DNA of 64,000 nt, from assembly GCF_000261685.1 (NCBI RefSeq), contig NZ_AJQE01000098.1:1-64000 (forward strand), given 5' to 3'. This stretch comes from Bradyrhizobium genomosp. I (2014) (GTDB taxonomy: Bacteria > Pseudomonadota > Alphaproteobacteria > Rhizobiales > Xanthobacteraceae). Under the pieces are notes generated by a model. It was not told the DNA's origin and searched no databases. It saw only the letters and a program-made list of their open reading frames with translations. Below, one piece after another: positions 1-64,000 of the stretch. Each line of letters begins with the position of its first letter. Position 1 is the stretch's first letter. The position numbers and the translations under genes were made by a program.

Positions 1-71
1 AGGCGCTTGCGGGCATTCCATCGGTTTAGGCCGCCATGAGCCTCGATTGCATTCGCCAGCAGCGCAATCAT
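1..71 (-). CDS. partial N-terminus of an unrecognised protein
   Basis: Reading the minus strand from an ATG at 71 gives an open frame of 23 codons that runs off the left edge (MIALLANAIEAHGGLNRWNA...). An AAGGA sequence lies about a dozen bases upstream. The AIEAHGGLNRW pattern resembles N-termini of hypothetical proteins often found in rhizobia, but this is from memory and no function can be given. The 130-148 repeat motif lies about 60 bp upstream, a position like that of the same motif in front of neighbouring genes, which supports a real start here. Confidence 0.5.
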   Translation of the reverse strand, partial: MIALLANAIEAHGGLNRWNARKR

Positions 72-129
72 CCGTCGATTTTCCTTCGTGAGAACTACCC
101 TGACAGGTATGCCCAAATGCGGATGATCG

Positions 130-148
130 CTCGTTAAGCGTTGTTAAG
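130..148. promoter_or_regulatory. putative operator, site A of a shared motif
   Basis: The 19-bp sequence CTCGTTAAGCGTTGTTAAG matches 2357-2375 at most positions. Related sequences lie at 2485-2497 and 4125-4145. It sits 59 bp upstream of the partial gene at the left edge. The motif is visible directly; a role as a regulator site is inferred from its recurrence at similar distances before start codons. Confidence 0.4.
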
Positions 149-255
149 TGGCGCTGCATAACCGAAGAAAACGGCGTAGAAACCCGGATCTCTCATCCAA
201 GCAGCAGAGGTGCCGTCCAGCCGAACCTCGGATCGGCCAGGCGGTCGCGCTTCGA

Positions 256-1296
256 TCAGACGTCGGCGGTAACGTCCATGATGGCAGCGGCAAATGCCTT
301 AGGCGCCTCTTGCGGCAGGTTATGGCCCACGCCTCCCTTGATCGTGCGGTGAGAATACTTGCCTGAGAACATCTTGGCATAGGACGACGGATCGGGATGT
401 GGAGCCCCGTTCGCGTCGCCCTCCATGGTAATGGTCGGGACACCAATGACAGGAGCCCGTGAAAGTAGCGCCTCATAACCATCATACTTTGCTTCGCCTG
501 CGGCAAGGCCGAGACGCCAGCGGTAGTTGTGGATCACGATCGCAACGTGGTCCGGATTATCGAACGCCTCGGCGCTGCGCTCGAAAGTGGCCTCGTCGAA
601 GCGCCACTGCGGGGACGCGAGCTGCCAGATCAGTTTCGAGAACTCCCGACGATACTTCTCGTAGCCTTCGCGACCACGCTCGGTCGCGAAGTAGAACTGA
701 TACCACCACTGAAGCTCTGCCTTAGGCGGCAAGGGCATTCTGCCGGCTTGCTGGCTGCCGATGAGATAGCCGCTTACCGAGACCATCGCCTTGCAGCGCT
801 CCGGCCACAGCGCCGCGATGATGTTGGCAGTCCGCGCGCCCCAGTCGAAGCCGGCGATCGTGGCTTTGTCGATTTTGAGCGCTTCCATCACAGCGATGAT
901 GTCCGCCGCGATCGCCGATGGCTGCCCGTTCCGCATCGTCCCATCAGACAGGAAGCGCGTGGTGCCATAGCCACGCAAATAGGGCACGATCACGCGGTAG
1001 CCCGCGGAGGCGAGAATTGGCGCGACATCGACGAAGCTGTAGATGTCGTACGGCCAGCCGTGCAGCAGGATCACGGCTGGACCGTCGACCGGTCCTGCTT
1101 CGGCATAGCCGACGTTGAGCAGGCCGGCATCGACCTGCTTGAGCGACGGGAACGAAGTGTTGCCGCCTGCTTTGACGGCGGCAGCAGGCTTCGCAGGCTT
1201 GGCTACGGCTGTGCTTGACGCAAGCTGGGCTGCTGCGAGCATCGTCGCGGCGCCTGCGAAGAAGCGGCGGCGTTCGTGGTCAACATCATCTGACAT
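256..1296 (-). CDS. Tat-exported alpha/beta-hydrolase (epoxide hydrolase / dehalogenase-like)
   Basis: This 346-aa protein begins with a twin-arginine signal (RRRFFAG followed by an Ala-rich stretch), so export by Tat is likely. The alpha/beta-hydrolase fold is shown by the oxyanion motif HGWP near residue 80, the nucleophile elbow GFDWGA with Asp as nucleophile, and the late catalytic His in GVGHNLP. Asp instead of Ser at the elbow is typical of epoxide hydrolases and haloalkane dehalogenases, so an ester-intermediate hydrolase is likely; the substrate is unknown. GGAG lies about 7 bases before the ATG. A second hydrolase gene starts 53 bp upstream in the same direction, so the two may be co-transcribed. 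Confidence 0.8.
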   Translation of the reverse strand: MSDDVDHERRRFFAGAATMLAAAQLASSTAVAKPAKPAAAVKAGGNTSFPSLKQVDAGLLNVGYAEAGPVDGPAVILLHGWPYDIYSFVDVAPILASAGYRVIVPYLRGYGTTRFLSDGTMRNGQPSAIAADIIAVMEALKIDKATIAGFDWGARTANIIAALWPERCKAMVSVSGYLIGSQQAGRMPLPPKAELQWWYQFYFATERGREGYEKYRREFSKLIWQLASPQWRFDEATFERSAEAFDNPDHVAIVIHNYRWRLGLAAGEAKYDGYEALLSRAPVIGVPTITMEGDANGAPHPDPSSYAKMFSGKYSHRTIKGGVGHNLPQEAPKAFAAAIMDVTADV

Positions 1297-1349
1297 GAGA
1301 GGCTCCTATCGTGGTTCCGTTGTTTTCAGCGCGGCCAGGATTGTGTTGT

Positions 1350-2306
1350 TCAGCCCTTCTGCCCCTCGAGCCGTGCAAGAAAGTCGCGGACCAAGGTGGC
1401 GATTTCGTCGGTCGCCTCATCCAATGCGAAGTGGCCGGCTTCCAGGATGTGGACGTCCGCAGTCGGGACATCGTCGCGATAGGCGCTCGCGCCGGCGACG
1501 GTGAAGGAGGGATCGTACTTGCCCCACATCACCAGGATCGGAGGTTGCCTCCTGCGCAGCCAATCCTGCCATTTCGGATAGGCAGCGACATTGGTCCGGT
1601 AGTCCAGGAACAACGTCGTCTGAATCTCGGGTTGGCCGGGACGCGTGAGGAAGGCGTATTCATCGCGCCAGGCGTCGGGTTCGTAGCGCTCGGGATGTGG
1701 ACTTGAGCCGAGGTGACGCTGACGCGTCGCCTCGAGAGAGGTGAAGTTGGCCTTCAGCGCCTCTAGTTCATGTGCGGGATCGGCCCAATATTTGCGACGC
1801 GCTTCCCAGAGCTGGCTCAAGCCCTGCTCGTGTGCAACAGCGTTCTGGATAATCATGGCGCGAACACGTTCCGGATGGTCCAGCGCCATGCGGAAGCCTA
1901 CCGGGCCACCATAGTCCTGCATCAGCAGAACGTAGCTGGTGAGACCGAGCCGGTTCGCGAGCTCGCCGATCACGCCCGCGATGTTGTCGAAGGTGTAGGT
2001 GAAGTCGGAGGGCGACGGCGCACTGCTGTTGCCGAAGCCAGGATAGTCGGGCGCGATCAGATGATATCGGTCCGCAAGCAGCGGCAACAACGGTTCCCAC
2101 ATCCGCGACGACGAAGGGAAGCCGTGCAGCAGGAGCACCGTCGGCGCGTCCGGCGGGCCGGCTTCGCGATAGAAAACCTTGAGGCCGCCGATATCGACCG
2201 TGTGATAGCTTATCGTACGGCGGCTCGACCGCAGATCGTGGGCCGAAGCCTGCACGGTCGCGCAAGCCAGGGCCGCTGAGAGGGCGAGGGTCGCTGGAAT
2301 GCTCAT
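1350..2306 (-). CDS. exported alpha/beta-hydrolase, Asp nucleophile
   Basis: The protein is 318 aa from the ATG at 2306, which has GGAG 8 bases upstream; a longer frame to 2333 lacks such a site. The N-terminus MSIPATLALSAALACATVQA is a plausible Sec signal ending at ASA. HGFPSSS supplies the oxyanion region, QDYGGPVG the nucleophile elbow with Asp, and AGHFALDE the catalytic His. This is the haloalkane dehalogenase/epoxide hydrolase branch of the superfamily. It lies upstream of and parallel to the Tat-exported hydrolase, and has putative operator site B about 50-70 bp before its start. Confidence 0.78.
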   Translation of the reverse strand: MSIPATLALSAALACATVQASAHDLRSSRRTISYHTVDIGGLKVFYREAGPPDAPTVLLLHGFPSSSRMWEPLLPLLADRYHLIAPDYPGFGNSSAPSPSDFTYTFDNIAGVIGELANRLGLTSYVLLMQDYGGPVGFRMALDHPERVRAMIIQNAVAHEQGLSQLWEARRKYWADPAHELEALKANFTSLEATRQRHLGSSPHPERYEPDAWRDEYAFLTRPGQPEIQTTLFLDYRTNVAAYPKWQDWLRRRQPPILVMWGKYDPSFTVAGASAYRDDVPTADVHILEAGHFALDEATDEIATLVRDFLARLEGQKG

Positions 2307-2350
2307 GTCATCGCTCCGATGTCGCGAGCGCAATCTGCACCCGAAGCGGC

Positions 2351-2375
2351 CTGTTAGCTCGTTAAGTATTGTTAG
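2351..2375. promoter_or_regulatory. putative operator, site B of a shared motif
   Basis: Three GTTA(A/G) units occur in tandem here (CTGTTAG, CGTTAAG, TTGTTAGG). The last two reproduce site A almost base for base. The block is 45-69 bp upstream of the hydrolase start at 2306. Binding by a regulator is inferred; no regulator gene is obvious nearby. Confidence 0.4.
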
Positions 2376-2558
2376 GCGTTGAGAGCGAGACCCGGACCGC
2401 AGCTTTTTGCTTTAACGTGAGCAGCTTATGGCGGTGCCGCGGCAACTCGACAGCGCGCTCGACGATCGTAACAGAATTTCGCAACGTCTAACGAGCCAAA
2501 CCCACGCTGTGCAGCCAGTATGACGCTCACGCCAGTTTCAACCAACGGGGAGGCTATC

Positions 2559-3223
2559 ATGTCCGCCATCTACTCCATTCCGAACGGCAGCACCGTTCGA
2601 TCTCAGTTCGTCTCTGCCCTTGAGGAGCAATCGCGGGATTGGGAGCTCGTGCTGCAGGAATCCCACCACCGCATGAAGAACACGCTGACACTGCTGGGCG
2701 CCTCGGTCCGCCGCGACTTCACCCGAGCCGGCAGTCGGGACGTCTCCGGGGCGGTGGATCGGTTCGAGCGGCGAATCTGTGCCTTTGGCAAGCTCTACCA
2801 ACTGCTTTCGAACAGCGACGAGCCGTCCGTGTCCGTCGCAACCTTCTTTGAGAACCTCTGCGAAGCACTTTCGGCAGCGGTCCTGGAGCCCGCCGGCGTG
2901 CGGTGCGAGGCTTTGGTCGAAGGCGGCGTTCTCCCGCATCACAATGTCATCGGCTTGCGCTGATGATCACCGAGCTGGTCACGAATGCGGCGAAACACGC
3001 CTTCCCGAGCAAGGCGGGAGCCTTGATCCGGATCGAGGTCGTCTGCCGAGATGGCACATGGATCTGCACGGTGGCAGACAACGGCATTGGTGCGACGGAT
3101 CAGCTCCGGGGCACCGGCAGCCGTATCCTGGAAGGGCTTGCGCGCAGCATTCAGGCCCGCCTGAATGGCGAGGCGGGACAGGGTGGCACTCGGATCACCA
3201 TCGAGATGCCGACGACCGCCTGA
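2559..3223 (+). pseudogene. HWE/HisKA_2-type sensor histidine kinase, split by a -1 frameshift
   Basis: The first frame carries the phosphoacceptor box ESHHRMKNTLTLL, then stops at 2961-2963. The second frame, from about 2958 on, continues with the ATPase domain: ALMITELVTNAAKHAF (N box) and VADNGIG (G1 box), ending at 3223. Restoring one G at TTGCGC (2955-2960) would read ...VIGLALMITELV..., exactly what this family shows, so a single-base deletion explains the break. The start at 2559 has a strong GGGGAGG ribosome site. The protein has no visible sensor domain (about 220 aa when repaired). It could be a true pseudogene or a sequencing error. Confidence 0.8.
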
Positions 3224-3323
3224 AGATGGACGGCTCTCACGAACGCTGCGCCATAACCTAAGAGCAAATTGGTAGTGCAACAGCGGGTTCGGCTTTCGGC
3301 CCGCCTTACATCGGGAGTTCGAC

Positions 3324-4013
3324 ATGGCAAAACTTGAAATTGATCGCGAGGCAGAGAAAAGGACCCCGGCATCGCATAGCGCTGATCTGAAGCTCGAAGT
3401 CGTCGTAATTCCGGTGTCCGACGTGGACCGCTCCAAGGCGTTCTACGAGCGTCTCGGCTGGCGACTGGATGCCGATTTCGCCTCCGGCGATGGATGGCGC
3501 GTGGTCCAGTTCACACCGCCGGGCTCTGCCTGCTCGGTGATCTTCGGCCGCAATGTTACGTCAGCATCGCCGGGCTCGGCACGCGGTTTGTACCTGATCG
3601 TATCAGATCTCATTGCCGCAAGGAATGAGCTGATCGAGCGCGGAATTGCTGTCAGCGAGGCTTTTCATGGCGGCGGCGATGTCCATATTGGCGCCGATGA
3701 CCCCTATCTCTTCGGCAGCGTCCGGATCGGCGGCGTCGATCCGCAGCGCGGCAGCTACAGCTCGTTCGCCTCTTTCAGCGATCCTGACGGCAATGGCTGG
3801 TTCCTGCAGGAGGTGACCACGCGGCTGCCCGGGCGCATCGAGCGCGACGGCGCGACATTTGCCTCCATGGCCGACCTGGCTGCCGCGCTGCGTCGTGCGG
3901 CGGTAGCGCATGGCGAGCACGAGAAGCGCACTGGCTTGCACGACGAGAACTGGCCCGATTGGTACGCCGAGTACATCGCGCGCGAGCAGGCCGGTCAGTC
4001 CCTGTCGTCATAA
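3324..4013 (+). CDS. VOC-family (glyoxalase/bleomycin-resistance) protein
   Basis: This 229-aa protein has a vicinal-oxygen-chelate domain: LEVVVIPVSDVDRSKAFYERLGWRLDADF at residues 24-52, and the C-terminal half of the fold ending in FSDPDGNGWFLQEV. The remaining 70 residues (ARDLAAALRRA-like helix, then HDENWPDWYAEYIAREQ) form an extension seen in some rhizobial VOC proteins. GGGAG lies 8 bases before the ATG. Substrate unknown. It stands between the broken kinase and the hydrolase operon and may be transcribed alone. Confidence 0.75.
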   Translation: MAKLEIDREAEKRTPASHSADLKLEVVVIPVSDVDRSKAFYERLGWRLDADFASGDGWRVVQFTPPGSACSVIFGRNVTSASPGSARGLYLIVSDLIAARNELIERGIAVSEAFHGGGDVHIGADDPYLFGSVRIGGVDPQRGSYSSFASFSDPDGNGWFLQEVTTRLPGRIERDGATFASMADLAAALRRAAVAHGEHEKRTGLHDENWPDWYAEYIAREQAGQSLSS

Positions 4014-4124
4014 AGGCAAGAGCATTTTCTGTCCACGGCGCACGACGGCTCGCTGTCGTGCGCCGTTTTGCGTTGGCTCGCCCGAAGCACCATCGCAGCG
4101 CGTCTGATTGTGCAGACTCGCAAT

Positions 4125-4145
4125 GGCTAACGAGGCCTAACAACC
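4125..4145. promoter_or_regulatory. putative operator, site D of a shared motif
   Basis: The reverse complement reads TTGTTAGG then CTCGTTAG, the same two half-sites as sites A and B in swapped order. It lies about 110 bp upstream of the hydrolase gene at 4253 and so could control the 4253-9621 operon. A shorter related site C is at 2485-2497, 62 bp before the broken kinase gene. Confidence 0.35.
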
Positions 4146-4252
4146 GATAACTCGCCAAGCAGAGGGGGCTGCGTCAATCTCCATGCACGAAGCAACGACG
4201 GCCCGATATCGAGATCGGCCATCGCCACCGACCATAGCAAGGGAGATTCGCA

Positions 4253-5566
4253 ATGACCACGCAGGCACGCGCCGACATCCTCAACCCCGACCGTCGTCAA
4301 TTGCTGGGCCAGGCCGCGATGGCCGCCGTTGCCGCCGGCGTGTCGAGCCTGCTGCCGCTGCATCCGGCGAAGGCGGCCACGAGCGAGGCGATCCGCCCGT
4401 TCCGCGTCAACGTGCCCGAGGAGGACCTGCTCGATCTGCGCCGCCGCCTGGCAGCAACGCGCTGGCCGGATCGGGAGATCGTCAACGACCAGTCGCAAGG
4501 TGTGCCGCTGAGGACCGTGCAGGAGCTCGTGCGCTATTGGCAGAGCGATTACGACTGGCGCAGGATGGAGACGCGGCTAAACGCCCTGCCGCAATTCGTC
4601 ACCGAGATCGACGGCGTCGACATCCATTTCATTCACGTCCGCTCGCGGCACGAACACGCGCTCCCGATGATCGTCACCCATGGGTGGCCAGGCTCGATCA
4701 TCGAGCAGATCAAGATTATCGGACCGCTCACCGATCCAGCCGCGCACGGCGGGCACGCCAGAGACGCGTTCGATCTGGTCATTCCCTCACTGCCCGGTCA
4801 CGGCTTCTCCGGCAAGCCGACCACGCTCGGCTGGGATCCGCAGCGCATCGCGCGCGCCTGGATCGTGCTGATGAAGCGTCTCGGCTACACTCGCTACGTG
4901 GCGCAAGGCGGTGATTGGGGCAATGCGGTCACCGAACAGATGGCGCTGATCGCGCCGCCGGGGCTGCTCGGCATCCACACCAACATGCCAGCCACCGTCC
5001 CCGACGATATCGCCAAAGCACTCCAGCCGGGCGGAACGCGACCGGCGAACCTCTCGGCTGAGGAGCGCATCGCCTACGACCAACTCGACGATTTCTACAA
5101 GCACGGTCTCGGCTATGCGATCGAGATGTCCAACCGGCCGCAGACGCTTTACGGCTTGGTCGACTCGCCCGCGGGCCTCGCGTCCTGGATGCTCGACCAT
5201 GATGCGCGCAGCGCCGCGATGATCTCGCGCGTCTTCGAAGGCAAGACGGAAGGCCTGTCGCGGGACGATGTGATCGACAACATCACGCTCTACTGGCTCA
5301 CCAACACCGCGGTCTCGTCGGCGCGGCTCTATTGGGAGAACAAGCTGGTGTTCTTCGCGCCCAAGCATGTGAAGATCCCGGTCGCGGTCAGCGTTTTCCC
5401 AGACGAGATCTATGCCGCGCCGCGCAGCTGGGCCGAGAAAGCCTATCCCAGGCTGATGCACTACAACCGTCTCGACAAGGGCGGTCACTTCGCAGCCTGG
5501 GAGCAGCCCGCATTGTTCACCGCGGAGATGCGCACCGCATTCCGCCCGCTGCGCCAGTCGATCTGA
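4253..5566 (+). CDS. Tat-exported epoxide hydrolase with EHN domain
   Basis: The protein is 437 aa. DRRQLLGQAAMAAVAAG is a twin-arginine-type signal. Residues 45-150 match the epoxide-hydrolase N-terminal domain (IRPFRVNVPEEDLLDLRRRLAATRWP). The catalytic domain follows with HGWPGS (oxyanion), GGDWGN (Asp nucleophile) and GGHFAAWEQP (catalytic His). The family hydrolyses epoxides to diols through an Asp-ester intermediate. A GGGAG site lies 8 bases before the ATG. The next gene begins 26 bp downstream, so it probably leads an operon reaching 9621. Confidence 0.85.
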   Translation: MTTQARADILNPDRRQLLGQAAMAAVAAGVSSLLPLHPAKAATSEAIRPFRVNVPEEDLLDLRRRLAATRWPDREIVNDQSQGVPLRTVQELVRYWQSDYDWRRMETRLNALPQFVTEIDGVDIHFIHVRSRHEHALPMIVTHGWPGSIIEQIKIIGPLTDPAAHGGHARDAFDLVIPSLPGHGFSGKPTTLGWDPQRIARAWIVLMKRLGYTRYVAQGGDWGNAVTEQMALIAPPGLLGIHTNMPATVPDDIAKALQPGGTRPANLSAEERIAYDQLDDFYKHGLGYAIEMSNRPQTLYGLVDSPAGLASWMLDHDARSAAMISRVFEGKTEGLSRDDVIDNITLYWLTNTAVSSARLYWENKLVFFAPKHVKIPVAVSVFPDEIYAAPRSWAEKAYPRLMHYNRLDKGGHFAAWEQPALFTAEMRTAFRPLRQSI

Positions 5567-5592
5567 AATCGGCCTAGATCAGGAGTGAGACC

Positions 5593-6441
5593 ATGAACCG
5601 TCCCGAAAGCATCTTCGCGACCGACGAGATCCGCCTTGAACGCCGGCTGCCGACCTACTGGCGTGTCACCTTCGACATGCCGCCGGTCAATATCTTCGGA
5701 CCGAAGCACCTTCCGCTGCTCAGCGACATTGTCACCGCGATCGAGACCGATCCGCAAGTGAAGGTGGTGGTGTTCGACAGCGCCGTCGAAGGATTCTTCA
5801 TCACGCATTACAATTTCCTCGCGCCGCTGGAGGAATCGCTTGCCGTTCCGCCCGGACGGACGGGCCTGCAGTCACTGCCCGACACCTTGGTGCGGCTCAG
5901 CCGGGCGCCTGTTGTCTCCATCGCTTCGATCCGCGGCCGAGCGACCGGTGTCGGCAGCGAACTCGCGCTCGCCAGCGACATGCGCTTTGCCAGCCGCGAG
6001 AAGGCCATCCTGTCGCAATGGGAGGTCGGCGCCGGCCTCGTTCCGGGCGGAGGACCGATGGCACGATTGCCGCGCCTGATAGGCCGTGGCCGCGCGCTCG
6101 AGGTTCTACTGAGCGCGGACGACGTTCATGGGGACCTCGCCGAACGGTATGGCTATGTGAACCGGTCCTTGCCGGATGCCGAGCTCGACGGCTTCGTCGA
6201 GGCGCTCGCGATGCGTATCGCCACGTTCGACAAGGACGCCATCGCCGAGACCAAGCGCCTCGTCGATATCGCGAGCCTGCCGGCCGATGTCGAGATCAAG
6301 CCCGAGTGGGACGCGTTCCTGGCCGCTCTCGCACGCCCCGCAGCCCAGAGCCGCATTAAGGCGCTCATGGCGCGCGGCTTTCACCGTCCCGGCGACGTCG
6401 AGAATCGACTCGGTTTCCACGTCGGCCAGCTGGGCAAATGA
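5593..6441 (+). CDS. enoyl-CoA hydratase/isomerase-family (crotonase) protein
   Basis: This 282-aa protein has the crotonase core: PPVNIFG near residue 31, VVSIASIRGRATGVGSELALASDMRFAS near residues 104-131 (the oxyanion-hole and CoA-binding region) and VGAGLVPGGGPMARLPRLIG. Crotonases act on CoA thioesters as hydratases, isomerases or hydrolases; here the usual hydratase Glu positions are not clearly conserved, so the reaction is uncertain. Its place between an epoxide hydrolase and molybdenum-hydroxylase genes suggests an operon for breakdown of a cyclic or aromatic compound. Confidence 0.75.
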   Translation: MNRPESIFATDEIRLERRLPTYWRVTFDMPPVNIFGPKHLPLLSDIVTAIETDPQVKVVVFDSAVEGFFITHYNFLAPLEESLAVPPGRTGLQSLPDTLVRLSRAPVVSIASIRGRATGVGSELALASDMRFASREKAILSQWEVGAGLVPGGGPMARLPRLIGRGRALEVLLSADDVHGDLAERYGYVNRSLPDAELDGFVEALAMRIATFDKDAIAETKRLVDIASLPADVEIKPEWDAFLAALARPAAQSRIKALMARGFHRPGDVENRLGFHVGQLGK

Positions 6442-6501
6442 ATCAACGGCCCGCGCGCGACTGCGAGTCGTGCCGTTCTGCCGGAATACAAGGAGAATCA
6501 T

Positions 6502-6972
6502 ATGAGCTTCACGATCGATATAAACGGAATCCCTCGCAGCGTCGACGTCGATGGCGACACCCCGTTGCTCTGGTTGTTGCGCGACGTGCTCGGCATGACC
6601 GGTACGAAATTCGGCTGCGGCATGGCATTGTGCGGAGCGTGCACCGTCCATCTCGACGGCGCGGCAGTCCGGTCCTGCATCACCACTGTCGATAGCATCG
6701 GCGACGGCAAGGTCACCACGATTGAAGCGATCGGCGGGACTCCGGCAGGTGCGAAGATTCAGAGAGCCTGGCTCGAGCACGAAGTGCCGCAATGCGGCTA
6801 TTGCCAGTCCGGCCAGATCATGTCGGCCTCGGCGCTGCTTGCTGACAAGCCTCATCCGACCGACGCGGATATCGATGATGCCATGAGCGGCAACATCTGC
6901 CGCTGTGGGACGTATGTCCGCATTCGCGAGGCGATTAAGCTTGCCGCCGGATCGCAGGTGAAGGAGCGTTGA
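6502..6972 (+). CDS. 2Fe-2S subunit of a xanthine-dehydrogenase-family (IorA-type) oxidoreductase
   Basis: The protein is 156 aa, typical for the small subunit. The plant-ferredoxin 2Fe-2S motif is [18 protein letters not shown], with the following Cys in RSC; the second cluster motif is [11 protein letters not shown] and GNICRCGTY. This subunit passes electrons from the molybdenum cofactor of the partner encoded immediately downstream. No FAD-subunit gene is present, as in isoquinoline 1-oxidoreductase-type two-subunit enzymes. AAGGAGAAT precedes the ATG. Confidence 0.92.
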
Positions 6973-6974
6973 TC

Positions 6975-9143
6975 ATGACATCGGATCGCACGGCGTCTCA
7001 CGCCACTGTCGCGCTGTCCCGTCGCAGCTTTCTGGTGAAGACGGCCCTCGCCGGCGGCGGTCTGGTGCTGAGCCTGAGCTTGCCGCTTGGCGAGAGCAGA
7101 AGCTCCTCCGCCGGGACGTTCGAACCGAACGCCTTCATCCGGATCGGCCGTGACGGTCAGGTGGTCCTGACCATGCCGTATGTCGAAATGGGGCAAGGCA
7201 CCTACACCTCCATTCCGATGCTGATCGCCGAAGAGCTGGAAGTCGGCCTCGGGCAGGTGCGGCTCGAACATGCGCCGCCTAACGAAAAGCTCTATGCCAA
7301 CCCGCTGCTGGGTGTGCAGGCCACCGGCAATTCGAACGCGATACGCGGCGCCTGGAAGCCGTTGCGAGAAGCCGGCGCGACCGCGCGGATGATGCTGATC
7401 GAAGCAGCCGCGCGGCGCTGGGGCGTCGATGCGAAACGCTGCCGGGCCGAGGCAGGCGAGGTCATCCATACGCCGAGAGGGCGTCGCCTCAAGTACGGTG
7501 AGCTCGCCGCCGAGGCTGCGATGATCCCTCCGCCTGCCAGCGTGGTTCTGAAGAATGCGGATGAGTTCAAGCTGATCGGCACGCCGGCCCGGCGGCTCGA
7601 CGTGTCGGGCAAGGTGAACGGCTCCGCCCTCTATGGAATTGACGCGCGGCCACCCGGGCTGAAGATCGCGACATTGGCTCAATCGCCGGTGTTTGGCGGC
7701 AGACTGAAGAAGGTGGATGACAGTGCGGCGATGGCCATCAAAGGCGTGCGCCAGATTGTCCGGCTCGACGATGCCGTTGCCGTGGTCGCGGATCACATGG
7801 GCGCAGCCAAGAAGGGTCTGGCGGCACTCAAGATCGAGTGGGAGGACGGGCGCCATGCTGGTCTCAGCACGCAGGACATCGCCCGCGAGCTCGAGGACGC
7901 CACTCTGAAGGCCGGTCCGGTTGCGCAAGACATCGGCGACGCTGCGAAAGCGTTGGCCGGCGCCGCGACCCGGGTCCAGGCAAGCTATCACCTGCCATTT
8001 CTGGCGCATGCAACGATGGAGCCGATGAACTGCACGGTCCACTTCCGCGGCAATGAGTGCGAGATCTGGGTCGGCACGCAGGCGATCGCAAGAGTCCAGG
8101 CGATGGCAGCGAAGGCAGCTGGCCTGCCGCCCGACAAGGTCACGGTTCACAATCATCTGATTGGCGGAGGTTTTGGACGCCGCCTTGAGGCCGATGGCGC
8201 GGTACGTGCGGTCGAGATCGCCAAGCAAGTCGATGGTCCCGTGAAGGTCGTGTGGACGCGCGAGGAGGACATCCAACACGACATGTACCGTCCCTATTGG
8301 GTTGACCGCATCGAAGCCGGTCTCGACGAGAGCGGTAGACCCGTGGCATGGACCAATCGTTTCGCCGGCTCCTCTGTGATCGCGCGGTGGCTTCCGCCCG
8401 CATTCCGGAACGGGCTCGATCCCGATACGACGGAAGGCGCAATCGACCTGGTCTATTCGCTTCCGAACTTCCATGTCGAATATGTTCGCGTCGAACCGCC
8501 GGGCATTCCGACGGCTTTCTGGCGCAGCGTCGGTCCCTCGCACAACGTATTCGTCACTGAGAGCTTCGTTGATGAATTGGCGGCGGCGGCCAAGCAGGAT
8601 GCCGTCGCCTATCGCCGTGCGCTGCTGGACCACAATCCGCGTGCGAAGGCTGTGCTCGAACTCGCGGCGGAAAAGGCGGGATGGGGCACACCATTGCCCC
8701 AGGGGCGAGGCCGGGGCGTCGCCCTGCAAAATGTGTTCGGAAGCCACCTCGCGCAGGTTGCGGAGGTCGAGGTGGCCAAGGACGGATCGGTCCGCGTGCA
8801 CCGCGTGGTGTGCGCCATGGACTGCGGCATCGTGGTCAATCCCGACACGGTGCAGGCACAGATCCAGAGCGGCGTCATGTTCGGCGTCACCGCGGCCCTG
8901 TACGGTGAGATCACGCTGAAAAGCGGTCGCGTCGAACAGGCTAATTTCGACACCTATCAGATGCTGCGCATCGATCAGGCGCCTTCCATCGAGGTCTACC
9001 TCGTGAAGTCCGCGGAGCCACCCGGCGGAATGGGTGAGGCGGGAACCTCGGGCATCGTCCCGGCCGTGGCGAACGCGGTTTTTGCAGCCACTGGCAGGCG
9101 ATTGCGCAAAATGCCGATCGACCCCGACGCGCTCAAGACGTGA
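6975..9143 (+). CDS. molybdopterin-binding subunit of a xanthine-dehydrogenase-family (IorB-type) oxidoreductase
   Basis: The ATG at 6975 has AAGGAG 8 bases upstream and lies 2 bases after the stop of the 2Fe-2S gene. The 722-aa product starts with a Tat-type signal (SRRSFLVKTALAGGG). The cofactor domains appear as MPYVEMGQGTYTSIPMLIAEEL near residue 55, FLAHATMEPMNCTV, IGGGFGRRLEADG, AFWRSVGPSHNVF and GMGEAGTSGIVPA near the end, where the Glu in GEAG is the usual base of this family. It hydroxylates a heterocycle or oxidises an aldehyde; the substrate is unknown. Cofactor-loaded Tat export of the heterodimer is expected. Confidence 0.9.
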   Translation: MTSDRTASHATVALSRRSFLVKTALAGGGLVLSLSLPLGESRSSSAGTFEPNAFIRIGRDGQVVLTMPYVEMGQGTYTSIPMLIAEELEVGLGQVRLEHAPPNEKLYANPLLGVQATGNSNAIRGAWKPLREAGATARMMLIEAAARRWGVDAKRCRAEAGEVIHTPRGRRLKYGELAAEAAMIPPPASVVLKNADEFKLIGTPARRLDVSGKVNGSALYGIDARPPGLKIATLAQSPVFGGRLKKVDDSAAMAIKGVRQIVRLDDAVAVVADHMGAAKKGLAALKIEWEDGRHAGLSTQDIARELEDATLKAGPVAQDIGDAAKALAGAATRVQASYHLPFLAHATMEPMNCTVHFRGNECEIWVGTQAIARVQAMAAKAAGLPPDKVTVHNHLIGGGFGRRLEADGAVRAVEIAKQVDGPVKVVWTREEDIQHDMYRPYWVDRIEAGLDESGRPVAWTNRFAGSSVIARWLPPAFRNGLDPDTTEGAIDLVYSLPNFHVEYVRVEPPGIPTAFWRSVGPSHNVFVTESFVDELAAAAKQDAVAYRRALLDHNPRAKAVLELAAEKAGWGTPLPQGRGRGVALQNVFGSHLAQVAEVEVAKDGSVRVHRVVCAMDCGIVVNPDTVQAQIQSGVMFGVTAALYGEITLKSGRVEQANFDTYQMLRIDQAPSIEVYLVKSAEPPGGMGEAGTSGIVPAVANAVFAATGRRLRKMPIDPDALKT

Positions 9144-9177
9144 GTGCCTGATGCACATCTCGGCAAAGGAGACCAAA

Positions 9178-9621
9178 ATGCATCAGCCTGATGAAGACAG
9201 GTTCCGAGCCATCCTGCCCGAGGATATCGCGTGGAAGCCGTTTCCAGCCTTTCCGCCGGGCGCGCGGCTGGCCGTCATGGTCGGCCATCCGGCTGAATCT
9301 GGTCCCTACGTCGTCCGAGTGAAAGTGCCGGGCGGCACGAAGTTCATGCCGCACAAGCATCCGGAGGATCGGATTTACACGGTGATGTCCGGCGTCTTCT
9401 ACATAGGACTCGGCGAGACCTTCGACGGTGGCAAGGTTGAGGCCTATCCGCCGGGCACCGTCCTCGTGCTGCCCGGCGATACCTGGCATTTCCATTGGGC
9501 AAAGTCCGGCGAATACGTCACGCAGGTGTCCGCGATCGGCCCGCTTGGCCTCGAATATCGCAATAGGCACGATGACCCGCGCCTGCGTGCGGGAGAGAGC
9601 CTCGGCACGCAGTCAGGCTAA
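9178..9621 (+). CDS. small cupin-domain protein
   Basis: The protein is 147 aa from the ATG at 9178, chosen because AAAGGAGA lies 7 bases upstream; an ATG at 9151 is possible. The cupin motif 1 is MPHKHPEDRIYTVMSGVFYIGLG and motif 2 is PGTVLVLPGDTWHFHW, so metal-binding His residues are present. It may be a dioxygenase, isomerase or binding protein; the sequence does not decide. It is the last gene of the operon that starts at 4253. Confidence 0.8.
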   Translation: MHQPDEDRFRAILPEDIAWKPFPAFPPGARLAVMVGHPAESGPYVVRVKVPGGTKFMPHKHPEDRIYTVMSGVFYIGLGETFDGGKVEAYPPGTVLVLPGDTWHFHWAKSGEYVTQVSAIGPLGLEYRNRHDDPRLRAGESLGTQSG

Positions 9622-10093
9622 TGCGCGTAAATGCCGGAGGACGGGCGGAGCGGGCCGGGTTTGTGCGGGTCCTTGAAAGTCTCGAAATCGCTCGAGGGCC
9701 CGATGGGCCGAACAAGTGGTACACGGCGGTGGTCACAAAATCCGACGGGACTTTTCTGGAATCCTTGTTTTCCGCGGTTTTTCGAGCAACCTGGCCGAAC
9801 GGGAAGAGAGTCCCACTCTCTCCGCCGCCTGTAGATCCTAACCTCAAAGGAAGCCGTCCTAAGTCCGCTGACGTGGGCGGAAGCGGTCGCCCGGTTGGCG
9901 CAGAAGAGCTTCCGGGTATTGTCCGGCGGAATCACTCCACCTCCTTTGCCGAAACGCATGCTATCGCCTCATCTTCGGCACCGGCATGCCCAATGTAACC
10001 GCAATCCGCGCTCCGATCTTTTCCAAAAATTTTGACCTCGAAACGCAGCTTCGCTGAAGATCCCGTGCTACGGGTGTAATGTGATTTATCACA
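9622..10093. other. intergenic junction region with a possible tRNA-Ser 3'-end remnant
   Basis: No convincing gene is seen in 470 bp. The stretch near 9809-9830 (GAGAGTCCCACTCTCTCCGCC) resembles the T-arm end and acceptor tail of a tRNA-Ser, without the rest of the tRNA. GGAGCGGGC at 9647-9655 also matches the end of tRNA-Gly at 37864-37872, but nine bases may be chance. The region marks the change from metabolic genes to phage-like genes and could hold an attachment-site scar. Confidence 0.3.
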
Positions 10094-10095
10094 TT
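10078..10095. promoter_or_regulatory. perfect palindrome AATGTGA-TTTA-TCACATT overlapping a gene start
   Basis: Seven-base arms are separated by four bases. TGTGA/TCACA half-sites are of the CRP/FNR superfamily type, but the spacing is 4 instead of the 6 of CRP sites. The right arm overlaps the TTG start at 10094, so a bound protein would block the cassette's first gene. The palindrome is seen; regulation is inferred. Confidence 0.45.
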
Positions 10096-10426
10096 GCACG
10101 AGGGTCATTTGAATTACCGTCGATACATCGTGAGCGATGCCTGGCGCTCCAACAATGAAAGACTGCGCGAACTGAAGGTCGCCGGCGGACACTGTCGCTT
10201 GTGTTTCGAGGCGGCGACCGAGTGCTCGCCTCTTCAGGTACATCATGCGACTTATCTGCGCCTGGGATGCGAGGCACGCGGCGATCTAATCGCGCTCTGC
10301 GCACACTGCCACCGCGACGTCGAGGACATCCTGCGCCGGCGCCGCTTCGCCCGCGCTGTCCCGTTGCGCGCCGACGTGATCCGTATGCGCGACGTCCGCA
10401 CGCGCCTGTCCGATCCCACCCGCTAG
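10094..10426 (+). CDS. HNH-endonuclease-like small protein
   Basis: The protein is 110 aa from a TTG start. The opening YRRYIVSDAWRSNNERLRELKVAGGHCRLC matches the usual entry to small HNH nucleases. Two Cys pairs (C34/C37, C69/C72) flank the LQVHHATYLRLG core, giving the zinc-bound HNH pattern (H50, H51, H73). Such nucleases cut DNA in phages, mobile elements and restriction systems. It heads a run of same-strand genes up to 15472; the next gene starts 12 bp downstream. The start codon is uncertain because no clear ribosome site precedes it. Confidence 0.7.
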   Translation: MHEGHLNYRRYIVSDAWRSNNERLRELKVAGGHCRLCFEAATECSPLQVHHATYLRLGCEARGDLIALCAHCHRDVEDILRRRRFARAVPLRADVIRMRDVRTRLSDPTR

Positions 10427-10438
10427 GAGACCTGGTCC

Positions 10439-11011
10439 ATGGAAGCTGAAAGCGTCACGCTGAAGATCGTCGGCACCAAACGGCTCATCATGCGCAGCGG
10501 ACGGATGTCGGATCCCCTCGATCCAACGACCAAGGCGCTGGCACGCCTGACGTCCAAGCGCATGAAGACCGCCGCCGATCACGAGGAGATCGCGCGAATC
10601 GAGTGGAACGGCTGCTTGTGGCTGGAGTCCGGGCGTCCCTGCATCCCGGCCGAGGCGCTCGCGGCGACGTTCGTCGCCGCGGCTAGGTCGCGCAAGCGCA
10701 AGGACGCGGGGCGCGCCGGTCTGGTCGTGGAGCGCAACGCGCAGCTCGATTATGCCGGTCCGCGCGATCTGGATGAACTGTGGCTGTTGCCCGAATTCCG
10801 GCTGCGCGCCTCCGTCAAGATCGGGAACTCGCGGACGATGCGCACCCGCCCGTGCTTCCACGACTGGTCGGTCATCTTCACCGCGCACTTTCTCCCCTCG
10901 TTCTGGAATCGCGAGGACGTGATCGAGATGTACCGCCTCGCCGGCTTCTCGAAGGGACTGGGCGATTGGCGGCCGACGAACGGCACCTTCTCGGTGGAGG
11001 AAATCGCGTGA
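10439..11011 (+). CDS. phage-type protein of unknown function (190 aa)
   Basis: AGGAGA precedes the ATG at 10439. The sequence opens LKIVGTKRLIMRSGRMSDPLDPTTKALARLTSKRMKTAADHEEIARIEW and ends GLGDWRPTNGTFSVEEI. I recall similar proteins from phage genomes, always without an assigned function; that recollection is not a search result. The stop codon overlaps the GTG of the next small gene (GTGA), so the two are probably translationally coupled. No catalytic motif is evident. Confidence 0.7.
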   Translation: MEAESVTLKIVGTKRLIMRSGRMSDPLDPTTKALARLTSKRMKTAADHEEIARIEWNGCLWLESGRPCIPAEALAATFVAAARSRKRKDAGRAGLVVERNAQLDYAGPRDLDELWLLPEFRLRASVKIGNSRTMRTRPCFHDWSVIFTAHFLPSFWNREDVIEMYRLAGFSKGLGDWRPTNGTFSVEEIA

Positions 11012-11184
11012 GAGTTCAGGGTGGGGCGTGGTCCGGCGAGTTATGGCACGGCCCGGCGTGGCGGCTGGGAGGGATCGGCATCGCCGGTGCCTCCCACGTC
11101 TCGCTTCGCGACCCCGCGCGCGCGATCGGCCTCGGCGAGAACGAGAGCTTCGAGTTCTCCATCCTGGAGTCTAGCCATGTCTGA
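11008..11184 (+). CDS. 58-aa small protein between phage-type genes
   Basis: A GTG start at 11008 overlaps the stop of the 190-aa gene, and the frame's stop (11182-11184) overlaps the start of the next gene at 11177. The product is rich in Gly and Trp at its start (VQGGAWSGELWHGPAWRLGG) and ends acidic (LGENESFEFSILE). The tight overlaps on both sides support a real gene. Function unknown. Confidence 0.55.
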   Translation: MRVQGGAWSGELWHGPAWRLGGIGIAGASHVSLRDPARAIGLGENESFEFSILESSHV

Positions 11185-13366
11185 CGCCCGCGCGCACGCG
11201 GCCACGCGCCACGGAGCTTCGAAGGCCAAGAAGACCGGCTTTCGTCCCGCTCCCATGGGGCCGCTGCAACGCGCCGTCTTCCGCCGTGAAAAGAAGCGTT
11301 GGGAGGCAGCGCGCGCGACGACGCGCTTGGCGTCGGAGGCCCCCTCGGGCGGCGAGCCGCCGCACGCGGAAACGGCGTGGAATCGCGTACCGACGGCGGA
11401 CGCGGTCGCCACGAAGCTCATGCTGGCGAAGGCGTTCGACGAGCCCGAGAGCCTAGCGCTGGCGATGCGCTGCGCGTCCCCGGTCGTGATCTGCGACGTG
11501 CCGGACCCGGCCGTGCTCGGAATGGTCGCGGCCTGCTGGAAGGAGGTCGTACTCGGGGACGCGGCGGCCGCAAGCCATTCCGTGCTTTCCGACATCCTGC
11601 CGTCCATTGCCGCCCGGAGCGCTACGCAATGTCTCCATATGATCGTCGCGGATCCGCCGAAAGAATCGGATCGGCACCGCGCGCAACGGCGCTCCCTGGC
11701 TGCGCTATCGCTCGCGATACCCATGGTCGCCTTCTCTCCGCTCGCCGCCTCGTACCTCCCCGACGCCCTGCTCCGCGCCTGCGACGTCAGGCTCGCGGTC
11801 GGACGTCCCGACGCGGACATCATCGGAAAGACCGTCCATCTCGTCACCGGCTCGATGCCGCGGGACGTGCCGGACGAGGGCTTGCTCAACGAGATCGGAG
11901 CGGACGAGATCTCGCTCGCCGTCAGATTCGATCGTTCCGCCGATGAATGCATGGGCAAGCTGCGCCGGCTCGCGGCGTCCAAGGCGGAAAGCGCGAGCGT
12001 CCGCAGCCTCTGCCTCGACGATCTCCGCGGCATGGACGATGCCGTCGCCTGGGCCAAGGCGTTCGTGAAGGACGTCGCGGCGTGGAGACGTCGGGAAATT
12101 CCCTGGAGCGCCGTCGAAGCCGGAGTGGTGTTTGAGGGTCCTCCCGGCACGGCCAAGAGCACGCTGCTGCGCCTGATCGCCGCCGAGAGTGGGATCAACC
12201 TGGTGATCGCGAGCCTCGCGAAGTGGCAGGGCAGCGGCGAGGGGCACCTCGGCCATCTGCTCCGGCAGATGCACGCGGACGTAGCGAGAGCGAAATCATT
12301 GAGTCCTTGTGTTTTCGGAGTAGACGAAATTGAAGCATTCGGCGACAGGTCGTCGATGACGCACGCATGGAGGGATTATTCCCGGCAAGTGATCGACGGC
12401 TTCCTAGCCGCCTGTGATACGCTCTCGGCGTCCCACGACTTCCACGGCGACGGACGTGCGGTCGCGCTGATCGGTACGACCAACGACGCGAGCCGCTGTG
12501 ATCCGGCCATCCTGCGGTCGGGCCGTTTCAATAGGGTGATCCGCGTTGGCCTGCCCGACGGCGCGGCGCTCGAGGCGATCTTCCGGCTGAGGCTGCGCGG
12601 CGACCTCGCCGATGCCGACCTCGGCGACCTCGCGCTGGCGGCGCTCGGCTGCACCGGCGCCGACGTCGGACGCATCGTGGACGAAGCCCGACGCAGTGCC
12701 AGACACGCCGGACGCGGCATGGTTCTCGACGACCTCAAGCGCGCGCTCTGCGGTGGTGTCGAGACGCCGTCGAGCCTCTTGCCGCGCCACGCCGTCCACG
12801 AAGCGGCACACATCCTCGTCGACGTCATCCTGAACGGCCCGGCAGGCGCCGTCGCCATCATGACCGGCTCGGCGAGGACCGCGGCCTCAGTGTTCCGGTT
12901 CCGCGCGACGCCGCTGGCCGGCACCTACGCGGAAAATTTCGCACGCCTGCAGGTCAGGCTGGCCGGGCGCGCCGGTGAGCGTCTTGTCTTCGGCGAAGCT
13001 GGATGGGGCGGCGCCGGCGTGGACGGCTCCGATCTTCACGAAGCCACCAGGCTCGCGGCAGCGATGGTCGGATCGTTCGGCAACGACGAGGCAAACCTCG
13101 TCTACCTGGGTGCGGCGCGCGAAGCGGAATCCCTGCTGGTCTTTCCCGAGGTGCGCGACGCCGTACGGCAGGAGCTCGCCGCGGCCGACGGGGCCGCCTC
13201 GCGCATCCTGTCGGATCACCGCGAAGCGCTAGACGAGATCGCCGCCCGCCTCCTCGCCGACGGACGCATCGATGGCGACGCGGTCGCCGAATCGCTCGCC
13301 AGACGCGCCGGGCCCCGACGGCCGGCGACGATCCACACCCTCGATCCGAAAGGAGACAAACGATGA
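11177..13366 (+). CDS. FtsH-like AAA+ / peptidase M41 protein without an evident membrane anchor
   Basis: The protein is 729 aa. The AAA+ module has Walker A GPPGTAKS (K327), Walker B CVFGVDEIEAF, sensor-1 ALIGTTND and the Arg-finger region ILRSGRFNR. The C-terminal part has the M41 zinc site HEAAH (H541-H545) and the downstream LAGRAGERLVFGE...GSDLHEATRLAAAMV block, where D619 is the expected third ligand. FtsH normally has two N-terminal membrane helices; here the first 300 residues look soluble and resemble no domain I can name. An ATP-driven protease is likely. Start and stop overlap both neighbours, so it works with the cassette products, perhaps as a phage or mobile-element protease. 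Confidence 0.82.
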   Translation: MSDARAHAATRHGASKAKKTGFRPAPMGPLQRAVFRREKKRWEAARATTRLASEAPSGGEPPHAETAWNRVPTADAVATKLMLAKAFDEPESLALAMRCASPVVICDVPDPAVLGMVAACWKEVVLGDAAAASHSVLSDILPSIAARSATQCLHMIVADPPKESDRHRAQRRSLAALSLAIPMVAFSPLAASYLPDALLRACDVRLAVGRPDADIIGKTVHLVTGSMPRDVPDEGLLNEIGADEISLAVRFDRSADECMGKLRRLAASKAESASVRSLCLDDLRGMDDAVAWAKAFVKDVAAWRRREIPWSAVEAGVVFEGPPGTAKSTLLRLIAAESGINLVIASLAKWQGSGEGHLGHLLRQMHADVARAKSLSPCVFGVDEIEAFGDRSSMTHAWRDYSRQVIDGFLAACDTLSASHDFHGDGRAVALIGTTNDASRCDPAILRSGRFNRVIRVGLPDGAALEAIFRLRLRGDLADADLGDLALAALGCTGADVGRIVDEARRSARHAGRGMVLDDLKRALCGGVETPSSLLPRHAVHEAAHILVDVILNGPAGAVAIMTGSARTAASVFRFRATPLAGTYAENFARLQVRLAGRAGERLVFGEAGWGGAGVDGSDLHEATRLAAAMVGSFGNDEANLVYLGAAREAESLLVFPEVRDAVRQELAAADGAASRILSDHREALDEIAARLLADGRIDGDAVAESLARRAGPRRPATIHTLDPKGDKR

Positions 13367-14076
13367 CGAAGATCGAGAGGGGAAAGTCGTCCGTTCCGGC
13401 CCTCCCGCCGGCGCGCCACCAACCGCGCCCGTGCGCCGAAGCCGCACGGCGCAACGACCTCCTCCGCCGCGGGGTGCTCGCCGCGCTGCGCCGATCGGGC
13501 CGCTATTCCGTTGTCACCAACATGCGCGTTCCCGTGCCCGAGGAGGCACGCGAGGCGGTCCGCCGCGGCCGCCGGTCCGTCGCGACACGGGCGCGGTGCG
13601 ACACGGTGGTGATCGACATGGTCGTCGTCGATGCCCCCAATAGCTGGGCCGGCGGCTACGCATTCTGCAGCCCCGGCGCCCAGTCGCTCCGGGCGCGCCG
13701 CCGCATCGAGGAGGACCTGCGGGCAGCAGAACTCGTGCTCGGCCCTCACGTGAGCCGCACCATGGCGAGCAGAATCGACACGGTGACGGTCGGCATCATC
13801 GACGGGTGCGCCGATCCTGAGGAGTGCGACGACCTCACGATCGCGGCCAGCGAGATCTCCGACCGCTTCGACATCCCGTTCGTCGACCCCGAGGCCAAAT
13901 CCTTTGAATCTGCGGCACGAGCTAGGCGATCGGAAGACGGCCCGAAGTATTCGTATCCTTCAGACCGCTCGCCGCCCCCCGACGAACACGCGCGGAAGCC
14001 AGCCGCAGCAAGCGTCGGTGGATTCGATGCCTTCGATTGCCCCTGGCCGAAATCGCCGCCACGTCACGAGGCATGA
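13363..14076 (+). CDS. hypothetical protein of the M41 cassette (237 aa)
   Basis: The ATG overlaps the stop of the protease gene (ATGA) and follows a strong AAAGGAGAC site. The sequence has a basic N-terminus, then a core with hydrophobic strands (CDTVVIDMVVVDAPNSWAGGYAF, RIDTVTVGIIDGCADPEECDDLTIAASEI) and a low-complexity proline-rich tail. The alternation of strands and helices could be a nuclease-like fold, but no diagnostic residues are visible, so no function is given. Confidence 0.65.
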   Translation: MTKIERGKSSVPALPPARHQPRPCAEAARRNDLLRRGVLAALRRSGRYSVVTNMRVPVPEEAREAVRRGRRSVATRARCDTVVIDMVVVDAPNSWAGGYAFCSPGAQSLRARRRIEEDLRAAELVLGPHVSRTMASRIDTVTVGIIDGCADPEECDDLTIAASEISDRFDIPFVDPEAKSFESAARARRSEDGPKYSYPSDRSPPPDEHARKPAAASVGGFDAFDCPWPKSPPRHEA

Positions 14077-14489
14077 TGGAAGAGGTTTCCCCGAGACCCC
14101 GACGCCGGTTTCGGCGGCTGGCACGAATGCCGCGGGAGCGCGCGGGCACCCTGTTCGCAGTGCCTCGGCCGGCGGCCCGCGGTGACAGCGTCCAGGATCT
14201 CGATGCGGGGTATGGACGGCAGGTGGTCCGGATCGTCAATAGGCCGGCCCGGTACCCCAAGGACGGGGTATGGCCGCTCGAGCTTCGCGCCGACATGCTC
14301 GCCGCACTTCTCGACTTCGATACGACCCGCCAATTGTGCAAGGCCATCGCCGCGGGAACAGCACCAAAACCGGGTGCCGTACGTCTCGTCGGCCGCTCGA
14401 CTGAGTTGGTCTGGTCCCTAGCGGCCGTCCGCAGGTTCGTCGCGGCCCGGCACGGTGTGGCGGACGAAAGCCGCGACTGGGAACAATAG
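14073..14489 (+). CDS. small HTH-like hypothetical protein (138 aa)
   Basis: Two adjacent ATGs (14073, 14076) overlap the stop of the preceding gene. The C-terminal half, LRADMLAALLDFDTTRQLCKAI...ELVWSLAAVRRFVAARHG, has the helix spacing of excisionase/MerR-type DNA-binding proteins. Such proteins often control mobile elements. It is the last overlapping member of the cassette. Function inferred weakly. Confidence 0.55.
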   Translation: MMEEVSPRPRRRFRRLARMPRERAGTLFAVPRPAARGDSVQDLDAGYGRQVVRIVNRPARYPKDGVWPLELRADMLAALLDFDTTRQLCKAIAAGTAPKPGAVRLVGRSTELVWSLAAVRRFVAARHGVADESRDWEQ

Positions 14490-14554
14490 CGGTCGGCCCG
14501 TAGGACTTCGTCGCCTTGGCTTGGATTCTGCTCTTGGAGGCCGATCTCTTCACC

Positions 14555-15472
14555 ATGCCGACAACCGACCCCGATGGATTCTGCCCGTGCGAAAGTGGTC
14601 TCCTCTACCGCGACTGTCATCAGGCCGTTCGGGAGGCATCCCCGGAGGACGTGCTGGACGTGGGACGGCGTGTCTATGCGGACCGCTGGGGTACGAATGC
14701 CGGCTTCTACGAGAAGCAGGGTCTCTACCGGAAGCTGGCGGATCACCTCTTCTCGTTCACCCGTGCCACGAAGGTCATCGACATCGGCTGCGGACGCGGT
14801 GAAGGTCTGGCCGCTCTCGTGGAGGCCGCCGGCGCCGGCGCCCACCTTTTCGTGGGTCTGGACGAGAACCCCGATTGTTTAGCGGCTGCGGCACGTCGTC
14901 TGGGCGTAGGGACGCCCGATACGCGTCTCCGCCGCGTCGGTCTGGACCAACGGGAGTACGACCTCGAATTCGTTCCGGGCCGGTTGCCCGCGCCGGGACG
15001 AATCGTGCTCGCGCAAACGGACCTGCTGCGGCAGGATCCCGAGCTGGACGAATTGCTTCTCGTGGCCAGGCCCTACGACGCCGTGACGCAGTGGTTCAGC
15101 GGGATGCATTCCGCGCGCGAGCACGACCGCATCATGAAGGACATGCAGATCGGGTCCGACCGGGTGCATCGGATGGCCACCGACCTGGCCGCGCTCGAAT
15201 ACGCCGCCAACGCCGTGCGCGATGGCGGCATCTTCCACGTGGTGACGCGTGTCGCCGGCGACGACGTCCGCCTTCTGCGGGAGGATACCGCGGAGGAGGT
15301 GGGGGCGCTTGCCTCCCATGGTCCGATCACGCTGGAGGAGTTGGTCCTGCTGCCCTACACCGAGCCTCCCTTGGGTCCGCGCATCGGCGTGGGCGCGCCC
15401 GGGTCGTCGTACGCCGCCAAGAGCAAGTTCGCGGCTTCGGCGATCTTCCGGCTGGACCAGTCGTCCGCGTAG
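14555..15472 (+). CDS. SEC-C motif SAM-dependent methyltransferase
   Basis: The 305-aa protein starts with a SEC-C zinc motif (FCPCESGLLYRDCH, ligands C10, C12, C21, H22), followed by a class I methyltransferase domain with motif I VIDIGCGRGEG at residues 74-84 and GLDENP as motif II. SEC-C modules usually dock on ribosomes, SecB or other partners. The substrate is unknown. The start was placed at 14555 because the SEC-C motif begins at residue 9; an earlier start at 14516 adds hydrophobic residues. A hairpin terminator follows at 15533-15556. Confidence 0.72.
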   Translation: MPTTDPDGFCPCESGLLYRDCHQAVREASPEDVLDVGRRVYADRWGTNAGFYEKQGLYRKLADHLFSFTRATKVIDIGCGRGEGLAALVEAAGAGAHLFVGLDENPDCLAAAARRLGVGTPDTRLRRVGLDQREYDLEFVPGRLPAPGRIVLAQTDLLRQDPELDELLLVARPYDAVTQWFSGMHSAREHDRIMKDMQIGSDRVHRMATDLAALEYAANAVRDGGIFHVVTRVAGDDVRLLREDTAEEVGALASHGPITLEELVLLPYTEPPLGPRIGVGAPGSSYAAKSKFAASAIFRLDQSSA

Positions 15473-15530
15473 CGCGTCGATCGACGTCGCGAATCCTAGC
15501 CGACCTGCGTGGCTTCGGCGAGCCGGCACT

Positions 15531-15556
15531 AAAAAGCCCCGCCGAAGCGGGGCTTT
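15531..15556 (-). terminator. rho-independent terminator of the integrase gene
   Basis: AAAGCCCCGC-CGAA-GCGGGGCTTT is a perfect 10-bp stem with a stable tetraloop. On the minus strand it is followed by a T run (GGGGCTTTTT), just after the integrase stop at 15575. It lies between convergent genes and may also slow transcripts from the methyltransferase gene. Confidence 0.8.
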
Positions 15557-15574
15557 GGCAACGGTGCCGGTCCG

Positions 15575-16945
15575 TCAGGTGACGATGTCGATACCCCGCT
15601 TGCGCTTCCGGCCGCGAAGATTGATGCGCTTGTGCTGACCGTTCATCGCGAGTTCGGGGTTGTGCTTCTGGGTGTAGTGTTTGGCCACCGTGCCGTAGTT
15701 GGCGTGCAACGACGTGGCGGTGAATTCGGCGGGGGTGAGCCCCGCCAGGTGCGCCTCTTCCATGCCGCCTTTCCTGAACTGGCTCAGATTGAGGGGCGGC
15801 AGTCCGGCTTCCTCGCAGATCTCCTTAATGGCCGCGCGCAGCTCGGCGGGCCTCCACGGGCGGGTACGGTCGGCCCGCTCCGACAGGAAGAGCGGCTCGT
15901 CGCCGAAGCGGTTTCCCTTGAGTTCGGTCAGACGCTCCCTCAGGGCGTGGTACATCTCGTGTCCGTCGTCGTCCCACAGCTCGAACCATCCCTGCTCTCC
16001 GACCTTTTCCGCATCGACGAAAATCTGGTCTTCGTGGTTCGGGCCCCTGAACTGGTCGCACGTGAACTTGTACGGATAGTGGGTCACGCGGACTTCCAGC
16101 TCCCAGCAGTAGAGAACGATCGCCGAGACGCTCTTGAGACCTTTGCGGTCCGCGGTGCGGACGAACGGAGCGAGCCATTCGAGCTTCACGGGCGGCGGGC
16201 TGACCGTCCGGTGCGGCATGTACACGCCTGCGAAAGAGTTCGCCTTGTTGTGCATAACGAGGTTGGGGTGCTTGCGCTTCAATGCGTTGAGCATCGTGCG
16301 CACCGTCTGGATGTCGTTTCTCGCCGTCGCGGAGCGCTTCCGGACGGTTTCTTTGCCTTTGTCGTCAACCCCGGTTATGCGGACGTATTCGGAGTAGAAG
16401 TTGTCGACGTCGGCTTCGGTCATCCATCGGACGGGAACGGTGCCGAAGCGCCGTCCCGCGAAGCGGCCGGTCTGGGGGACGTAATTGCAGCAACGCCGGA
16501 TGCTTTTGCCGTAGCTGAGCTTGGTCTCGTCGGCCAGGGCATCGTACCTGTCCGTCGTCTGATACTCGACGTAGGCCCACTCGAGGCTGCCCACGACCGG
16601 CTTGAGGTCGAGCGCGACCGCGGCCGCGTTCTCCTTCCACTCCTTGAGGACAGGCGCGAACTGGGCGTCGTAGTTCGACAGTGCCTGATGGAGATCCGTG
16701 CCGAGCGAAAGGTTGGGCAGCGGAAATCCCGCCTTCCGCATGCGCGTCGAGACGTCGCATCGGAAGTGGACGCTTCCGGTCCGGCGGTTCTCGTGGGCTC
16801 GCATGTAGGGGGGCAGCGGCGGATCCTCGTCCACGATGGACGCCGGCGGCAGCAACCGGACCACCGTGGGTCCGCGGGTCGGCGGAGCCAGCCGGGACCG
16901 TGCAGCCGCTCCCTGGGTCCTCGTCTTGGTGTTCGTCTTGGCCAT
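15575..16945 (-). CDS. tyrosine-recombinase-like site-specific integrase
   Basis: The protein is 456 aa from the ATG at 16945 (AGGAGA 8 bases upstream). Its middle has an SAM-like core-binding region (LSYGKSIRRCCNYVP..., MTEADVDNFYSEYVR). The C-terminus has FRKGGMEEAHLAGLTPAEFTATSLHANYGTVAKHY, where R391, H414 and Y424 fit the R-x-x-K/H, H and nucleophilic Tyr positions of tyrosine recombinases. The first catalytic Arg is less obvious, so this is a divergent member. It probably moved part of the island. It is divergent from the KfrA-like gene at 17622 across a repeat-rich gap. Confidence 0.65.
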   Translation of the reverse strand: MAKTNTKTRTQGAAARSRLAPPTRGPTVVRLLPPASIVDEDPPLPPYMRAHENRRTGSVHFRCDVSTRMRKAGFPLPNLSLGTDLHQALSNYDAQFAPVLKEWKENAAAVALDLKPVVGSLEWAYVEYQTTDRYDALADETKLSYGKSIRRCCNYVPQTGRFAGRRFGTVPVRWMTEADVDNFYSEYVRITGVDDKGKETVRKRSATARNDIQTVRTMLNALKRKHPNLVMHNKANSFAGVYMPHRTVSPPPVKLEWLAPFVRTADRKGLKSVSAIVLYCWELEVRVTHYPYKFTCDQFRGPNHEDQIFVDAEKVGEQGWFELWDDDGHEMYHALRERLTELKGNRFGDEPLFLSERADRTRPWRPAELRAAIKEICEEAGLPPLNLSQFRKGGMEEAHLAGLTPAEFTATSLHANYGTVAKHYTQKHNPELAMNGQHKRINLRGRKRKRGIDIVT

Positions 16946-17621
16946 CTGAAGTCTCTCCTGTCGTCGTCGTTGGCATCGTTGTCGCACGACGTTCGGTCGT
17001 GATCGGACGAAACGACACCAGAAATCTCGACGGGACGACACGAAGCCGGAGCTGTATTATTGGTAATTTTTTTGGAGCGCCTCGCGGAAGCCTCCGACGC
17101 CGGACGGCGGCGCCCCGCCGCCCGGCGTCGGGCCGGCCCGAAGCCGTTACCAATTCGCCGTTTCGAGTCGGGACGATCGTTCGCGGGAGTCGGCACGGAC
17201 CGCTCCGGACCTAGCCGGCTAGGCTTTCGTTACCGTCGCATGCCCCGGAAAGGCTGGCACGAATAACCAACTGGCTGTCCTGATAATCGCGCGTACCCCT
17301 TAATTTATAGGGCTTATTGATAAACGTCCCGACTCAGAAGTCGAAAAGATGGAGCAAAATAGGCAGGATTCGAGACCAAAGAGTCGGTATAGAAGCTGCG
17401 AATGCTTGTTACCAATTGACTCGAACTTCATTGCCTTTGGGTCTGTTTTCCTCCTTCCCGCCGGTTAGCCCGGCGGCGAGGTTCGATCCGCTATTCCGCA
17501 CCAAAGGGCGAACGCGGAAAAGGACTCGGGTAACGCCTGGTTACCATTGATTGAAGCTTCAGGTTGTGTTTGGGGCCCTCTGACGCTACCCGGATGTGGG
17601 AAGTGCTGGAGGGAAAAGGAC
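16946..17621. other. 676-bp divergent regulatory region with GTTACCAATT repeats
   Basis: No gene is seen. GTTACCAATT occurs exactly at 17146-17155 and 17408-17417, a variant GGTTACCATT at 17539-17548, and an inverted AATTACCAAT at about 17057-17068. The region has markedly lower GC than its surroundings in places. It separates the integrase and the KfrA-like regulator, so it may hold recombinase arm sites, an attachment site or regulator operators. Confidence 0.5.
17146..17548. repeat. dispersed GTTACCAATT motif copies
   Basis: Two perfect direct copies 262 bp apart and one 9-of-10 related copy close to the start of the KfrA-like gene are present, with a further inverted copy at about 17057. 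Ten-base matches in one short non-coding gap are unlikely by chance in this GC-rich sequence, but no experiment or search backs a role. Confidence 0.45.
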
Positions 17622-18491
17622 ATGCCGGACATCGGTCAGGTGAGGACCGCCTGCTACCGCGTGATGCGCGAGCGGGGTCTGGTCGGTGTTACGATTAGCG
17701 CGGTCGCGGAGAAGATGCGGAAAAACCGCATTTCCCCCGGCTCAGACCGCGACCTCAGCGTGATGGTGCGCGCCTGGAGGGCCGAGCAGAAGGACCTTCC
17801 CGAACTGCCCGTCCAGGTCGTAGAGATCGCGCAGAACCTTGCGAGGACGGTTTGGGAAATCGCCTTGGCGACAGCCGCCGAACTGGACGTCCAGAAGACC
17901 GGGGCGGAGGATTTTCAAAAGCAGGTCCGCGCTCCCGCGAAACGGCCCCCGGTCCTCGTAAAGGTCGCGCTTCTTCGGAAGGGGATCGAGGAGCTCCTGC
18001 GCGAAGACGCCAAAAATTCGTTCAAGCGACCGCCCTCGGCGCGCGAGATATTTCGAAGGCTTTCGAACAAATTGGCGGACCTGACCGACGAGCAGCACAT
18101 CAACCGCGATCTTCAGGAAATCGTTGATTTGTCCAATGTCCTCATCCGGCTCGACGACGGCAAATGGTGGCGCAACGACCGTTCTCTGCCTGCTGACTAC
18201 GCAGCCGGGCAAAAGACCCAGAAGGGCTACAAGCGGACGGGCACCGCTGCCTCGCTGACCCGGTCTGCAAACAAGCCGATCCTAAACGATATTGCCGCAG
18301 TCCTCTACAAGGCCCGGCGCGGGATGGAGCGAAGGGAAATCGCCGCGGCTCTCGACATTCCTCCGGAGAAGCGGACGCGTTTCTATCAGATGCTCCGCAA
18401 TCATACGAGAAATGAGCCTGAAAACCGCCTGTACGAGTACAAGGACGGTAAGTACACCGTCATTAGGCGGGTTGGCGCGCCAGGCTCGTAA
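17622..18491 (+). CDS. KfrA-like DNA-binding protein
   Basis: The protein is 289 aa from the ATG at 17622; GGAGGGAAAAGG lies just upstream. Residues 4-55 (VRTACYRVMRERGLVGVTISAVAEKMRKN...GSDRDLSVMVRAWRAE) follow the N-terminal HTH of KfrA-type plasmid proteins. The end (IAAVLYKARRGMERREIAAALDIPPEKRTRFYQMLRN) looks like a second winged helix. KfrA proteins bind DNA in plasmid maintenance regions and often repress themselves. Here it probably regulates the island. The identification is by pattern and moderate only. Confidence 0.5.
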   Translation: MPDIGQVRTACYRVMRERGLVGVTISAVAEKMRKNRISPGSDRDLSVMVRAWRAEQKDLPELPVQVVEIAQNLARTVWEIALATAAELDVQKTGAEDFQKQVRAPAKRPPVLVKVALLRKGIEELLREDAKNSFKRPPSAREIFRRLSNKLADLTDEQHINRDLQEIVDLSNVLIRLDDGKWWRNDRSLPADYAAGQKTQKGYKRTGTAASLTRSANKPILNDIAAVLYKARRGMERREIAAALDIPPEKRTRFYQMLRNHTRNEPENRLYEYKDGKYTVIRRVGAPGS

Positions 18492-18777
18492 CGGCGTTAG
18501 CGCCGCTCCCGGGTTTGACCGAGGCGACACGGTCAGCCGCTCCGAATTTCTCTTTCATCTTGTCATAGTCCCGCGGGCGCGCGCCGCTCCAAGGATTGCA
18601 TTACGGCCGCTCCGCCCGCGCACGGCCGCGTTCCTCGCGCCGGCCCCGTCGACGTTGGCGCGACGGTGGAAATCTCCAGACGAATATCGAATCCTTCCTC
18701 CTATGGATGGTAGGTTGGGTATGCTAGTCCGCTCCGTCCGGGAAGCGACGCGCCCCTGATGCAAGGACTCCCGCCCC
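18492..18777. other. intergenic region, no gene seen
   Basis: The 286 bp between the KfrA-like gene and the Xre gene hold a short GGCGTTAGCGCC palindrome right after the KfrA stop (about 18493-18504) and a TATGCTAG sequence near 18719 that could be a -10 element. Nothing else was recognised. Confidence 0.3.
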
Positions 18778-19143
18778 TTGAACAAGCCGACGAGGACCGC
18801 CACGAAGCGCAAGGCCGGACCGAACCGCGGGCCGAGAGCAAAGATCGGCGCCGAGAAGGCCGAGGACGAAAAGACCAACAAGCCATTCGCGGAGAGATTC
18901 AAGGAAAGCCGGCTGTCGACCGCAGAGACCCTCGGTGAGAACGTCAAACGGCTCCGGACCGTACTCGATCTCAGTCAGGCCGATCTCGCCAAGGCGATCG
19001 GTACCGACCAGTCCGCCATAGGGCTGATCGAAACCAAGCGCGCCAATCCGACGCTGATGACGATCGAGAAGCTCGCGGCGGTTTTGAAGACCACTGTCGT
19101 GGATCTTCTAACAAGGCCGGGCCGGCGGCGGACCCGCGCCTAA
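18778..19143 (+). CDS. Xre-family HTH regulator with basic N-terminal tail
   Basis: The frame opens with TTG at 18778 and gives 121 aa. The first 40 residues are very basic (TRTATKRKAGPNRGPRAKIG). The HTH_3 domain is LGENVKRLRTVLDLSQADLAKAIGTDQSAIGLIETKRANPTLMTIEKLAAVLKTTVVDLL, split here only for reading. It may repress the helicase-nuclease pair that begins 231 bp downstream on the same strand. The start codon is uncertain; a later start inside the basic tail is possible. Confidence 0.7.
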   Translation: MNKPTRTATKRKAGPNRGPRAKIGAEKAEDEKTNKPFAERFKESRLSTAETLGENVKRLRTVLDLSQADLAKAIGTDQSAIGLIETKRANPTLMTIEKLAAVLKTTVVDLLTRPGRRRTRA

Positions 19144-19374
19144 CCGAAGTTGCGATGGACGACCCAACGGTTACTGGCGTGCGCAGGTTGAAGTTTCGAC
19201 GAAGCATCGGACCAGCCCGGAAAGACCGCGGTCCACCGGAACGCGTCACCGCGCTCGGCAGCCCAGCTCGAAATCCCAAGTTTCGCGAATAATCGCGAGC
19301 CATTCGGGCTGCAAAGCCGCGTCGGGGTGGTACGATGAGTTCGAAATGTGCAACCATGGGGAGCTCCAGCGGCG

Positions 19375-22017
19375 ATGGTCCAACTGCGAACCTCGATAGT
19401 TGGTAGTGCGCTCGCGTTTCAGATGCGCCGTGCGGCCGCAGCCCGAGCTAACGAAAGCGGTCTGCAGATCCTGACCCTTCCCAATCTCGCGGCGCGCTTG
19501 GCCGGAGGCTTCAGGTCGCTTGTACCTTCTGAGCAACTCGATCGCGCTATCCAGCAAGCTCTCGCGGCAGGCGGCTTCCTGGAAATCGAGAAGGTGCGCC
19601 ACCTCCCAGGCATGACGCGAGCGGTCTCGCGTGCCCTGCGCAAGGTCTGGGATGCCGACATCTCGCTTAGGGCGGACGCGACGAATGCACGTCTCGCCGA
19701 TCTGGCTTTGATCGAAAACCGCCTGCGACGCGAACTGCCGCTCGCGGCAGCGCTTCCGATCGATCTGCGGGACGCTGCTTTGTCGCGGGTGCTGCACGCG
19801 GACCGTACGATCGGACCGCTGATGATCGATCGCCTTTCCTGGATTCCCCCGCTTTGGCGACGGCTTATCGATGCGTTGGCGAGAGAGGTCCCGGTCGAAT
19901 GGATCGCGTCACCTCACGCGGAAACCGCCTGGTTCGCGGGAAGGATCGTGCGGCCGCCGGAGACAGATAGTCCCGCGCCGGCCGCAGTGTCCTGCGCCGA
20001 TCCGCATCACGAGGTTATCGAAAGTCTGCGGTGGGCGCGCCATCTGATCGCCTCCGGCGTCGCCCGGCCGGACCAGATCGCGATCGTGTCGGCGGGAACG
20101 ACCCCGTGGGGCGATCACTTCCGCGCCTTAGGGCCGGACGCCGGCTTCAGATTGGCCTTCCCGCATGGGATTCCCGCGCTTTCGACCCGCGACGGTCAGC
20201 GCTGTGCCGCTCTGGCCGACGTCCTCCAACACGGTCTGAACCAGCAACGGTTGCGACGCCTCGTTTCCCTCTGTCGTGGTGAGCGAAGCGCGTTCGAAAG
20301 CCTGCCGCCGAATTGGCTCGCCGCGCTGCCACGCGGCGCGACCTTGTCGCGCCCGGAAGAGTGGCGACGCGCGATCTCGGCTGCCGCGGCGAACGAACCA
20401 TCTCTGGCGGGCGCACTGAATGCATTGCCGATCGTGGATGTCCTCGCGCGTGGCATCTCGGCGGCCGCCGAAGCCGCGGTCCTCATTCTGCACAATCGGG
20501 CGCTCCAGCTATGGCAAAGCGCATTGCGCAGTGCCCCTCCAGAGGCCATCGAGCTCTCATTGCGGACCTCGCGCTTCGAATCCGATCACGACCCTGCTGA
20601 CTCCGTGGTGTGGTGCTCGGCACGGGAGCTGGCCACCTCGCCGCGCCCGTACGTCCGGCTTCTCGGGCTGACGGACCGGCACTGGCCTCGCCGCCAAGCC
20701 AACGACTCCGTCGTCCCGGATCACGTCCTTTCGAGCGCCATCGTCGATGTCGATCCGGTCGCCGAAGCCGATCGACGACATTTCCGCATCATCGTCGAGG
20801 CGGCGACGGGCCGAGCCGTGCTCTCTCGCGGCCGCCGAAGCGCGCAGGGAGGCCGCGTGGGCCGGAGTCCCCTTTCGGAGGGCCAGCCAGAAGAGTACCT
20901 CTCGAGAGCGCGCGTTCCGGAGCACGCCTGGAACGAGGCCGATCGCATCATGGCCCGACCGCAGGATGCGGCCGAGATTGGGCAAGTACGATCGGCCGAT
21001 GCATGCTGGCGCGATTGGCATCTCGAGCGGTTTACGCCGCACGACGGGAAGTTCGACGCCGAGCATCCGGTCGTCGAAAGATCAATCGAACGCGTGCAGT
21101 CCGCAACATCCCTACGAAGGATGCTGCGGGATCCGCTCGGTTTCGTGTGGCGCTACGCGCTCGGCTGGAATGCGCCTCGCGATCGCGAGCAGCCGCTGAC
21201 TATCTTGCCCGACGAGTTCGGCAAGCTGGTCCACGAGCTTCTTCGGCGCGCGGTGGACGCGCTCGAACCGGTGCCCGGATATGCACGAGCGTCGGACGCT
21301 GAGATCGAAACCGCCGTGGCGGACGCCTCATCGGCCGTGAGGGACGCGTGGCCGCTGCGGGGACAGACGCCGCCGGCGCTGCTATGGCGCAACACTGTGG
21401 ACTTCGCGGCATCGTTGGCTCTCGCGGGATTGCTGCGCAAGGAGATAACGGACGCGGGCACCCGAAGTTGGACCGAAGTACCATTCGGCCAACCGAACGC
21501 CGACGCCACTGAGCGGCAACTGCCGTGGGATCCGACCATACCGGTCACGATACCCGGGACGCCCGTCAAGCTCGGTGGCTCCATCGACAGGCTGGATCTC
21601 AACAGTAGAGGTACCGCCGTGCGCGTCTGGGACTACAAGACCGGCCAGGCGCCCAGAAACCCGGCGCGCATCGTGATCGACGGCGGAGCCGAGCTGCAGC
21701 GGGCATTGTACGGCCTCGCCTGCCGACAACTTCTCGATGGCGAACCGACGGTCGTCGCCCGGCTGCTCTATCTCCGCGGCGATACTCTCGCCGTCAGGCT
21801 ACCCGATCTCAATGCCGCCGTCGAGCAGATCGCCGCCTTCGTCAACGTCGCGGTCTCGATGATGCGCAAGGGCGTCGTTACCTCTGGCCGGCTTTCTTTC
21901 GACAGATCGAACGAACTTCGATTGGCGCTCCCGGCGTCGCCCGGATACGAAAGGCGCAAGCTGGCCGCAAGCAACAAGATCAACGCAACCATCTCGCGAT
22001 ATTGGAGCGCTCCGTGA
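19375..22017 (+). CDS. AddB-like PD-(D/E)XK nuclease
   Basis: The 880-aa protein has an AddB-like architecture: an N-terminal inactive helicase-like region (SALAFQMRRAAAARANESGLQILTLPNLAARL split at residues 8-38) and a C-terminal RecB-type nuclease. The nuclease motifs are GKLVHELLRR near residue 617, GSIDRLDL near 733, VWDYKTGQ near 752 (Asp and Lys of D-x-K) and QRALYGLACRQ near 775. The four Cys of the AddB iron-sulfur cluster are not seen. The ATG at 19375 was preferred to a GTG at 19348. The stop overlaps the start of the AddA-like partner. A role in double-strand end processing or defence is inferred. Confidence 0.78.
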   Translation: MVQLRTSIVGSALAFQMRRAAAARANESGLQILTLPNLAARLAGGFRSLVPSEQLDRAIQQALAAGGFLEIEKVRHLPGMTRAVSRALRKVWDADISLRADATNARLADLALIENRLRRELPLAAALPIDLRDAALSRVLHADRTIGPLMIDRLSWIPPLWRRLIDALAREVPVEWIASPHAETAWFAGRIVRPPETDSPAPAAVSCADPHHEVIESLRWARHLIASGVARPDQIAIVSAGTTPWGDHFRALGPDAGFRLAFPHGIPALSTRDGQRCAALADVLQHGLNQQRLRRLVSLCRGERSAFESLPPNWLAALPRGATLSRPEEWRRAISAAAANEPSLAGALNALPIVDVLARGISAAAEAAVLILHNRALQLWQSALRSAPPEAIELSLRTSRFESDHDPADSVVWCSARELATSPRPYVRLLGLTDRHWPRRQANDSVVPDHVLSSAIVDVDPVAEADRRHFRIIVEAATGRAVLSRGRRSAQGGRVGRSPLSEGQPEEYLSRARVPEHAWNEADRIMARPQDAAEIGQVRSADACWRDWHLERFTPHDGKFDAEHPVVERSIERVQSATSLRRMLRDPLGFVWRYALGWNAPRDREQPLTILPDEFGKLVHELLRRAVDALEPVPGYARASDAEIETAVADASSAVRDAWPLRGQTPPALLWRNTVDFAASLALAGLLRKEITDAGTRSWTEVPFGQPNADATERQLPWDPTIPVTIPGTPVKLGGSIDRLDLNSRGTAVRVWDYKTGQAPRNPARIVIDGGAELQRALYGLACRQLLDGEPTVVARLLYLRGDTLAVRLPDLNAAVEQIAAFVNVAVSMMRKGVVTSGRLSFDRSNELRLALPASPGYERRKLAASNKINATISRYWSAP

Positions 22018-25000
22018 TGGAGATGGTGGACGGGGCCGAACGTCTCAGAGCGTTGACCGATCTGGAGTCCTGCCTGTTGGTCGAAGCCGCAGCAGGCACG
22101 GGGAAGACTTCCCTGCTCGCTGGTCGCGTGGTGATGCTGCTCGCGCACGGAGTCGATCCGCAGTCGATCGCGGCCATCACGTTCACCGAACTCGCGGCGG
22201 GCGAACTGCGTCAGCGCATCGCCTCCTACCTCCATCGCATAATCGAGGGCCGGATTCCGGACGAGCTCCGGCCGGCCCTGCCCTCCGGTCCCGACGCCGC
22301 CCAGACCGAGATGCTGCGCGCCGCCGCGAAGCGCCTCGACGAACTGACCTGCGGTACGATCCATTCGTTCTGCCACGACCTCCTGAAGACGTATTCCGTC
22401 GAAGCCGCGATCGATCCCGGCGCGGATGTCCTGGACGGAGATCAGGCCGACTTCGCGTTCGACGCGATCTTCGACAGGTGGTGGCGCGGCAGGCTCGACC
22501 GGACCGCGCCGGCGGCCGGGGATCCGATCGCATCGGTTGCTCGGCGTGATCCGATCAACGCCGAAGGACTGCTGCGCAGCTTCGCCAAATTTCGCCGACG
22601 CCATCGGGGAGCGCGGCCGTTGCCCGCCGATTTGGATGCGCACGCGGACGTCGAATTCGCGGAGAGCGTACGGGAATTCCGGCGCTGGTGCGACCAGGTC
22701 GACGTGCCCCCCGAGGCTGATCCGGACATCGTCGCGCTCGAGACGTTGGTCTCCCACTTCCGAGGACGCTTCGATCCGATGCCCGCCTTCGAAGGCCTGC
22801 TGGAGCTCGCGCATCCCGCGTGGCTGCCGATCATGCGCAAGGATACGTCCGATCTTCGGGAATACAGACGCCGGACGCTATGGCGGAAGGCTGGCGGCGC
22901 GGACGGCGAGCGATTGGCGAACCAGGCCGAAGAGCATTTCGGCCGATGCCGCCAGGCCTACCGCAAACTGATGGGACGGATCGCGACGGCCATCATCGGG
23001 ATCTTCTCGGCCGAGCTCGACGACGTGATGACGGAGTACGAGACGTTCAAACGGCGGGCCGCCGTCCTCGATTTCGACGACCTTCTGTTCACGTCGCGCG
23101 AGGTGCTGCGCGACCATCCTTCAGTCCGGGCGACCGCCGCCGAGCGCTTCTCGCGACTTCTGGTGGACGAGTTCCAGGACACTGATCCCGTGCAGGCGGA
23201 GATCATCTTTCTGTTGTGCGGAACGGCGAAGGATGACCGCGCCTGGCACGCGCGATCGCTTAGGCCGGGCCACCTCTTCGTAGTCGGCGATCCGAAACAG
23301 GCCATCTATTCATTCCGCGGCGCGGACCTAGCGACGTATCTCAGGGTGCGCGAGACGATCAAGGCGCAATTCCCCGACAATATCCTCAGGGTCACCGCGA
23401 ACTTTCGGTCTCGCGGCCAGATTTTGGACCACGTGAACCGGTGCTTTGAGGAGCGGCTCTCGTCGCAGCAGGCCGGTTACGTGGCCTTGCAGACCACGAG
23501 GGCGGCCAGCGAGCACGGCTTGCCGTGCGTGGCGAAGGTTTCCATAGAGCTTCCCCCGTTGACGAGGGTCGACAGTGCCCGCGACGAGGAAGCCCAGGCC
23601 GTGGCCGAAGTTTGCGCGCGCCTCATCGGTAACGTCGACATCAAGCTTAACGACGGAGAGACCAGGCGCCTTTGTCCGGGCGACATCGCTCTGCTCGCAC
23701 CGGTTTCCACGGACCTCTGGCGGTACGAACGCGCTCTCGAGGAGGCTGGACTGCCCTTCGCCTCGCAGGCGGGCAAAAACCTCTACAAGCGGCAGGAAGC
23801 GCAGGATCTGGTGGCGCTGATCCGCGCCTTGGCGGACACCCGCGACACGCTGGCGCTGGGAGCGCTCATGCGCGGTCCGCTCGTGGGCCTGACCGAACAG
23901 GAGCTGCTCGACATCACCGCCGATCTTCCCGTCGACCGCGACCGGATCTCAGGTCTCTCTCTCCGGACCGACCCGGCGGCGGTCCGAAACCCGGTCGCAC
24001 GGGAAGTGCTGACCGTCCTGACTGACCTGCGCCGCCGCATCAACGCGACCGCGCCCGCCTTTGTTCTCGCCGAGGCCATCGAGCGTCTGCGCATCCGCGC
24101 CATAGTCGCGGCTCGCAGCGGCGACCAAGCGGCGCGCGCGCTCGCGAACGTGGACGGCTTCGTCGAACGGGCACGAAGCTACGACGTCCGCGGCTTCGTC
24201 CAGTTCGCTAGGGACATCGATGACGAATGGTCGAGCGGATCGGCATCACCGGAAGCGATGATGGAGGCCGACGGACAGTCGATTGAGATCGTCACCGTGC
24301 ATTCGTCGAAAGGTCTGGAGTGGCCGGTCGTGATTCCGATCAACCGCTCGTCCATGCCGCGGCGGGGGGAGGCGTTCGTTCACCGGAGACGGGACGAAAG
24401 CCTGCATTGGGCGCTGGGCCAGGTGGTGCCGCCGGGACTAGGCGAAGCGCTGCGGACGGAAGAGGCCGAGAAGAGGGACGAGAACGTGCGGCTCCTTTAC
24501 GTCGCATGCACGCGGGCGATGGAGCTCCTAGTCATTCCGGACTTCTCTTGGAGCAACGACGCTTCATGGGCGAAGCTTCTCGACTTCAAACTGGACACCG
24601 CTCCCGAACTCGACATCGGCCGTCTTCCCCGCGCGCCCGTCGCCTTTCGCGCTCCTGTGGCGAACGGGCAGACCGCGCAGATCTTCGCGGAAGAGCGATC
24701 GCGCATCGAAGCCGCGCCGCGCATCCGTTGGATCAAGCCTAGCGACGGCGATCCCGACGTCATTACGGGCGAACTGTCCTTCGAGACGGGCGAACACGTG
24801 CCTCGCGCCGCCGCCACGGTCGAAGGAGGCCGCATCCGGGGCATCCTTCTCCACAAGCTGATGGAGGAGCTCATCTCCGGCGAGTTGAAGGAGAACCTGG
24901 AAGCCGCGACGGCCCGGTCCAACGAACTATTTGATCAATTGTCTTCGATGGCGCCGACGCACGCCGCGATCGACGTGCGGGAGCTCGCTTCGACCGCGCT

Positions 25001-25298
25001 GCAGACCTTGCGACTACCGGACGTCGACAGATACCGCGGAAAGCTCGTTGCGGAGGTGCCGGTCTACGGTACGGCGGCCGGCCCCGACGATCTGATGGGC
25101 GGCCGGGCCGACGCGATCGCCCGCGACGACGAAGGCACGGTCGTCTTCGACTGGAAGAGCGACGTAGATCCCAGGGAAGCTGAGTTCTCGACCTATCGGC
25201 GACAACTCGCTCATTACCTTCGGGCGGTCGGATCGAGCCGCGGCGCCATCGTCTATATGACTTCGGGCCAAGTCGATTGGATCAAGCTTGCACCCTGA
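22017..25298 (+). CDS. AddA-like UvrD/Rep-family helicase-nuclease
   Basis: The ATG at 22017 shares one base with the preceding stop and has GGAG 9 bases upstream. The 1093-aa protein shows SF1A motifs in order: EAAAGTGKTSLL (residues 22-34), AITFTELAAGEL, LVDEFQDTDPVQ (about 383), VGDPKQAIYSFRGAD (about 422), VHSSKGLEWPVV (about 760) and LLYVACTRAMEL (about 825). The end carries a RecB nuclease domain with GILLHKLMEEL, GGRADAI and VFDWKSD (about 1044). Together with the AddB-like protein this forms a two-nuclease DNA-end machine. It is island-borne, so it is probably not the host's housekeeping AddAB, and defence is a fair guess. Confidence 0.85.
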   Translation: MEMVDGAERLRALTDLESCLLVEAAAGTGKTSLLAGRVVMLLAHGVDPQSIAAITFTELAAGELRQRIASYLHRIIEGRIPDELRPALPSGPDAAQTEMLRAAAKRLDELTCGTIHSFCHDLLKTYSVEAAIDPGADVLDGDQADFAFDAIFDRWWRGRLDRTAPAAGDPIASVARRDPINAEGLLRSFAKFRRRHRGARPLPADLDAHADVEFAESVREFRRWCDQVDVPPEADPDIVALETLVSHFRGRFDPMPAFEGLLELAHPAWLPIMRKDTSDLREYRRRTLWRKAGGADGERLANQAEEHFGRCRQAYRKLMGRIATAIIGIFSAELDDVMTEYETFKRRAAVLDFDDLLFTSREVLRDHPSVRATAAERFSRLLVDEFQDTDPVQAEIIFLLCGTAKDDRAWHARSLRPGHLFVVGDPKQAIYSFRGADLATYLRVRETIKAQFPDNILRVTANFRSRGQILDHVNRCFEERLSSQQAGYVALQTTRAASEHGLPCVAKVSIELPPLTRVDSARDEEAQAVAEVCARLIGNVDIKLNDGETRRLCPGDIALLAPVSTDLWRYERALEEAGLPFASQAGKNLYKRQEAQDLVALIRALADTRDTLALGALMRGPLVGLTEQELLDITADLPVDRDRISGLSLRTDPAAVRNPVAREVLTVLTDLRRRINATAPAFVLAEAIERLRIRAIVAARSGDQAARALANVDGFVERARSYDVRGFVQFARDIDDEWSSGSASPEAMMEADGQSIEIVTVHSSKGLEWPVVIPINRSSMPRRGEAFVHRRRDESLHWALGQVVPPGLGEALRTEEAEKRDENVRLLYVACTRAMELLVIPDFSWSNDASWAKLLDFKLDTAPELDIGRLPRAPVAFRAPVANGQTAQIFAEERSRIEAAPRIRWIKPSDGDPDVITGELSFETGEHVPRAAATVEGGRIRGILLHKLMEELISGELKENLEAATARSNELFDQLSSMAPTHAAIDVRELASTALQTLRLPDVDRYRGKLVAEVPVYGTAAGPDDLMGGRADAIARDDEGTVVFDWKSDVDPREAEFSTYRRQLAHYLRAVGSSRGAIVYMTSGQVDWIKLAP

Positions 25299-25365
25299 CC
25301 GACCGAGTTCCGGATCGATCGAGAAGATGTGCAAAAACCTACAGCGCATCTTACCGCGAAGAACT

Positions 25366-28300
25366 TCACTGCAGTGCGCGCAACCTCTCGATCTTGTCGA
25401 CGAGGCGGCTGAACTCTCTCTCAGGATCTCGATACCAATCGGTCGACCAAACCCTGTAGATTTTCCAATTCAGCCCTTCGAGGACGTCCTGCCTCAGACG
25501 ATCCCGATCTCGCGCCGACTTCGAGGAGTGGTAGGTCGCTCCATCACACTCCACACCCAAAATGTAACTACCTGGCTTGTCGGGATGCACAACGCCGATG
25601 TCGATCCGGTACTTTGCGACGCCGACTTGAGGATGCGCCTCGTAGTTCGCCGCCTTCAAGCGCGACAGGAACCACCGCTCGAAGTCGCTGTCTGGCTCCT
25701 CCCCTGTCCCGCGGCCGGGTGTAAAGGAGCCCCGGCTTGCATATTCGAGAAACTCCTTCAAAACCCTGACGCCTCGGCGATTTCCGTCCGCGACGATGCG
25801 ACCGGGATCGAGGGAGGTAAACACCGCGAGCCGACGCTTCGCGCGAGTGAACAGCACATTGAGGCGCCGATGACCGTAGGCACGGTTCAAAGGGCCGAAG
25901 TGTTGATGGAAAACACCTTCAGCAGTTGGCCCGTAGACCGTCGAGATCAAGATGACATCCCGCTCATCGCCCTGCACGTTTTCGAGATTCTTGACGAAGA
26001 AGTCTTCCAATTTATCGGCCCATTTCTCGCGATATGCCTGGACGTCCGGATCGCTCGTAGCCCGTTCGTCCATCAGCGTCTCGATGAGATCCCGCTGGGC
26101 TTGGTTCATCGCGACGATGCCGATCGAACGATCGGCCCGCGTCCGCATCAATTCCGCAGCCTCTTCTACGATCGCGCGAGCTTCCGGAAGATTCCGCCCC
26201 TGCCCAACCTCGTAGGCGCTGTCGATCTTACGGCACGACACTCCAAAATCCGGGTCTTCGAGCACCGGGCTGGGGTACACCAATAGGCGCTCGCCATAGA
26301 ATTCGCGATTGGAATACGCGATCAAGCTTTGATGCCGAGATCGATAATGGACCTCCAGCATTCTCATCGGATGCCAACAGCGACGGCCGAGTTCGAGGAT
26401 CGATTCCTCGGGCGCATCCTCCGCCTTTTCGTCGCTCGGATCGTCCGATGCGCTGAAGAAATCGGTGGGTGGCAACTGTTCAGGATCGCCTACGATGACA
26501 GCTTGCTTGCAACGCAACATCGCGCCCAGCGCGTCCTCGGGGCGCATCTGTGAAGCCTCGTCTATCACGAGTATATCGAAGCTATGTCGGCCAGGTTCGA
26601 GGTACTGCGCTACAGACATCGGGCTCATCATCACGCAGGGCGTGTACGCTCGAATGGCGTTTCCCGCATTGGAGAACAGTCGGCGCAGTGCGATCCGCGG
26701 CTGCTGCAGGCCGGTTTGGTGCGTCAACATCTCATTGTCGGTATAGTCGCGCGTCGAGCCCGCGCGTCGACCGGGAGGAATCGACCGGGCGCGAAGCTGG
26801 GCGGCGACCATCTTGCGATTCAGTTGAAGTATCTCGCGATCCAGGTCCTGAAACCGCTTGCGTACCTGCTCGTGAGTGTTCCCGGCATGCCTCGTCAAAA
26901 CGGGATGCTCCCTCATGAGCTTCTCCGCAGCCGAACGATAGAATGCGGCTTCGATGGCGAGGGCGACGCCCGAGTAGCGCAGCCCTTCCGCCGGCCAGCA
27001 ACTGATAAGGTCGCTCAAACCAAGGCTTGCGGCTTCCAGCTCCGTCGACAGCAACGCAATTTGCTTTTCGAGAGCGTCGGGAGCCTGAGACGCTCGCTCG
27101 CACTTTTGCAATAGCGTCCGGATCGGCACGGCTTTCCAGGGGCCGCCGCACCATTCCTCGGGTCGAAGCTTGAGGAGCTCATCTGCCTCCCCGGCAGCTC
27201 GGTCGACGTCGGCGATCGCGACCTTCAGATCCTCTGCGGTGCGCTTTAAGCCGGACGATCGATCGCCGTAGCCCTCTTGTAGGAGATAGCGAGCGGCTGA
27301 AGGCGGGAGTTGCATCGACTGCACACCTTCGACGAAGCGAGTCGTCGCTCGAACACGGCCAGCCCGCTCCAGTTCAGATCCCGCAGCAATCGACGCGCAG
27401 GCGTTCGTTGCCATGGCATCTGCGGCCATTTGCTGCCGGAGGACCTTGGCCTCTGTCTGCATCTGCAGGGCCTTCGGAAGAGAGGCCACCGGCTGGCTGG
27501 GCTGAATACCAAACTGTTGACTGGTCGTGACGATCAAATCGAGGGCTGACGCGCGAGCTTCGTGGCGATCGGCCTCCGCGTGGATCGTGGATCGCGCAGC
27601 GAATGCCGTCTGGAACGCATCGGCGAGATTCAAACTGCCGGCGGCTTCCGCGAAGCGGACGAGCATCGCGAATTCGTCGGGGCCGCCTTCGAACGCCAAC
27701 CGTCGCAATTCTCGCGCGCCTGACTCGCCCGGAGGAGTTACTTTTTGGACCGACCGCATCCATTCCGATACTTCAATGAGGCGCTCGAACGGAGTTTCAG
27801 CCCCTTTCCAGTGTCGACCGGCAGCAGCTTTTGCTTCGGCGCATTCCTCCAACCGCTGCAACCGATCCTTCCACAGAGCCGCCGCTATGAGCCTTTTTGC
27901 AGCATCGACCGGAGGAAGCTTGGGATCGTCCGGAAAGGTTTGGCGGCAAACGGCGCGTGCAGCCCGCCATTCTCTTCCGAAGAGTTTGCCGAAGAAGCCG
28001 GTAGAGCGAAACGTTCCTGCAGCTCGACGCAGTTCGGCCACGGACGGAATGGAGTCAGCAAGCCGCGTCGTAGCCTGCTCCGAGAAGCTTGCTTCGGCCG
28101 CCGCGGATTTGACCTCACCAGCAAGCTCGTGGGCGGCAGCCAAATCGTCGATCGCCGCTTCCGCCGTGAGTGCCTGCGAGCGATAGCGAAGATTGTCCTG
28201 CCGGATCTTGGGAACGACGAGAAGGTAGCCCGCGGCCATCGCCTCTGACTTGACGTCGGATGGGGCATTCGGATCACGCTTCGCCGCACTGAGCAGGTCC

Positions 28301-30561
28301 GCCATCAGTTGAACCAGGGAACCGAGTCTGGTTGCGGATTCTCTCGCCAATTCGAGAGCCCTCGATATCCCTTCGACGGGTAAACCGGCTACTCCGAGAG
28401 CCGTCGCCCGCTCAAGCAGCGGCCCGACGGCTTCGCCGTCGGTTTCGAGCGCCTGCTTGGAGCAAATTCCGTCGACCTGCAGTTCGAGATCGTGGGCTCT
28501 TATGCAGCGATCGACCCAATCGTCTAGCGACTTCCGAGCCGATTCGCCGGTCGCGAGGGTGAGCAACTTCTCCTCCACATCCGCTGGGGTTGCTGGCAGA
28601 TCGGAAACGACCCTCGCGGCCGCGGAGGCGTCGGCCGGCGAATTTAGGCCGTCCCACGACGCCGCGCTGGCGAGTGCCTCGACGTGCTGCAGAAGCTGCC
28701 TCAGCGCGGTTCCCCAACCCGCCACGACCTCAACGGCCTTGGTCCGATCGAAGCGGTTTAGGTTGAGGTTGCCGACGCCGCGCCAAGGCTGATGCTTCGG
28801 CTCGGCGGCGGCCCCCATCGCCGTCGCCCAGTCGTCCAAGGCCTTGCCGAGTCCGACTAGTTCGGCGAGCTTGAATCGATCGATGCCCAACGGGTCCGGA
28901 AAGCGGAACTCCGTCGTCGGTTTTGGAGGTGCCGGCTCCAGACCGGCTCTGGTGAAGTCACCCCAAAGAACCTGATGAATGCTGAGGCCGGTAGCGCCGG
29001 CCGGGCTGTTGATCAGACTCGCATATTCGGTGAGACGCTGACGCACCTGGCGAAGAGCTTCGCGGGCGCTCTCGACTTCCTGGACGTTCGCGGCGCTGCG
29101 CGGGGTTTCCATGCGCTCGCGTATCGATTTGAGGACCGACGCCTTCGAAGCTTTTGCCGAGTGCACCTCGAGGCAATAGAGGCCGAGGCCCATATGATCG
29201 AGCCGGTCCTTGACCACCTTCAGCGCGGCCATTTTTTCGGAGACGAACAAGACCGTCTTGCCGTGCCAAAGCGCGTTGGCGATGATGTTGGTGATCGCCT
29301 GCGACTTGCCGGTGCCCGGCGGCCCCTGGATGACGAGGTTCTTTCCGCTTGTGGCGTCGATCACGGCGCTGAGCTGCGAGGCGTCGGCCTCGATGACCAA
29401 CGCGGGAGCTTGAGACTCGAGCTCTGGATGGTCGACGTCGTAGACCGCAGCGACGTTGTCGCCGTGCTCGCCGGCGACATCCCCGTAGACTTGCCCCAGC
29501 AATTCGTGAGACTCGGGACGGGAGTCGGCCGGCCATCGAGCCGAGTCGAGATCGCTCCACATCGCCTGCCGGGCGAACGAAAAGAGCCCGACGGTCGCGA
29601 AGCGCCGAACCGTCCATCGAGGTTTGTTGGTGAGGCAGGCAGCTACGCCGGAAAGATAGGCTTCAATTCCGGCCTCTGGATCGTACTCGGGCAGATCTAT
29701 CGCGAAGCGCTTCAGCTTTTCGCGAAGCGCGACATTGCTCGCTTCGTCGTCGTCCCGTCCGGCGATGGAATAGACGTACTCGCCGCTCGCGATGCGCTTC
29801 TCCATGTTGATGGGCAACAAGACGAGGGGAGCGTACGATGGATCAGTCGAATCGTCCTGTTCGTACCATTCGAGGAAGCCGACCGCGAAGTATAGCGCGC
29901 TGAGGCCGGCATCCTCCTGGAGCGCCCGCGCGGCACTGTGGATGCTGGCCAGTTTCGGCTCCAGGCGATCCGGAAAAAAGAGTGTCTGCAGAGTGTTGTC
30001 TGCATGGTGCTTTTGCGCGGAGCGTTTGGACGGCGGCAGATCGTACGATGGGTCGATTCCGAGTTCCCGGGCTCTTGCTTTAGCATCGGTCGCGACCCGC
30101 CATTCCGGCATCCCGAGCTTCGCCCTCACACGATCGCGCAGCGCTCTTTCAGCGACTTTATCCTTCGTTCGACGGCGGTTACCCGCGGCGCGACGCGCAT
30201 CTTCAGCGGCCAGCCAGTCGGGATCGGTTTCCTTAGCCGTCTTCAGAGCGGCTCGGAATTCGTCCGTCTCCTCGTCGTGAGGAACCTGCTCGACAGGCGG
30301 GACCGGAATGACATCGAGGGACTTGCCCGTAGCCAAGGCTCCGATGAGGAGCGTCAAATCTTCGTCGACGATGCGAACGTGCTTTGCCGATGTCTCCGAA
30401 TGACGAAAGTTCAGCATGGTATTGCGCATGCTGAGGTCGATCAGCTTATCTCGGGCTTTGCGGACGCCTTCTCGCACCAACTCGGCGATGCCAGAGATAC
30501 CCTCACTGGATCTGGTCGAGCGAGAAGAGTTGTCGCCGCTAGTTTGCCCGAACGTCGTCAT
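25366..30561 (-). CDS. Hhe-type DUF4011-helicase-Vsr defence protein
   Basis: The 1731-aa protein begins with a DUF4011 region (VRKARDKLIDLSMRNTMLNF). An SF1 helicase follows: Walker A IQGPPGTGKSQAITNIIANA near residue 414, a large helical insert of about 900 residues, DILVIDEASQM near 1334 and VVGDPEQLPPTDFF near 1355, then AMNQAQRDLIETL and GDERDVILIS. The last 110 residues are a Vsr/DUF559-like nuclease: YRIDIGVVHPDKPGSYILGV, ECDGATYHSSKSARDRDRLR and WKIYRVWSTDWY. This layout is that of the Hhe antiphage protein described in the defence-island survey of Gao and colleagues; the assignment is by architecture recalled, not by search. It converges on the AddA-like gene (67-bp gap). Confidence 0.85.
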   Translation of the reverse strand: MTTFGQTSGDNSSRSTRSSEGISGIAELVREGVRKARDKLIDLSMRNTMLNFRHSETSAKHVRIVDEDLTLLIGALATGKSLDVIPVPPVEQVPHDEETDEFRAALKTAKETDPDWLAAEDARRAAGNRRRTKDKVAERALRDRVRAKLGMPEWRVATDAKARARELGIDPSYDLPPSKRSAQKHHADNTLQTLFFPDRLEPKLASIHSAARALQEDAGLSALYFAVGFLEWYEQDDSTDPSYAPLVLLPINMEKRIASGEYVYSIAGRDDDEASNVALREKLKRFAIDLPEYDPEAGIEAYLSGVAACLTNKPRWTVRRFATVGLFSFARQAMWSDLDSARWPADSRPESHELLGQVYGDVAGEHGDNVAAVYDVDHPELESQAPALVIEADASQLSAVIDATSGKNLVIQGPPGTGKSQAITNIIANALWHGKTVLFVSEKMAALKVVKDRLDHMGLGLYCLEVHSAKASKASVLKSIRERMETPRSAANVQEVESAREALRQVRQRLTEYASLINSPAGATGLSIHQVLWGDFTRAGLEPAPPKPTTEFRFPDPLGIDRFKLAELVGLGKALDDWATAMGAAAEPKHQPWRGVGNLNLNRFDRTKAVEVVAGWGTALRQLLQHVEALASAASWDGLNSPADASAAARVVSDLPATPADVEEKLLTLATGESARKSLDDWVDRCIRAHDLELQVDGICSKQALETDGEAVGPLLERATALGVAGLPVEGISRALELARESATRLGSLVQLMADLLSAAKRDPNAPSDVKSEAMAAGYLLVVPKIRQDNLRYRSQALTAEAAIDDLAAAHELAGEVKSAAAEASFSEQATTRLADSIPSVAELRRAAGTFRSTGFFGKLFGREWRAARAVCRQTFPDDPKLPPVDAAKRLIAAALWKDRLQRLEECAEAKAAAGRHWKGAETPFERLIEVSEWMRSVQKVTPPGESGARELRRLAFEGGPDEFAMLVRFAEAAGSLNLADAFQTAFAARSTIHAEADRHEARASALDLIVTTSQQFGIQPSQPVASLPKALQMQTEAKVLRQQMAADAMATNACASIAAGSELERAGRVRATTRFVEGVQSMQLPPSAARYLLQEGYGDRSSGLKRTAEDLKVAIADVDRAAGEADELLKLRPEEWCGGPWKAVPIRTLLQKCERASQAPDALEKQIALLSTELEAASLGLSDLISCWPAEGLRYSGVALAIEAAFYRSAAEKLMREHPVLTRHAGNTHEQVRKRFQDLDREILQLNRKMVAAQLRARSIPPGRRAGSTRDYTDNEMLTHQTGLQQPRIALRRLFSNAGNAIRAYTPCVMMSPMSVAQYLEPGRHSFDILVIDEASQMRPEDALGAMLRCKQAVIVGDPEQLPPTDFFSASDDPSDEKAEDAPEESILELGRRCWHPMRMLEVHYRSRHQSLIAYSNREFYGERLLVYPSPVLEDPDFGVSCRKIDSAYEVGQGRNLPEARAIVEEAAELMRTRADRSIGIVAMNQAQRDLIETLMDERATSDPDVQAYREKWADKLEDFFVKNLENVQGDERDVILISTVYGPTAEGVFHQHFGPLNRAYGHRRLNVLFTRAKRRLAVFTSLDPGRIVADGNRRGVRVLKEFLEYASRGSFTPGRGTGEEPDSDFERWFLSRLKAANYEAHPQVGVAKYRIDIGVVHPDKPGSYILGVECDGATYHSSKSARDRDRLRQDVLEGLNWKIYRVWSTDWYRDPEREFSRLVDKIERLRALQ

Positions 30562-30910
30562 GAACTGGAACTGCCACCTGAACTGAGTCGCCAGGCATGC
30601 CGTCTCGTTCTTCCTGAATTGCCGACTTCCGGCCCCTCAGAACAAGCTATGCCCCCTTGATTTCGCTTGCATATTGCCTCGCGGACAACCGGCTCGCAAG
30701 CAAAAGGGACTCCCTCTTTGGTTCAATGGTGGAAATACGTTTTCGCGACATCGCGACTAAACGCAGCCGAACGAAAGTTACCGAGCGTTTGAGCAGTCCT
30801 TAGGCTGCGCCTGCCTCGATTGCCCAGGCGGCAAGACTCGCAATTGCGCATTACCCGCCCCCAATGCCCGACCTCTGCGATGGCACCCGGTGCTTTTCGG
30901 TGGACACGGT
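30562..30910. other. 349-bp gap between E1-like and Hhe-type genes
   Basis: A 63-codon TTG frame on the minus strand (30914-30723) follows an AGGAGGGGAGG sequence at the end of the E1 gene but has no recognisable content. Near 30690 a short stem (CGGACAACCGGCTCG) is weak. The stretch likely holds the promoter of the Hhe-type gene. Nothing else seen. Confidence 0.3.
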
Positions 30911-32242
30911 TCAACCTCCCCTCCTCGGCCGGACAAACGGAAGGATTCCCGGCCTAGTCAATGCGTGGCGGTGGCCGGTCGCGCGACGACAATTCGTCAG
31001 TGACACGTCGGCGAGATCAACGAAGCCACCATCGCTGACGGCCCGACAGGCCTGGGCCACCTGGATTGCGGCCGCGACGACCGCTGTCGACGGCACGCCG
31101 AGACTGCGGCCAGCAATCATCAACGCCCCGCAGTGATCGATTCGACCGGCGTCGACGAGCTCTTGGAGAGCCGGGACAAGAGGAACTTCCAAGTGACCGT
31201 CCTGCTGGAGCCAAGCCTTCTCGGGCGAGCGCCTCCCGGGGAAGCCGTGGAGCCGAATGTCGAAGATCTCCGACGGCGTGGAACCAAGGCCGGCGTCAAC
31301 GACGAGATCGAAGTTCGAACCGGCCGCGGCGCGCCGAGCTGCGAGATTGTCGACGCCGACGATCGCCAGGCCGGGCTCGTCCGCCGAGCGCTTGGTGCCA
31401 TCGACGAACCGGCTTTCGATGACCGTGGTGCCGAAGCCACGCGCCTCCGCCCACGACGCCGCGTTGCGGGCCTTTTTACGGCCGATCCAGTCCGGCTTGG
31501 TCAACAACTGGATGGCGAGATTGCCGACTTCGGACTTGTCCACGTCCTGAAGAAACAGGGAGACCATACCCGGATCGGCATACGGGAGAAGTCCAATGGT
31601 CCACAGCGCGGCCTGACCGAGATTGCCGAGCCCCAACATCCAGTACGCCGCTGGCAGGTAGGCGAGATCGATGCCGGCAGCGTCTTCGCAGCCCGGCGAC
31701 AACGCCGACAATCTCGAAGTCCTGCGACAGGCGAGCTTGTCTCCGAGCACGACACTGCGGAAGACCTCGCCGATGCCCATAGCGGCCGCGATCACGCCGC
31801 CGATTTCGTTGCCGTCCCTGGGCGGATCGGCCGGCGCTGCGATGCCGACGACGCCTGCCCAGCCATCGGCCCAGCACAGCGCCCCGCCCTGTATCCGCCG
31901 GCGCTCGATACCGACGTGCAAGGCGACGGCGTGCGCGGGCGCAGCCGTAGAGCGGCATCCCGCGAGTTCGAGATGCCGACGGACGGGCCATCTGCCGAAT
32001 TGCCCGACCACAGTCGTGTCGCCGAAATCGGAGCCGAGATAGACGCCACCGGGAAACATCCGCACGCCGCATTCCGCCGCTGTCAACAGCGCCGCCTGGA
32101 TCCACGGCGCGCCAGTCGCGGCATCGGCGGTGAGAACAAGCGCGGCTTGATCGAGCCTTCTCCGCGCCTCGTCGTAGCGGAGATGACCGTCGCCGCGCAT
32201 GAGCAGCTGCGCCAAGCGATCGTCTTCGATCGAAAGGTTCAT
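30911..32242 (-). CDS. ThiF/E1-like ubiquitin-activating enzyme (BilC-like)
   Basis: The 443-aa protein has an N-terminal region of about 195 residues, then a ThiF-type adenylation fold: MLGLGNLGQAALWTIGLL (GxGxxG at 204-209), FLQDVDKSEVGNLAIQLL and the VGVDNLAARR segment. HCGALMIAGRSLGVPS near the end contains C371 in a context common to bacterial E1 proteins that act with E2 partners, so C371 is the best thioester candidate; C418 is another. The ATG overlaps the stop of the JAMM gene (ATGA) and has a strong AGGAGG site. It should adenylate the C-terminal Gly of the tandem Ubl and pass it to the E2. Confidence 0.82.
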   Translation of the reverse strand: MNLSIEDDRLAQLLMRGDGHLRYDEARRRLDQAALVLTADAATGAPWIQAALLTAAECGVRMFPGGVYLGSDFGDTTVVGQFGRWPVRRHLELAGCRSTAAPAHAVALHVGIERRRIQGGALCWADGWAGVVGIAAPADPPRDGNEIGGVIAAAMGIGEVFRSVVLGDKLACRRTSRLSALSPGCEDAAGIDLAYLPAAYWMLGLGNLGQAALWTIGLLPYADPGMVSLFLQDVDKSEVGNLAIQLLTKPDWIGRKKARNAASWAEARGFGTTVIESRFVDGTKRSADEPGLAIVGVDNLAARRAAAGSNFDLVVDAGLGSTPSEIFDIRLHGFPGRRSPEKAWLQQDGHLEVPLVPALQELVDAGRIDHCGALMIAGRSLGVPSTAVVAAAIQVAQACRAVSDGGFVDLADVSLTNCRRATGHRHALTRPGILPFVRPRRGG

Positions 32243-32757
32243 GCGAACCTCCTGACCGCGAAGTAACTGCCGGCATCATCGCTGCGATCGGCCCACTGCC
32301 GACGACCGCGATATTCGTAGATGCCGATTTCGCCAGGCAGATACGCGCGATCCGCGAAATTCGGCACGATGATCGCGACGTGCCCGACTTCGGGGATCAT
32401 CGGGTTGTCGCGATCGGTCTGGCTCTGGCCGACACCGCCGCCGGGATGGGTGTGGACGTCGGCCACGACCTCCAGTCCTTCGCGCCGGCATAGATCCCAG
32501 ACGATGTCCATCTTCGAACCATCGAACAGGATCGCACCCTGCAACGCGTGCGGATCGACATCGTCGTATGGCAGAAACGCTTCTATCGTCCTGAGGCCGT
32601 CGACCCCGCGGCCGAGAAGGAAACCGCCGCTCTCGCGATGACCCCGGCCGCGCTCACGCAGCAGTGACAACGTTTCCAGCCACAAACTCCTGCGGCAGTT
32701 CAAGCGCCGCGGCGGGAAGACTAGCGCTCGAATATTCCGTAGAATCGAGAAGGCCAT
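32239..32757 (-). CDS. JAMM/JAB metallopeptidase (BilD-like deubiquitinase)
   Basis: The product is 172 aa from the ATG at 32757. The JAMM signature is complete: E42 in ESGGFLLG, then VHTHPGGGVGQSQTD with H102, H104, S112 and D115 in the canonical HxH-x7-S-x2-D spacing. Such enzymes bind zinc and cut isopeptide or peptide bonds after a beta-grasp protein. The chosen start lies 104 bp inside the E2-like gene; a later TTG near the E2 stop is possible, since the fold needs only a helix before E42. The stop overlaps the E1 gene. It likely removes or matures the Ubl. Confidence 0.85.
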   Translation of the reverse strand: MAFSILRNIRALVFPPRRLNCRRSLWLETLSLLRERGRGHRESGGFLLGRGVDGLRTIEAFLPYDDVDPHALQGAILFDGSKMDIVWDLCRREGLEVVADVHTHPGGGVGQSQTDRDNPMIPEVGHVAIIVPNFADRAYLPGEIGIYEYRGRRQWADRSDDAGSYFAVRRFA

Positions 32758-33172
32758 GCACGGTCTCCAGCAGAAAGATGATCGTCTTGTCGGCAGTCCA
32801 GCAGAGTTCCTGGTACTGACCGGGCCAGTGGCTCCGCGCCAGCCGGTCGACTGGATGATAGAGGCACGGCGTCGACCACTGGGCGAACGAGACCATCGTG
32901 CCGCCTTGCTTGTTCTTGGGCCGGTGCGCATCAGCGAGCGCCTGGTCGTCGCGGCCATGCCAAAGCTGAGAGGTCGGCGCCGTCGCCGGGTATCCGGAAC
33001 AGTCCGACCGCAGCAGGAAACCGGTCGGACCGCCGAGACGAACCGGTGCCGCGACGAAGAACATCGCGATCGGAAACTTGATGCCGAGCAAGGCCCAGCG
33101 ACCTCGGCGCATGCCGACCTTAAAGGTCGGCGATGCCAGATCGCGCATGAGCGCGTTATGATCGGGTCCCAT
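32654..33172 (-). CDS. E2-like ubiquitin-conjugating protein (BilB-like)
   Basis: This 172-aa protein starts 3 bp after the Ubl stop. It shows a divergent E2 pattern: a strand-rich front (KFPIAMFFVAAPVRLGGPTGFLLRSDCSGYPATAPTS) ending with the proline-rich turn, then WSTPCLYHPVDR with C103 as the probable catalytic Cys, and a following helix (HWPGQYQELCWTADKTIIFLLE). No classical HPN motif is present, as in several bacterial E2 families. Its place between a Ubl and a JAMM/E1 pair makes the E2 role much more likely than the sequence alone would. Confidence 0.7.
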   Translation of the reverse strand: MGPDHNALMRDLASPTFKVGMRRGRWALLGIKFPIAMFFVAAPVRLGGPTGFLLRSDCSGYPATAPTSQLWHGRDDQALADAHRPKNKQGGTMVSFAQWSTPCLYHPVDRLARSHWPGQYQELCWTADKTIIFLLETVHGLLDSTEYSSASLPAAALELPQEFVAGNVVTAA

Positions 33173-33175
33173 GGT

Positions 33176-33664
33176 CTAGCCCTGCGGCTTCACCTTGAAG
33201 ACGAGATCGAGGACGATCGACTTCTCGCCGCGAGCCACCTGGCCCAGATGCGAGTCCGGCGGCAGCACGTGGCCGTCGTGCTTCAGCTGGAAGTCGATCG
33301 GGTCCTCGGTCGAGGCAAGCTGGCTGACCGCCCACTTCGTCACCTTCGCGATCGTCGCCGACGGACGGAAGGGATGCTCGACGTGACGGCCCTGGTAGCG
33401 GACCGTGGTCGCGATCTTGCCGGGCTTGGCGACATGAAGCGGCGCGAACTCGACCGACAGATGCTCGATCAGGACCGCGTCGTGACCGAGCGGCTCCTCG
33501 GCGTCCTCGACATAGACCTCGATCAAGCCTTCGATCCCGGTCTTGGTGACGGCGATCTCGACGAACTCCGTCACGGTGGTGGTGGAACCGATCTCCGCTT
33601 CGTAATGGCCGGTGCCTTCTGTCGCAAACACGACCATCAGGCGGTCTTCAACAATATCGCTCAT
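33176..33664 (-). CDS. tandem ubiquitin-like protein ending in Gly (BilA-like)
   Basis: The ATG at 33664 has AGAAGGA about 6 bases upstream; the longer frame to 33739 lacks this. The 162-aa product appears to hold two beta-grasp units, residues about 8-80 and 85-158, the second reading IATTVRYQGRHVEHPFR then DFQLKHDGHVLPPDSHLG and IVLDLVF. The chain ends KVKPQG, so a C-terminal Gly is exposed without processing. Two fused ubiquitin-like units recall ISG15 and the bacterial BilA proteins, which are joined to phage structural proteins. This is the first gene of the four-gene operon. Confidence 0.75.
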   Translation of the reverse strand: MSDIVEDRLMVVFATEGTGHYEAEIGSTTTVTEFVEIAVTKTGIEGLIEVYVEDAEEPLGHDAVLIEHLSVEFAPLHVAKPGKIATTVRYQGRHVEHPFRPSATIAKVTKWAVSQLASTEDPIDFQLKHDGHVLPPDSHLGQVARGEKSIVLDLVFKVKPQG

Positions 33665-33812
33665 GGGTAGTCCTTCTCGCTGGCGGTCGGGGAAGCCGAA
33701 CCGCGCGGATTGCACTCTTACGGACAAGCCGTCCTCCAATGCCGTTCCGCTTCCCCGGCTCGGATCGCCGGACTAGAATGTGATTCGGGTCCAGCACTGG
33801 ACTATCCATATA

Positions 33813-33836
33813 TAGACTAAATCTTTAAAAAGTCTA
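33813..33836. promoter_or_regulatory. inverted repeat before the Xre/MbcA-RES module
   Basis: TAGACT at 33813-33818 and AGTCTA at 33831-33836 form an inverted repeat with a 12-bp spacer, 20 bp upstream of the antitoxin start. AT-rich sequence around it could hold the -10 element. Autoregulation by the antitoxin is usual for this toxin-antitoxin class and is inferred here. The site also lies in the gap shared with the divergent Ubl operon. Confidence 0.5.
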
Positions 33837-33855
33837 CAACGAGACAGGAGGAGGT

Positions 33856-34254
33856 ATGACAGCACCACCCCGAGAACAAGAAGAAGAGAGACGTGAGCAC
33901 GATGCTGAGGCCGCTCTCAGAGCATTCTTCGGAATTGCCGCACTGTGGGAATTGTCGACCGACGAGCAGATCAAACTTCTTGGTTCGCCGCCTCGCTCAA
34001 CGTTCTTCAAATGGAAGAAGGAAGGCGGCGCGCTTTCGAACGACACCGTCGAGCGTCTGTCGCACATACTCAACATCCACAAATGTTTGCAAATCTTGTT
34101 CACCGACGATGGCGCCAGCGACGGCTGGATCAGAAGGCCTAACCAAGCGCCGTTCCTGAATGGGATCTCAGCAATCGACTACATGACCGAGACAGGCCAT
34201 GTAGCGGACGTGTTCAAGGTTAGAAGCTACCTAGACGCGCAGCGCGGGGGTTGA
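33856..34254 (+). CDS. MbcA/ParS/Xre-type antitoxin
   Basis: The 132-aa protein has an Xre-like HTH (LSTDEQIKLLGSPPRSTFFKWKKEG) and the C-terminal toxin-binding segment LNIHKCLQILF...GWIRRPNQAPFLNGISAIDYM, typical of MbcA/ParS/Xre antitoxins. These neutralise RES-domain NAD-degrading toxins and repress their own operon. The ribosome site AGGAGGAGG is very strong, so antitoxin should be made in excess. The RES toxin gene follows after one base. Confidence 0.88.
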   Translation: MTAPPREQEEERREHDAEAALRAFFGIAALWELSTDEQIKLLGSPPRSTFFKWKKEGGALSNDTVERLSHILNIHKCLQILFTDDGASDGWIRRPNQAPFLNGISAIDYMTETGHVADVFKVRSYLDAQRGG

Positions 34255-34255
34255 A

Positions 34256-34948
34256 TTGAAGCGTGAGCCGAAGAGGCAGATCGATTGGTCAAGCTGCTAC
34301 AGGCTGATTCCGTCGCGATTCCCCCCCGTGGAGCTTTACGCCGGTGTGGCTTCACCAGAAGATTGGGACGCGATCAAACGCATCGAAGCGTCCACTAACC
34401 CTCGCCTTCGGAAAGGCGTCCTTCTGCCTGAGGATGAAGGTAGGGTGGAGCAGCACTGGTTGGTCGCGCCATTTGCCTACCCCGATCCGGAACCGTCCGC
34501 TTACGGTGATGGATCTTTCGGCTTTTCGATCGTTGCCGAGACGCTTCACTCGGCTCTCTTGCTCGCAATCGCGCGACGCGAAATCTTCCTTCGTCGCACC
34601 GCCGAAGGACCATGCCGGCTAGTGATGCGCGTGATCAAAGTACCGTTGAAGGCAGCTTTCACCGATCTCACCGACCTGAAGACTGACGACCCAACCCTGA
34701 GAACGCGTATCGCCGAACTGCGCGCCAACAAATCATACGGAGTGCTCGTGCGGGGACCGCGAGGAGCGGGCAACCCGTTGGCGGTGGTGCTTAGACCAAC
34801 GGCCTTTGTGCCGCCCGCCGCACAGACTGAGCACTTCTGCTTCCTGTGGAACGGCGAGAGGATTCACAAGCTGTTTTCGCTTCCAGCCGAAACCAAAGTC
34901 ATCGTACCCGAGGACCTTTTGAAATCGGAATCTGACACCGCCGCCTGA
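34256..34948 (+). CDS. RES-domain toxin (NAD+ phosphorylase type)
   Basis: The 230-aa protein begins at a TTG one base after the antitoxin stop. The RES domain shows YRLIPSRFPPVELYAG with the conserved Arg region, FGFSIVAETLHSAL with the Glu, and SYGVLVRGPRGAGNPLAVVL before the final Ser region. Known RES toxins cleave NAD+ in the presence of phosphate and stop growth. The TTG start and lack of its own ribosome site imply weaker translation than the antitoxin, as expected. Confidence 0.82.
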   Translation: MKREPKRQIDWSSCYRLIPSRFPPVELYAGVASPEDWDAIKRIEASTNPRLRKGVLLPEDEGRVEQHWLVAPFAYPDPEPSAYGDGSFGFSIVAETLHSALLLAIARREIFLRRTAEGPCRLVMRVIKVPLKAAFTDLTDLKTDDPTLRTRIAELRANKSYGVLVRGPRGAGNPLAVVLRPTAFVPPAAQTEHFCFLWNGERIHKLFSLPAETKVIVPEDLLKSESDTAA

Positions 34949-35357
34949 TCCGGCCAAATCTCGCAATGCGGATTGTTCGCCCAACAAACGAGAGGGAGGA
35001 TAGGTTCGGCTGGTACGCGGTCATGTAGGCGGTCCGCACGGTGCTGCTGCTGCTGATGCTGATCCTGTGGGTGGTGCGCGACCTGCGTGCCAACGTCGGT
35101 CTGGCGGCTTACGAGGAGACCAGCGCATCCGGGCGCCACGACCGCCCGACCGTTCAGGTCCCGGCGTCGGCACGGGTGGGCCATGATGCTGGTCGCGATG
35201 CGGAAAAAGCGGCCGATGACGATGGTACCAAGGCATCCAAGCTCGGCATTAGTTTTAAGTCATATTGCCTGATTATGAGCTAAAACTAATATCCTCAAGA
35301 TATTGCGTAAAACTCATAAATCCGTTATATGTCTTAAAACTCATAGGGATGATCGGC
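34949..35357. other. intergenic stretch before hipBA, possible gene remnants
   Basis: From 34949 to about 35240 the DNA is GC-rich and has a short frame beginning with Leu-rich MLLLLMLILWVVRDLR (35041 on), but no intact gene is convincing; it may be decayed coding sequence. From 35251 the DNA becomes AT-rich and holds the hip operator repeats described separately. Confidence 0.35.
35251..35345. promoter_or_regulatory. hipBA operator/promoter region with four half-site copies
   Basis: AGTTTTAAGTCATA (35251-35264) and TATGAGCTAAAACT (35274-35287) are inverted copies matching at 12 of 14 positions. TAAAACTCATA recurs directly at 35308-35318 and 35335-35345, 27 bp apart. Between them AATATC-CTCAA-GATATT (35288-35304) is a perfect palindrome. 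The array ends just before the hipB start. HipB proteins bind several operators cooperatively, so this is probably an autoregulatory region. Confidence 0.6.
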
Positions 35358-35651
35358 ATGATTTTAAAGACAATCAGCGACTTAGGGCTGGCTGTCCGGG
35401 AAGCCCGTCATCGGCGGAAGCTGACCCAAAAGCAACTTGCCGAGACGCTAGGGACCACTCAGGAATGGATCTCGCAATTCGAGACCGGCCGCCTAGAGAA
35501 CCCGAGCCTCGGAACGGTGCTAAAGGCCTTCGCCACGCTGGGGATCGACCTGAACATCGACAGTCTGCCGAAGTCTGCACGGAACGACGACTTGGACACC
35601 GGTGATCTCGCGCTCGACGAGCCAAGCTTCCTCAAGGGACGGCGGCGATGA
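35358..35651 (+). CDS. hipB: HipB-like Xre antitoxin
   Basis: The 97-aa product reads MILKTISDLGLAVREARHRR then LTQKQLAETLGTTQEWISQFETGRLENPSLGTV: an HTH_3 domain in the position usual for HipB. AGGG lies 9 bases before the ATG at 35358; an ATG at 35349 is in frame. The acidic C-terminus (DDLDTGDLALDEPSFL) may contact HipA. The stop overlaps the hipA start (ATGA). Confidence 0.82.
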   Translation: MILKTISDLGLAVREARHRRKLTQKQLAETLGTTQEWISQFETGRLENPSLGTVLKAFATLGIDLNIDSLPKSARNDDLDTGDLALDEPSFLKGRRR

Positions 35652-36940
35652 GTAAATTCATGAACGTCCTGATGGGCGGCGTACCGATCGGCCGTCTCGA
35701 GCAGATGGATACCGGCGTCCTCGCCATCGAGTACGCCGATCGTTGGCTCGCCGCCGACAGGGTCCAGATCCCGCTTTCGATGTCCCTGCCTCTCGCCGCC
35801 AAGAAGCACTCCGGCGCGAAGGTGGCCAACTATCTCTGGAATCTGCTTCCGGACAACGACCAGACCCTGCAGAAATGGGGACAGATATACGGCGTGTCCC
35901 CGAACAGCGCGTTCGCTCTGCTGTCGAAGGTCGGAGAGGACTGCGCGGGCGCGATCCAGATCGTCACCGACGAGTGGATGGACGCCAACGCTAATTCGCC
36001 CGGGGAAGTCCAGTGGATCGACGAGGCGGAGGTCGCGAACCGCCTCAAGCGCTTGCGCGAGGAGAGAACCTGGACGGGCCGTCGCGACGGCGACCGAGGA
36101 CATTTCAGTCTCGCCGGCGCGCAGCCGAAGATGGCCTTGCTGTTCGACGGAAAGCGGTGGGGCGTACCGAGCGGCCGCCTGGCGACTACGCACATCCTCA
36201 AGCCGCCGATGCCTCACCTCCGAGGCACGACCGAGAACGAGTACGCGTGCCTGCGTCTCGCGAACCACGTCGGGATCACGGCGGCCGAAGTTAAGGTCGG
36301 GAAATTTGGCGAAGAGGTCGCGATCGTCGTCACCCGGTACGACCGCGAGATCGACAAGGACGGCGTCGTCAGACGCTTCCACCAAGAAGACATGTGCCAG
36401 GCGCTCGGTGTGCATCCGGCCGTCAAGTACCAGAGCGATGGCGGCCCCTCGATCGAGCAGATCTCCAACGACGTGCTGCGCTACGCCACCGATCCAGAGG
36501 CGGACAAGGCCGCGTTCGCCGACATGATCGCCTTCAACTTCCTGGTGCTCGGTACCGACGCGCACGCGAAGAACTTCTCTGTCATCCAGCTCCCGGGTCG
36601 GCGGATGTTTCTTGCGCCGCTCTACGACGTTCTGAGCTTCGTGCCTTACGACGACGACGAACATGAGCGGCGGCGACTGCGCATGGCGATGAAGATTGGC
36701 GGCTATTACAAGTTCTCAGAAGTCCTGCCGCGGCATTGGAGACGCCAGGCGGAACTGATGAAAATGGATCCCGACGAGATGATCGCGCGATTGGTGGCGC
36801 TCGGCGAGAAGATTCCCGACGCGCTAAGCGACGTAGTGAAGGAGGCGAGGGTCGAGGGCCTGAAAGAACCGGTGCTTGACACGATGCTGGACGGAATCTC
36901 CGCGCGCGGCAAAGCGATCGTGCAGCAATACTCGGCGTGA
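35648..36940 (+). CDS. hipA: HipA-family serine/threonine kinase toxin
   Basis: The 430-aa protein has the HipA N-terminal lobe (MGGVPIGRLEQ..., LPLAAKKHSGAKVANYLWNLLPDN) and the C-terminal kinase lobe. FSLAGAQPKMAL is the conserved P-loop-like motif, FNFLVLGTDAHAKNFSV the catalytic loop (Asp and Asn) and LAPLYDVLSF the metal-binding DxxS-like motif. HipA toxins phosphorylate targets such as glutamyl-tRNA synthetase and induce dormancy. Length and order are standard, and the gene seems intact. Confidence 0.9.
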   Translation: MSKFMNVLMGGVPIGRLEQMDTGVLAIEYADRWLAADRVQIPLSMSLPLAAKKHSGAKVANYLWNLLPDNDQTLQKWGQIYGVSPNSAFALLSKVGEDCAGAIQIVTDEWMDANANSPGEVQWIDEAEVANRLKRLREERTWTGRRDGDRGHFSLAGAQPKMALLFDGKRWGVPSGRLATTHILKPPMPHLRGTTENEYACLRLANHVGITAAEVKVGKFGEEVAIVVTRYDREIDKDGVVRRFHQEDMCQALGVHPAVKYQSDGGPSIEQISNDVLRYATDPEADKAAFADMIAFNFLVLGTDAHAKNFSVIQLPGRRMFLAPLYDVLSFVPYDDDEHERRRLRMAMKIGGYYKFSEVLPRHWRRQAELMKMDPDEMIARLVALGEKIPDALSDVVKEARVEGLKEPVLDTMLDGISARGKAIVQQYSA

Positions 36941-36981
36941 ACACGCCGCGCCTGAAATCGTCGACTACTTGCAGGTGAACG

Positions 36982-37146
36982 ATGGCCTACCCGGATCTTT
37001 GCGCGAAATTGAGGAAGGCTCTCGCTCGCTATGCGAGAGTTGCATTTGGGAAAAATCTAGATGCGATCCTCCAAGCCCGTGGCCATGAATTGGTTTTGAT
37101 TGGGATAGATTCCAAGAATAGCGCTACCTCGATATTTGCGGAATGA
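36982..37146 (+). CDS. 54-aa small protein upstream of the HExxH protein
   Basis: An ATG at 36982 opens a 54-codon frame (MAYPDLCAKLRKALARYARV...) preceded by GCAGGTG. Its stop overlaps the ATG of the next gene (ATGA), the arrangement of coupled genes such as an antitoxin and toxin. The N-terminal half is basic and helical, the second half hydrophobic. It could also be the end of a decayed gene. Function unknown. Confidence 0.45.
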   Translation: MAYPDLCAKLRKALARYARVAFGKNLDAILQARGHELVLIGIDSKNSATSIFAE

Positions 37147-37583
37147 ACCCAAACGACTTCAAAATCATCGAAAGCAAGGGTTTCTTCGACAACGACGCCG
37201 GCTTCCGGGTCGGCGCTCACAAGCTGCTGGGCCTGTCCAAGCCGACCGATGTCTTCTTGTTAAACGCCGATTACTTCACGGTCGACGAAAAGCGCGCAGT
37301 GCCCCTGATCGTGCATGAGTTGGCGCACTTTTTCGACCAGATCGACGAAGAGCCAGCCATCGAAACAAATGACGATGAAAATGCTGAGGCGATACTAAAG
37401 TCGCTACGGCCGGAAGTCTTAGTGCGAGAACACACTAAGCGATGGGCGCTACACTTCGCCCGCGCTGCTCGCGTGCTGCAGGTTAAGAACCTGACACCAT
37501 ATTCCACGATTGGAAAGTTCTTGGACGCGGCGATCCCATCAGACGATCGGGATGGTCCAGTTCGGGCTCGAAAAGGCTGGTAA
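37143..37583 (+). CDS. small putative zinc metallopeptidase (HExxH)
   Basis: The 146-aa product contains VPLIVHELAHFFDQ, an HExxH motif (HELAH) with residues before it that fit a gluzincin-like helix. No transmembrane segment or signal is seen. The gene overlaps the preceding 54-aa frame and is the last gene before tRNA-Gly. It could be a toxin, a repressor-cleaving protease or an island remnant; the third zinc ligand cannot be assigned with confidence. Confidence 0.55.
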   Translation: MNPNDFKIIESKGFFDNDAGFRVGAHKLLGLSKPTDVFLLNADYFTVDEKRAVPLIVHELAHFFDQIDEEPAIETNDDENAEAILKSLRPEVLVREHTKRWALHFARAARVLQVKNLTPYSTIGKFLDAAIPSDDRDGPVRARKGW

Positions 37584-37862
37584 GGGCACGTTGCAGGACG
37601 ACCAGAGCGGCGACCGATAACATCCTTACGGATATCCGCGATCATAATCGTCGGTATCGTCGTCGGCACCATGATGATGGTGAAGCCGACGTGCTGTTGT
37701 CGATACCGGCGGCGATTAACTTCGATGGCGGGCATGCCGACACGCCATCCGCTAGATTCTGGATAACTATTTGTACGAGGGTTGTACGCAAATTACAGAA
37801 TCGGCGAGGCTTCGGGACGCGGAACGTCCGTAAATGCCTTATTTTACTGGGCAAAGGCGTGT

Positions 37863-37936
37863 TGGAGCGGGCGAAGGGAATCGAACCCTCGTATGCAGCT
37901 TGGGAAGCTGCCGTTCTACCATTGAACTACGCCCGC
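37863..37936 (-). tRNA. tRNA-Gly (anticodon CCC)
   Basis: Read on the minus strand from 37936: acceptor GCGGGCG, D arm GTTCAATGGTAGAAC, anticodon stem GCAGC-TTCCCAA-GCTGC with CCC at positions 34-36, T arm AGGGTTCGATTCCCT, acceptor CGCCCGC, then TCCA, so CCA is encoded. All stems pair. The 3' end faces the defence island, the usual side for integration by tyrosine recombinases, so this tRNA is the likely right boundary of the island. Confidence 0.95.
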
Positions 37937-38110
37937 TCATGCGCGCTTCGCGCCCATCCTGATTAGCCGAGACGGCGCCTCCCGCCAAGCGGTTTGGCGC
38001 GCCCGGCCCGACGGTTGTTAACGTCCTGACAAGATTTCCAGGTGCGCCGGATTGTGGCGGTGTTATGATCGCGCGTCTGGGGAAAAACGTGCACTGAGCG
38101 GGGCGTGTGC

Positions 38111-38689
38111 ATGGTGGGGCGCGCGTACGCGATATTCGACACGGCGCTGGGGCGCTGCGCCATCATCTGGAGCAGCACCGGCGTGGTCGCCGTGCAATTG
38201 CCGGAGGCGCGGGAGATCGATACCCGCCGCCGGATTTTCCAGGTCCATCCCGAGGCGCGCGAGCAGCGCCCGTCCGAGAACGCCGAGCTTGCGATCGAGG
38301 GCATCACAGGCCTGCTGCAAGGCGCCGAGCCGGATTTCTCCGGCGTCAGCCTGGACGCCGGCGGGGTGCCCGGCTTCAACCGGCGGGTCTACGAGCACAC
38401 CTGTACGATCCCGCGCGGCGAAACGCGCACCCACCACGAAATCGCCAAGGCACTGGGCGCGTCCGGCGCCGTGCACTCGGTGGCGCAGGCAATCGCCAGA
38501 AATCCCTACATGCTGATCGTGCCCTGCCACCGGGTGCTGGAGGCCGGCAATTATACCGATCGGCACTCGCCCTATGGCGGCGTGATCTCCAAGCGGCGGC
38601 TGCTGGCGCTCGAAGGCGCCCATCCCATCGCCAGCAAGACGCTGTTCGAGGTGCTGCTACCCGTTGCTCCGCCGAGACCGTCCACCTAG
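38111..38689 (+). CDS. ogt: methylated-DNA-[protein]-cysteine S-methyltransferase
   Basis: The 192-aa protein carries the active-site motif IVPCHRVLEAG (the alkyl-accepting Cys) and the helix-turn-helix THHEIAKALGASGAVHSVAQAIARNP of alkyltransferases, including the Asn/Arg region before PCHR. The enzyme removes O6-alkyl groups from guanine by suicide transfer. A GTG at 38105 is an alternative start. The AraC-family gene follows after 10 bp, so the two may share a transcript. The symbol is by family and could be given differently. Confidence 0.85.
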   Translation: MVGRAYAIFDTALGRCAIIWSSTGVVAVQLPEAREIDTRRRIFQVHPEAREQRPSENAELAIEGITGLLQGAEPDFSGVSLDAGGVPGFNRRVYEHTCTIPRGETRTHHEIAKALGASGAVHSVAQAIARNPYMLIVPCHRVLEAGNYTDRHSPYGGVISKRRLLALEGAHPIASKTLFEVLLPVAPPRPST

Positions 38690-38699
38690 ATAAGACGGC

Positions 38700-39539
38700 A
38701 TGGACGCCACCACGCTGTTGACGACGCCATCGATGACGGTCTCCGAATTTCGCTGCGATGCGGGACCGGACGACACGCCGTTTGCCGAATGCCGCGGCGG
38801 CCATTCCATCGCCTATGTTCGCTCGGGCAGCTTCGGCTGCCATTGCCGTGCGGGCTTCTTCGAGCTGGTGGCAGGCTCGATGCTGGTTGGTGCCCCCGGT
38901 GAGGAATACACCTGCACGCATGAGCATGTCAGCGGCGACGTCTGCCTCGGCTTCTTCCTCAGCGCGGAGCTGGTCGAGACTCTCGGTGGACAGCGCGCGG
39001 TCTGGCAGGTCGGCGCGACGCCGCCGCTGCCCGAGCTGATGGTGCTGGGCGAGCTGGCCCAGACGGCAGCAGATGGCAACAGCGACCTCGGCGTCGACGA
39101 GATCGGCCAGATCCTGGCCGGCCGCTTCGTGGATGTTGTGTCCGGCAAGGCGCGCAAGCCGGCGACGCCGACCGCGCGCGACCGCCGCCGCGCGGTGGAG
39201 GCCGCGCTGTGGATCGACCACAACTCGCATGCCGAAGTCGATCTCGAACAGGCAGCAAAGCAGGCCGGTCTCAGCCCGTTCCATTTCCTGCGGCTGTTCT
39301 CGAGCGTGCTCGGCGTCACCCCGCACCAATATCTGGTGCGCTCGCGGCTGCGGCACGCCGCGCGCAAGCTTGCCGACGACGACATCGCGGTCACCGACAT
39401 CGCCTATGACGTCGGCTTCGGCGATCTCTCCAATTTCGTCCGCACCTTCCATCGCGCCGCCGGGGTATCGCCGACCAGGTTCCGCCAGGCCTCGAAGGGG
39501 ATGCGCAAGATTCTCCAAGAGCGGCTTGCGCTCAACTGA
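38700..39539 (+). CDS. AraC-family transcriptional regulator
   Basis: The 279-aa protein has an N-terminal cupin-like effector region (residues 10-110) and the double HTH of AraC proteins at the end: [21 protein letters not shown] for the first helix pair and [22 protein letters not shown]-like [19 protein letters not shown] for the second. The effector is unknown. It lies 10 bp downstream of ogt and upstream of a VOC gene, so it may control these. Confidence 0.88.
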
Positions 39540-39594
39540 TTAGGGTCGTTTCCGGCGCGCGCCAGTTTCGGCGCGCCTTGCAATGGAGACGATC

Positions 39595-39954
39595 ATGTAT
39601 GACCACATCGGATTGCGCGTTGCCGACCTCGACGCCGCCACGCGCTTCTACACCGCGGTGCTCGCCCCGCTCGGCTATGTCCTCTGCTCCAGCGGCGACG
39701 GTTATGCCGGCTTCGGGCCGAAAGGCGAGACGGCGCTGTGGCTGCATCTCAACAAGGGCCGCAAGGCCGATGGCGCGCATATCGCGTTTCGCGCCAAAGA
39801 TCATGACGCGGTCAAGGCGTTCCACAGCGAAGGGCTGAAGAGCGGCGGCCGCGACAATGGCGGTGCCGGGCCGCGCAGGGATTACAGCCCGACCTATTAC
39901 GCGGCGTTCCTGATCGACCCCGACGGCAACAATGTCGAGGCGGTTTGTAGCTGA
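39595..39954 (+). CDS. VOC-family small protein
   Basis: The 119-aa product begins MYDHIGLRVADLDAATRFYTAVLAPLGY and ends FLIDPDGNNVEAVC, the two halves of a vicinal-oxygen-chelate fold with H4 and E116-type metal positions. The ATG at 39595 has GGAG 7 bases upstream. Role unknown; such proteins include glyoxalases, dioxygenases and resistance proteins. Confidence 0.82.
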   Translation: MYDHIGLRVADLDAATRFYTAVLAPLGYVLCSSGDGYAGFGPKGETALWLHLNKGRKADGAHIAFRAKDHDAVKAFHSEGLKSGGRDNGGAGPRRDYSPTYYAAFLIDPDGNNVEAVCS

Positions 39955-39966
39955 GTTTGTTGCACC

Positions 39967-40065
39967 GTCATTCCGGCGTGATCCGAAGGACCGAACCCGG
40001 AATCTCGAGATTCTCCGGCGCGCAACGGCGCGCCGTAGTTCGCGCTTCGCGCGCCCCGGAATGAC
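39967..40065. repeat. palindromic intergenic repeat (GTCATTCCGG...CCGGAATGAC)
   Basis: A 99-bp element is bounded by 10-bp inverted arms and has internal GCGCGC-rich stems (GGCGCGC / GCGCGCC). It stands between the VOC gene and the SRPBCC gene. Palindromes of this kind are scattered between genes in Bradyrhizobium chromosomes. Confidence 0.6.
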
Positions 40066-40086
40066 TCCATCTGATGAGAAAGAATC

Positions 40087-40488
40087 ATGGCCTCCATCCT
40101 GAACGACATCCCCCTTCCCGCCTCCGCGCACGACGTCTGGGATGCGGTGCGCGACTTCGGCGCGCTGCATCAGCGGCTGGTGCCGGGCTTCGTCACCGCC
40201 TGCACGCTCGACGGCGATGCGCGCATCGTCACCTTCGCCAACGGCTCGGTCGCGCGCGAGGTGCTGGTCGATTGCGACGATGCGCGGCAGCGCCTCGTCT
40301 ATGCAATCAACAACGAGCGGCTGAAGCATTACAGCGCCTCGGTGCAGGTGATCGCCGACGGCGAGCGGAGAAGCCGCCTGGTGTGGATCATCGACATGCT
40401 GCCGAACGAGCTTGCGCCTTACGTTCAGGGACAGACCAAGGACGCCGTCATCGCCATGCAAAAGGCTTTTCCGGCCGCCGCGGCCTGA
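40087..40488 (+). CDS. SRPBCC-family protein
   Basis: The 133-aa sequence shows the START/Bet v1-like pattern IPLPASAHDVWDAVRDFGALHQRLVPGFVTACTLDGD then VTFANGSVAREVLVDCDDARQRLVYAI and a C-terminal helix (PYVQGQTKDAVIAMQKAF), broken here for reading. Such proteins bind hydrophobic ligands. Ligand unknown. A hairpin follows its stop (40494-40515). Confidence 0.82.
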   Translation: MASILNDIPLPASAHDVWDAVRDFGALHQRLVPGFVTACTLDGDARIVTFANGSVAREVLVDCDDARQRLVYAINNERLKHYSASVQVIADGERRSRLVWIIDMLPNELAPYVQGQTKDAVIAMQKAFPAAAA

Positions 40489-40493
40489 CTGCC

Positions 40494-40515
40494 CTCTGTG
40501 AGTTTTCTCACAGAG
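40494..40515. terminator. strong hairpin after the SRPBCC gene
   Basis: CTCTGTGAG-TTTT-CTCACAGAG is a perfect 9-bp stem with a four-base loop, 6 bp past the stop at 40488. There is no U tract on the plus strand, so it is either an imperfect terminator or an mRNA-stabilising stem. Confidence 0.55.
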
Positions 40516-40601
40516 CTCCGCCCTCGCCGTCCGCAATCATGCCCGCGTGCGTCCGGTTGGCTCCGCTCTCCCGGCGGCGCAGCGCACGCGAGGAGCATGC
40601 C

Positions 40602-41072
40602 ATGAAAGGTGCGGACAAGGTGATCTGCCAGGCAGCCGCCGTGCTGCTGCTGTTTTCCTTCGCGAGCACGCCGGCGAAGGCGCAGTTCGCAGGCTTCGGC
40701 GGCGGGGGTGCCGGCGGCGAGGACATGATGACCCAGATGGCGCCGATGCTGGAGATGATGAAGGCGAAGATGGGCAAGCGCCGCTTCGCCATGCTGATGC
40801 AGACCATGGGTCCGATGATGAGCCGCATGATCGAGAACGGCGGCGGCGGGCCCGGCGGAGTGACAGGCGGCAGTTTTGGCGGCGGATTCGGTGCGCCCAA
40901 TTACGGCGGCTACACGCCGATGGGCGGAGGCACCATGCCGGCCGGGTTCGGTGGCGGCGACATCATGGGCATGATCGGCGGCGCCGGTGGCAGCGAGATG
41001 ATGGCGATGATCCCGCAACTGATGCGGCTCGCCAATGTCGGTGGCGGCCATCGCCGCCGCAAGCATCGCTAG
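40602..41072 (+). CDS. secreted Gly/Met-rich protein
   Basis: The 156-aa product starts with a clear Sec signal (VICQAAAVLLLFSFASTPAKA then QF). The mature part is dominated by Gly and Met (MMTQMAPMLEMMKAKM, GGSFGGGFGAPNYGG) and ends in a basic HRRRKHR tail. AGGAG precedes the ATG. A metal-binding or surface role is possible given the Met clusters, but nothing specific can be shown. The gene ends one base from the convergent MATE gene. Confidence 0.75.
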   Translation: MKGADKVICQAAAVLLLFSFASTPAKAQFAGFGGGGAGGEDMMTQMAPMLEMMKAKMGKRRFAMLMQTMGPMMSRMIENGGGGPGGVTGGSFGGGFGAPNYGGYTPMGGGTMPAGFGGGDIMGMIGGAGGSEMMAMIPQLMRLANVGGGHRRRKHR

Positions 41073-41073
41073 T

Positions 41074-42519
41074 CTAGTCGGTGGCGCCGGACAGAGCCGG
41101 CCTGATCGCAGTCTTGCTCCCGTGCGGCCCCCAACGCGTCAGCACCACGCTGGAGCATGACAGCACGCCGAGCACGACCATCGAGCTCGCGGCCAGCCAG
41201 AAGAAGCTTTGCGCACTGGCCTCGTGCGTCGACAGCCACCAGCCGACAGCGGCGATGTAGACCAGCCGCGCCGTCTGCGCCAGCACCGGTCCGATCACCT
41301 TGGCCGCGCCTTGCGAGGAGAAATACATCGTCGTTGCAAGGCCGAAGAAGGCGTAGAACGGCCCGACTGTCGAGAGATATTGATGGCTCGCCGCGCGCAC
41401 GGCCACGCTGTCGGTGAAGATGTTGACCCAGAGATCGGGGAAGATCGCAACGAGACACGCCGGCGCGCCCACCGCCACGAAAGCGGCGGCACTGGCGGTC
41501 CAGGCGATGCGCCGGGCGCGCGCGATGCGGCCGGCGCCGATCGCCATCCCGACCATCGGCACACAGGCGATGCCGAACGAGAACGCGATCGAGGTCAGCA
41601 GAAACTCGAGTCGCGCGCCGATGCCGTAGCCGGCGAGGATCGCGGTACCGAACTTCGCCAGCATGTGGGTGAAGATCGAGATCGTCAGCACCGATTGCAG
41701 CGGCGAGAAGCAGGCGATGGCGCCGACCTTGAGGATGTCGAAAAACATCGCCCACTGGATGCGCAGGCCCCGAAGCTTCGGTGCGATCCGTGCGCGGCCG
41801 GAGAACAGGTACCAGCCCATGATGCAGACGTTCATGGAGTAGGCGATCAGCGCGCCGGCCGCGACGCCGCGCATGCCCAGCGGCGGAATGGGGCCGAGAC
41901 CGAGGCCGAGCGTGCCGCCGAGCGCGATCTGCCAGACCGCGGAGTTGAGGATGAGGAACGACGGCAGCTTCATGTTGCCGGTGCCGCGCAGGACGCCCGC
42001 CATGGTGTTGAGCAACCAGGGCAGCACGGCGCCGCCGAAAAACACCTGCGTGTAGGCGATCGCATGCGCCAGCACATTGCCGCGGCCGCCGAGCATTTCG
42101 AGTACCGTGGGCCCGAAGATCAGCATGCCCAGCATGAAGACGAGGCCGAAGCTGATGCCGATCAGCATCGCATGCACCGCGAGCGTGCCGGCACGCTCGC
42201 GATCGCCGGCGCCGAGCGCGCGTGCGATGGCCGAGGCCACCGCACCGCCCATGGCGCCGCCCGACATCGTCATGGTCAGGATCACGGTCGGAAACACCAG
42301 CGCCATCGCCGCCAGCGCCTCGACACCGAGCCGGCCGACATACGAGGTCTCCGCGATCACCACGCAGATGCCGGCCGACAAGCCGATCACGTTCGGCCAG
42401 GCGAGGGACAGCAGCGTGCGCAGGATCGGCCCGTCGGTCAGCGCGCTCTTGACGGGGCGCGGGGGCGGCCGCAACGGTCGCTCTTGCTCATCGACCGGGA
42501 TCTCGGCGATGTCCGACAT
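41074..42519 (-). CDS. MATE-family efflux transporter
   Basis: The 481-aa protein has about 12 hydrophobic segments and the MATE signature near the start: LLSLAWPNVIGLSAGICVVIAETSYVGRLG and MSGGAMGGAVASAIARALGAGDRERA, repeated in similar form in the second half (SIAFSFGIACVPMVGMAIGAGRIARARR), again only read in part. The ATG at 42519 has GGGAGAGG just upstream. It should export drugs or metabolites by Na+ or H+ antiport. Confidence 0.9.
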   Translation of the reverse strand: MSDIAEIPVDEQERPLRPPPRPVKSALTDGPILRTLLSLAWPNVIGLSAGICVVIAETSYVGRLGVEALAAMALVFPTVILTMTMSGGAMGGAVASAIARALGAGDRERAGTLAVHAMLIGISFGLVFMLGMLIFGPTVLEMLGGRGNVLAHAIAYTQVFFGGAVLPWLLNTMAGVLRGTGNMKLPSFLILNSAVWQIALGGTLGLGLGPIPPLGMRGVAAGALIAYSMNVCIMGWYLFSGRARIAPKLRGLRIQWAMFFDILKVGAIACFSPLQSVLTISIFTHMLAKFGTAILAGYGIGARLEFLLTSIAFSFGIACVPMVGMAIGAGRIARARRIAWTASAAAFVAVGAPACLVAIFPDLWVNIFTDSVAVRAASHQYLSTVGPFYAFFGLATTMYFSSQGAAKVIGPVLAQTARLVYIAAVGWWLSTHEASAQSFFWLAASSMVVLGVLSCSSVVLTRWGPHGSKTAIRPALSGATD

Positions 42520-42685
42520 GTCCTCTCCCGGGCAGGAGCACCATTTGCGGCGCGGCAATGAACAGGTGTGCCAATCAATCTATTCGCGCGCAGGGCGCGG
42601 CGGGGGCTTGTTAGCATGGTGCGCGCCGGTTCCTCCTGCGTCGGATGCAGGCGTGCCCTGCGGCAGCGCATTCCAATAGGTGAAC

Positions 42686-43738
42686 TTACCCGATCGTCCA
42701 GACCAGTGGCGGACGGCCACCGACTGCGGAACGCATGTGCACGCCGATATGCCGGCCGCAACCCGCGGCGAGCCCTTCGACCAGTCCCTCCAGCACCCTC
42801 GTGCAAGCGCGGTGATGGTCGGCGACGTCGTCCATCAGCTTCCAGCTCCGCTGGCGGATTTCGAACGTGCCTTCTGATCGCGTCATCTCGGCCGCATCAT
42901 CCTGCGCGGCGAGCAACGCGCTCAGGAACGATGCGAACTCGCTCGCACCGCCGCGGGTCATCGCCAGCGCCGAGGCAACCTCGTCGAAATATTGCATGCC
43001 GATCAGCTTGCCGGTGAGATGCAGGAGATAGCCGGCATCCTCCGGGCCGAACAGCTGCACCATCACGGGCGCAGCGGTGCGGACATATTCCATCGCGTAG
43101 TTGCGATAGGCTTTTTCCAGACGCGGCTTCGGCCAGCTCTCGACCGGCAGCGCCGGCGCGGTCTTCGCATCGAACAACGGCGCCTCCAGATGCCGCGAAA
43201 ACACCAGGCGCTGGTCCAGCTCGAGCGGGTGGTCGTACTGGTGGTAGTAGCCTTCGAGCCCGTCCTGGCCGTCGACGCTCTGCTTGGTGCAGACGAAGCC
43301 CAGCCTGAGGTCGCCGAGCGCAACGCCGTTGTTGGCGTGCCAGCCGCGCAGCATCGCGCGGCTGACTTCGCCCGGCACGCCGCAGATCGCGGTGCCCTTC
43401 CAGATCCAGCGCGGCGGCGGATAGCGGATCCAGGCCTTGGTGTCGCTCTCATACATGTATTCGACATGCACGCCGCCGATCCAGTTGGAGAGGTAGTGAT
43501 ATTGCGCGGCGGCGACCGCCGGCGGCAGATGATCGATCCCGAGCTTCTTGAGGCCCGGCAGGAAGCGCTCCTGCTGCTGACGGCGAAACACGCGGAAGAC
43601 GAACTCGGCGGCATCAGCGCTGCCGCGCCGCGTGACGACGGTGAGGATGAGGCCGGTGAAGCAGGCGTGATAGAGGTCGGCGACCGCGCGCCAGCGCTTC
43701 CATTGGGCTTCCTGCGCGGCGTCCAGAGCGGCGGCCAT
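42686..43738 (-). CDS. conserved hypothetical protein (350 aa)
   Basis: The ATG at 43738 follows GGGAG by 5 bases. The protein is Trp/Tyr-rich (IRYPPPRWIWKG, GYYHQYDHPLEL), lacks signals or membrane segments, and has a C-terminal helical region (DDVADHHRACTRVLEGLVEG) with a His/Cys group that might bind metal or a thioester. I cannot assign a family. Confidence 0.7.
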   Translation of the reverse strand: MAAALDAAQEAQWKRWRAVADLYHACFTGLILTVVTRRGSADAAEFVFRVFRRQQQERFLPGLKKLGIDHLPPAVAAAQYHYLSNWIGGVHVEYMYESDTKAWIRYPPPRWIWKGTAICGVPGEVSRAMLRGWHANNGVALGDLRLGFVCTKQSVDGQDGLEGYYHQYDHPLELDQRLVFSRHLEAPLFDAKTAPALPVESWPKPRLEKAYRNYAMEYVRTAAPVMVQLFGPEDAGYLLHLTGKLIGMQYFDEVASALAMTRGGASEFASFLSALLAAQDDAAEMTRSEGTFEIRQRSWKLMDDVADHHRACTRVLEGLVEGLAAGCGRHIGVHMRSAVGGRPPLVWTIG

Positions 43739-43842
43739 GTTCACTCCCGATCGTTGGTTTGATCGAGTGTGTCACTGCACCCGCCGGCAGGCAACATGAG
43801 GTCCATGCAGGGCGCTCTGCGCGAGCGATCGTCAATTCCGCA

Positions 43843-44259
43843 TCACGAAGTTTGCGGCGGCGCCTTGGCCGCGCGCTCTCGCTCGACCCGCTCGGTGACA
43901 TCGCGCGCCATTGCCACGGATCCGACCACGGCCCCACCGGCGTCCCGCACCAGCGCGAAGGTCATCTCGATGTAGAGCTTGCGGCCGCTCTGGTGCAGCG
44001 CGCGGGTCAGCGTCGGCTTGCCCGCAAGCTTCAGCGCGCCACTGGCGAGCGCGGCCTCGAAACCCTTCCAGTGCGCGGCGCGGAGATGCTCGGGAATGAT
44101 CAGGTCGAGGTTCTGGCCCAGCGCTTCCGCGGCGGAGAAGCCGAACAAGACGGTCGACGCACGATTCCAGCGCGTGATCGTACCGGAGCGATCCGAATAG
44201 ATCAGCGCGTCCGCGACATCGTTGAGGATGTTTGCGTCGAGTTGGGAATGATCGGTCAT
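43843..44259 (-). CDS. single PAS-domain protein
   Basis: The 138-aa product is almost entirely a PAS fold: ANILNDVADALIYSDRSGTITRWNRASTVLFGFSAAEALGQNLDLIIPEH split over residues 8-58, and EMTFALVRDAGGAVVGSVAMARDVTER at the end. GAGGTG precedes the ATG at 44259. No output domain is present, so it may act by protein contact, perhaps with heme or flavin bound. Confidence 0.85.
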   Translation of the reverse strand: MTDHSQLDANILNDVADALIYSDRSGTITRWNRASTVLFGFSAAEALGQNLDLIIPEHLRAAHWKGFEAALASGALKLAGKPTLTRALHQSGRKLYIEMTFALVRDAGGAVVGSVAMARDVTERVERERAAKAPPQTS

Positions 44260-44312
44260 GTCATCACCTCGCAAGCAGCCCGGATTGGTTACGCATCCTG
44301 CCACACATTGGA

Positions 44313-44415
44313 TGTCATCGCCCGACTTGATCGGGCGATCCAGTATTCCGAGACAGCAGTGATCGGATCGAGAGGCTGCGGCGTACTGGATGCCCCGGTC
44401 AAGCCGGGGCACGAC
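44313..44415. repeat. REP-like double-hairpin repeat
   Basis: Two hairpins (CGCCCGA-CTTGA-TCGGGCG at 44319-44337 and GCCCCGG-TCAAG-CCGGGGC at 44392-44410) are joined by ATCCAGTA...TACTGGAT complementary flanks. This is a typical bradyrhizobial intergenic palindrome between the PAS gene and dcd. Confidence 0.65.
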
Positions 44416-44429
44416 AGTAGAGTGGGGGG

Positions 44430-45566
44430 CTACACCCGGAAATGCTTCGATAGTTTGAGGCCCTGGGCCTGATAATTGGAGCCGATGCGCTGGCCGTACA
44501 TCGCGTCGGGGCGGGCGAGCATCTTTTCGTAGACGAGACGGCCGACGATCTGGCCGTGCTCGAGGATGAACGGCACCTCGCGCGAGCGCACCTCGAGCAC
44601 GGCGCGCGCGCCCTGCCCGCCGGCGCCGGCATAGCCGAAGCCGGGATCGAAGAATCCGGCATAATGCACGCGGAACTCGCCGACCAGGGGATCGAACGGC
44701 ACCATCTCCGCGGCGTAATCGGGCGGCACCTGCACGGCTTCCTTGGAGGCGAGAATGTAGAACTCGCCGGGATCGAGGATCAGGCTGCCGTCGGGGCGCG
44801 CCGAGATCGGCTCCCAGAAGTCTTCGACCGCGTAGCCGGAGCGGCGATCGACGTCGACGACGCCGGTGTGGCGCTTGGCGCGGTAGCCGACGAAGCCGTT
44901 GGCTTTCTCGCCCGATAGATCGACCGAGACGGCGACGCCGCCGGAGAGGTCGGCATCGTCGACGTCGACGAGACGCTCAGTGGCGTGCAGTGCATCGAGC
45001 TCGTCGGCGTTGAGGATGGCGTCGCCGGTGCGGAAGCGCACCTGGCTGAGGCGCGAGCCCTCGCGCACCAGCACTGGAAACGTCTTCGGGCTGATCTCGG
45101 CATAGAGCGGGCCATGATAGCCGGCGCCGATCATGTCGAAGCGGCGGGTGCCGTCGGCGATCACGCGGGTGAAGACGTCGAGCCGGCCGGTCGAGCTCTT
45201 CGGGTTGGCGGCCGCGACGATCTCCGGCGGCAGTGCCAGGCTTTCGAGCAGCGGCACGATATAGACGCAGTTGGTCTCCAGCACCGCGCCGTCGGCGAGG
45301 CTGAACTCGTGCAGCTTCAATTCGTCAATGCGCTCGGCGACGGTGGCGCCGGGACCTGGCAGGAAACTGGCGCGGACGCGATAGGCGATGTCGCCGAGAC
45401 GCAGATCGAGGCTCGCCGGCTGGATCTGGCTCTCGACGAAGTCGTATTCGGGCAGGATGAGCCCCGCTTCCGCCATCGCCGCGATCATGCGGTCGGGCAG
45501 GATACCATTGGCGTCGGCGGCGACCGTGAAACTCAACCGGGGGCCCTCGTCAGGGGTCAAACGCAT
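44430..45566 (-). CDS. dcd: 2'-deoxycytidine 5'-triphosphate deaminase, long two-domain form
   Basis: The 378-aa protein is twice the usual dCTP deaminase length. Both halves carry dUTPase/Dcd-fold motifs: IQPASLDLRLGDIAYRVRASF and NPKSSTGRLDVFTRVIADG in the first; GEFYILASKEAVQVPPDYAAEM and HYAGFFDPGFG in the second. The reaction gives dUTP for thymidylate synthesis. The duplicated form is known from several alphaproteobacteria. The start is ATG 45566; a GTG at 45572 is possible. Confidence 0.82.
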   Translation of the reverse strand: MRLTPDEGPRLSFTVAADANGILPDRMIAAMAEAGLILPEYDFVESQIQPASLDLRLGDIAYRVRASFLPGPGATVAERIDELKLHEFSLADGAVLETNCVYIVPLLESLALPPEIVAAANPKSSTGRLDVFTRVIADGTRRFDMIGAGYHGPLYAEISPKTFPVLVREGSRLSQVRFRTGDAILNADELDALHATERLVDVDDADLSGGVAVSVDLSGEKANGFVGYRAKRHTGVVDVDRRSGYAVEDFWEPISARPDGSLILDPGEFYILASKEAVQVPPDYAAEMVPFDPLVGEFRVHYAGFFDPGFGYAGAGGQGARAVLEVRSREVPFILEHGQIVGRLVYEKMLARPDAMYGQRIGSNYQAQGLKLSKHFRV

Positions 45567-45654
45567 CCGCACATGCGGAAAATACCAAGCTTTTACGGCT
45601 ATCCGATGGACGCCTTGACGGAAAGGGCATTGCGGAATATGAGCATCACTTATC

Positions 45655-45712
45655 CCGTGGTGATTTGAGCCGGCCGGCTTGCAGCCACGTTAAATAAGTC
45701 GCTAAACAGGCC
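45655..45712 (+). ncRNA. SAM-II riboswitch aptamer
   Basis: The conserved SAM-II elements are present in order: CGTGGTGATTTGAGCC (P1 5' strand 45656-45660), CTTGCAGCCACGTTAAA (P1 3' strand CCACG 45685-45689) and GCTAAACAGG (45701-45710), which closes the pseudoknot. P1 pairs perfectly. It lies 91 bp upstream of the metZ start and is followed by a terminator that can form alternative pairings, so SAM should lower metZ expression. Confidence 0.88.
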
Positions 45713-45728
45713 GGGGACCTCTGTGATC

Positions 45729-45763
45729 CCGGCCCGTGGAGATATATCCAGGCCGGTTTTTTT
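45729..45763 (+). terminator. SAM-II expression-platform terminator
   Basis: CCGGCC (45729-45734) pairs with GGCCGG (45751-45756), followed by seven T residues, making an intrinsic terminator. The same CCGGCC can instead pair with GGCCGG at 45709-45714, which overlaps the aptamer's 3' end, giving an antiterminator. The choice would be set by SAM binding; this mechanism is read from complementarity and not measured. Confidence 0.8.
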
Positions 45764-45802
45764 GTGACCATTTCTGCTCGAATGGTCATGTCGGAGGGTC
45801 CT

Positions 45803-46990
45803 ATGTCGAAGTCGCCTGCCAACTACCGTCCCGAAACCCGCCTGGTCCATTCCGGGACCCTGCGCTCGCAATTTGGCGAGACGTCGGAGGCGCTGTTCCT
45901 GACGCAAGGCTACGTCTACAACAGCGCCGAGGAGTGCGAGGCGCGGTTCAAGGGCGAGGATCCGGGCTTCATCTATTCGCGCTACTCCAACCCCACCATC
46001 GCGATGTTCGAGCGCCGCATGATCGAGCTCGAGGGTGCCGAGGCCGCCCGCTCGGCGGCGACCGGCATGGCCGCGGTGACGACCGCGATCCTGGCGCCGC
46101 TGAAGGCCGGCGATCACGTCGTGGCCTCGCGCGCGCTGTTCGGCTCATGCCTCTACGTCGTGCAGGACCTGTTGCCGCGCTACGGCATCGAGACCACGCT
46201 GGTCGACGGGCTCGATCTCGACCAGTGGCAGCGCGCGCTGAAGCCGAACACGAAGACGTTCTTCCTGGAGAGCCCGACCAACCCGACGCTGGATGTGCTC
46301 GACATTCCTGCCATCGCCGAGATCGCGCACAAGGGCGGCGCGCGGCTCGTCGTCGACAACGTGTTCGCCACGCCGATCTGGCAGAGCCCGCTCGCGCTGG
46401 GGGCCGACGTCGTCGTCTATTCCGCGACCAAGCATATCGACGGCCAGGGCCGGTGCCTGGGCGGCATCATCCTGTCCTCGGAGGCCTTCATCGCCGAGCA
46501 CATCCACAATTTCATGCGCCAGACCGGCCCCTCGATCTCGCCGTTCAACGCCTGGGTTCTGCTCAAGGGCCTGGAGACGCTGGGCGTGCGCGTGCGGGCG
46601 CAGACCGATAACGCGGCGCGCATCGCCGACGCGCTGGCGAGCCATCCGAAGATTTCGCGGCTGGTTTTTCCCGGCCGCGCCGATCATCCGCAGGCGGCGC
46701 TGGTGAAAAAGCAGATGCGCGGCGGCTCGACGCTGGTCGGCTTCGAGGTCAAGGGCGGCAAAGCGGCGGCGTTCCGCGTGCTCAACGAACTGAAGCTCGC
46801 GAAGATCTCGAACAATCTCGGCGACGCCAAGAGCCTCGTCACGCATCCGGCGACGACGACGCATCAGCGCCTGAAGCCGGAGGACCGTGCCGCGCTCGGC
46901 ATCAGCGAGGGGTTCATCCGCTTCTCCGCCGGGCTCGAGCATGCGGACGATCTGATCGAGGATCTGACGGCGGCGCTGGAGAAGGCGTGA
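45803..46990 (+). CDS. metZ: O-succinylhomoserine sulfhydrylase
   Basis: The 395-aa protein is a PLP enzyme of the Cys/Met metabolism family: YNSAEECEARFKGEDPGFIYSRYSNPT, ESPTNPTLDVLDI, VVDNVFATPIWQ and the PLP Lys in VVYSATKHIDGQGR. The start at 45803 has CGGAGG upstream; an in-frame ATG at 45764 is less likely as it lies in the terminator. Sulfhydrylation of O-succinylhomoserine gives homocysteine. Control by the SAM-II riboswitch fits methionine biosynthesis. Confidence 0.9.
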   Translation: MSKSPANYRPETRLVHSGTLRSQFGETSEALFLTQGYVYNSAEECEARFKGEDPGFIYSRYSNPTIAMFERRMIELEGAEAARSAATGMAAVTTAILAPLKAGDHVVASRALFGSCLYVVQDLLPRYGIETTLVDGLDLDQWQRALKPNTKTFFLESPTNPTLDVLDIPAIAEIAHKGGARLVVDNVFATPIWQSPLALGADVVVYSATKHIDGQGRCLGGIILSSEAFIAEHIHNFMRQTGPSISPFNAWVLLKGLETLGVRVRAQTDNAARIADALASHPKISRLVFPGRADHPQAALVKKQMRGGSTLVGFEVKGGKAAAFRVLNELKLAKISNNLGDAKSLVTHPATTTHQRLKPEDRAALGISEGFIRFSAGLEHADDLIEDLTAALEKA

Positions 46991-46998
46991 GCGCTCTT

Positions 46999-47157
46999 AC
47001 CCTCCCCTGGAGGGGGAGGGTCGCTTCGTATGGAGCGAAGCGAAATGCGAAGCGGGGTGGGGTGACGGTCTCTCCACCTCGTACGGTGCCCGAGTGGAGA
47101 GATCACCCCACCCCGCTCGCGCTGCGCGCGATCGACCCTCCCCCTCCAGGGGAGGGT
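46999..47157. repeat. long inverted-repeat element between metZ and the SGNH gene
   Basis: Two perfect 25-bp inverted arms (46999-47023 and 47133-47157, starting ACCCTCCCCTGG) enclose about 110 bp with further complementarity (GGGGTGGGGTGA / TCACCCCACCCC). It sits between convergent genes and could act as a bidirectional terminator. It is a dispersed-repeat type common in this genus. Confidence 0.75.
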
Positions 47158-47166
47158 GAAGTAAAC

Positions 47167-48159
47167 CTACATCGGCCGGTACGTCCTCACGTCCGCGGGC
47201 ACGTTCACCCCGAGCTTGATCTGGCCGACGGAACGGATGATGTCGTCACCCAACAGCTGAGCGAAGCAGGCGTAGCCCCAATCGTTCATGTGCAGCCCAT
47301 CGGCGATCACGAAGCCCTCGACCGGAATGGCCTGCTTCTCATGCCAGTCGCGCATCACCTCGAAGCGCGGGAAGATTCCGACGTGACGGAGCTCGGCGAC
47401 CTTGCCGAGCAGCTTCACCATCTTGCCGGCGCTCTCGGCGCGCTGATTGACGGCCGGCGAATATTGCGGATCGACCAGCACGATGTCGGCGTCGCCCGCA
47501 GCCTGGATGCGGCTGATGCCGTCCTCCACCAGCTTGGCGGTGTCGCCGGGATCGAGATTGCGCAGCACGGCGTTGGTGCCGACCTGCCAGATCACGAGAT
47601 CCGGGTGCACGTCGATCACCTGCGTCTGGAGGCGCCTCATCATCTCGGGGGCGTCCTCGCCGCCGACGCCGGCATTGATGACGCTGATGTCGGCGGTCGG
47701 ATAGTGCCGGCGGAGCTGCGCCGCGAGACGATTGGGGTAATTGAACTCCGGCGAGCTCGCGCCGAACCCTTGAGTCGAGGACGAGCCGAACGCGACGATG
47801 ACGACGGGCCGGCCGGCGACGAGCTTGCCGGCAACGTGCGGCAGCGAGCCCATCGCCTTCGAGCCGCCCTTCGGCGGCAGGCAGGGCACACGGTTGAAGA
47901 TGTCGGCGGCGGATTTGGCGGCCTGCTTCACCTTGTCGAGGGCGCGCGCCGCGATGCCACGCGGCTCGGGCGAAGTCGCGGCGACGGTGGTCTGGGAGGG
48001 CGATGTCGGGGCGGGATCAGCCGACTGCGCGGCGGCGGGCGTCGCCGGCGCGGCTTGCGTCTGCGCATGCGACTGCGCGGCCGGCGTCAGCACCAGCAGC
48101 ACTGCTGCTGCGAACCCGGCCAGCCATGACGTCAGGCAAAAAGGGCGGAGAGAACTCAT
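47167..48159 (-). CDS. secreted SGNH/GDSL-family hydrolase
   Basis: The 330-aa protein has an N-terminal signal (WLAGFAAAVLLVLTPAAQSHA). The SGNH blocks are AFGSSSTQG (block I, S127 nucleophile), NAGVGGE (Gly), WQVGTNAVL (N196) and DGLHMNDWG (Asp-His). It should hydrolyse or transfer an ester. It is the third gene of an opgC operon, 12 bp after a related gene, so its target may be a glucan or surface polymer substituent. Confidence 0.85.
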   Translation of the reverse strand: MSSLRPFCLTSWLAGFAAAVLLVLTPAAQSHAQTQAAPATPAAAQSADPAPTSPSQTTVAATSPEPRGIAARALDKVKQAAKSAADIFNRVPCLPPKGGSKAMGSLPHVAGKLVAGRPVVIVAFGSSSTQGFGASSPEFNYPNRLAAQLRRHYPTADISVINAGVGGEDAPEMMRRLQTQVIDVHPDLVIWQVGTNAVLRNLDPGDTAKLVEDGISRIQAAGDADIVLVDPQYSPAVNQRAESAGKMVKLLGKVAELRHVGIFPRFEVMRDWHEKQAIPVEGFVIADGLHMNDWGYACFAQLLGDDIIRSVGQIKLGVNVPADVRTYRPM

Positions 48160-48171
48160 TAACGCTAGACC

Positions 48172-48951
48172 TCAATTTTGCTGCTGGGCCGGCTCGAGGC
48201 GGGCTGCGTCGAACACGAACTGTGCCAACGCCCGGCCAAGGCAATCATGGACCTGCTTCGCCAGGTCGGGTCCACGGGACGGGCTGAACAGGTCGAACTG
48301 GCCCTGATCACTCCATTGCCGCATGATCGCGAAACGATCGAACAGCGGGATACCGTGCTCCTGCGCCACCACCCGCATATTATCGAGGAAAGGCTGCGCC
48401 GAGATCATGGTTTCGGTGCGTGGACTGTACTGCAGATTCATCAAGACGACGTCAGCCCCCGCATTTTGCAGCGCGGCAACCCCTTCGGTGACGGCACTGC
48501 GAAACTCGTCGGGATCGCTGGCTCGGATAGCGTCCACGGTCCCGGTCTGCCAGACGACCAACGTAGGCGTTTTTGCTTCCATCAGTTTAACGAAAGTGGA
48601 GGCAGTCTCCTCCGCCGTTTTCTTGCTCTGTATTTCTACGGAGACACGCACCACTTCCGACGGCGGCAGCTTCTCCTTGAGGATCGCCTCCATGCGCGCC
48701 GGATACGAGCTGTTCTCCGAAGCTGGAATGGTCGTCGAGCGGCTGCCGATCACCAGGATCTCGAGCGGTTTGCCGGCCCTGATGGCATCGGCGACCTTGG
48801 GCAGCGGGCTTTCGCTGGTCAGCAGATAGGCCGGCACTTCGCAGGAAGCGGGTGGAGGGGAAGCGGCGGGCGCAGCATCGCCCGCACGCGCCGCAGGCGC
48901 GGCGAGGCCACCGCATAGCAGGATCAGGCTCAGGAGAACCTTCGCCTTCAT
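48172..48951 (-). CDS. SGNH-like secreted protein lacking catalytic residues
   Basis: The 259-aa protein has a signal peptide (LLSLILLCGGLAAPAARA) and aligns end to end with its neighbour's SGNH fold: VIGSRSTTIPA against AFGSSSTQG, VWQTGTVDA against IWQVGTNAV. At the nucleophile position there is R71 in place of Ser, at the Asn position V139, and the DGLH block is absent. It therefore looks like a catalytically dead paralogue. Its ATG overlaps the opgC stop. Confidence 0.75.
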   Translation of the reverse strand: MKAKVLLSLILLCGGLAAPAARAGDAAPAASPPPASCEVPAYLLTSESPLPKVADAIRAGKPLEILVIGSRSTTIPASENSSYPARMEAILKEKLPPSEVVRVSVEIQSKKTAEETASTFVKLMEAKTPTLVVWQTGTVDAIRASDPDEFRSAVTEGVAALQNAGADVVLMNLQYSPRTETMISAQPFLDNMRVVAQEHGIPLFDRFAIMRQWSDQGQFDLFSPSRGPDLAKQVHDCLGRALAQFVFDAARLEPAQQQN

Positions 48952-50207
48952 CAGCCCCCTCCCGCCAGATCGGCGTTGCCGACGGCGTTTTTGGTTTTCG
49001 CGCCGCTCTTGTCAGCCACGCGCTTGTACCACGAAATGACCCAGGCCACCCCCCACATGATCAGGACTCCGGAGAGACTAATCAAGGCATGCATGGCTGC
49101 GCCGCCGGAGACTTCGGCCAGGATGAAGTGGCCGGCGAAAGCAAGGAAGACGCCGAGACAGAAGATCTCGAGGGAATGCTGGCCGCACAGGATCAGCGGC
49201 CGCAGCCAGGGCGACTTCAGGCCCGGCCAGTCCCGCGGCAGAAAGCGCACCGTGAGCGCGGCCAGCGCCAGGAAATGCGTGAAGCGCAGCACGTCGAGAT
49301 TGGTCTTGTCGATCGGATACATCCATTGCTCGATCAGCTTCGGCATGAACTGGGACAGCTGCGGCACATACCAGGTCAGCGTCACGTAGAACGACGCGGC
49401 GAGATAGGCGATCGCCATCCACATCGTGACGCGTGACGACAGAATACGCGACATGCGGCGCGCACCTCCCAGCGCACACCATGCACCGAACACGAACAGC
49501 AATTGCCAGGCGAAGGGATTGAAGGCCCAGAAGCCGTTCGGATAGGCCGATAGATAAAGATCGTACTCCCAGGTGACCGCGTAGAGTACGACCGAAAGGC
49601 CGAGGGTGACGTCGGGTCGCCATTTCATCGACCACAGGATCAGGGGTAGCGCCAGCATCAGCACGATGTAGAGCGGCAGCACGTCCATGTTGACGGGACG
49701 GAAGCGCAAGAGCAGCGCCTGCACGATCGTGACGTCCGGCTGCTTGAGGAAGTCCATGATGCCCATCTCTTCGGTGTAGAGCGGGTTCTCGAACCTGGTC
49801 GCCACGTAGGAGATTTCGGCAAGGAAGATCGTGAACAGGAAGACGTGGGCGACGTAGATCTGCCAGACCCTGCGCAGGATGCGCGCGGTGGCGATGACGA
49901 CGCCGCTCTCCAGCATCGCCCGTCCATAGACGAAGGCGGCGGTGTAGCCGGAGATGAAGATGAATATCTCCGTAGCGTCGCTGAAGCCGTAGTTGCGGAT
50001 CGTGAACCAGGTCAACAGACTCGGCGGCAGGTGGTCGATGAAGATCAGCCACAGCGCGAGCCCGCGGAACAGATCGAGCCGGAGCTCGCGCTCGCCGATG
50101 GCGGGCAGCGTGATGGCCGGCACGGCGGTGCGCGGCCTGGTCCCCGCGGGTCTGGCCTCTGCGGCCCCCGCGATCGTCGATCCCGTCACTCGGTCGGCAA
50201 TGGTCAT
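48951..50207 (-). CDS. opgC: OpgC-family membrane acyltransferase (glucan succinylation)
   Basis: The 418-aa protein has about ten hydrophobic segments. RELRLDLFRGLALWLIFIDHLPPSLL near the start and FIFISGYTAAFVYGR are typical of OpgC, which transfers succinyl groups to periplasmic glucans. LDVLRFTHFLALAAL and LILCGQHSLEIFCLGVFLAF mark the end. The start at 50207 was chosen because the family begins near here; a longer frame to 50405 is not supported. The stop overlaps the next gene's start (TGATG). Confidence 0.85.
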   Translation of the reverse strand: MTIADRVTGSTIAGAAEARPAGTRPRTAVPAITLPAIGERELRLDLFRGLALWLIFIDHLPPSLLTWFTIRNYGFSDATEIFIFISGYTAAFVYGRAMLESGVVIATARILRRVWQIYVAHVFLFTIFLAEISYVATRFENPLYTEEMGIMDFLKQPDVTIVQALLLRFRPVNMDVLPLYIVLMLALPLILWSMKWRPDVTLGLSVVLYAVTWEYDLYLSAYPNGFWAFNPFAWQLLFVFGAWCALGGARRMSRILSSRVTMWMAIAYLAASFYVTLTWYVPQLSQFMPKLIEQWMYPIDKTNLDVLRFTHFLALAALTVRFLPRDWPGLKSPWLRPLILCGQHSLEIFCLGVFLAFAGHFILAEVSGGAAMHALISLSGVLIMWGVAWVISWYKRVADKSGAKTKNAVGNADLAGGG

Positions 50208-50394
50208 CGGGGGCTCAAAAACCCTTCCGCAAATCGCGACGTTGAAGGAATGTAGCGATCCAGCCGTCGTCTCGCAAAGCGGCCGGATCATATAGGGGAA
50301 TCTCCCTCTGGGATGTCCTTCCCTTCGAATTCTGGCGGGACGATGTCGCCTGAGCCGTCTGCAGCGTTTGGTTCCCGGGACGGATTTGGCTATT

Positions 50395-50796
50395 ATGGCA
50401 ACCATGTACCGCGCCGTGACCCGCCAGATCGAAGTGACCGTCGAGCCGAACTTTGTTCCGGAACAGTCGTCGGCCGACCGCTCGCGCTATTTCTGGTCCT
50501 ACACCATCGTCATCACCAATTCGGGCGAGGAGACCGTGCAGCTCAAGACGCGGCACTGGATCATTACCGATGCCTCCGGCCGCCAGCAGGAGGTGAAGGG
50601 CGAGGGCGTCGTCGGCGAGCAGCCGATCCTGGCTCCCGGCGAGCGCTTCGAATACACCTCCGGCGTGCCGCTCACGACCGCCTCCGGCTTCATGACCGGC
50701 CGCTACCAGATGGTCAGCGAAAGCGGCGAGCGCTTCGAGATCGACGTGCCGACGTTCTCGCTGGACAGCCCGGACCATAAGCGGGTGTTGAACTAG
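50395..50796 (+). CDS. apaG: ApaG protein
   Basis: The 133-aa product matches ApaG in length and motifs: VTVEPNFVPEQSS, YFWSYTIVITNSGEETVQLKTRHWIITD and EGVVGEQPILAPGERFEYTSG. ApaG is a fibronectin-III-like protein linked to Co2+ tolerance and polyphosphate or nucleotide metabolism. A second ATG at 50404 is possible. Confidence 0.92.
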   Translation: MATMYRAVTRQIEVTVEPNFVPEQSSADRSRYFWSYTIVITNSGEETVQLKTRHWIITDASGRQQEVKGEGVVGEQPILAPGERFEYTSGVPLTTASGFMTGRYQMVSESGERFEIDVPTFSLDSPDHKRVLN

Positions 50797-50830
50797 GGGG
50801 CGCAGTAGGGTGTGGCACGCTCTCTCCCCA

Positions 50831-50912
50831 CCGTCATTGCGAGCGCAGCGAAGCAATCCAGAATCCCTCCGCGGCGGCAGTCTGGATTGCTTCGCTGCGC
50901 TCGCAATGACGG
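50831..50912. repeat. perfect 32-bp inverted repeat between apaG and hslO
   Basis: The arms 50831-50862 and 50881-50912 (beginning CCGTCATTGCGAGCGCAGCG) are perfect inverted copies around an 18-base loop. It lies between the convergent apaG and hslO genes and is likely a dispersed REP-type element doubling as a terminator. Confidence 0.85.
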
Positions 50913-50921
50913 AAGAAAGAC

Positions 50922-51929
50922 TTACGCGTCTTCCACGCCCGCCTCATGCGGCGTGAACTGGTAGACCGACGAACAGAACTCGCAGGTCACGACGACCTTG
51001 TCGTCCTTGACCATGGCAGCGCGGTCGTCGGGCGAAAAGCTCTTCAGCATGGACGCGACCGCATCGCGCGAGCAGGAGCATTGCGCCTGCAAGGACAGCG
51101 GCTTGAACACGCGCACGCCGCGCTCATGGAACAGGCGGTAGAGCAGCCGCTCGCCGGAGAGCTCGGGATCGATCAGCTCGACGTCCTCGACGGTCTCGAT
51201 CAGCGAGCGCGCCTCGACCCAGGCGTCGTCCTCGGCGACGCTATGCGCCTCGACGCCTTTGGGTGCATCGCCCGGATGCAAGTCCGCCTGCCGCGCGCGC
51301 TCCGGCGCCTTCGGCAAAAACTGCATCAGCATGCCGCCAGCGCGCCAGCGATGCTTGCCGCCGTCGCTCGAGCGCCACTCCTCGCCGACCGCAAGGCGCA
51401 CTTTGGTCGGAATCTGCTCGGAGCGCAGGAAATATTCGTGGGCGGCGTCTTCCAGGCTGCCGCCGTCGAGCGCGACCAGACCCTGATAGCGGCTCATGTC
51501 GGGGCCCTGGTCGATGGTCATGGCGAGATGGCCGCGACCGAGCAGCGTGCCGGAATCCTTCGCCGTGCCCAGACGCGAGGCGTCGTAGCGGGCATAGGCG
51601 CGCAGATGGTCCGGCGCCTTGTAGTCGACGACCAGGAACGACACCGGGCCGTCGGTTTGGGCCTGCAGGATGAAGCGGCCTTCGAATTTCAGCGCCGAGC
51701 CGAGCAGCGTCGCCAGCACGATGGCCTCGCCGAGCAACTTGCCGACCGGCGCTGGGTAATCGTGCTTGGTCAGGATGTCGTCGAGCGCAGGGCCGAGCCG
51801 CACCAGGCGGCCGCGCACGTCGAGCGCGTCGACCTCGTAGGGCAGCACGGCGTCATCGATCGGAACCGCTGATGGCGCGCGAACCGGGCCTTCGGACCCG
51901 GTCTTCATGTCAGGGAATTGGGAAACCAT
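50922..51929 (-). CDS. hslO: Hsp33 redox-regulated chaperone
   Basis: The 335-aa protein has the Hsp33 core (GKLLGEAIVLATLLGSALKFEGRFILQAQTDGPVSFLVVDY at residues 63-103, read in parts) and the C-terminal zinc switch CSCSRD and CEFCSS (CxC and CxxC). Oxidation of these Cys releases zinc and activates holdase function in the cytoplasm. Confidence 0.93.
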   Translation of the reverse strand: MVSQFPDMKTGSEGPVRAPSAVPIDDAVLPYEVDALDVRGRLVRLGPALDDILTKHDYPAPVGKLLGEAIVLATLLGSALKFEGRFILQAQTDGPVSFLVVDYKAPDHLRAYARYDASRLGTAKDSGTLLGRGHLAMTIDQGPDMSRYQGLVALDGGSLEDAAHEYFLRSEQIPTKVRLAVGEEWRSSDGGKHRWRAGGMLMQFLPKAPERARQADLHPGDAPKGVEAHSVAEDDAWVEARSLIETVEDVELIDPELSGERLLYRLFHERGVRVFKPLSLQAQCSCSRDAVASMLKSFSPDDRAAMVKDDKVVVTCEFCSSVYQFTPHEAGVEDA

Positions 51930-52026
51930 GGCGCTCTATCTGGGGTCGGAGAGTGGGGATTGGAAGGGGCACGGAGATGGTGTGTTCCGGATGCGGATTG
52001 AACGGTAACAAGCCGCCTCAAATTCG

Positions 52027-52180
52027 GTGTCGTCCCGGGGCGCGCGAAGCGCGAACCCGGGACCCACCACAGGATGACGTTGTGACCGGCGATGACAACT
52101 CCGAGTCTTCGCCAAACTCAATCCTGTGGCTATGGATCCCGGATCGGCGTGCCGCTGCGCGGCGCTTGTCCGGGATGACA
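52027..52180. repeat. dispersed intergenic repeat, copy 1
   Basis: This stretch between argF and hslO holds CCCGGG-type palindromes (TCGTCCCGGGG...CCCGGGAC, then ATCCCGGATCGG...TCCGGGAT). It shares a 20-bp run at 52098-52117 (CTCCGAGTCTTCGCC core) with 55459-55478 near gcrA, so the two are copies of one repeat family. Confidence 0.65.
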
Positions 52181-52219
52181 GCGGAGAATGGGGCCATCGA
52201 GGCGGCCCCACCACCGCAA

Positions 52220-53155
52220 TTACTTCACCGCGTCAAAGCACCAGGCCAGAATGCCTTTCTGCGCATGCAGACGGTTTTCGGCCTCGTCGAACACGACCGA
52301 TTGCGGGCCGTCGATCACCTCGTCCGTGACCTCCTCGCCGCGATGGGCGGGCAGGCAGTGCATGAAAAGCGCATCGGGCTTGGCGAGCGACATCAGCTTG
52401 CTGTTGACCTGGTAGGGCTTGAGCACGTTGTGGCGGTGCTCGCCCTCCTTGTCGCCCATCGACACCCAGGTGTCGGTGACGACGCAATCGGCGCCGCGCA
52501 CGGCGGCTTCCGGATCGGTGCCGAGCGCGATCGGCGCATTGGTCGTCTTGATCCAGTCGCGCATCGCCTTTTTCGGCGCGAGCTCCGGAGGTGTTGCGAC
52601 GTTGAGCTGGAACTTGAAGCGCTCGGCGGCGTGCGCCCAGGACGCCAGCACGTTGTTGTCGTCGCCGGTCCAGGCCACAGTCTTGCCCTCGATCGGGCCG
52701 CGATGCTCCTCATAGGTCATGAGGTCGGCCATCACCTGGCAGGGATGCGACCGCCGCGTCAGGCCGTTGATCACGGGCACGGTCGCATAGGCCGCAAGCT
52801 CCAGCAGCGCCTCGTGATTGAGGATGCGGATCATGATGGCGTCGACATAGCGCGACAGCACCCGCGCGGTGTCGGCGATGGTCTCGCCGCGACCGAGCTG
52901 CATCTCGGCGCCGGTGAGCATGATGGGCTCGCCGCCGAGCTGGCGCATGGCGACATCGAACGACACCCGCGTCCGCGTCGAGGGCCGCTCGAAGATCATC
53001 GCCAGCGTCTTGCCTTCAAGCGGCCTGACCGGCTGATGCGCCTTCTGCTTCGCTTTCATGGCGGAAGAGGCGGCGAGCATGCTCTTGAGCTCCGACAGCG
53101 GCAGCTCGTTGATATCCAGGAAGTGCTTTGGAGTCTTGTTGGGCGTCTTGTTCAT
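52220..53155 (-). CDS. argF: ornithine carbamoyltransferase
   Basis: The 311-aa protein has the carbamoyl-phosphate loop STRTRVSFD, the ornithine-binding HPCQ ([10 protein letters not shown]), and [12 protein letters not shown] near the end. It makes citrulline from ornithine in arginine biosynthesis. Its ATG overlaps the argD stop (TGATG), so the genes are co-translated. Confidence 0.95.
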
Positions 53156-54363
53156 CAGCTTGCCGCCCGCTTGGTCTGGCTGGATGAGATCGCAGTGCAG
53201 GCGCGTTCGAGCCGCCCGACGCTGTCCTCGATCTCCGCTTCAGTGACGATCAAGGGTGGCAGGAAGCGCACGACATTGTCGCCTGCTCCGACGGTGAGCA
53301 ATTTTTCGGCGCGCAGCGCCGCGACGAGGTCGCCTGCGGGCACCACGGCCTTGATGCCGATCAGGAGGCCCTCGCCGCGCACCTCGCTGACGACATCGGG
53401 ATGACGGTCGATCACCGAGGCGAGCTTCTGCTTCAGCAGCAGCGACATCTTCTGAACGTGATCGAAGAAGCCGGGCTCGAGCATGACGTCGAGAACGGCG
53501 TTCGCAGCCGAGATCGCGAGCGGATTGCCGCCGAAGGTCGAACCGTGCGAGCCCGGCCCCATGCCGCGCGCCGCGTCGGCGGTGGCGAGCACCGCGCCGA
53601 TCGGGAAACCGCCACCGAGCGCCTTCGCCAGCGACATCACGTCGGGCACGACGCCGGTGCGCTTGTAGGCAAAGAGTTCGCCGGTGCGGCCCATGCCGGT
53701 CTGCACCTCGTCGAAGGCGAGCAACAGGCCGCGCTCATTGCAGAGCTCGCGCAGTGCCTTGAGGAAGGTGGGAGGCGCAGAACGAACACCGCCCTCGCCC
53801 TGGATCGGCTCGATGAGAATGCCGGCGGTATGCGGGCCGATCGCCTTCTTCACAGCTTCGAGGTCGCCGTGCGGCACCTGGTCGAAGCCGTCCATCGGCG
53901 GACCGAAGCCCTCGAGATATTTTGCAGATCCGGTAGCGGCGAGCGTTGCCAGCGTGCGGCCGTGGAAGGCGCCCTCGAAGGTGATCATGCGATAGCGTTC
54001 GGCATGCCCCTTGGAGAAGTGATGATGGCGGACCAGCTTGATCACGCCTTCCAGCGCCTCGGCGCCGGAATTGCAGAAGAACACGAAGTCCGCAAAACTC
54101 TCGTTGCAGAGGCGGCTTGCGAGCTTCTCGCCGTCGGGGCTCTGGAACAGGTTCGACATGTGCCAGAGCTTCGTCGCCTGCTCCTGCAGCGCCTTGACCA
54201 GCGCGGGATGAACATGGCCGAGCGCATTCACCGCCACGCCCGAGGTGAAATCGAGATAGCGATCCCCGTTGGTCGCGACCAGCCAGCAGCCTTCGCCGCG
54301 CTCGAAACCGAGATCGGCCCTGGCGAAAACGGGGAGCAAATGCGGCGCGGCGCTGTTGGTCAT
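53155..54363 (-). CDS. argD: acetylornithine aminotransferase
   Basis: The 402-aa protein (ATG 54363) belongs to class III aminotransferases: [59 protein letters not shown] and the PLP Lys in [12 protein letters not shown]. It makes N-acetylornithine from the semialdehyde. The longer frame upstream of 54363 is unlikely to be coding. argF follows with overlapping codons. Confidence 0.93.
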
Positions 54364-54820
54364 GACGTCACTTGAATGTTGCGGACGGCGTGAAGCGTGC
54401 ATTGCGCAACGCACCATTGCCCGGCCCGGAAAACGAAACGTGCCGCCTTTTAAGGGCGGCACGTGACGCCATCTTATGCCTGACAAAACGGGTGTCAATG
54501 CCGCCCGGAAAGCCTCGCGAAACGCTGAATCCGTAGTCTTGCGGTGCCGGTTTTGCGGGGTTTTCACCACGGAACATGTGGAAGCGAGTCGGCGGACTCT
54601 TGCGCGGGAGTCACGCCATATTGTAGCGTTTGGACTGTCAGATACGACATCTCGTGCAGCGGTCCTGATCCCAAGAGTCCTCATGTACCGGCGTAAACGT
54701 TCGGGCGTCTTTAGTGCGCCCGGCGAGCCTTAAGGGATTCTGGCGGCACGGGTTTTCAAGGCTTAGGCATTCGCTGCGAAGGCTCCAGGATGGCAGGCTC
54801 GCAGCGAGGGAAAGGGTGCA
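54364..54820. other. divergent promoter region of argD and gcrA
   Basis: No gene is seen. A hairpin with 9-bp arms (CGTGCCGCC-TTTTAAG-GGCGGCACG, 54439-54463) lies in the argD leader. A GATTC (GANTC) site at 54736-54740 stands 81 bp before gcrA; GANTC is the CcrM methylation site, and GcrA-regulated promoters commonly carry it. Its use here is inferred. Confidence 0.5.
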
Positions 54821-55333
54821 ATGACGGTTTTGACCTGGTCCGATGATCGCGTCGAGCAGCTGAAGAAGCTCTGGGAGGCCGGACTTTCGGCCAGCCAGAT
54901 TGCGGCGGAGCTCGGCAATGTGACCCGCAATGCCGTGATCGGCAAAGTGCACCGGCTCGGCCTGTCCGGCCGCGCCAAGAGCCCTTCTTCGGCAGCGCCC
55001 CGGCCGCGCAAGGCACGGCCCGCGCAGCACATGATGCGGGTGACCCGCCCCGTTGCGCGCGGCAACACCGCGCTGGCGCAGGCCTTCGAGGTCGAGGTGG
55101 AGGCCGAGCCGGTCACCTACGACAACGTGGTGCCGATGAGCCAGCGACTGTCGCTGCTGGAATTGAACGAGGCGACCTGCCACTGGCCGGTCGGCGATCC
55201 CTCGAGCCCGGATTTCTTCTTCTGCGGCGGCAAGGCGCTGTCCGGCCTGCCCTACTGCGCCCAGCATTCGCGCGTGGCCTATCAGCCGGCGGCAGATCGC
55301 CGGCGCGCACCGGCCAAGCCGGGCACGCGCTGA
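54821..55333 (+). CDS. gcrA: GcrA cell-cycle regulator
   Basis: The 170-aa protein begins WSDDRVEQLKKLWEAGLSASQIAAELGNVTRNAVIGKVHRLGLSGR, read here in two halves: the GcrA HTH that binds DNA near GANTC sites. The C-terminus has the sigma-70 contact region with C-H/C-C pattern (ATCHWPVGDPSSPDFFFCGG...LPYCAQH). It acts with sigma-70 in alphaproteobacterial cell-cycle control. Confidence 0.95.
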   Translation: MTVLTWSDDRVEQLKKLWEAGLSASQIAAELGNVTRNAVIGKVHRLGLSGRAKSPSSAAPRPRKARPAQHMMRVTRPVARGNTALAQAFEVEVEAEPVTYDNVVPMSQRLSLLELNEATCHWPVGDPSSPDFFFCGGKALSGLPYCAQHSRVAYQPAADRRRAPAKPGTR

Positions 55334-55395
55334 GTACGCGGAAGTCTCTCGTCGCCAGGACTGCAGCCGTCACACGATGACGGCTCCAACTACTC

Positions 55396-55535
55396 GGTGT
55401 CATCCCCGCGAACGCGGGGATCCATAACTACAGGGCGCAATTGTTGCGCGCGATGGTCACTCCGAGTCTTCGCCAAACCACGTCCTGTGGTGATGGGGCC
55501 CGGGCTCGCGCTGCGCGCGCCCCGGAACGACAGCT
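55396..55535. repeat. dispersed intergenic repeat, copy 2
   Basis: It starts with TCATCCCCGCGAACGCGGGGATCC (hairpin CCCCGC/GCGGGG) and contains the 20-bp sequence shared with 52098-52117, followed by CCTGTGG in both copies and a GCGCGC palindrome. It lies between convergent gcrA and phoB. Confidence 0.65.
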
Positions 55536-55576
55536 GCGGTTGTGGCCCGAGCTGCCAACCCACAACTCGCCCGACC

Positions 55577-56284
55577 TTACGTCTGCTCCGCCTTCGCAAA
55601 GCGATCGTCGAGCGCATAACCGGCGCCGCGGACGGTGCGGATCGGGTCCTGCTCGCGGCCGAGATTGAGCAGCTTGCGGAGACGACCGATATGAACGTCG
55701 ACGGTGCGTTCATCGATGTATATGTCGCGGCCCCAGACGCTGTCGAGCAGTTGCTCGCGCGAGAACACCCGGCCGGGATGCTCCAGGAAGAACTCCAGCA
55801 GGCGATATTCGGTCGGGCCGAGGTCGATCGGCCGGCCCGAACGCGCGACGCGGCGCTTGTCACGGTCGAGCTCGATGTCGCCATAGGCGAGCACCGTGGC
55901 GAGCCGCTCGGGGCTCGCGCGCCTGAGCAGACCCTTCACGCGCGCCAGCAGTTCCGGCACCGAGAATGGCTTGACGATATAGTCGTCGGCGCCGGTCGCA
56001 AGTCCCCGCACCCGCTCGCTCTCCTCGCCGCGCGCGGTGAGCATGATGATCGGCAGCTGCTTGGTCTCGGAGCGGGTGCGCAGCCGCCGGCACAGCTCGA
56101 TGCCTGACAGGCCCGGCAGCATCCAGTCGAGCACGATCAGATCGGGAATGTGCTCCTTGAGGCGGGTGTCGGCGTCATCGCCGCGCATCACCGTCTCGAC
56201 GTCATAGCCGTCGCCTTCGAGGTTGTAACGGAGAAGCTCGGTGAGAGCTTCCTCGTCCTCAACCACCATAATGCGTGCGCCCAT
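55577..56284 (-). CDS. phoB: phosphate regulon response regulator PhoB
   Basis: The 235-aa protein has a receiver domain (phosphoacceptor D53 in LIVLDWMLPG, LTARGEE, VKPFSVPEL) and an OmpR/PhoB winged helix (PTEYRLLEFFLEHPGRVFSREQLLDSVWG, ERTVDVHIGRLRKLL). It is the last gene of the phoR-pst-phoU-phoB locus, 22 bp after phoU, and should bind PHO boxes when phosphorylated by PhoR. Confidence 0.95.
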   Translation of the reverse strand: MGARIMVVEDEEALTELLRYNLEGDGYDVETVMRGDDADTRLKEHIPDLIVLDWMLPGLSGIELCRRLRTRSETKQLPIIMLTARGEESERVRGLATGADDYIVKPFSVPELLARVKGLLRRASPERLATVLAYGDIELDRDKRRVARSGRPIDLGPTEYRLLEFFLEHPGRVFSREQLLDSVWGRDIYIDERTVDVHIGRLRKLLNLGREQDPIRTVRGAGYALDDRFAKAEQT

Positions 56285-56306
56285 GGTGCCGTCGCTCCTT
56301 AAGTCT

Positions 56307-57023
56307 TCAGGTATTCGGGATCGTCGTGGCGAACGTGGTCATGTCGCCCTTCGGCCGCTTGTCGGTGATGGCCTGGCCCTCGATCATGTAGAACACGGTC
56401 TCGGCGATGTTGGTGGCATGGTCGCCGATCCGCTCGATGTTCTTGGCACAGAACATCAGGTGGATGCAGAACGAGATGTTGCGCGGATCCTCCATCATGT
56501 AGGTGAGGAGCTCGCGGAACAGCGAGGTGCAGATCGCGTCGACTTCCTCGTCGCCCTTCCACACCGCCATCGCCGCCGGCAGGTCGTGAGCGGCATAGGC
56601 GTCCAGCACCGACTTGACCTGCTGCTGCACGAGGTCGGTCATGTGCTCCAGGCCGCGGAACAGCTTGAGCGGGTGGAAGTCGGTCTCCAGCGCGGCGACG
56701 CGCTTGCCCATGTTCTTGGCGAGGTCGCCGATGCGCTCGAGATCGGTCGCAACGCGCATGGCGCCGACGATCTCGCGCAGGTCGACCGCCATCGGCTGGC
56801 GGCGGGCGATGGTGAGCACCGCGCGCTCCTCGATGCGCTTCTGCAGCGTGTCGAGATCGGCGTCGGTGGCGACGACGCGCTGGCCGAGCGCGACGTCGCG
56901 GCGGATCAGCGCGTCAACGGAATCGACGATCATGCGCTCGGCGATGCCGCCCATTTCGGCGACCAGGCGGGTGAGCTCCTGAAGGTCGGTGTCGAAAGCC
57001 TTTGCGGTATGTTCAGTACCCAT
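56307..57023 (-). CDS. phoU: phosphate transport regulator PhoU
   Basis: The 238-aa protein has two PhoU repeats of three helices, each with the metal motif region (MRVATDLERIGDLAKNMGKR and LMFCAKNIERIGDHATNIAE). PhoU links PstSCAB to PhoR and represses the regulon in phosphate excess. The ATG 57023 lies 11 bp after the pstB stop; a longer frame from 57893 is antisense-frame overlap with pstB and not used. Confidence 0.95.
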   Translation of the reverse strand: MGTEHTAKAFDTDLQELTRLVAEMGGIAERMIVDSVDALIRRDVALGQRVVATDADLDTLQKRIEERAVLTIARRQPMAVDLREIVGAMRVATDLERIGDLAKNMGKRVAALETDFHPLKLFRGLEHMTDLVQQQVKSVLDAYAAHDLPAAMAVWKGDEEVDAICTSLFRELLTYMMEDPRNISFCIHLMFCAKNIERIGDHATNIAETVFYMIEGQAITDKRPKGDMTTFATTIPNT

Positions 57024-57034
57024 GTCCCGTCTCC

Positions 57035-57856
57035 TCAGCCGAACCGGCCGGTGATGTAATCCTGCGTTCGCCGGTCGGTCGGCGACGTGAAGATCTTGCT
57101 GGTGTCGTCGAACTCGATCAGCTCGCCAAGATACATGAAGGCGGTCTTGTCGGAGACGCGCGCGGCCTGCTGCATGTTGTGGGTGACGATCGCGATCGTG
57201 TAGTTCTCGGACAGTTCCTGGATCAGCTCCTCGACCTTGGCGGTCGAGATCGGATCGAGCGCCGAGCAGGGCTCGTCGAACAGGATCACCTCGGGGCGCA
57301 CCGCGACGGTGCGGGCGATGCACAGGCGCTGCTGCTGGCCGCCCGAGAGCGACAGTCCGGAGGCGTTGAGCTTGTCCTTGACCTCGTTCCACAGCGCGCC
57401 ACCGCGTAGCGCCTTCTCGACGCGGTCGTCCATCTCGGACTTCGAGATCTTCTCGTAGAGGCGGATGCCGAAGGCGATGTTCTCGTAGATCGTCATCGGG
57501 AACGGCGTCGGCTTCTGGAACACCATGCCGACCCGGGCGCGCAGCAGATTGAGGTCGAGCTTGGGGTCGAGAATGTTGGTCTGGTCGAGCATGAGCTGGC
57601 CGGTGACGCGCTGGCCCGGATAGAGGTCGTACATCCGGTTGAAGATGCGCAGCAGGGTCGACTTGCCGCAGCCCGACGGGCCGATGAACGCCGTGACGCG
57701 GTTGGTGCCGAGCGTCAGGTTGATGTTCTTCAGCGCGTGGTGCTCGCCGTAATAGAAGTTGAGGCTGCGCACCGTTACCTTGGCCGGAGCTTCCGGCAGC
57801 GGCTGCTGTGAGGCCAGGTGAGCGTTGGAACTCACGGATACGGACAGATCGGTCAT
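57035..57856 (-). CDS. pstB: phosphate ABC transporter ATP-binding protein PstB
   Basis: The 273-aa ABC ATPase has Walker [12 protein letters not shown]-loop [18 protein letters not shown], signature [15 protein letters not shown] and Walker [22 protein letters not shown] with TPFPMSI-like text is diagnostic of PstB. The ATG overlaps the pstA stop (ATGA). Confidence 0.96.
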
Positions 57857-58698
57857 TTTGCGGTCCTCTCGGCACCGAGGATGCGGGCGCCAATGTTCAG
57901 GGCAAGCACGGTGAGCGTGATCAGCAGCGCGCCGCTCCAGGCGAGCTGTTTCCAATAGGCGTAGGGGCTCTGCACGAAGTTGTTGATGGTCACCGGCAGG
58001 TTCGCCATCGTCTTGTTCAGGCTGAGGCTGAAGAACTGGTTCGACAGCGCGGTGAAGAGCAGTGGCGCGGTCTCGCCGGCGACGCGGGCGGTGGCGAGCA
58101 ACACGCCGGTGATGAGACCCGATCGGGCCGCACGATAGGCGATCCGCTTGATCACCAGCGAGCGCGGCAGGCCGAGCGCGGAAGCAGCTTCACGCAGCGC
58201 GTTCGGCACCAGCAGCAGCATGTCCTCGGTGGTGCGCAGCACCACCGGGATGACGATGACGGCCAGCGCCAGCGCGCCTGCGATCGCCGAGAAGCCGCGC
58301 ATCGGCACCACCACCGCGCCATAGATGAAGAGGCCGATGATGATCGAGGGCGCCGACAGGAGGATGTCGTTGATGAAGCGGATCACCGAGGTCAGCTTGT
58401 CGTTGCGGCCGTACTCAGCGAGATAGGTGCCGGCGAACAGGCCGAGCGGCGCGCCGATGCCGACGCCGAGCACGGTCATGATCAGCGAGCCGACGATGGC
58501 ATTGAGCAGGCCGCCCTCGGTCGAGCCGGGCGGCGGCGTGCTCTCGGTGAAGATCTGGAGGTTGAGACCCGTCAGGCCGTTGTAGAGCAGCGTGATCAGG
58601 ATCAGCGCGAGCCAGGTGACGCCGAAGGCGGCGGCACAGATGCAGAGCCCGCGGATGACGATGTCCTTGCGGCGGCGGCGAACGTAGATCGGGTTCAT
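57853..58698 (-). CDS. pstA: phosphate ABC transporter permease PstA
   Basis: The 281-aa protein has six hydrophobic segments and the permease EAA loop [34 protein letters not shown] is typical of PstA. It starts 1 bp after the pstC stop and overlaps pstB, so the permease genes are one transcript. Confidence 0.94.
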
Positions 58699-58699
58699 G

Positions 58700-59698
58700 T
58701 CACTTCCCCGCCTTCTTTTCCAGACGCAGCAGCATCAGCCGCGCGGCCGCGAGCACGAAGAACGTCAGCACGAACAGCAGCAGGCCAAGCAGGATCAGGC
58801 CGGACTGGTGGAGGCCGTCGCTCTCGGCGAACTCCGATGCGATCGCCGCCGAGATCGTGGTGCCCGGAGCGAAGATCGACGAGGAGATGCGGAACGAATT
58901 GCCGATGATGAAGGTCACCGCCATGGTCTCGCCGAGCGCGCGGCCCAGCGCCAGCATGACACCGCCGATGATGCCGACGCGGGTATAGGGAATCACCACG
59001 CTGCGGACGACTTCCCAGGTGGTGCAGCCGACGCCGTAGGCGGCTTCCTTCAGCACCGGCGGCACCGTCTTGAACACGTCGACCGAGATCGAGGTGATGA
59101 AGGGCAGCACCATGATGGCGAGGATCAGCGCGGCGTTGAACAGGCTGAGATAGGACGGGGGACCGGCGAAGATCGCCCCCAGCACGGGAACGCCGTCGAA
59201 GACCCTGATCATGAAGGGCTGGAACGTGTTGGCCAGGAACGGGCCCAGCACGAAGAAGCCCCACATGCCGTAGATGATCGAGGGAATGCCGGCGAGCAGC
59301 TCGACCGCCATGCCGATCGGACGGCGCAGCCATTGCGGGCAGAGCTCGGTGAGGAAGATCGCGATGCCGAGGCCGACGGGAATGGCGATCAGCATGGCGA
59401 TGAAGGAGGTGACGAGCGTGCCGTACATCGGCCCGAGCGCGCCGAGCACGGGCGGATCGGCCGACGGCGCCCAGCGCTGCGTCCACAGGAAGGAGAGTCC
59501 ATATTCCTTCATCGCCGGGAACGCACCGACGATCAGCGAGATGATGATGCCGCCGAGAATGAGCAGCACCGAGATCGCGGACAACCGCGTGATCCAATAG
59601 AAGGTGACGTCGCCGAGCTTGAACGCGCTCAAGGCCTTGGCGCGGTCATACGGTCCGGCGTCGTCGATTACATCGCTCTGAACGGCCATTTCTGCCAC
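58700..59698 (-). CDS. pstC: phosphate ABC transporter permease PstC
   Basis: The 332-aa protein has six membrane segments and the EAA loop [52 protein letters not shown] is characteristic, read in part. The GTG at 59698 is preferred since AGGGGA lies 5 bases before it; ATG 59689 is the alternative. A palindromic repeat separates it from pstS. Confidence 0.92.
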
Positions 59699-59741
59699 GC
59701 CGATCCCCTGTACCAAATAATAAACTCTTTTTTGGTCTCAT

Positions 59742-59788
59742 GCCCCGGATGCGGTGCAGCGCGAAGCGTTGCGCCGCTGATCCGGGGC
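59742..59788. repeat. hairpin repeat between pstS and pstC
   Basis: GCCCCGGAT (59742-59750) and ATCCGGGGC (59780-59788) pair, with GCGG/CCGC inside. A further GTCCCGG...CCGGGAC palindrome follows at about 59802-59853. In an operon, such stems after pstS usually protect the abundant binding-protein mRNA and reduce readthrough into the permease genes; this role is inferred. Confidence 0.6.
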
Positions 59789-59862
59789 CTAGTTCTTGTG
59801 GGTCCCGGCTCTGCGGAGCAGCACTGCGTGCTGCGCCGCGTCCGGGACGCGAGAGAGGAGCC

Positions 59863-60876
59863 TCAGCTCTTGATCTCGGCAGCCCAGGTCTTCTCGATCT
59901 GCTGGACGACGCTGTCCGGCATCGGGATGTAGTCGAGCTCCTCGGCCGCCTTGTCGCCGTTCTTGAAGGCCCAGCGGAAGAACTTGATGGCTTCCTGCGA
60001 GGCCGCCTTGTCGGTCGCCGACTTGTGCATCAGGATGAAGGTCGCCGCGGTGATCGGCCAGGACTTGTCGCCGGGCTGGTCGGTCAGGATGACGTAGTAG
60101 CCGGGCGCCTTGGCCCAGTCGGCGTTGGAGGCGGCCGCCTGGAACGCTTCGACGGTCGGCTGCACGGTCTTGCCGGCCTTGTTGACGAGACCGGTGTAGG
60201 TCAGCTTGTTCTGCTTGGCATAGGCGTACTCGACGTAGCCGATCGAGTTCTTGGTCTGGCTGATATTGCCCGACACGCCTTCGTTGCCCTTGGCGCCGAC
60301 GCCGACCGGCCACTCGACCGCGGTGCCCTCGCCGACCTTGCTCTTCCAGTCCGCGCTGACCTTGGAGAGGTAGTTGGTGAAGTTGAAGGTGGTGCCCGAA
60401 CCGTCCGAACGGCGGACCACGGTGATCGCCTCCGACGGCAGCTTCACGTTCGGATTGAGCTTCTTGATGGCCGGATCATCCCACTTGGTGATCTTGCCGA
60501 GATAGACGTTGGCCAGCGTCTCGCCGTCGAACACCATCTCGCCGGGCTTCACGCCCTCGATGTTGACGACGGCAACGATGGCGCCCATCACCATCGGCCA
60601 TTGGGCAAGGCCGTCCTTGTCGAGCTGCTCGACCTTGAGCGGCATGTCGGTCGCGCCGAAGGTCACGGTCTTGGCCTGGATCTGCTTGATGCCGCCGCCG
60701 GAACCGATCGACTGGTAGTTCAGACCGTTGCCGGTCTCCTTTTTGTAGGTGTCAGCCCATTTCGAATAGATCGGGAACGGGAAGGTCGCGCCGGCTCCGG
60801 TGATGTCGGCCGCAAAGGCCGCCGTCGTCGATGCGGCGACCAAGCCGGCAACGACCATCGTCTTGAGGAAATTCAT
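59863..60876 (-). CDS. pstS: periplasmic phosphate-binding protein PstS
   Basis: The 337-aa protein starts at 60876 (GGAGACC upstream) with a signal ([21 protein letters not shown]). Phosphate-binding segments are [35 protein letters not shown] and [18 protein letters not shown]. It delivers phosphate to PstCA. A PHO box lies 100 bp upstream. Confidence 0.95.
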
Positions 60877-60975
60877 GCTGGTCTCCATAGAGGGGAGCGA
60901 AGCGCCAACCGCGCCCGATCGCGCTCCCCGCGCCGTCCGTTTAGGAGCGGTCGACTGAGCTTTTACGAAGGTTTC

Positions 60976-60992
60976 GTGACAGCTGGATGACA
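60976..60992 (-). promoter_or_regulatory. PHO box upstream of pstS
   Basis: On the minus strand TGTCAT (60987-60992) and TGTCAC (60976-60981) repeat at an 11-bp period, the core of the PhoB-binding PHO box. It lies about 100 bp before the pstS start and just after the phoR stop, so pstSCAB-phoU-phoB can be induced independently of phoR. Confidence 0.8.
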
Positions 60993-60993
60993 C

Positions 60994-61019
60994 AATCAAG
61001 CAATTGAAAATGCTTGATT
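60994..61019. terminator. hairpin directly after phoR
   Basis: AATCAAGCA (60994-61002) and TGCTTGATT (61011-61019) form a 9-bp stem with an 8-base loop, immediately after the phoR stop. On the minus strand no U run follows, so termination would be partial. It touches the PHO box. Confidence 0.5.
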
Positions 61020-61020
61020 T

Positions 61021-62319
61021 TTAGCTCTGGGCCAGAGGCTTCACCTGAGGAAAACAGGCCGTGAAAGTGGCGCCCTGCCTGGGCACGCTTTCGATCAGAA
61101 GCCGGCCACGATGACGGTTAAGAATATGTTTCACCAGCGATAATCCGAGCCCGGTACCGCCCTGCGAGCGGCTGTCGCCGACGTCCACGCGATAGAACCG
61201 CTCGGTCAGCCGGGGCAGATGCTCCGGCGCGATGCCGGGGCCGAAATCGCGGACCATGACCCGGATTTCCTGAGCTCCATCAGGGGCGGCGCTCGATGTC
61301 AGTGACACGATGACGCGTCCGCCCGAGGCGCCGTATTTGAGCGCGTTCTCGATCAGGTTCTCGAACAGGCGGAGCAGCTCCTCGCGGTCCCCTGCGATCA
61401 TCACCGGCGGTTCCGGCAGATGGATCTCCACCTCGACCTGACGCTCGCGCGCCAGTGGCTCGAGCCCGTCGGCGACCTGGCGGATGATCGGCACGAGGTC
61501 GACCAAGGTGTCGGGCCGGACATGGGCCGACAGCTCGACCCGCGACAGCGACAGCAAATCGTCGATCAGGCGCGCCATGCGAGTGGCCTGGTTGTGCATG
61601 ATGCCGAGGAAGCGCTCGCGCGCCTTGGGATCGTCCTTGGCCTGGCCCTGGAGCGTGTCGATGAAGCCCGAGAGCGCGGCCAGCGGCGTGCGCAGCTCGT
61701 GGCTGGCATTGGCGACGAAGTCGGCGCGCATCTCCTCGACCCGGCGCAGCGGTGTCTGGTCGTGGAAGGTCATCAGCATGCATTTGTCGGCGCCGCCGAA
61801 GCTGGTCGGCACCGGCACCGGCGTGATCATGAGCTCCATCCAGCGATCGACCGGAACATGGTCGAGATAGGTCGCGCGGCGCGGCTCGGTGGTCGCGATC
61901 GCCTCGCGCAGCGCCGTGATGATCTCCGGCGAGCGCAGCGCGAACTGGGCGAGCTCGTTCCTGCGCAGCGCCGGCGCAAGCTGGGCTGCCGCGGCGTTGA
62001 GGTGGATGACGCGGCCGGCACGGTCGAGCAGTACCGCGGGATCCGGCATGCCGGCGACGACCGCGGCCACCGCCGCGCTCTCGACCGGGTTGATACGCCT
62101 GACATCGTCGCGCGAGGCGGCGGGATCGTGCAGCCGCCAGGGGATCAGGGCCGCCGCCGCGATGCAGAGGAACACGATCGCGGCGGGCAGCGCCGACAAT
62201 TCGCCGAGCGAGACCACGATGGACAGCGCCAGCGCCGCGGCGATCAGGATGATGGTCGAGTGCCGCAGCCGGTCGGACCAGGGCTGGGCGGGGGGAGAAG
62301 ATGGGGCGTCGATCGCCAT
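61021..62319 (-). CDS. phoR: phosphate regulon sensor kinase PhoR
   Basis: The 432-aa protein has two N-terminal membrane helices (residues 22-62), a PAS region (PDPAVLLDRAGRVIHLNAAAAQLAPAL), HisKA box FVANASHELRTPLAALSGFIDTLQ (His near residue 206) and HATPase boxes ENALKYGASGG, VRDFGPGIAPEHLPRLTERFYR and GGTGLGLSLVKHI. It phosphorylates PhoB under phosphate limitation. Confidence 0.94.
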   Translation of the reverse strand: MAIDAPSSPPAQPWSDRLRHSTIILIAAALALSIVVSLGELSALPAAIVFLCIAAAALIPWRLHDPAASRDDVRRINPVESAAVAAVVAGMPDPAVLLDRAGRVIHLNAAAAQLAPALRRNELAQFALRSPEIITALREAIATTEPRRATYLDHVPVDRWMELMITPVPVPTSFGGADKCMLMTFHDQTPLRRVEEMRADFVANASHELRTPLAALSGFIDTLQGQAKDDPKARERFLGIMHNQATRMARLIDDLLSLSRVELSAHVRPDTLVDLVPIIRQVADGLEPLARERQVEVEIHLPEPPVMIAGDREELLRLFENLIENALKYGASGGRVIVSLTSSAAPDGAQEIRVMVRDFGPGIAPEHLPRLTERFYRVDVGDSRSQGGTGLGLSLVKHILNRHRGRLLIESVPRQGATFTACFPQVKPLAQS

Positions 62320-62343
62320 CGGGGCGGGCTTCTCCTGGGGGAC

Positions 62344-63399
62344 TTAGGCTCCGCTGTCGCTGCGCTCTCTCACATAGGCGGCTTCATGCGCCGGGCCGGG
62401 GTCCAGCTTGAGCGCCGCCTGTTGCAAGCGCTTCGATCGCGCACCGATGATAACTTCGCGAAACGTCAGCAAGATTACAGATAGGACGAAGGGAGACAGA
62501 TAATAGAGCACCCGGAACAGGAGCATGCCGCCCAGAAGCTCCTCCCGGTCCATCTGCCAGAGGCCGACCAGCATGGCGGCGTCGAACACGCCGAGTCCCC
62601 CGGGCGAATGGCTGGCGAAGCCGAGCAGGGTGGCCGAGACGAAGATCACCGCGACCACGACGAAGCCGAGATTGGGCTCGTCCGGGACCAGGACATACAT
62701 CGCCAGCGCGCAGAAGCCGAGATCGATGATGCCGATCGCGATCTGGAGCAGGGTCAGCGGGCCGCCCGGCAGCACCACGGTCCAGGGGCCGCGGCCGACC
62801 ACCCGCGGATGGGTCCAGACCCAGACCACGTAGCCGACCAGCGCCACGATGATCATCAGTGCCAGCACCCGGTTCAGCCAGGGCGGAAGCTGGTCGATCG
62901 AGGCCGCGGCCTCCGGATGATAGGAGATGCCGAGGCCGAGCACGGCGGCATTGCCCAGCCAGAAGGTCAGGCCGGCGAGGAAGCAGATTTTTGCGACATC
63001 GATCGCATTCAGCCCATAGGCCGAATAGATGCGGTAGCGCACCGCGCCGCCGGTGAAGACACTGGCGCCGACATTGTGGCCGATCGAATAGCTGGTGAAG
63101 GCCGCGAGCGCGTTGATGCGATAGGGTACATGGGAATGGCCGATCGCGCGCGTGGCGAAGAGGTCGTAGAAGGTCAGGGTGAAATAGCCCGCCGCGACGA
63201 ACAGCGCCGCCATCGCAATCTGGGACGGCTCGGTGCTCTTGATCGCTTCGAGGACCTCGTTGAAATCGATGCCGCGCAGCATGTGGTAGAGCACATAGCA
63301 AGCGATGCCGATGACCGCGATGCTGATCACAACTCCAAGCTTATGCAGGATTTGCTTCTGGCGCAGAAACGACGTCGCCCTGCGTATGGCTTCCAGCAT
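62344..63399 (-). CDS. YbhN/UPF0104-type (lysylphosphatidylglycerol-synthase-like) membrane protein
   Basis: The 351-aa protein has about eight membrane segments. Family signatures are SYSIGHNVGASVFTGGAVRYRIYSAYGL and FASHSPGGLGVFDAAML, found in flippase-like domains of LPG synthases; no transferase domain is attached. It may move lipids. It starts upstream of phoR in the same direction (24-bp gap), so it could be co-transcribed. Confidence 0.85.
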   Translation of the reverse strand: MLEAIRRATSFLRQKQILHKLGVVISIAVIGIACYVLYHMLRGIDFNEVLEAIKSTEPSQIAMAALFVAAGYFTLTFYDLFATRAIGHSHVPYRINALAAFTSYSIGHNVGASVFTGGAVRYRIYSAYGLNAIDVAKICFLAGLTFWLGNAAVLGLGISYHPEAAASIDQLPPWLNRVLALMIIVALVGYVVWVWTHPRVVGRGPWTVVLPGGPLTLLQIAIGIIDLGFCALAMYVLVPDEPNLGFVVVAVIFVSATLLGFASHSPGGLGVFDAAMLVGLWQMDREELLGGMLLFRVLYYLSPFVLSVILLTFREVIIGARSKRLQQAALKLDPGPAHEAAYVRERSDSGA

Positions 63400-63848
63400 C
63401 TAGACCTCGAACAACAACGCTTCGGCGGCCAGGGTGGCCGGCGGACAGGCGGACGACGCACAGGCACTCAACGACCCCTCGCCGCCGGCTCCGGCATCGC
63501 GCATGCCCCTCCCCCTCCACTAGCGCGTTTTCCGGCAAAGTGGAATTCGCCAATTCGAACAAAAACACGTGCCTTCAATATTTTAGGCAGGGTCACGGCT
63601 CCTGATGCACGATTTGGCGCCTTCGGCGGCAAGCTCGACGCGAATCTCCTTGGCAATCCTGCGCAGACGCCATGAAGTTTTGATGATTACGACGGTGCAA
63701 TGTTCCGTCGCGACTTAAGCCGACGTCAATCTATGGGGCAGGCCGCCTGTCGAAGGAGGGGGGTCGAAGCGGCAGGTCACGGGCGTCTGATGCGCCGAAA
63801 GGCCGTGGCGGACGGGCACCGTCTCTCAAGAGAGGGTGCACGGCAACA
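63400..63848. other. intergenic region without a recognised gene
   Basis: About 450 bp contain only short frames with no recognisable content. The middle (63540-63590) is AT-richer, near an AATTCGCCAATTCG repeat, and may hold the promoter of the YbhN-type gene. Nothing else seen. Confidence 0.4.
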
Positions 63849-64000
63849 TCACGAGGCGGCTGTCGGCATGCTGCGCGAGACGACCCGGTCGCGCAGCCAG
63901 GCGCCGATGGTGCAACCGACGAGATAGCAGGCGAACATGATCAGGCCGAGGTCGAGCCAATAGCCGAAACGGCCGGGGACCACATGGGTGAACGAAGCTG
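63849..64000 (-). CDS. C-terminal end of a small membrane protein (partial)
   Basis: A minus-strand frame enters from the right edge and stops at 63849-63851. Its last 49 residues read ...VVPGRFGYWLDLGLIMFACY, then LVGCTIGAWLRDRVVSRSMPTAAS: one transmembrane helix followed by a basic cytoplasmic tail. The family cannot be named from this piece. The hydrophobic helix and positive-inside tail support real coding. Confidence 0.55.
   Translation of the reverse strand, partial: ASFTHVVPGRFGYWLDLGLIMFACYLVGCTIGAWLRDRVVSRSMPTAAS

Follow-up and report, generated by a model that had tools for sequence, protein, structure and literature searches.

Closest described systems

Bil (bacterial ISG15-like) systems are antiphage conjugation operons. 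In the passages of the source that deal with its activity, the Bil system of Collimonas OK412 is reported to conjugate its ubiquitin-like protein (Ubl) to a virion protein through a tail-fibre mechanism and to protect against phage (PMC11364771), and the corresponding part of a further report extends the tail-fibre mechanism to Bil in general (PMC12948488). Other systems share some of these components. As far as the relevant section of Iyer et al. 2006 describes them, 6e polyUbl operons encode an RWD-like inactive E2 and a Zn-finger-like protein, and their JAB domain is mostly joined to the E1 in one polypeptide (PMC1779556). Type II CBASS, in the portion of the source that treats it, has Cap2 and Cap3, and Cap2, which combines E1 and E2 in one fused protein, conjugates a CD-NTase (PMC12355090). 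Two branches of Bil are relevant here. The branch recognized by the PADLOC BilA–D models, in which the E2 is DUF7665, is what we take to be Bil type I, and the branch of the solved structures 8tyx, 8tyz and 8tz0, in which the E2 is Pfam Metal_CEHH (PF14455), is presumably Bil type II. The Metal_CEHH branch seems to correspond to operon type 6c in the scheme of Iyer et al. 2006.

We studied a four-gene operon in the window, by which we mean the whole 64-kb stretch of Bradyrhizobium DNA that was analysed. Judged by its sequence matches, the operon belongs to the DUF7665 branch, with which it shares the four components, their order and strand, the E1 cysteine, the JAMM residues and the terminal glycine of the Ubl; a plasmid locus of Paraburkholderia caffeinilytica CF1 carries the same four genes. 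It very probably constitutes a complete Bil antiphage conjugation system, whose chemistry, target and antiphage role are inferred. The order Ubl-E2-JAMM-E1 and the rhizobial host, which the original prediction had singled out, turn out to be unexceptional, since the order is canonical (46/46 complete loci including the window; in the Metal_CEHH branch NGR234 has it too) and such operons are common in rhizobia. As a member of Bil the operon is ordinary, and it extends the known family in Bradyrhizobium.

The Metal_CEHH branch resembles the window operon in gene order, has the E2 fold structurally nearest to window BilB, and has related BilC and E1 profiles, but differs in its short DUF2604 Ubl (98 aa), its longer E1 and an E2 in which CEHH is invariant (4/4). 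Neither PADLOC BilA nor BilB matches this NGR234-type branch at E 0.01. Membership of it was rejected for the window, where BilB is DUF7665, with no PF14455 match to E 1 and no C-x5-E-x-H-x4-H motif. A single-unit DUF2604 Ubl was rejected likewise: window BilA has 162 aa, with a sub-threshold DUF2604 match in its second half, against 98 aa in NGR234. In the parts of the sources cited, 6e polyUbl operons share with the window a multi-unit Ubl and an E2-fold protein without the cysteine, but membership was rejected because JAB and E1 are separate genes in the window, where the JAMM gene precedes that of the E1 (PMC1779556); type II CBASS too is a phage defence built on E1, E2-like and deubiquitinase-like modules, whereas the window has a true Ubl and separate proteins (PMC12355090).

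Operon integrity and conservation

The four genes are real, and an ORF check of the window finds all of them intact on the minus strand (Table 1), which bears out the predicted coordinates and arrangement of four same-strand genes with overlaps or 3-bp gaps. The gap between bilA and bilB is 3 bp, bilC and bilD overlap by 4 bp, and the 5′ end of bilC lies inside bilB (overlap of ~104 bp). The start of bilC is the ATG at 32757, where relatives share the N-terminal consensus MxxSIxxxIRxxxxPxxRLxC; the Met itself is little proof of the start because row starts were picked by the analyst or by annotators. With this start, the residue numbers proposed earlier are exact for BilC, as they are for Cys103 of BilB and Cys371 of BilD.

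Table 1. Features of the operon and its surroundings in the window
Feature	Position (strand)	Description	Basis
bilA, tandem ubiquitin-like protein	33664-33176 (-)	162 aa, C-terminal Gly162 exposed	PADLOC BilA
bilB, E2-like (UBC-fold), DUF7665	33172-32654 (-)	172 aa, Cys103, Val108 at putative CEHH cysteine column	
bilC, JAMM/Prok-JAB isopeptidase	32757-32239 (-)	172 aa, E42-H102xH104-S112-D115	PADLOC, Pfam, profile
bilD, ThiF-type E1	32242-30911 (-)	443 aa, GLGNLG motif, conserved Cys371	PADLOC BilD
DUF4011/AAA helicase	25366..30561 (-)	1731 aa, MTES_1575 nuclease domain; downstream of bilD, same strand	PADLOC, Pfam
Xre/MbcA/ParS-type antitoxin gene	33856-34254 (+)	divergent	Xre-like-HTH 42 bits, Xre_MbcA_ParS_C 35 bits
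Gene after antitoxin	34256-34948 (+)	putative RES-type toxin	position only
tRNA-Gly(CCC), island boundary	37863..37936 (-)	synteny with 4/4 compared relatives begins here	

All four products match their PADLOC models over nearly their full length (BilA 127.6, BilB 168.7, BilC 199.4 and BilD 398.4 bits; E-values from 1.4e-37 for BilA to 8.8e-120 for BilD), in agreement with the earlier identification as Bil by component match. Among 53 loci examined, the order bilA-bilB-bilC-bilD on one strand holds in every complete locus, and dN/dS is 0.04–0.36 across all four genes for the 19/20 gene pairs where it is computable (one pair, BilD of the window and L060, is saturated; the bilB/bilC overlap was left in). 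The E-values, the synteny of the 46 complete loci and the dN/dS values together place the operon signal far beyond chance.

The 53 loci comprise the window, L052–L076, L080–L084 and L088–L109. Removal of the incomplete loci L056, L057, L061, L062, L067, L101 and L102 leaves 46, and L090 repeats L065, which gives 45 distinct loci. Elsewhere, L002 equals L058 and L085–L087 repeat others, and L077–L079 were left out (no match in L077, bilD fragments only in L078 and L079). We took 28 stretches wide, excluding weak ThiF-domain matches (E >1e-10) and the short-contig hits L009, L042 and L050; the plasmid sample consists of 11 stretches from 36 plasmid records, with L110 (E1 fragment only) excluded. 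Motif anchoring of BilB covered 48/49 loci (L057 was unanchored), counting both L065 and L090 and including the partial loci L067 and L101. Branch comparisons used 16 + 27 loci for BilB columns and 16 + 29 for the ImmA-UvrD-PDDEXK gene. Sampling is weighted to Bradyrhizobium, and the counts are of loci and not of independent events, since several loci are close kin.

Ubiquitin-like protein, isopeptidase and E1

The components other than BilB carry strongly conserved functional residues. In BilC, the zinc and catalytic residues of a JAMM peptidase are in place as predicted and conserved across the 45 distinct loci (E42, H102, S112 and D115 in 45/45, H104 in 44/45), Pfam Prok-JAB scores 29.6 bits, and the family profile matches solved BilC (8tyx) with E 7e-15. 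BilD likewise has both features of the proposed ThiF-type E1, GxGxxG and the candidate thioester Cys371, each in 45/45 loci, although its Pfam ThiF match is sub-threshold (17.6 vs 28.1 bits). Its profile matches that of NGR234-type Bil E1s (probability 97% and E 3e-11 by hhalign), and Cys371 aligns with Cys417 of that branch (weak, E 0.036); a global hhalign of the E1s misaligned the C-terminus. Against the PDB, the best matches of the BilD family profile are NEDD8 E1 and ThiF (E 5e-4 to 6e-4), the solved Bil E1 chain being absent from the 29 sequences at E <=1, and a single-sequence search gave a best E of 0.14.

For BilA, the PADLOC match spans residues 10–162. Of the predicted two-unit beta-grasp protein with an exposed glycine, the glycine stands, with Gly162 in 45/45 distinct loci, while the two units are suggested by a weak family-profile match to linear di-ubiquitin over both of them (best E 0.011). 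The AF2 model is poor (pLDDT 44), displaying only a strand-helix pattern repeated twice, and a single-sequence PDB search found no match to E 1. Profile comparison revealed no link between the Ubls of the two Bil branches (hhalign E 0.23).

The E2-like protein

Structure prediction of the E2-like product agrees with a UBC fold. The AF2 model of BilB (pLDDT 66, active-site loop mostly <50) has as its nearest solved chains the Bil E2s 8tz0_D and 8tyz_C (Foldseek E 5e-3), with a VIA Z of 8.7 over 115 residues for 8tz0_D compared to Z <=7.0 for E2/UEV chains outside Bil entries. By sequence, BilB matches Pfam DUF7665 (98.8 bits); its family profile has no match to E 5 among PDB sequences, and hhalign pairs it with the solved Bil E2 family at a probability of 61%, a modest match.

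The position of the E2 cysteine varies across the family. Cys103 had been proposed as the catalytic residue: it is present and is kept in the window's own clade (5/5 members, down to 52–53% BilB identity to the window protein), but the label 'catalytic' does not stand for it and its column is not conserved, with a cysteine in 13/45 distinct loci against 27/45 at column 108, where the window has Val; L064 is an example of the CEHH type. Judged by motif spacing and by a full-length hhalign that is itself weak, Cys138, the catalytic residue in the solved Bil E2, best corresponds to Val108, a CEHH register that is absent when the hhalign is trimmed to the C-terminal half of BilB. An hhalign of the window's five-member clade instead places C103 onto Cys138 with a five-residue gap, and the column assignment is ambiguous for this clade, which differs from other DUF7665-branch Bil in having Val/Ile at the putative CEHH column and Cys five residues upstream. 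In a tree of the E1s, the window falls outside the Cys108 superclade, and loci lacking the CEHH-like cysteine are spread over a deep portion of that tree; L099 retains Cys103, with an apparently separate loss of the CEHH-like cysteine. Neither column has a cysteine in 12/43 loci (11/16 of the window group and L107, the operon of a Sphingorhabdus plasmid, in the other), and in L073, L088 and L107 the whole of BilB, from the start of the domain to the stop codon, is cysteine-free. Other positions are constant, with Tyr105, Arg110 and Trp125 each found in 45/45 loci.

Proposed mechanism and alternatives

BilD would adenylate BilA, the tandem Ubl, at its C-terminal Gly162 and then carry it as a thioester on Cys371; BilB would deliver the charged Ubl to its target and BilC would trim or remove it. 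By analogy with Collimonas, the target may be a phage structural protein, yielding defective progeny. With an E2 cysteine that varies across the family and a Val at the window's CEHH-like column, the classical thioester relay from E1 to E2 cannot be taken for granted. C103 may be the nucleophile at a new position, given its placement on Cys138 by the hhalign of the window clade; as BilB lacks a cysteine at the CEHH-like column in this lineage, transfer may proceed through relocated Cys103 or, with BilB as a scaffold and no E2 cysteine, directly from the E1.

That BilB is a noncatalytic UBC/RWD-like scaffold, with the Ubl passing straight from Cys371 of BilD to a substrate lysine and Cys103 incidental, has close to an even chance. 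It would account for the loci Cys-free at both columns, the BilBs devoid of any cysteine, and the invariance of E1 Cys371, Ubl Gly162 and the three constant BilB residues, and Cys-less E2-like/RWD domains in bacterial operons are described in the pertinent part of a 2006 report (PMC1779556); the retention of Cys103 throughout the window clade and in L099, and its alignment with Cys138, argue against it. A related and broader reading, tentative and rather short of even odds, holds that the 16/43 sampled Bil operons without a CEHH-like E2 cysteine, which include the window operon, keep E1, JAMM and Ubl intact and are Cys-free at both columns in 11/16 cases, are genuine antiphage Ubl conjugators that work without an E2 thioester, and that the window clade re-evolved Cys103. 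If the cysteine pattern is real, it tests the basic assumption that E1/E2 conjugation needs an E2 thioester, and nature supplies the variants, with otherwise intact components and a cysteine at the CEHH-like column, at 103, at both or at neither. The E2 question is the interesting part of this locus, and is testable. Decay of the operon into a nonfunctional state after loss of the catalytic cysteine of BilB, a fate that might be suggested by L061 and L062, two other loci of the genus with bilD fragments unaccompanied by bilA, bilB or bilC, is highly improbable given the four intact frames, the deep spread of Cys-lacking loci and the purifying selection on bilB within the window clade (dN/dS 0.075–0.28).

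Whatever the route of transfer, the reading as an antiphage conjugation system faces alternatives concerning function. The Ubl might be conjugated to host proteins for stress regulation instead: HTH and ImmA/IrrE genes adjoin bilA in three other Bil loci, and DNA-damage-responsive regulators occur in some Bil and many Bub operons, Bub not being shown to be antiphage in the portion of the source that covers it (PMC13373217). This is unlikely, as the operon shares its island with a helicase of the PADLOC Hhe/PDC-S37 type and with toxin-antitoxin genes, and a related Bil is antiphage according to the passages cited above (PMC11364771, PMC12948488). Alternatively, the genes might serve a sulfur-carrier or cofactor pathway of the kind that combines ThiS/MoaD, ThiF/MoeB and JAMM. 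This would fit the weak ThiF/MoeB similarity of the E1, and JAMM proteins can occur in such pathways, but the tandem Ubl, the E2-like partner, the full-length PADLOC Bil matches, the patchy, plasmid-borne distribution and scanned neighbors without any cofactor-biosynthesis family render it exceedingly improbable.

Genomic context

The operon is located in a Bradyrhizobium genomic island that abuts the 3′ end of tRNA-Gly(CCC) (Table 1); the window contains no further copy of this 3′ end when ~10% mismatches are allowed. In agreement with the predicted defence island, the genomic island also holds the helicase downstream of bilD, which PADLOC lists under PDC-S37 (1176.7 bits) and Hhe (856.2 bits), and toxin-antitoxin genes. 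A PHROGs search gave no match to E 0.001. A helicase-nuclease pair at 19348-25298 was considered as core addAB and rejected; we treat it as accessory because DNA of its 3′ part matches weakly in 2/20 relatives, and it is not clearly the pair adjoining Bil in R. anhuiense. Most loci of the Cys108 superclade have an ImmA-UvrD-nuclease gene upstream of bilA, whereas the window clade is without it, and no ImmA-UvrD-PDDEXK gene was found next to the window operon. The gene following the antitoxin has no Pfam match and is, by position only, likely a RES-type toxin. A similar gene pair, read from ORFs, flanks bilA in L059.

A Bil operon of the DUF7665 branch

The four successive genes match all four PADLOC Bil models over nearly their full lengths (BilA, 127.6 bits; BilB, 168.7; BilC, 199.4; BilD, 398.4), which upholds the original identification as a Bil system; with the bilC start at 32757, the residue numbering proposed then is also exact. 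DUF7665 (BilB) and Prok-JAB (BilC) exceed the Pfam cut-offs, with sub-cut-off matches to ThiF in BilD and DUF2604 in BilA. In a review (PMC11354881), BilA is the ubiquitin-like protein (Ubl), BilB the E2, BilC the deubiquitinase (DUB) and BilD the E1. The order Ubl-E2-JAMM-E1 had been singled out as worth classifying, but it is no mark of novelty: of the 53 loci checked, 46 (window counted) carry the full gene set, on one strand in each case, and all 46 read A-B-C-D, so the order is canonical. The operon is a well-formed member of an already known system, in its DUF7665 branch. This branch is reportedly type I, and the Metal_CEHH branch type II, in the naming of Chambers et al. 2024.

Features of the window around the Bil operon
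Feature	Position	Strand	Remarks
AddAB-like pair	19348-25298		PD-(D/E)XK protein, 889 aa; UvrD + PD-(D/E)XK protein, 1098 aa
DUF4011/AAA/MTES_1575 helicase-nuclease, 1731 aa	25366-30561	minus, as bilD	downstream of bilD; island side; PADLOC PDC-S37 1177 bits, Hhe 856 bits
bilA-bilD	33664-30911	minus	
Xre-type antitoxin gene and neighbour; HTH gene, then HipA	33856-36940	divergent from bilA	island side
tRNA-Gly(CCC)	37862-37936		3′ end at 37862

Key residues of the E1, the JAMM and the Ubl are strongly conserved. Over 45 distinct complete loci, Cys371 and GxGxxG of BilD, Gly162 of BilA, and E42, H102, S112 and D115 of BilC are each present in 45/45, and H104 of BilC in 44/45. BilA ends in Gly in 28/45 loci and carries 2-9 further residues in 17/45, which would fit trimming by the JAMM; the window BilA needs none. 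In two Bil operons on IMG/VR contigs (L083 and L084), BilA runs on for 6 and 8 residues beyond the Gly. Within the window's clade, dN/dS per gene is 0.04-0.36 (bilB/bilC overlap included) and 0.075-0.28 for bilB, from 20 pairs, of which one was saturated and gave no value.

Position of the E2 cysteine

BilB was modeled with AlphaFold2 from four sequences (pLDDT 66.4, pTM 0.68; residues 100-119 mostly below 50). The best structural match of the model is the solved Bil E2 8tz0_D (Foldseek E 5e-3; VIA Z 8.7 over 115 residues at 3.1 Å), with E2/UEV chains from other entries at Z ≤7.0. By VIA's own note a Z of 8.7 is modest, yet the top matches to this predicted fold are the expected family. The solved E2 of 8tyz/8tz0 is nearly identical to an NGR234 plasmid protein with the Pfam domain Metal_CEHH. 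In that branch Cys138, Glu144, His146 and His151 are invariant across four relatives, and Cys138 is named catalytic in PMC11354881.

In the DUF7665 branch the corresponding C-x5-E-x-H-x4-H motif lands on the column of window Val108. Cys occupies this column in 30/48 anchored BilB proteins, all 30 with His at +8, 16 with Glu at +6 and eight with His at +13; the motif is complete in three (L064, L068 and L083). When the Cys108 group was aligned over its full length with hhalign, its Cys, Glu and His fell on Cys138, Glu144 and His146, but with a probability of 8.8%; a trimmed run did not recover the Cys108-to-Cys138 register, and hhalign of the window's five-member clade instead puts C103 on Cys138, with a gap ahead of Tyr105. 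For these reasons column 108 is only the probable counterpart of Cys138, and C103 could be a nucleophile that has changed position. The candidate catalytic C103 of the original prediction is indeed present, but its catalytic role is unproven: Cys is found at 103 in only 13/45 loci, versus 27/45 at column 108, and whichever column assignment holds, C103 is not a family-conserved cysteine. Tyr105, Arg110 and Trp125 are each present in 45/45.

The E2 cysteine states cluster strongly on the E1 tree (48 rows, quick IQ-TREE, SH-aLRT), with 6 changes versus a shuffled mean of 24.6. A starred branch (97) splits a superclade of 31 rows, 29 with Cys108, from the remaining 17, which include the window. 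All five members of the window's clade (100) carry C103; the other 11 scored rows of the 17 have neither cysteine, and the grouping of this five-member clade with its neighbors is unstarred (89). Because the starred branch separates the window's C103 from the C103 found in the superclade, the former looks like an independent gain, subject to a root that is uncertain owing to the very long branch of the outgroup, L057.

Some BilB proteins have no cysteine at all (L073, L088 and the Sphingorhabdus plasmid operon L107), and that of the Paraburkholderia caffeinilytica CF1 plasmid locus (L080) has none near the site and two at the C-terminus only. The CF1 locus was reportedly one of the systems in Millman et al. 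2022; if so, an E2 cysteine at this site is dispensable. In the literature searched, nothing came up on how the E2 cysteine varies across the DUF7665 branch; this is a weak negative, since the main Bil papers lay outside it.

The window operon carries a full predicted set for Ubl activation and removal. Published accounts describe, for related Bil systems, a thioester on E1 Cys417 and DUB trimming (PMC11354881), and Ubl attachment to the phage central tail fiber, for Collimonas OK412 (PMC11364771) and for Bil in general (PMC12948488). Transfer in the window system could run through Cys103 as a relocated nucleophile of BilB, or BilB could serve as a scaffold; we give the two about equal weight.

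Genomic context and distribution

The operon sits in a variable island bounded by tRNA-Gly(CCC): in 4/4 relatives compared, DNA syntenic with the window's right part begins at 37862, the 3′ end of this tRNA gene, and left of it no window DNA aligned to their stretches at E 1e-10. No second island end was found within the window, and no integrase was recognized beside the tRNA gene among the ORFs scanned. The AddAB-like pair is probably not the core addAB, since DNA of its 3′ part gave weak matches in just 2/20 relatives. By reading, a pair resembling the Xre-type antitoxin and its neighbor also flanks bilA in one relative's locus (L059).

The closest E1 is from Bradyrhizobium sp. dw_411 (87% identity). 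Class-wide, the BilD model matches 84/385 genomes at E ≤0.001, mostly through short ThiF-domain matches, and eight, the window's own included, at E <1e-10. A genus search found P0001 matches in 25/195 genomes (own genome and fragments counted), and the BilC profile at E ≤1e-15 matches 14/296 genomes of the family sample and 4/398 of the phylum sample (own genome counted in each). BilD matches occur in 36 plasmid records, 24 of them predicted conjugative, and the operon is present on two IMG/VR contigs. In three loci (L061, L062 and L056) fragments of bilD occur with bilA-C missing, probably what is left of decayed operons.

Genes beside other Bil loci

A large protein in one relative's locus (L082:917-4348) combines an IrrE/ImmA-like peptidase (Peptidase_M78), a UvrD helicase and PD-(D/E)XK; these domains were checked in L082, and phmmer found homologues in L052, L053, L065, L066, L068-L072, L076, L103, L104, L106, L107 and L109, among other loci. 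The gene immediately precedes bilA, in the same orientation, in 23/29 Cys108-superclade loci and in 1/16 loci outside the superclade (L076); in L064, L094 and L095 the match overlaps a 5′ extension of the bilA reading frame. This protein may be a DNA-damage sensor or a fifth component. Separate HTH and ImmA/IrrE genes, reminiscent of CapH/CapP regulators, adjoin Bil-type operons in L080, L105, L108 and L113. On Rhizobium etli p42a (L112), genes for TIR-domain and caspase-family proteins come after a Bil-type operon of the Metal_CEHH branch.
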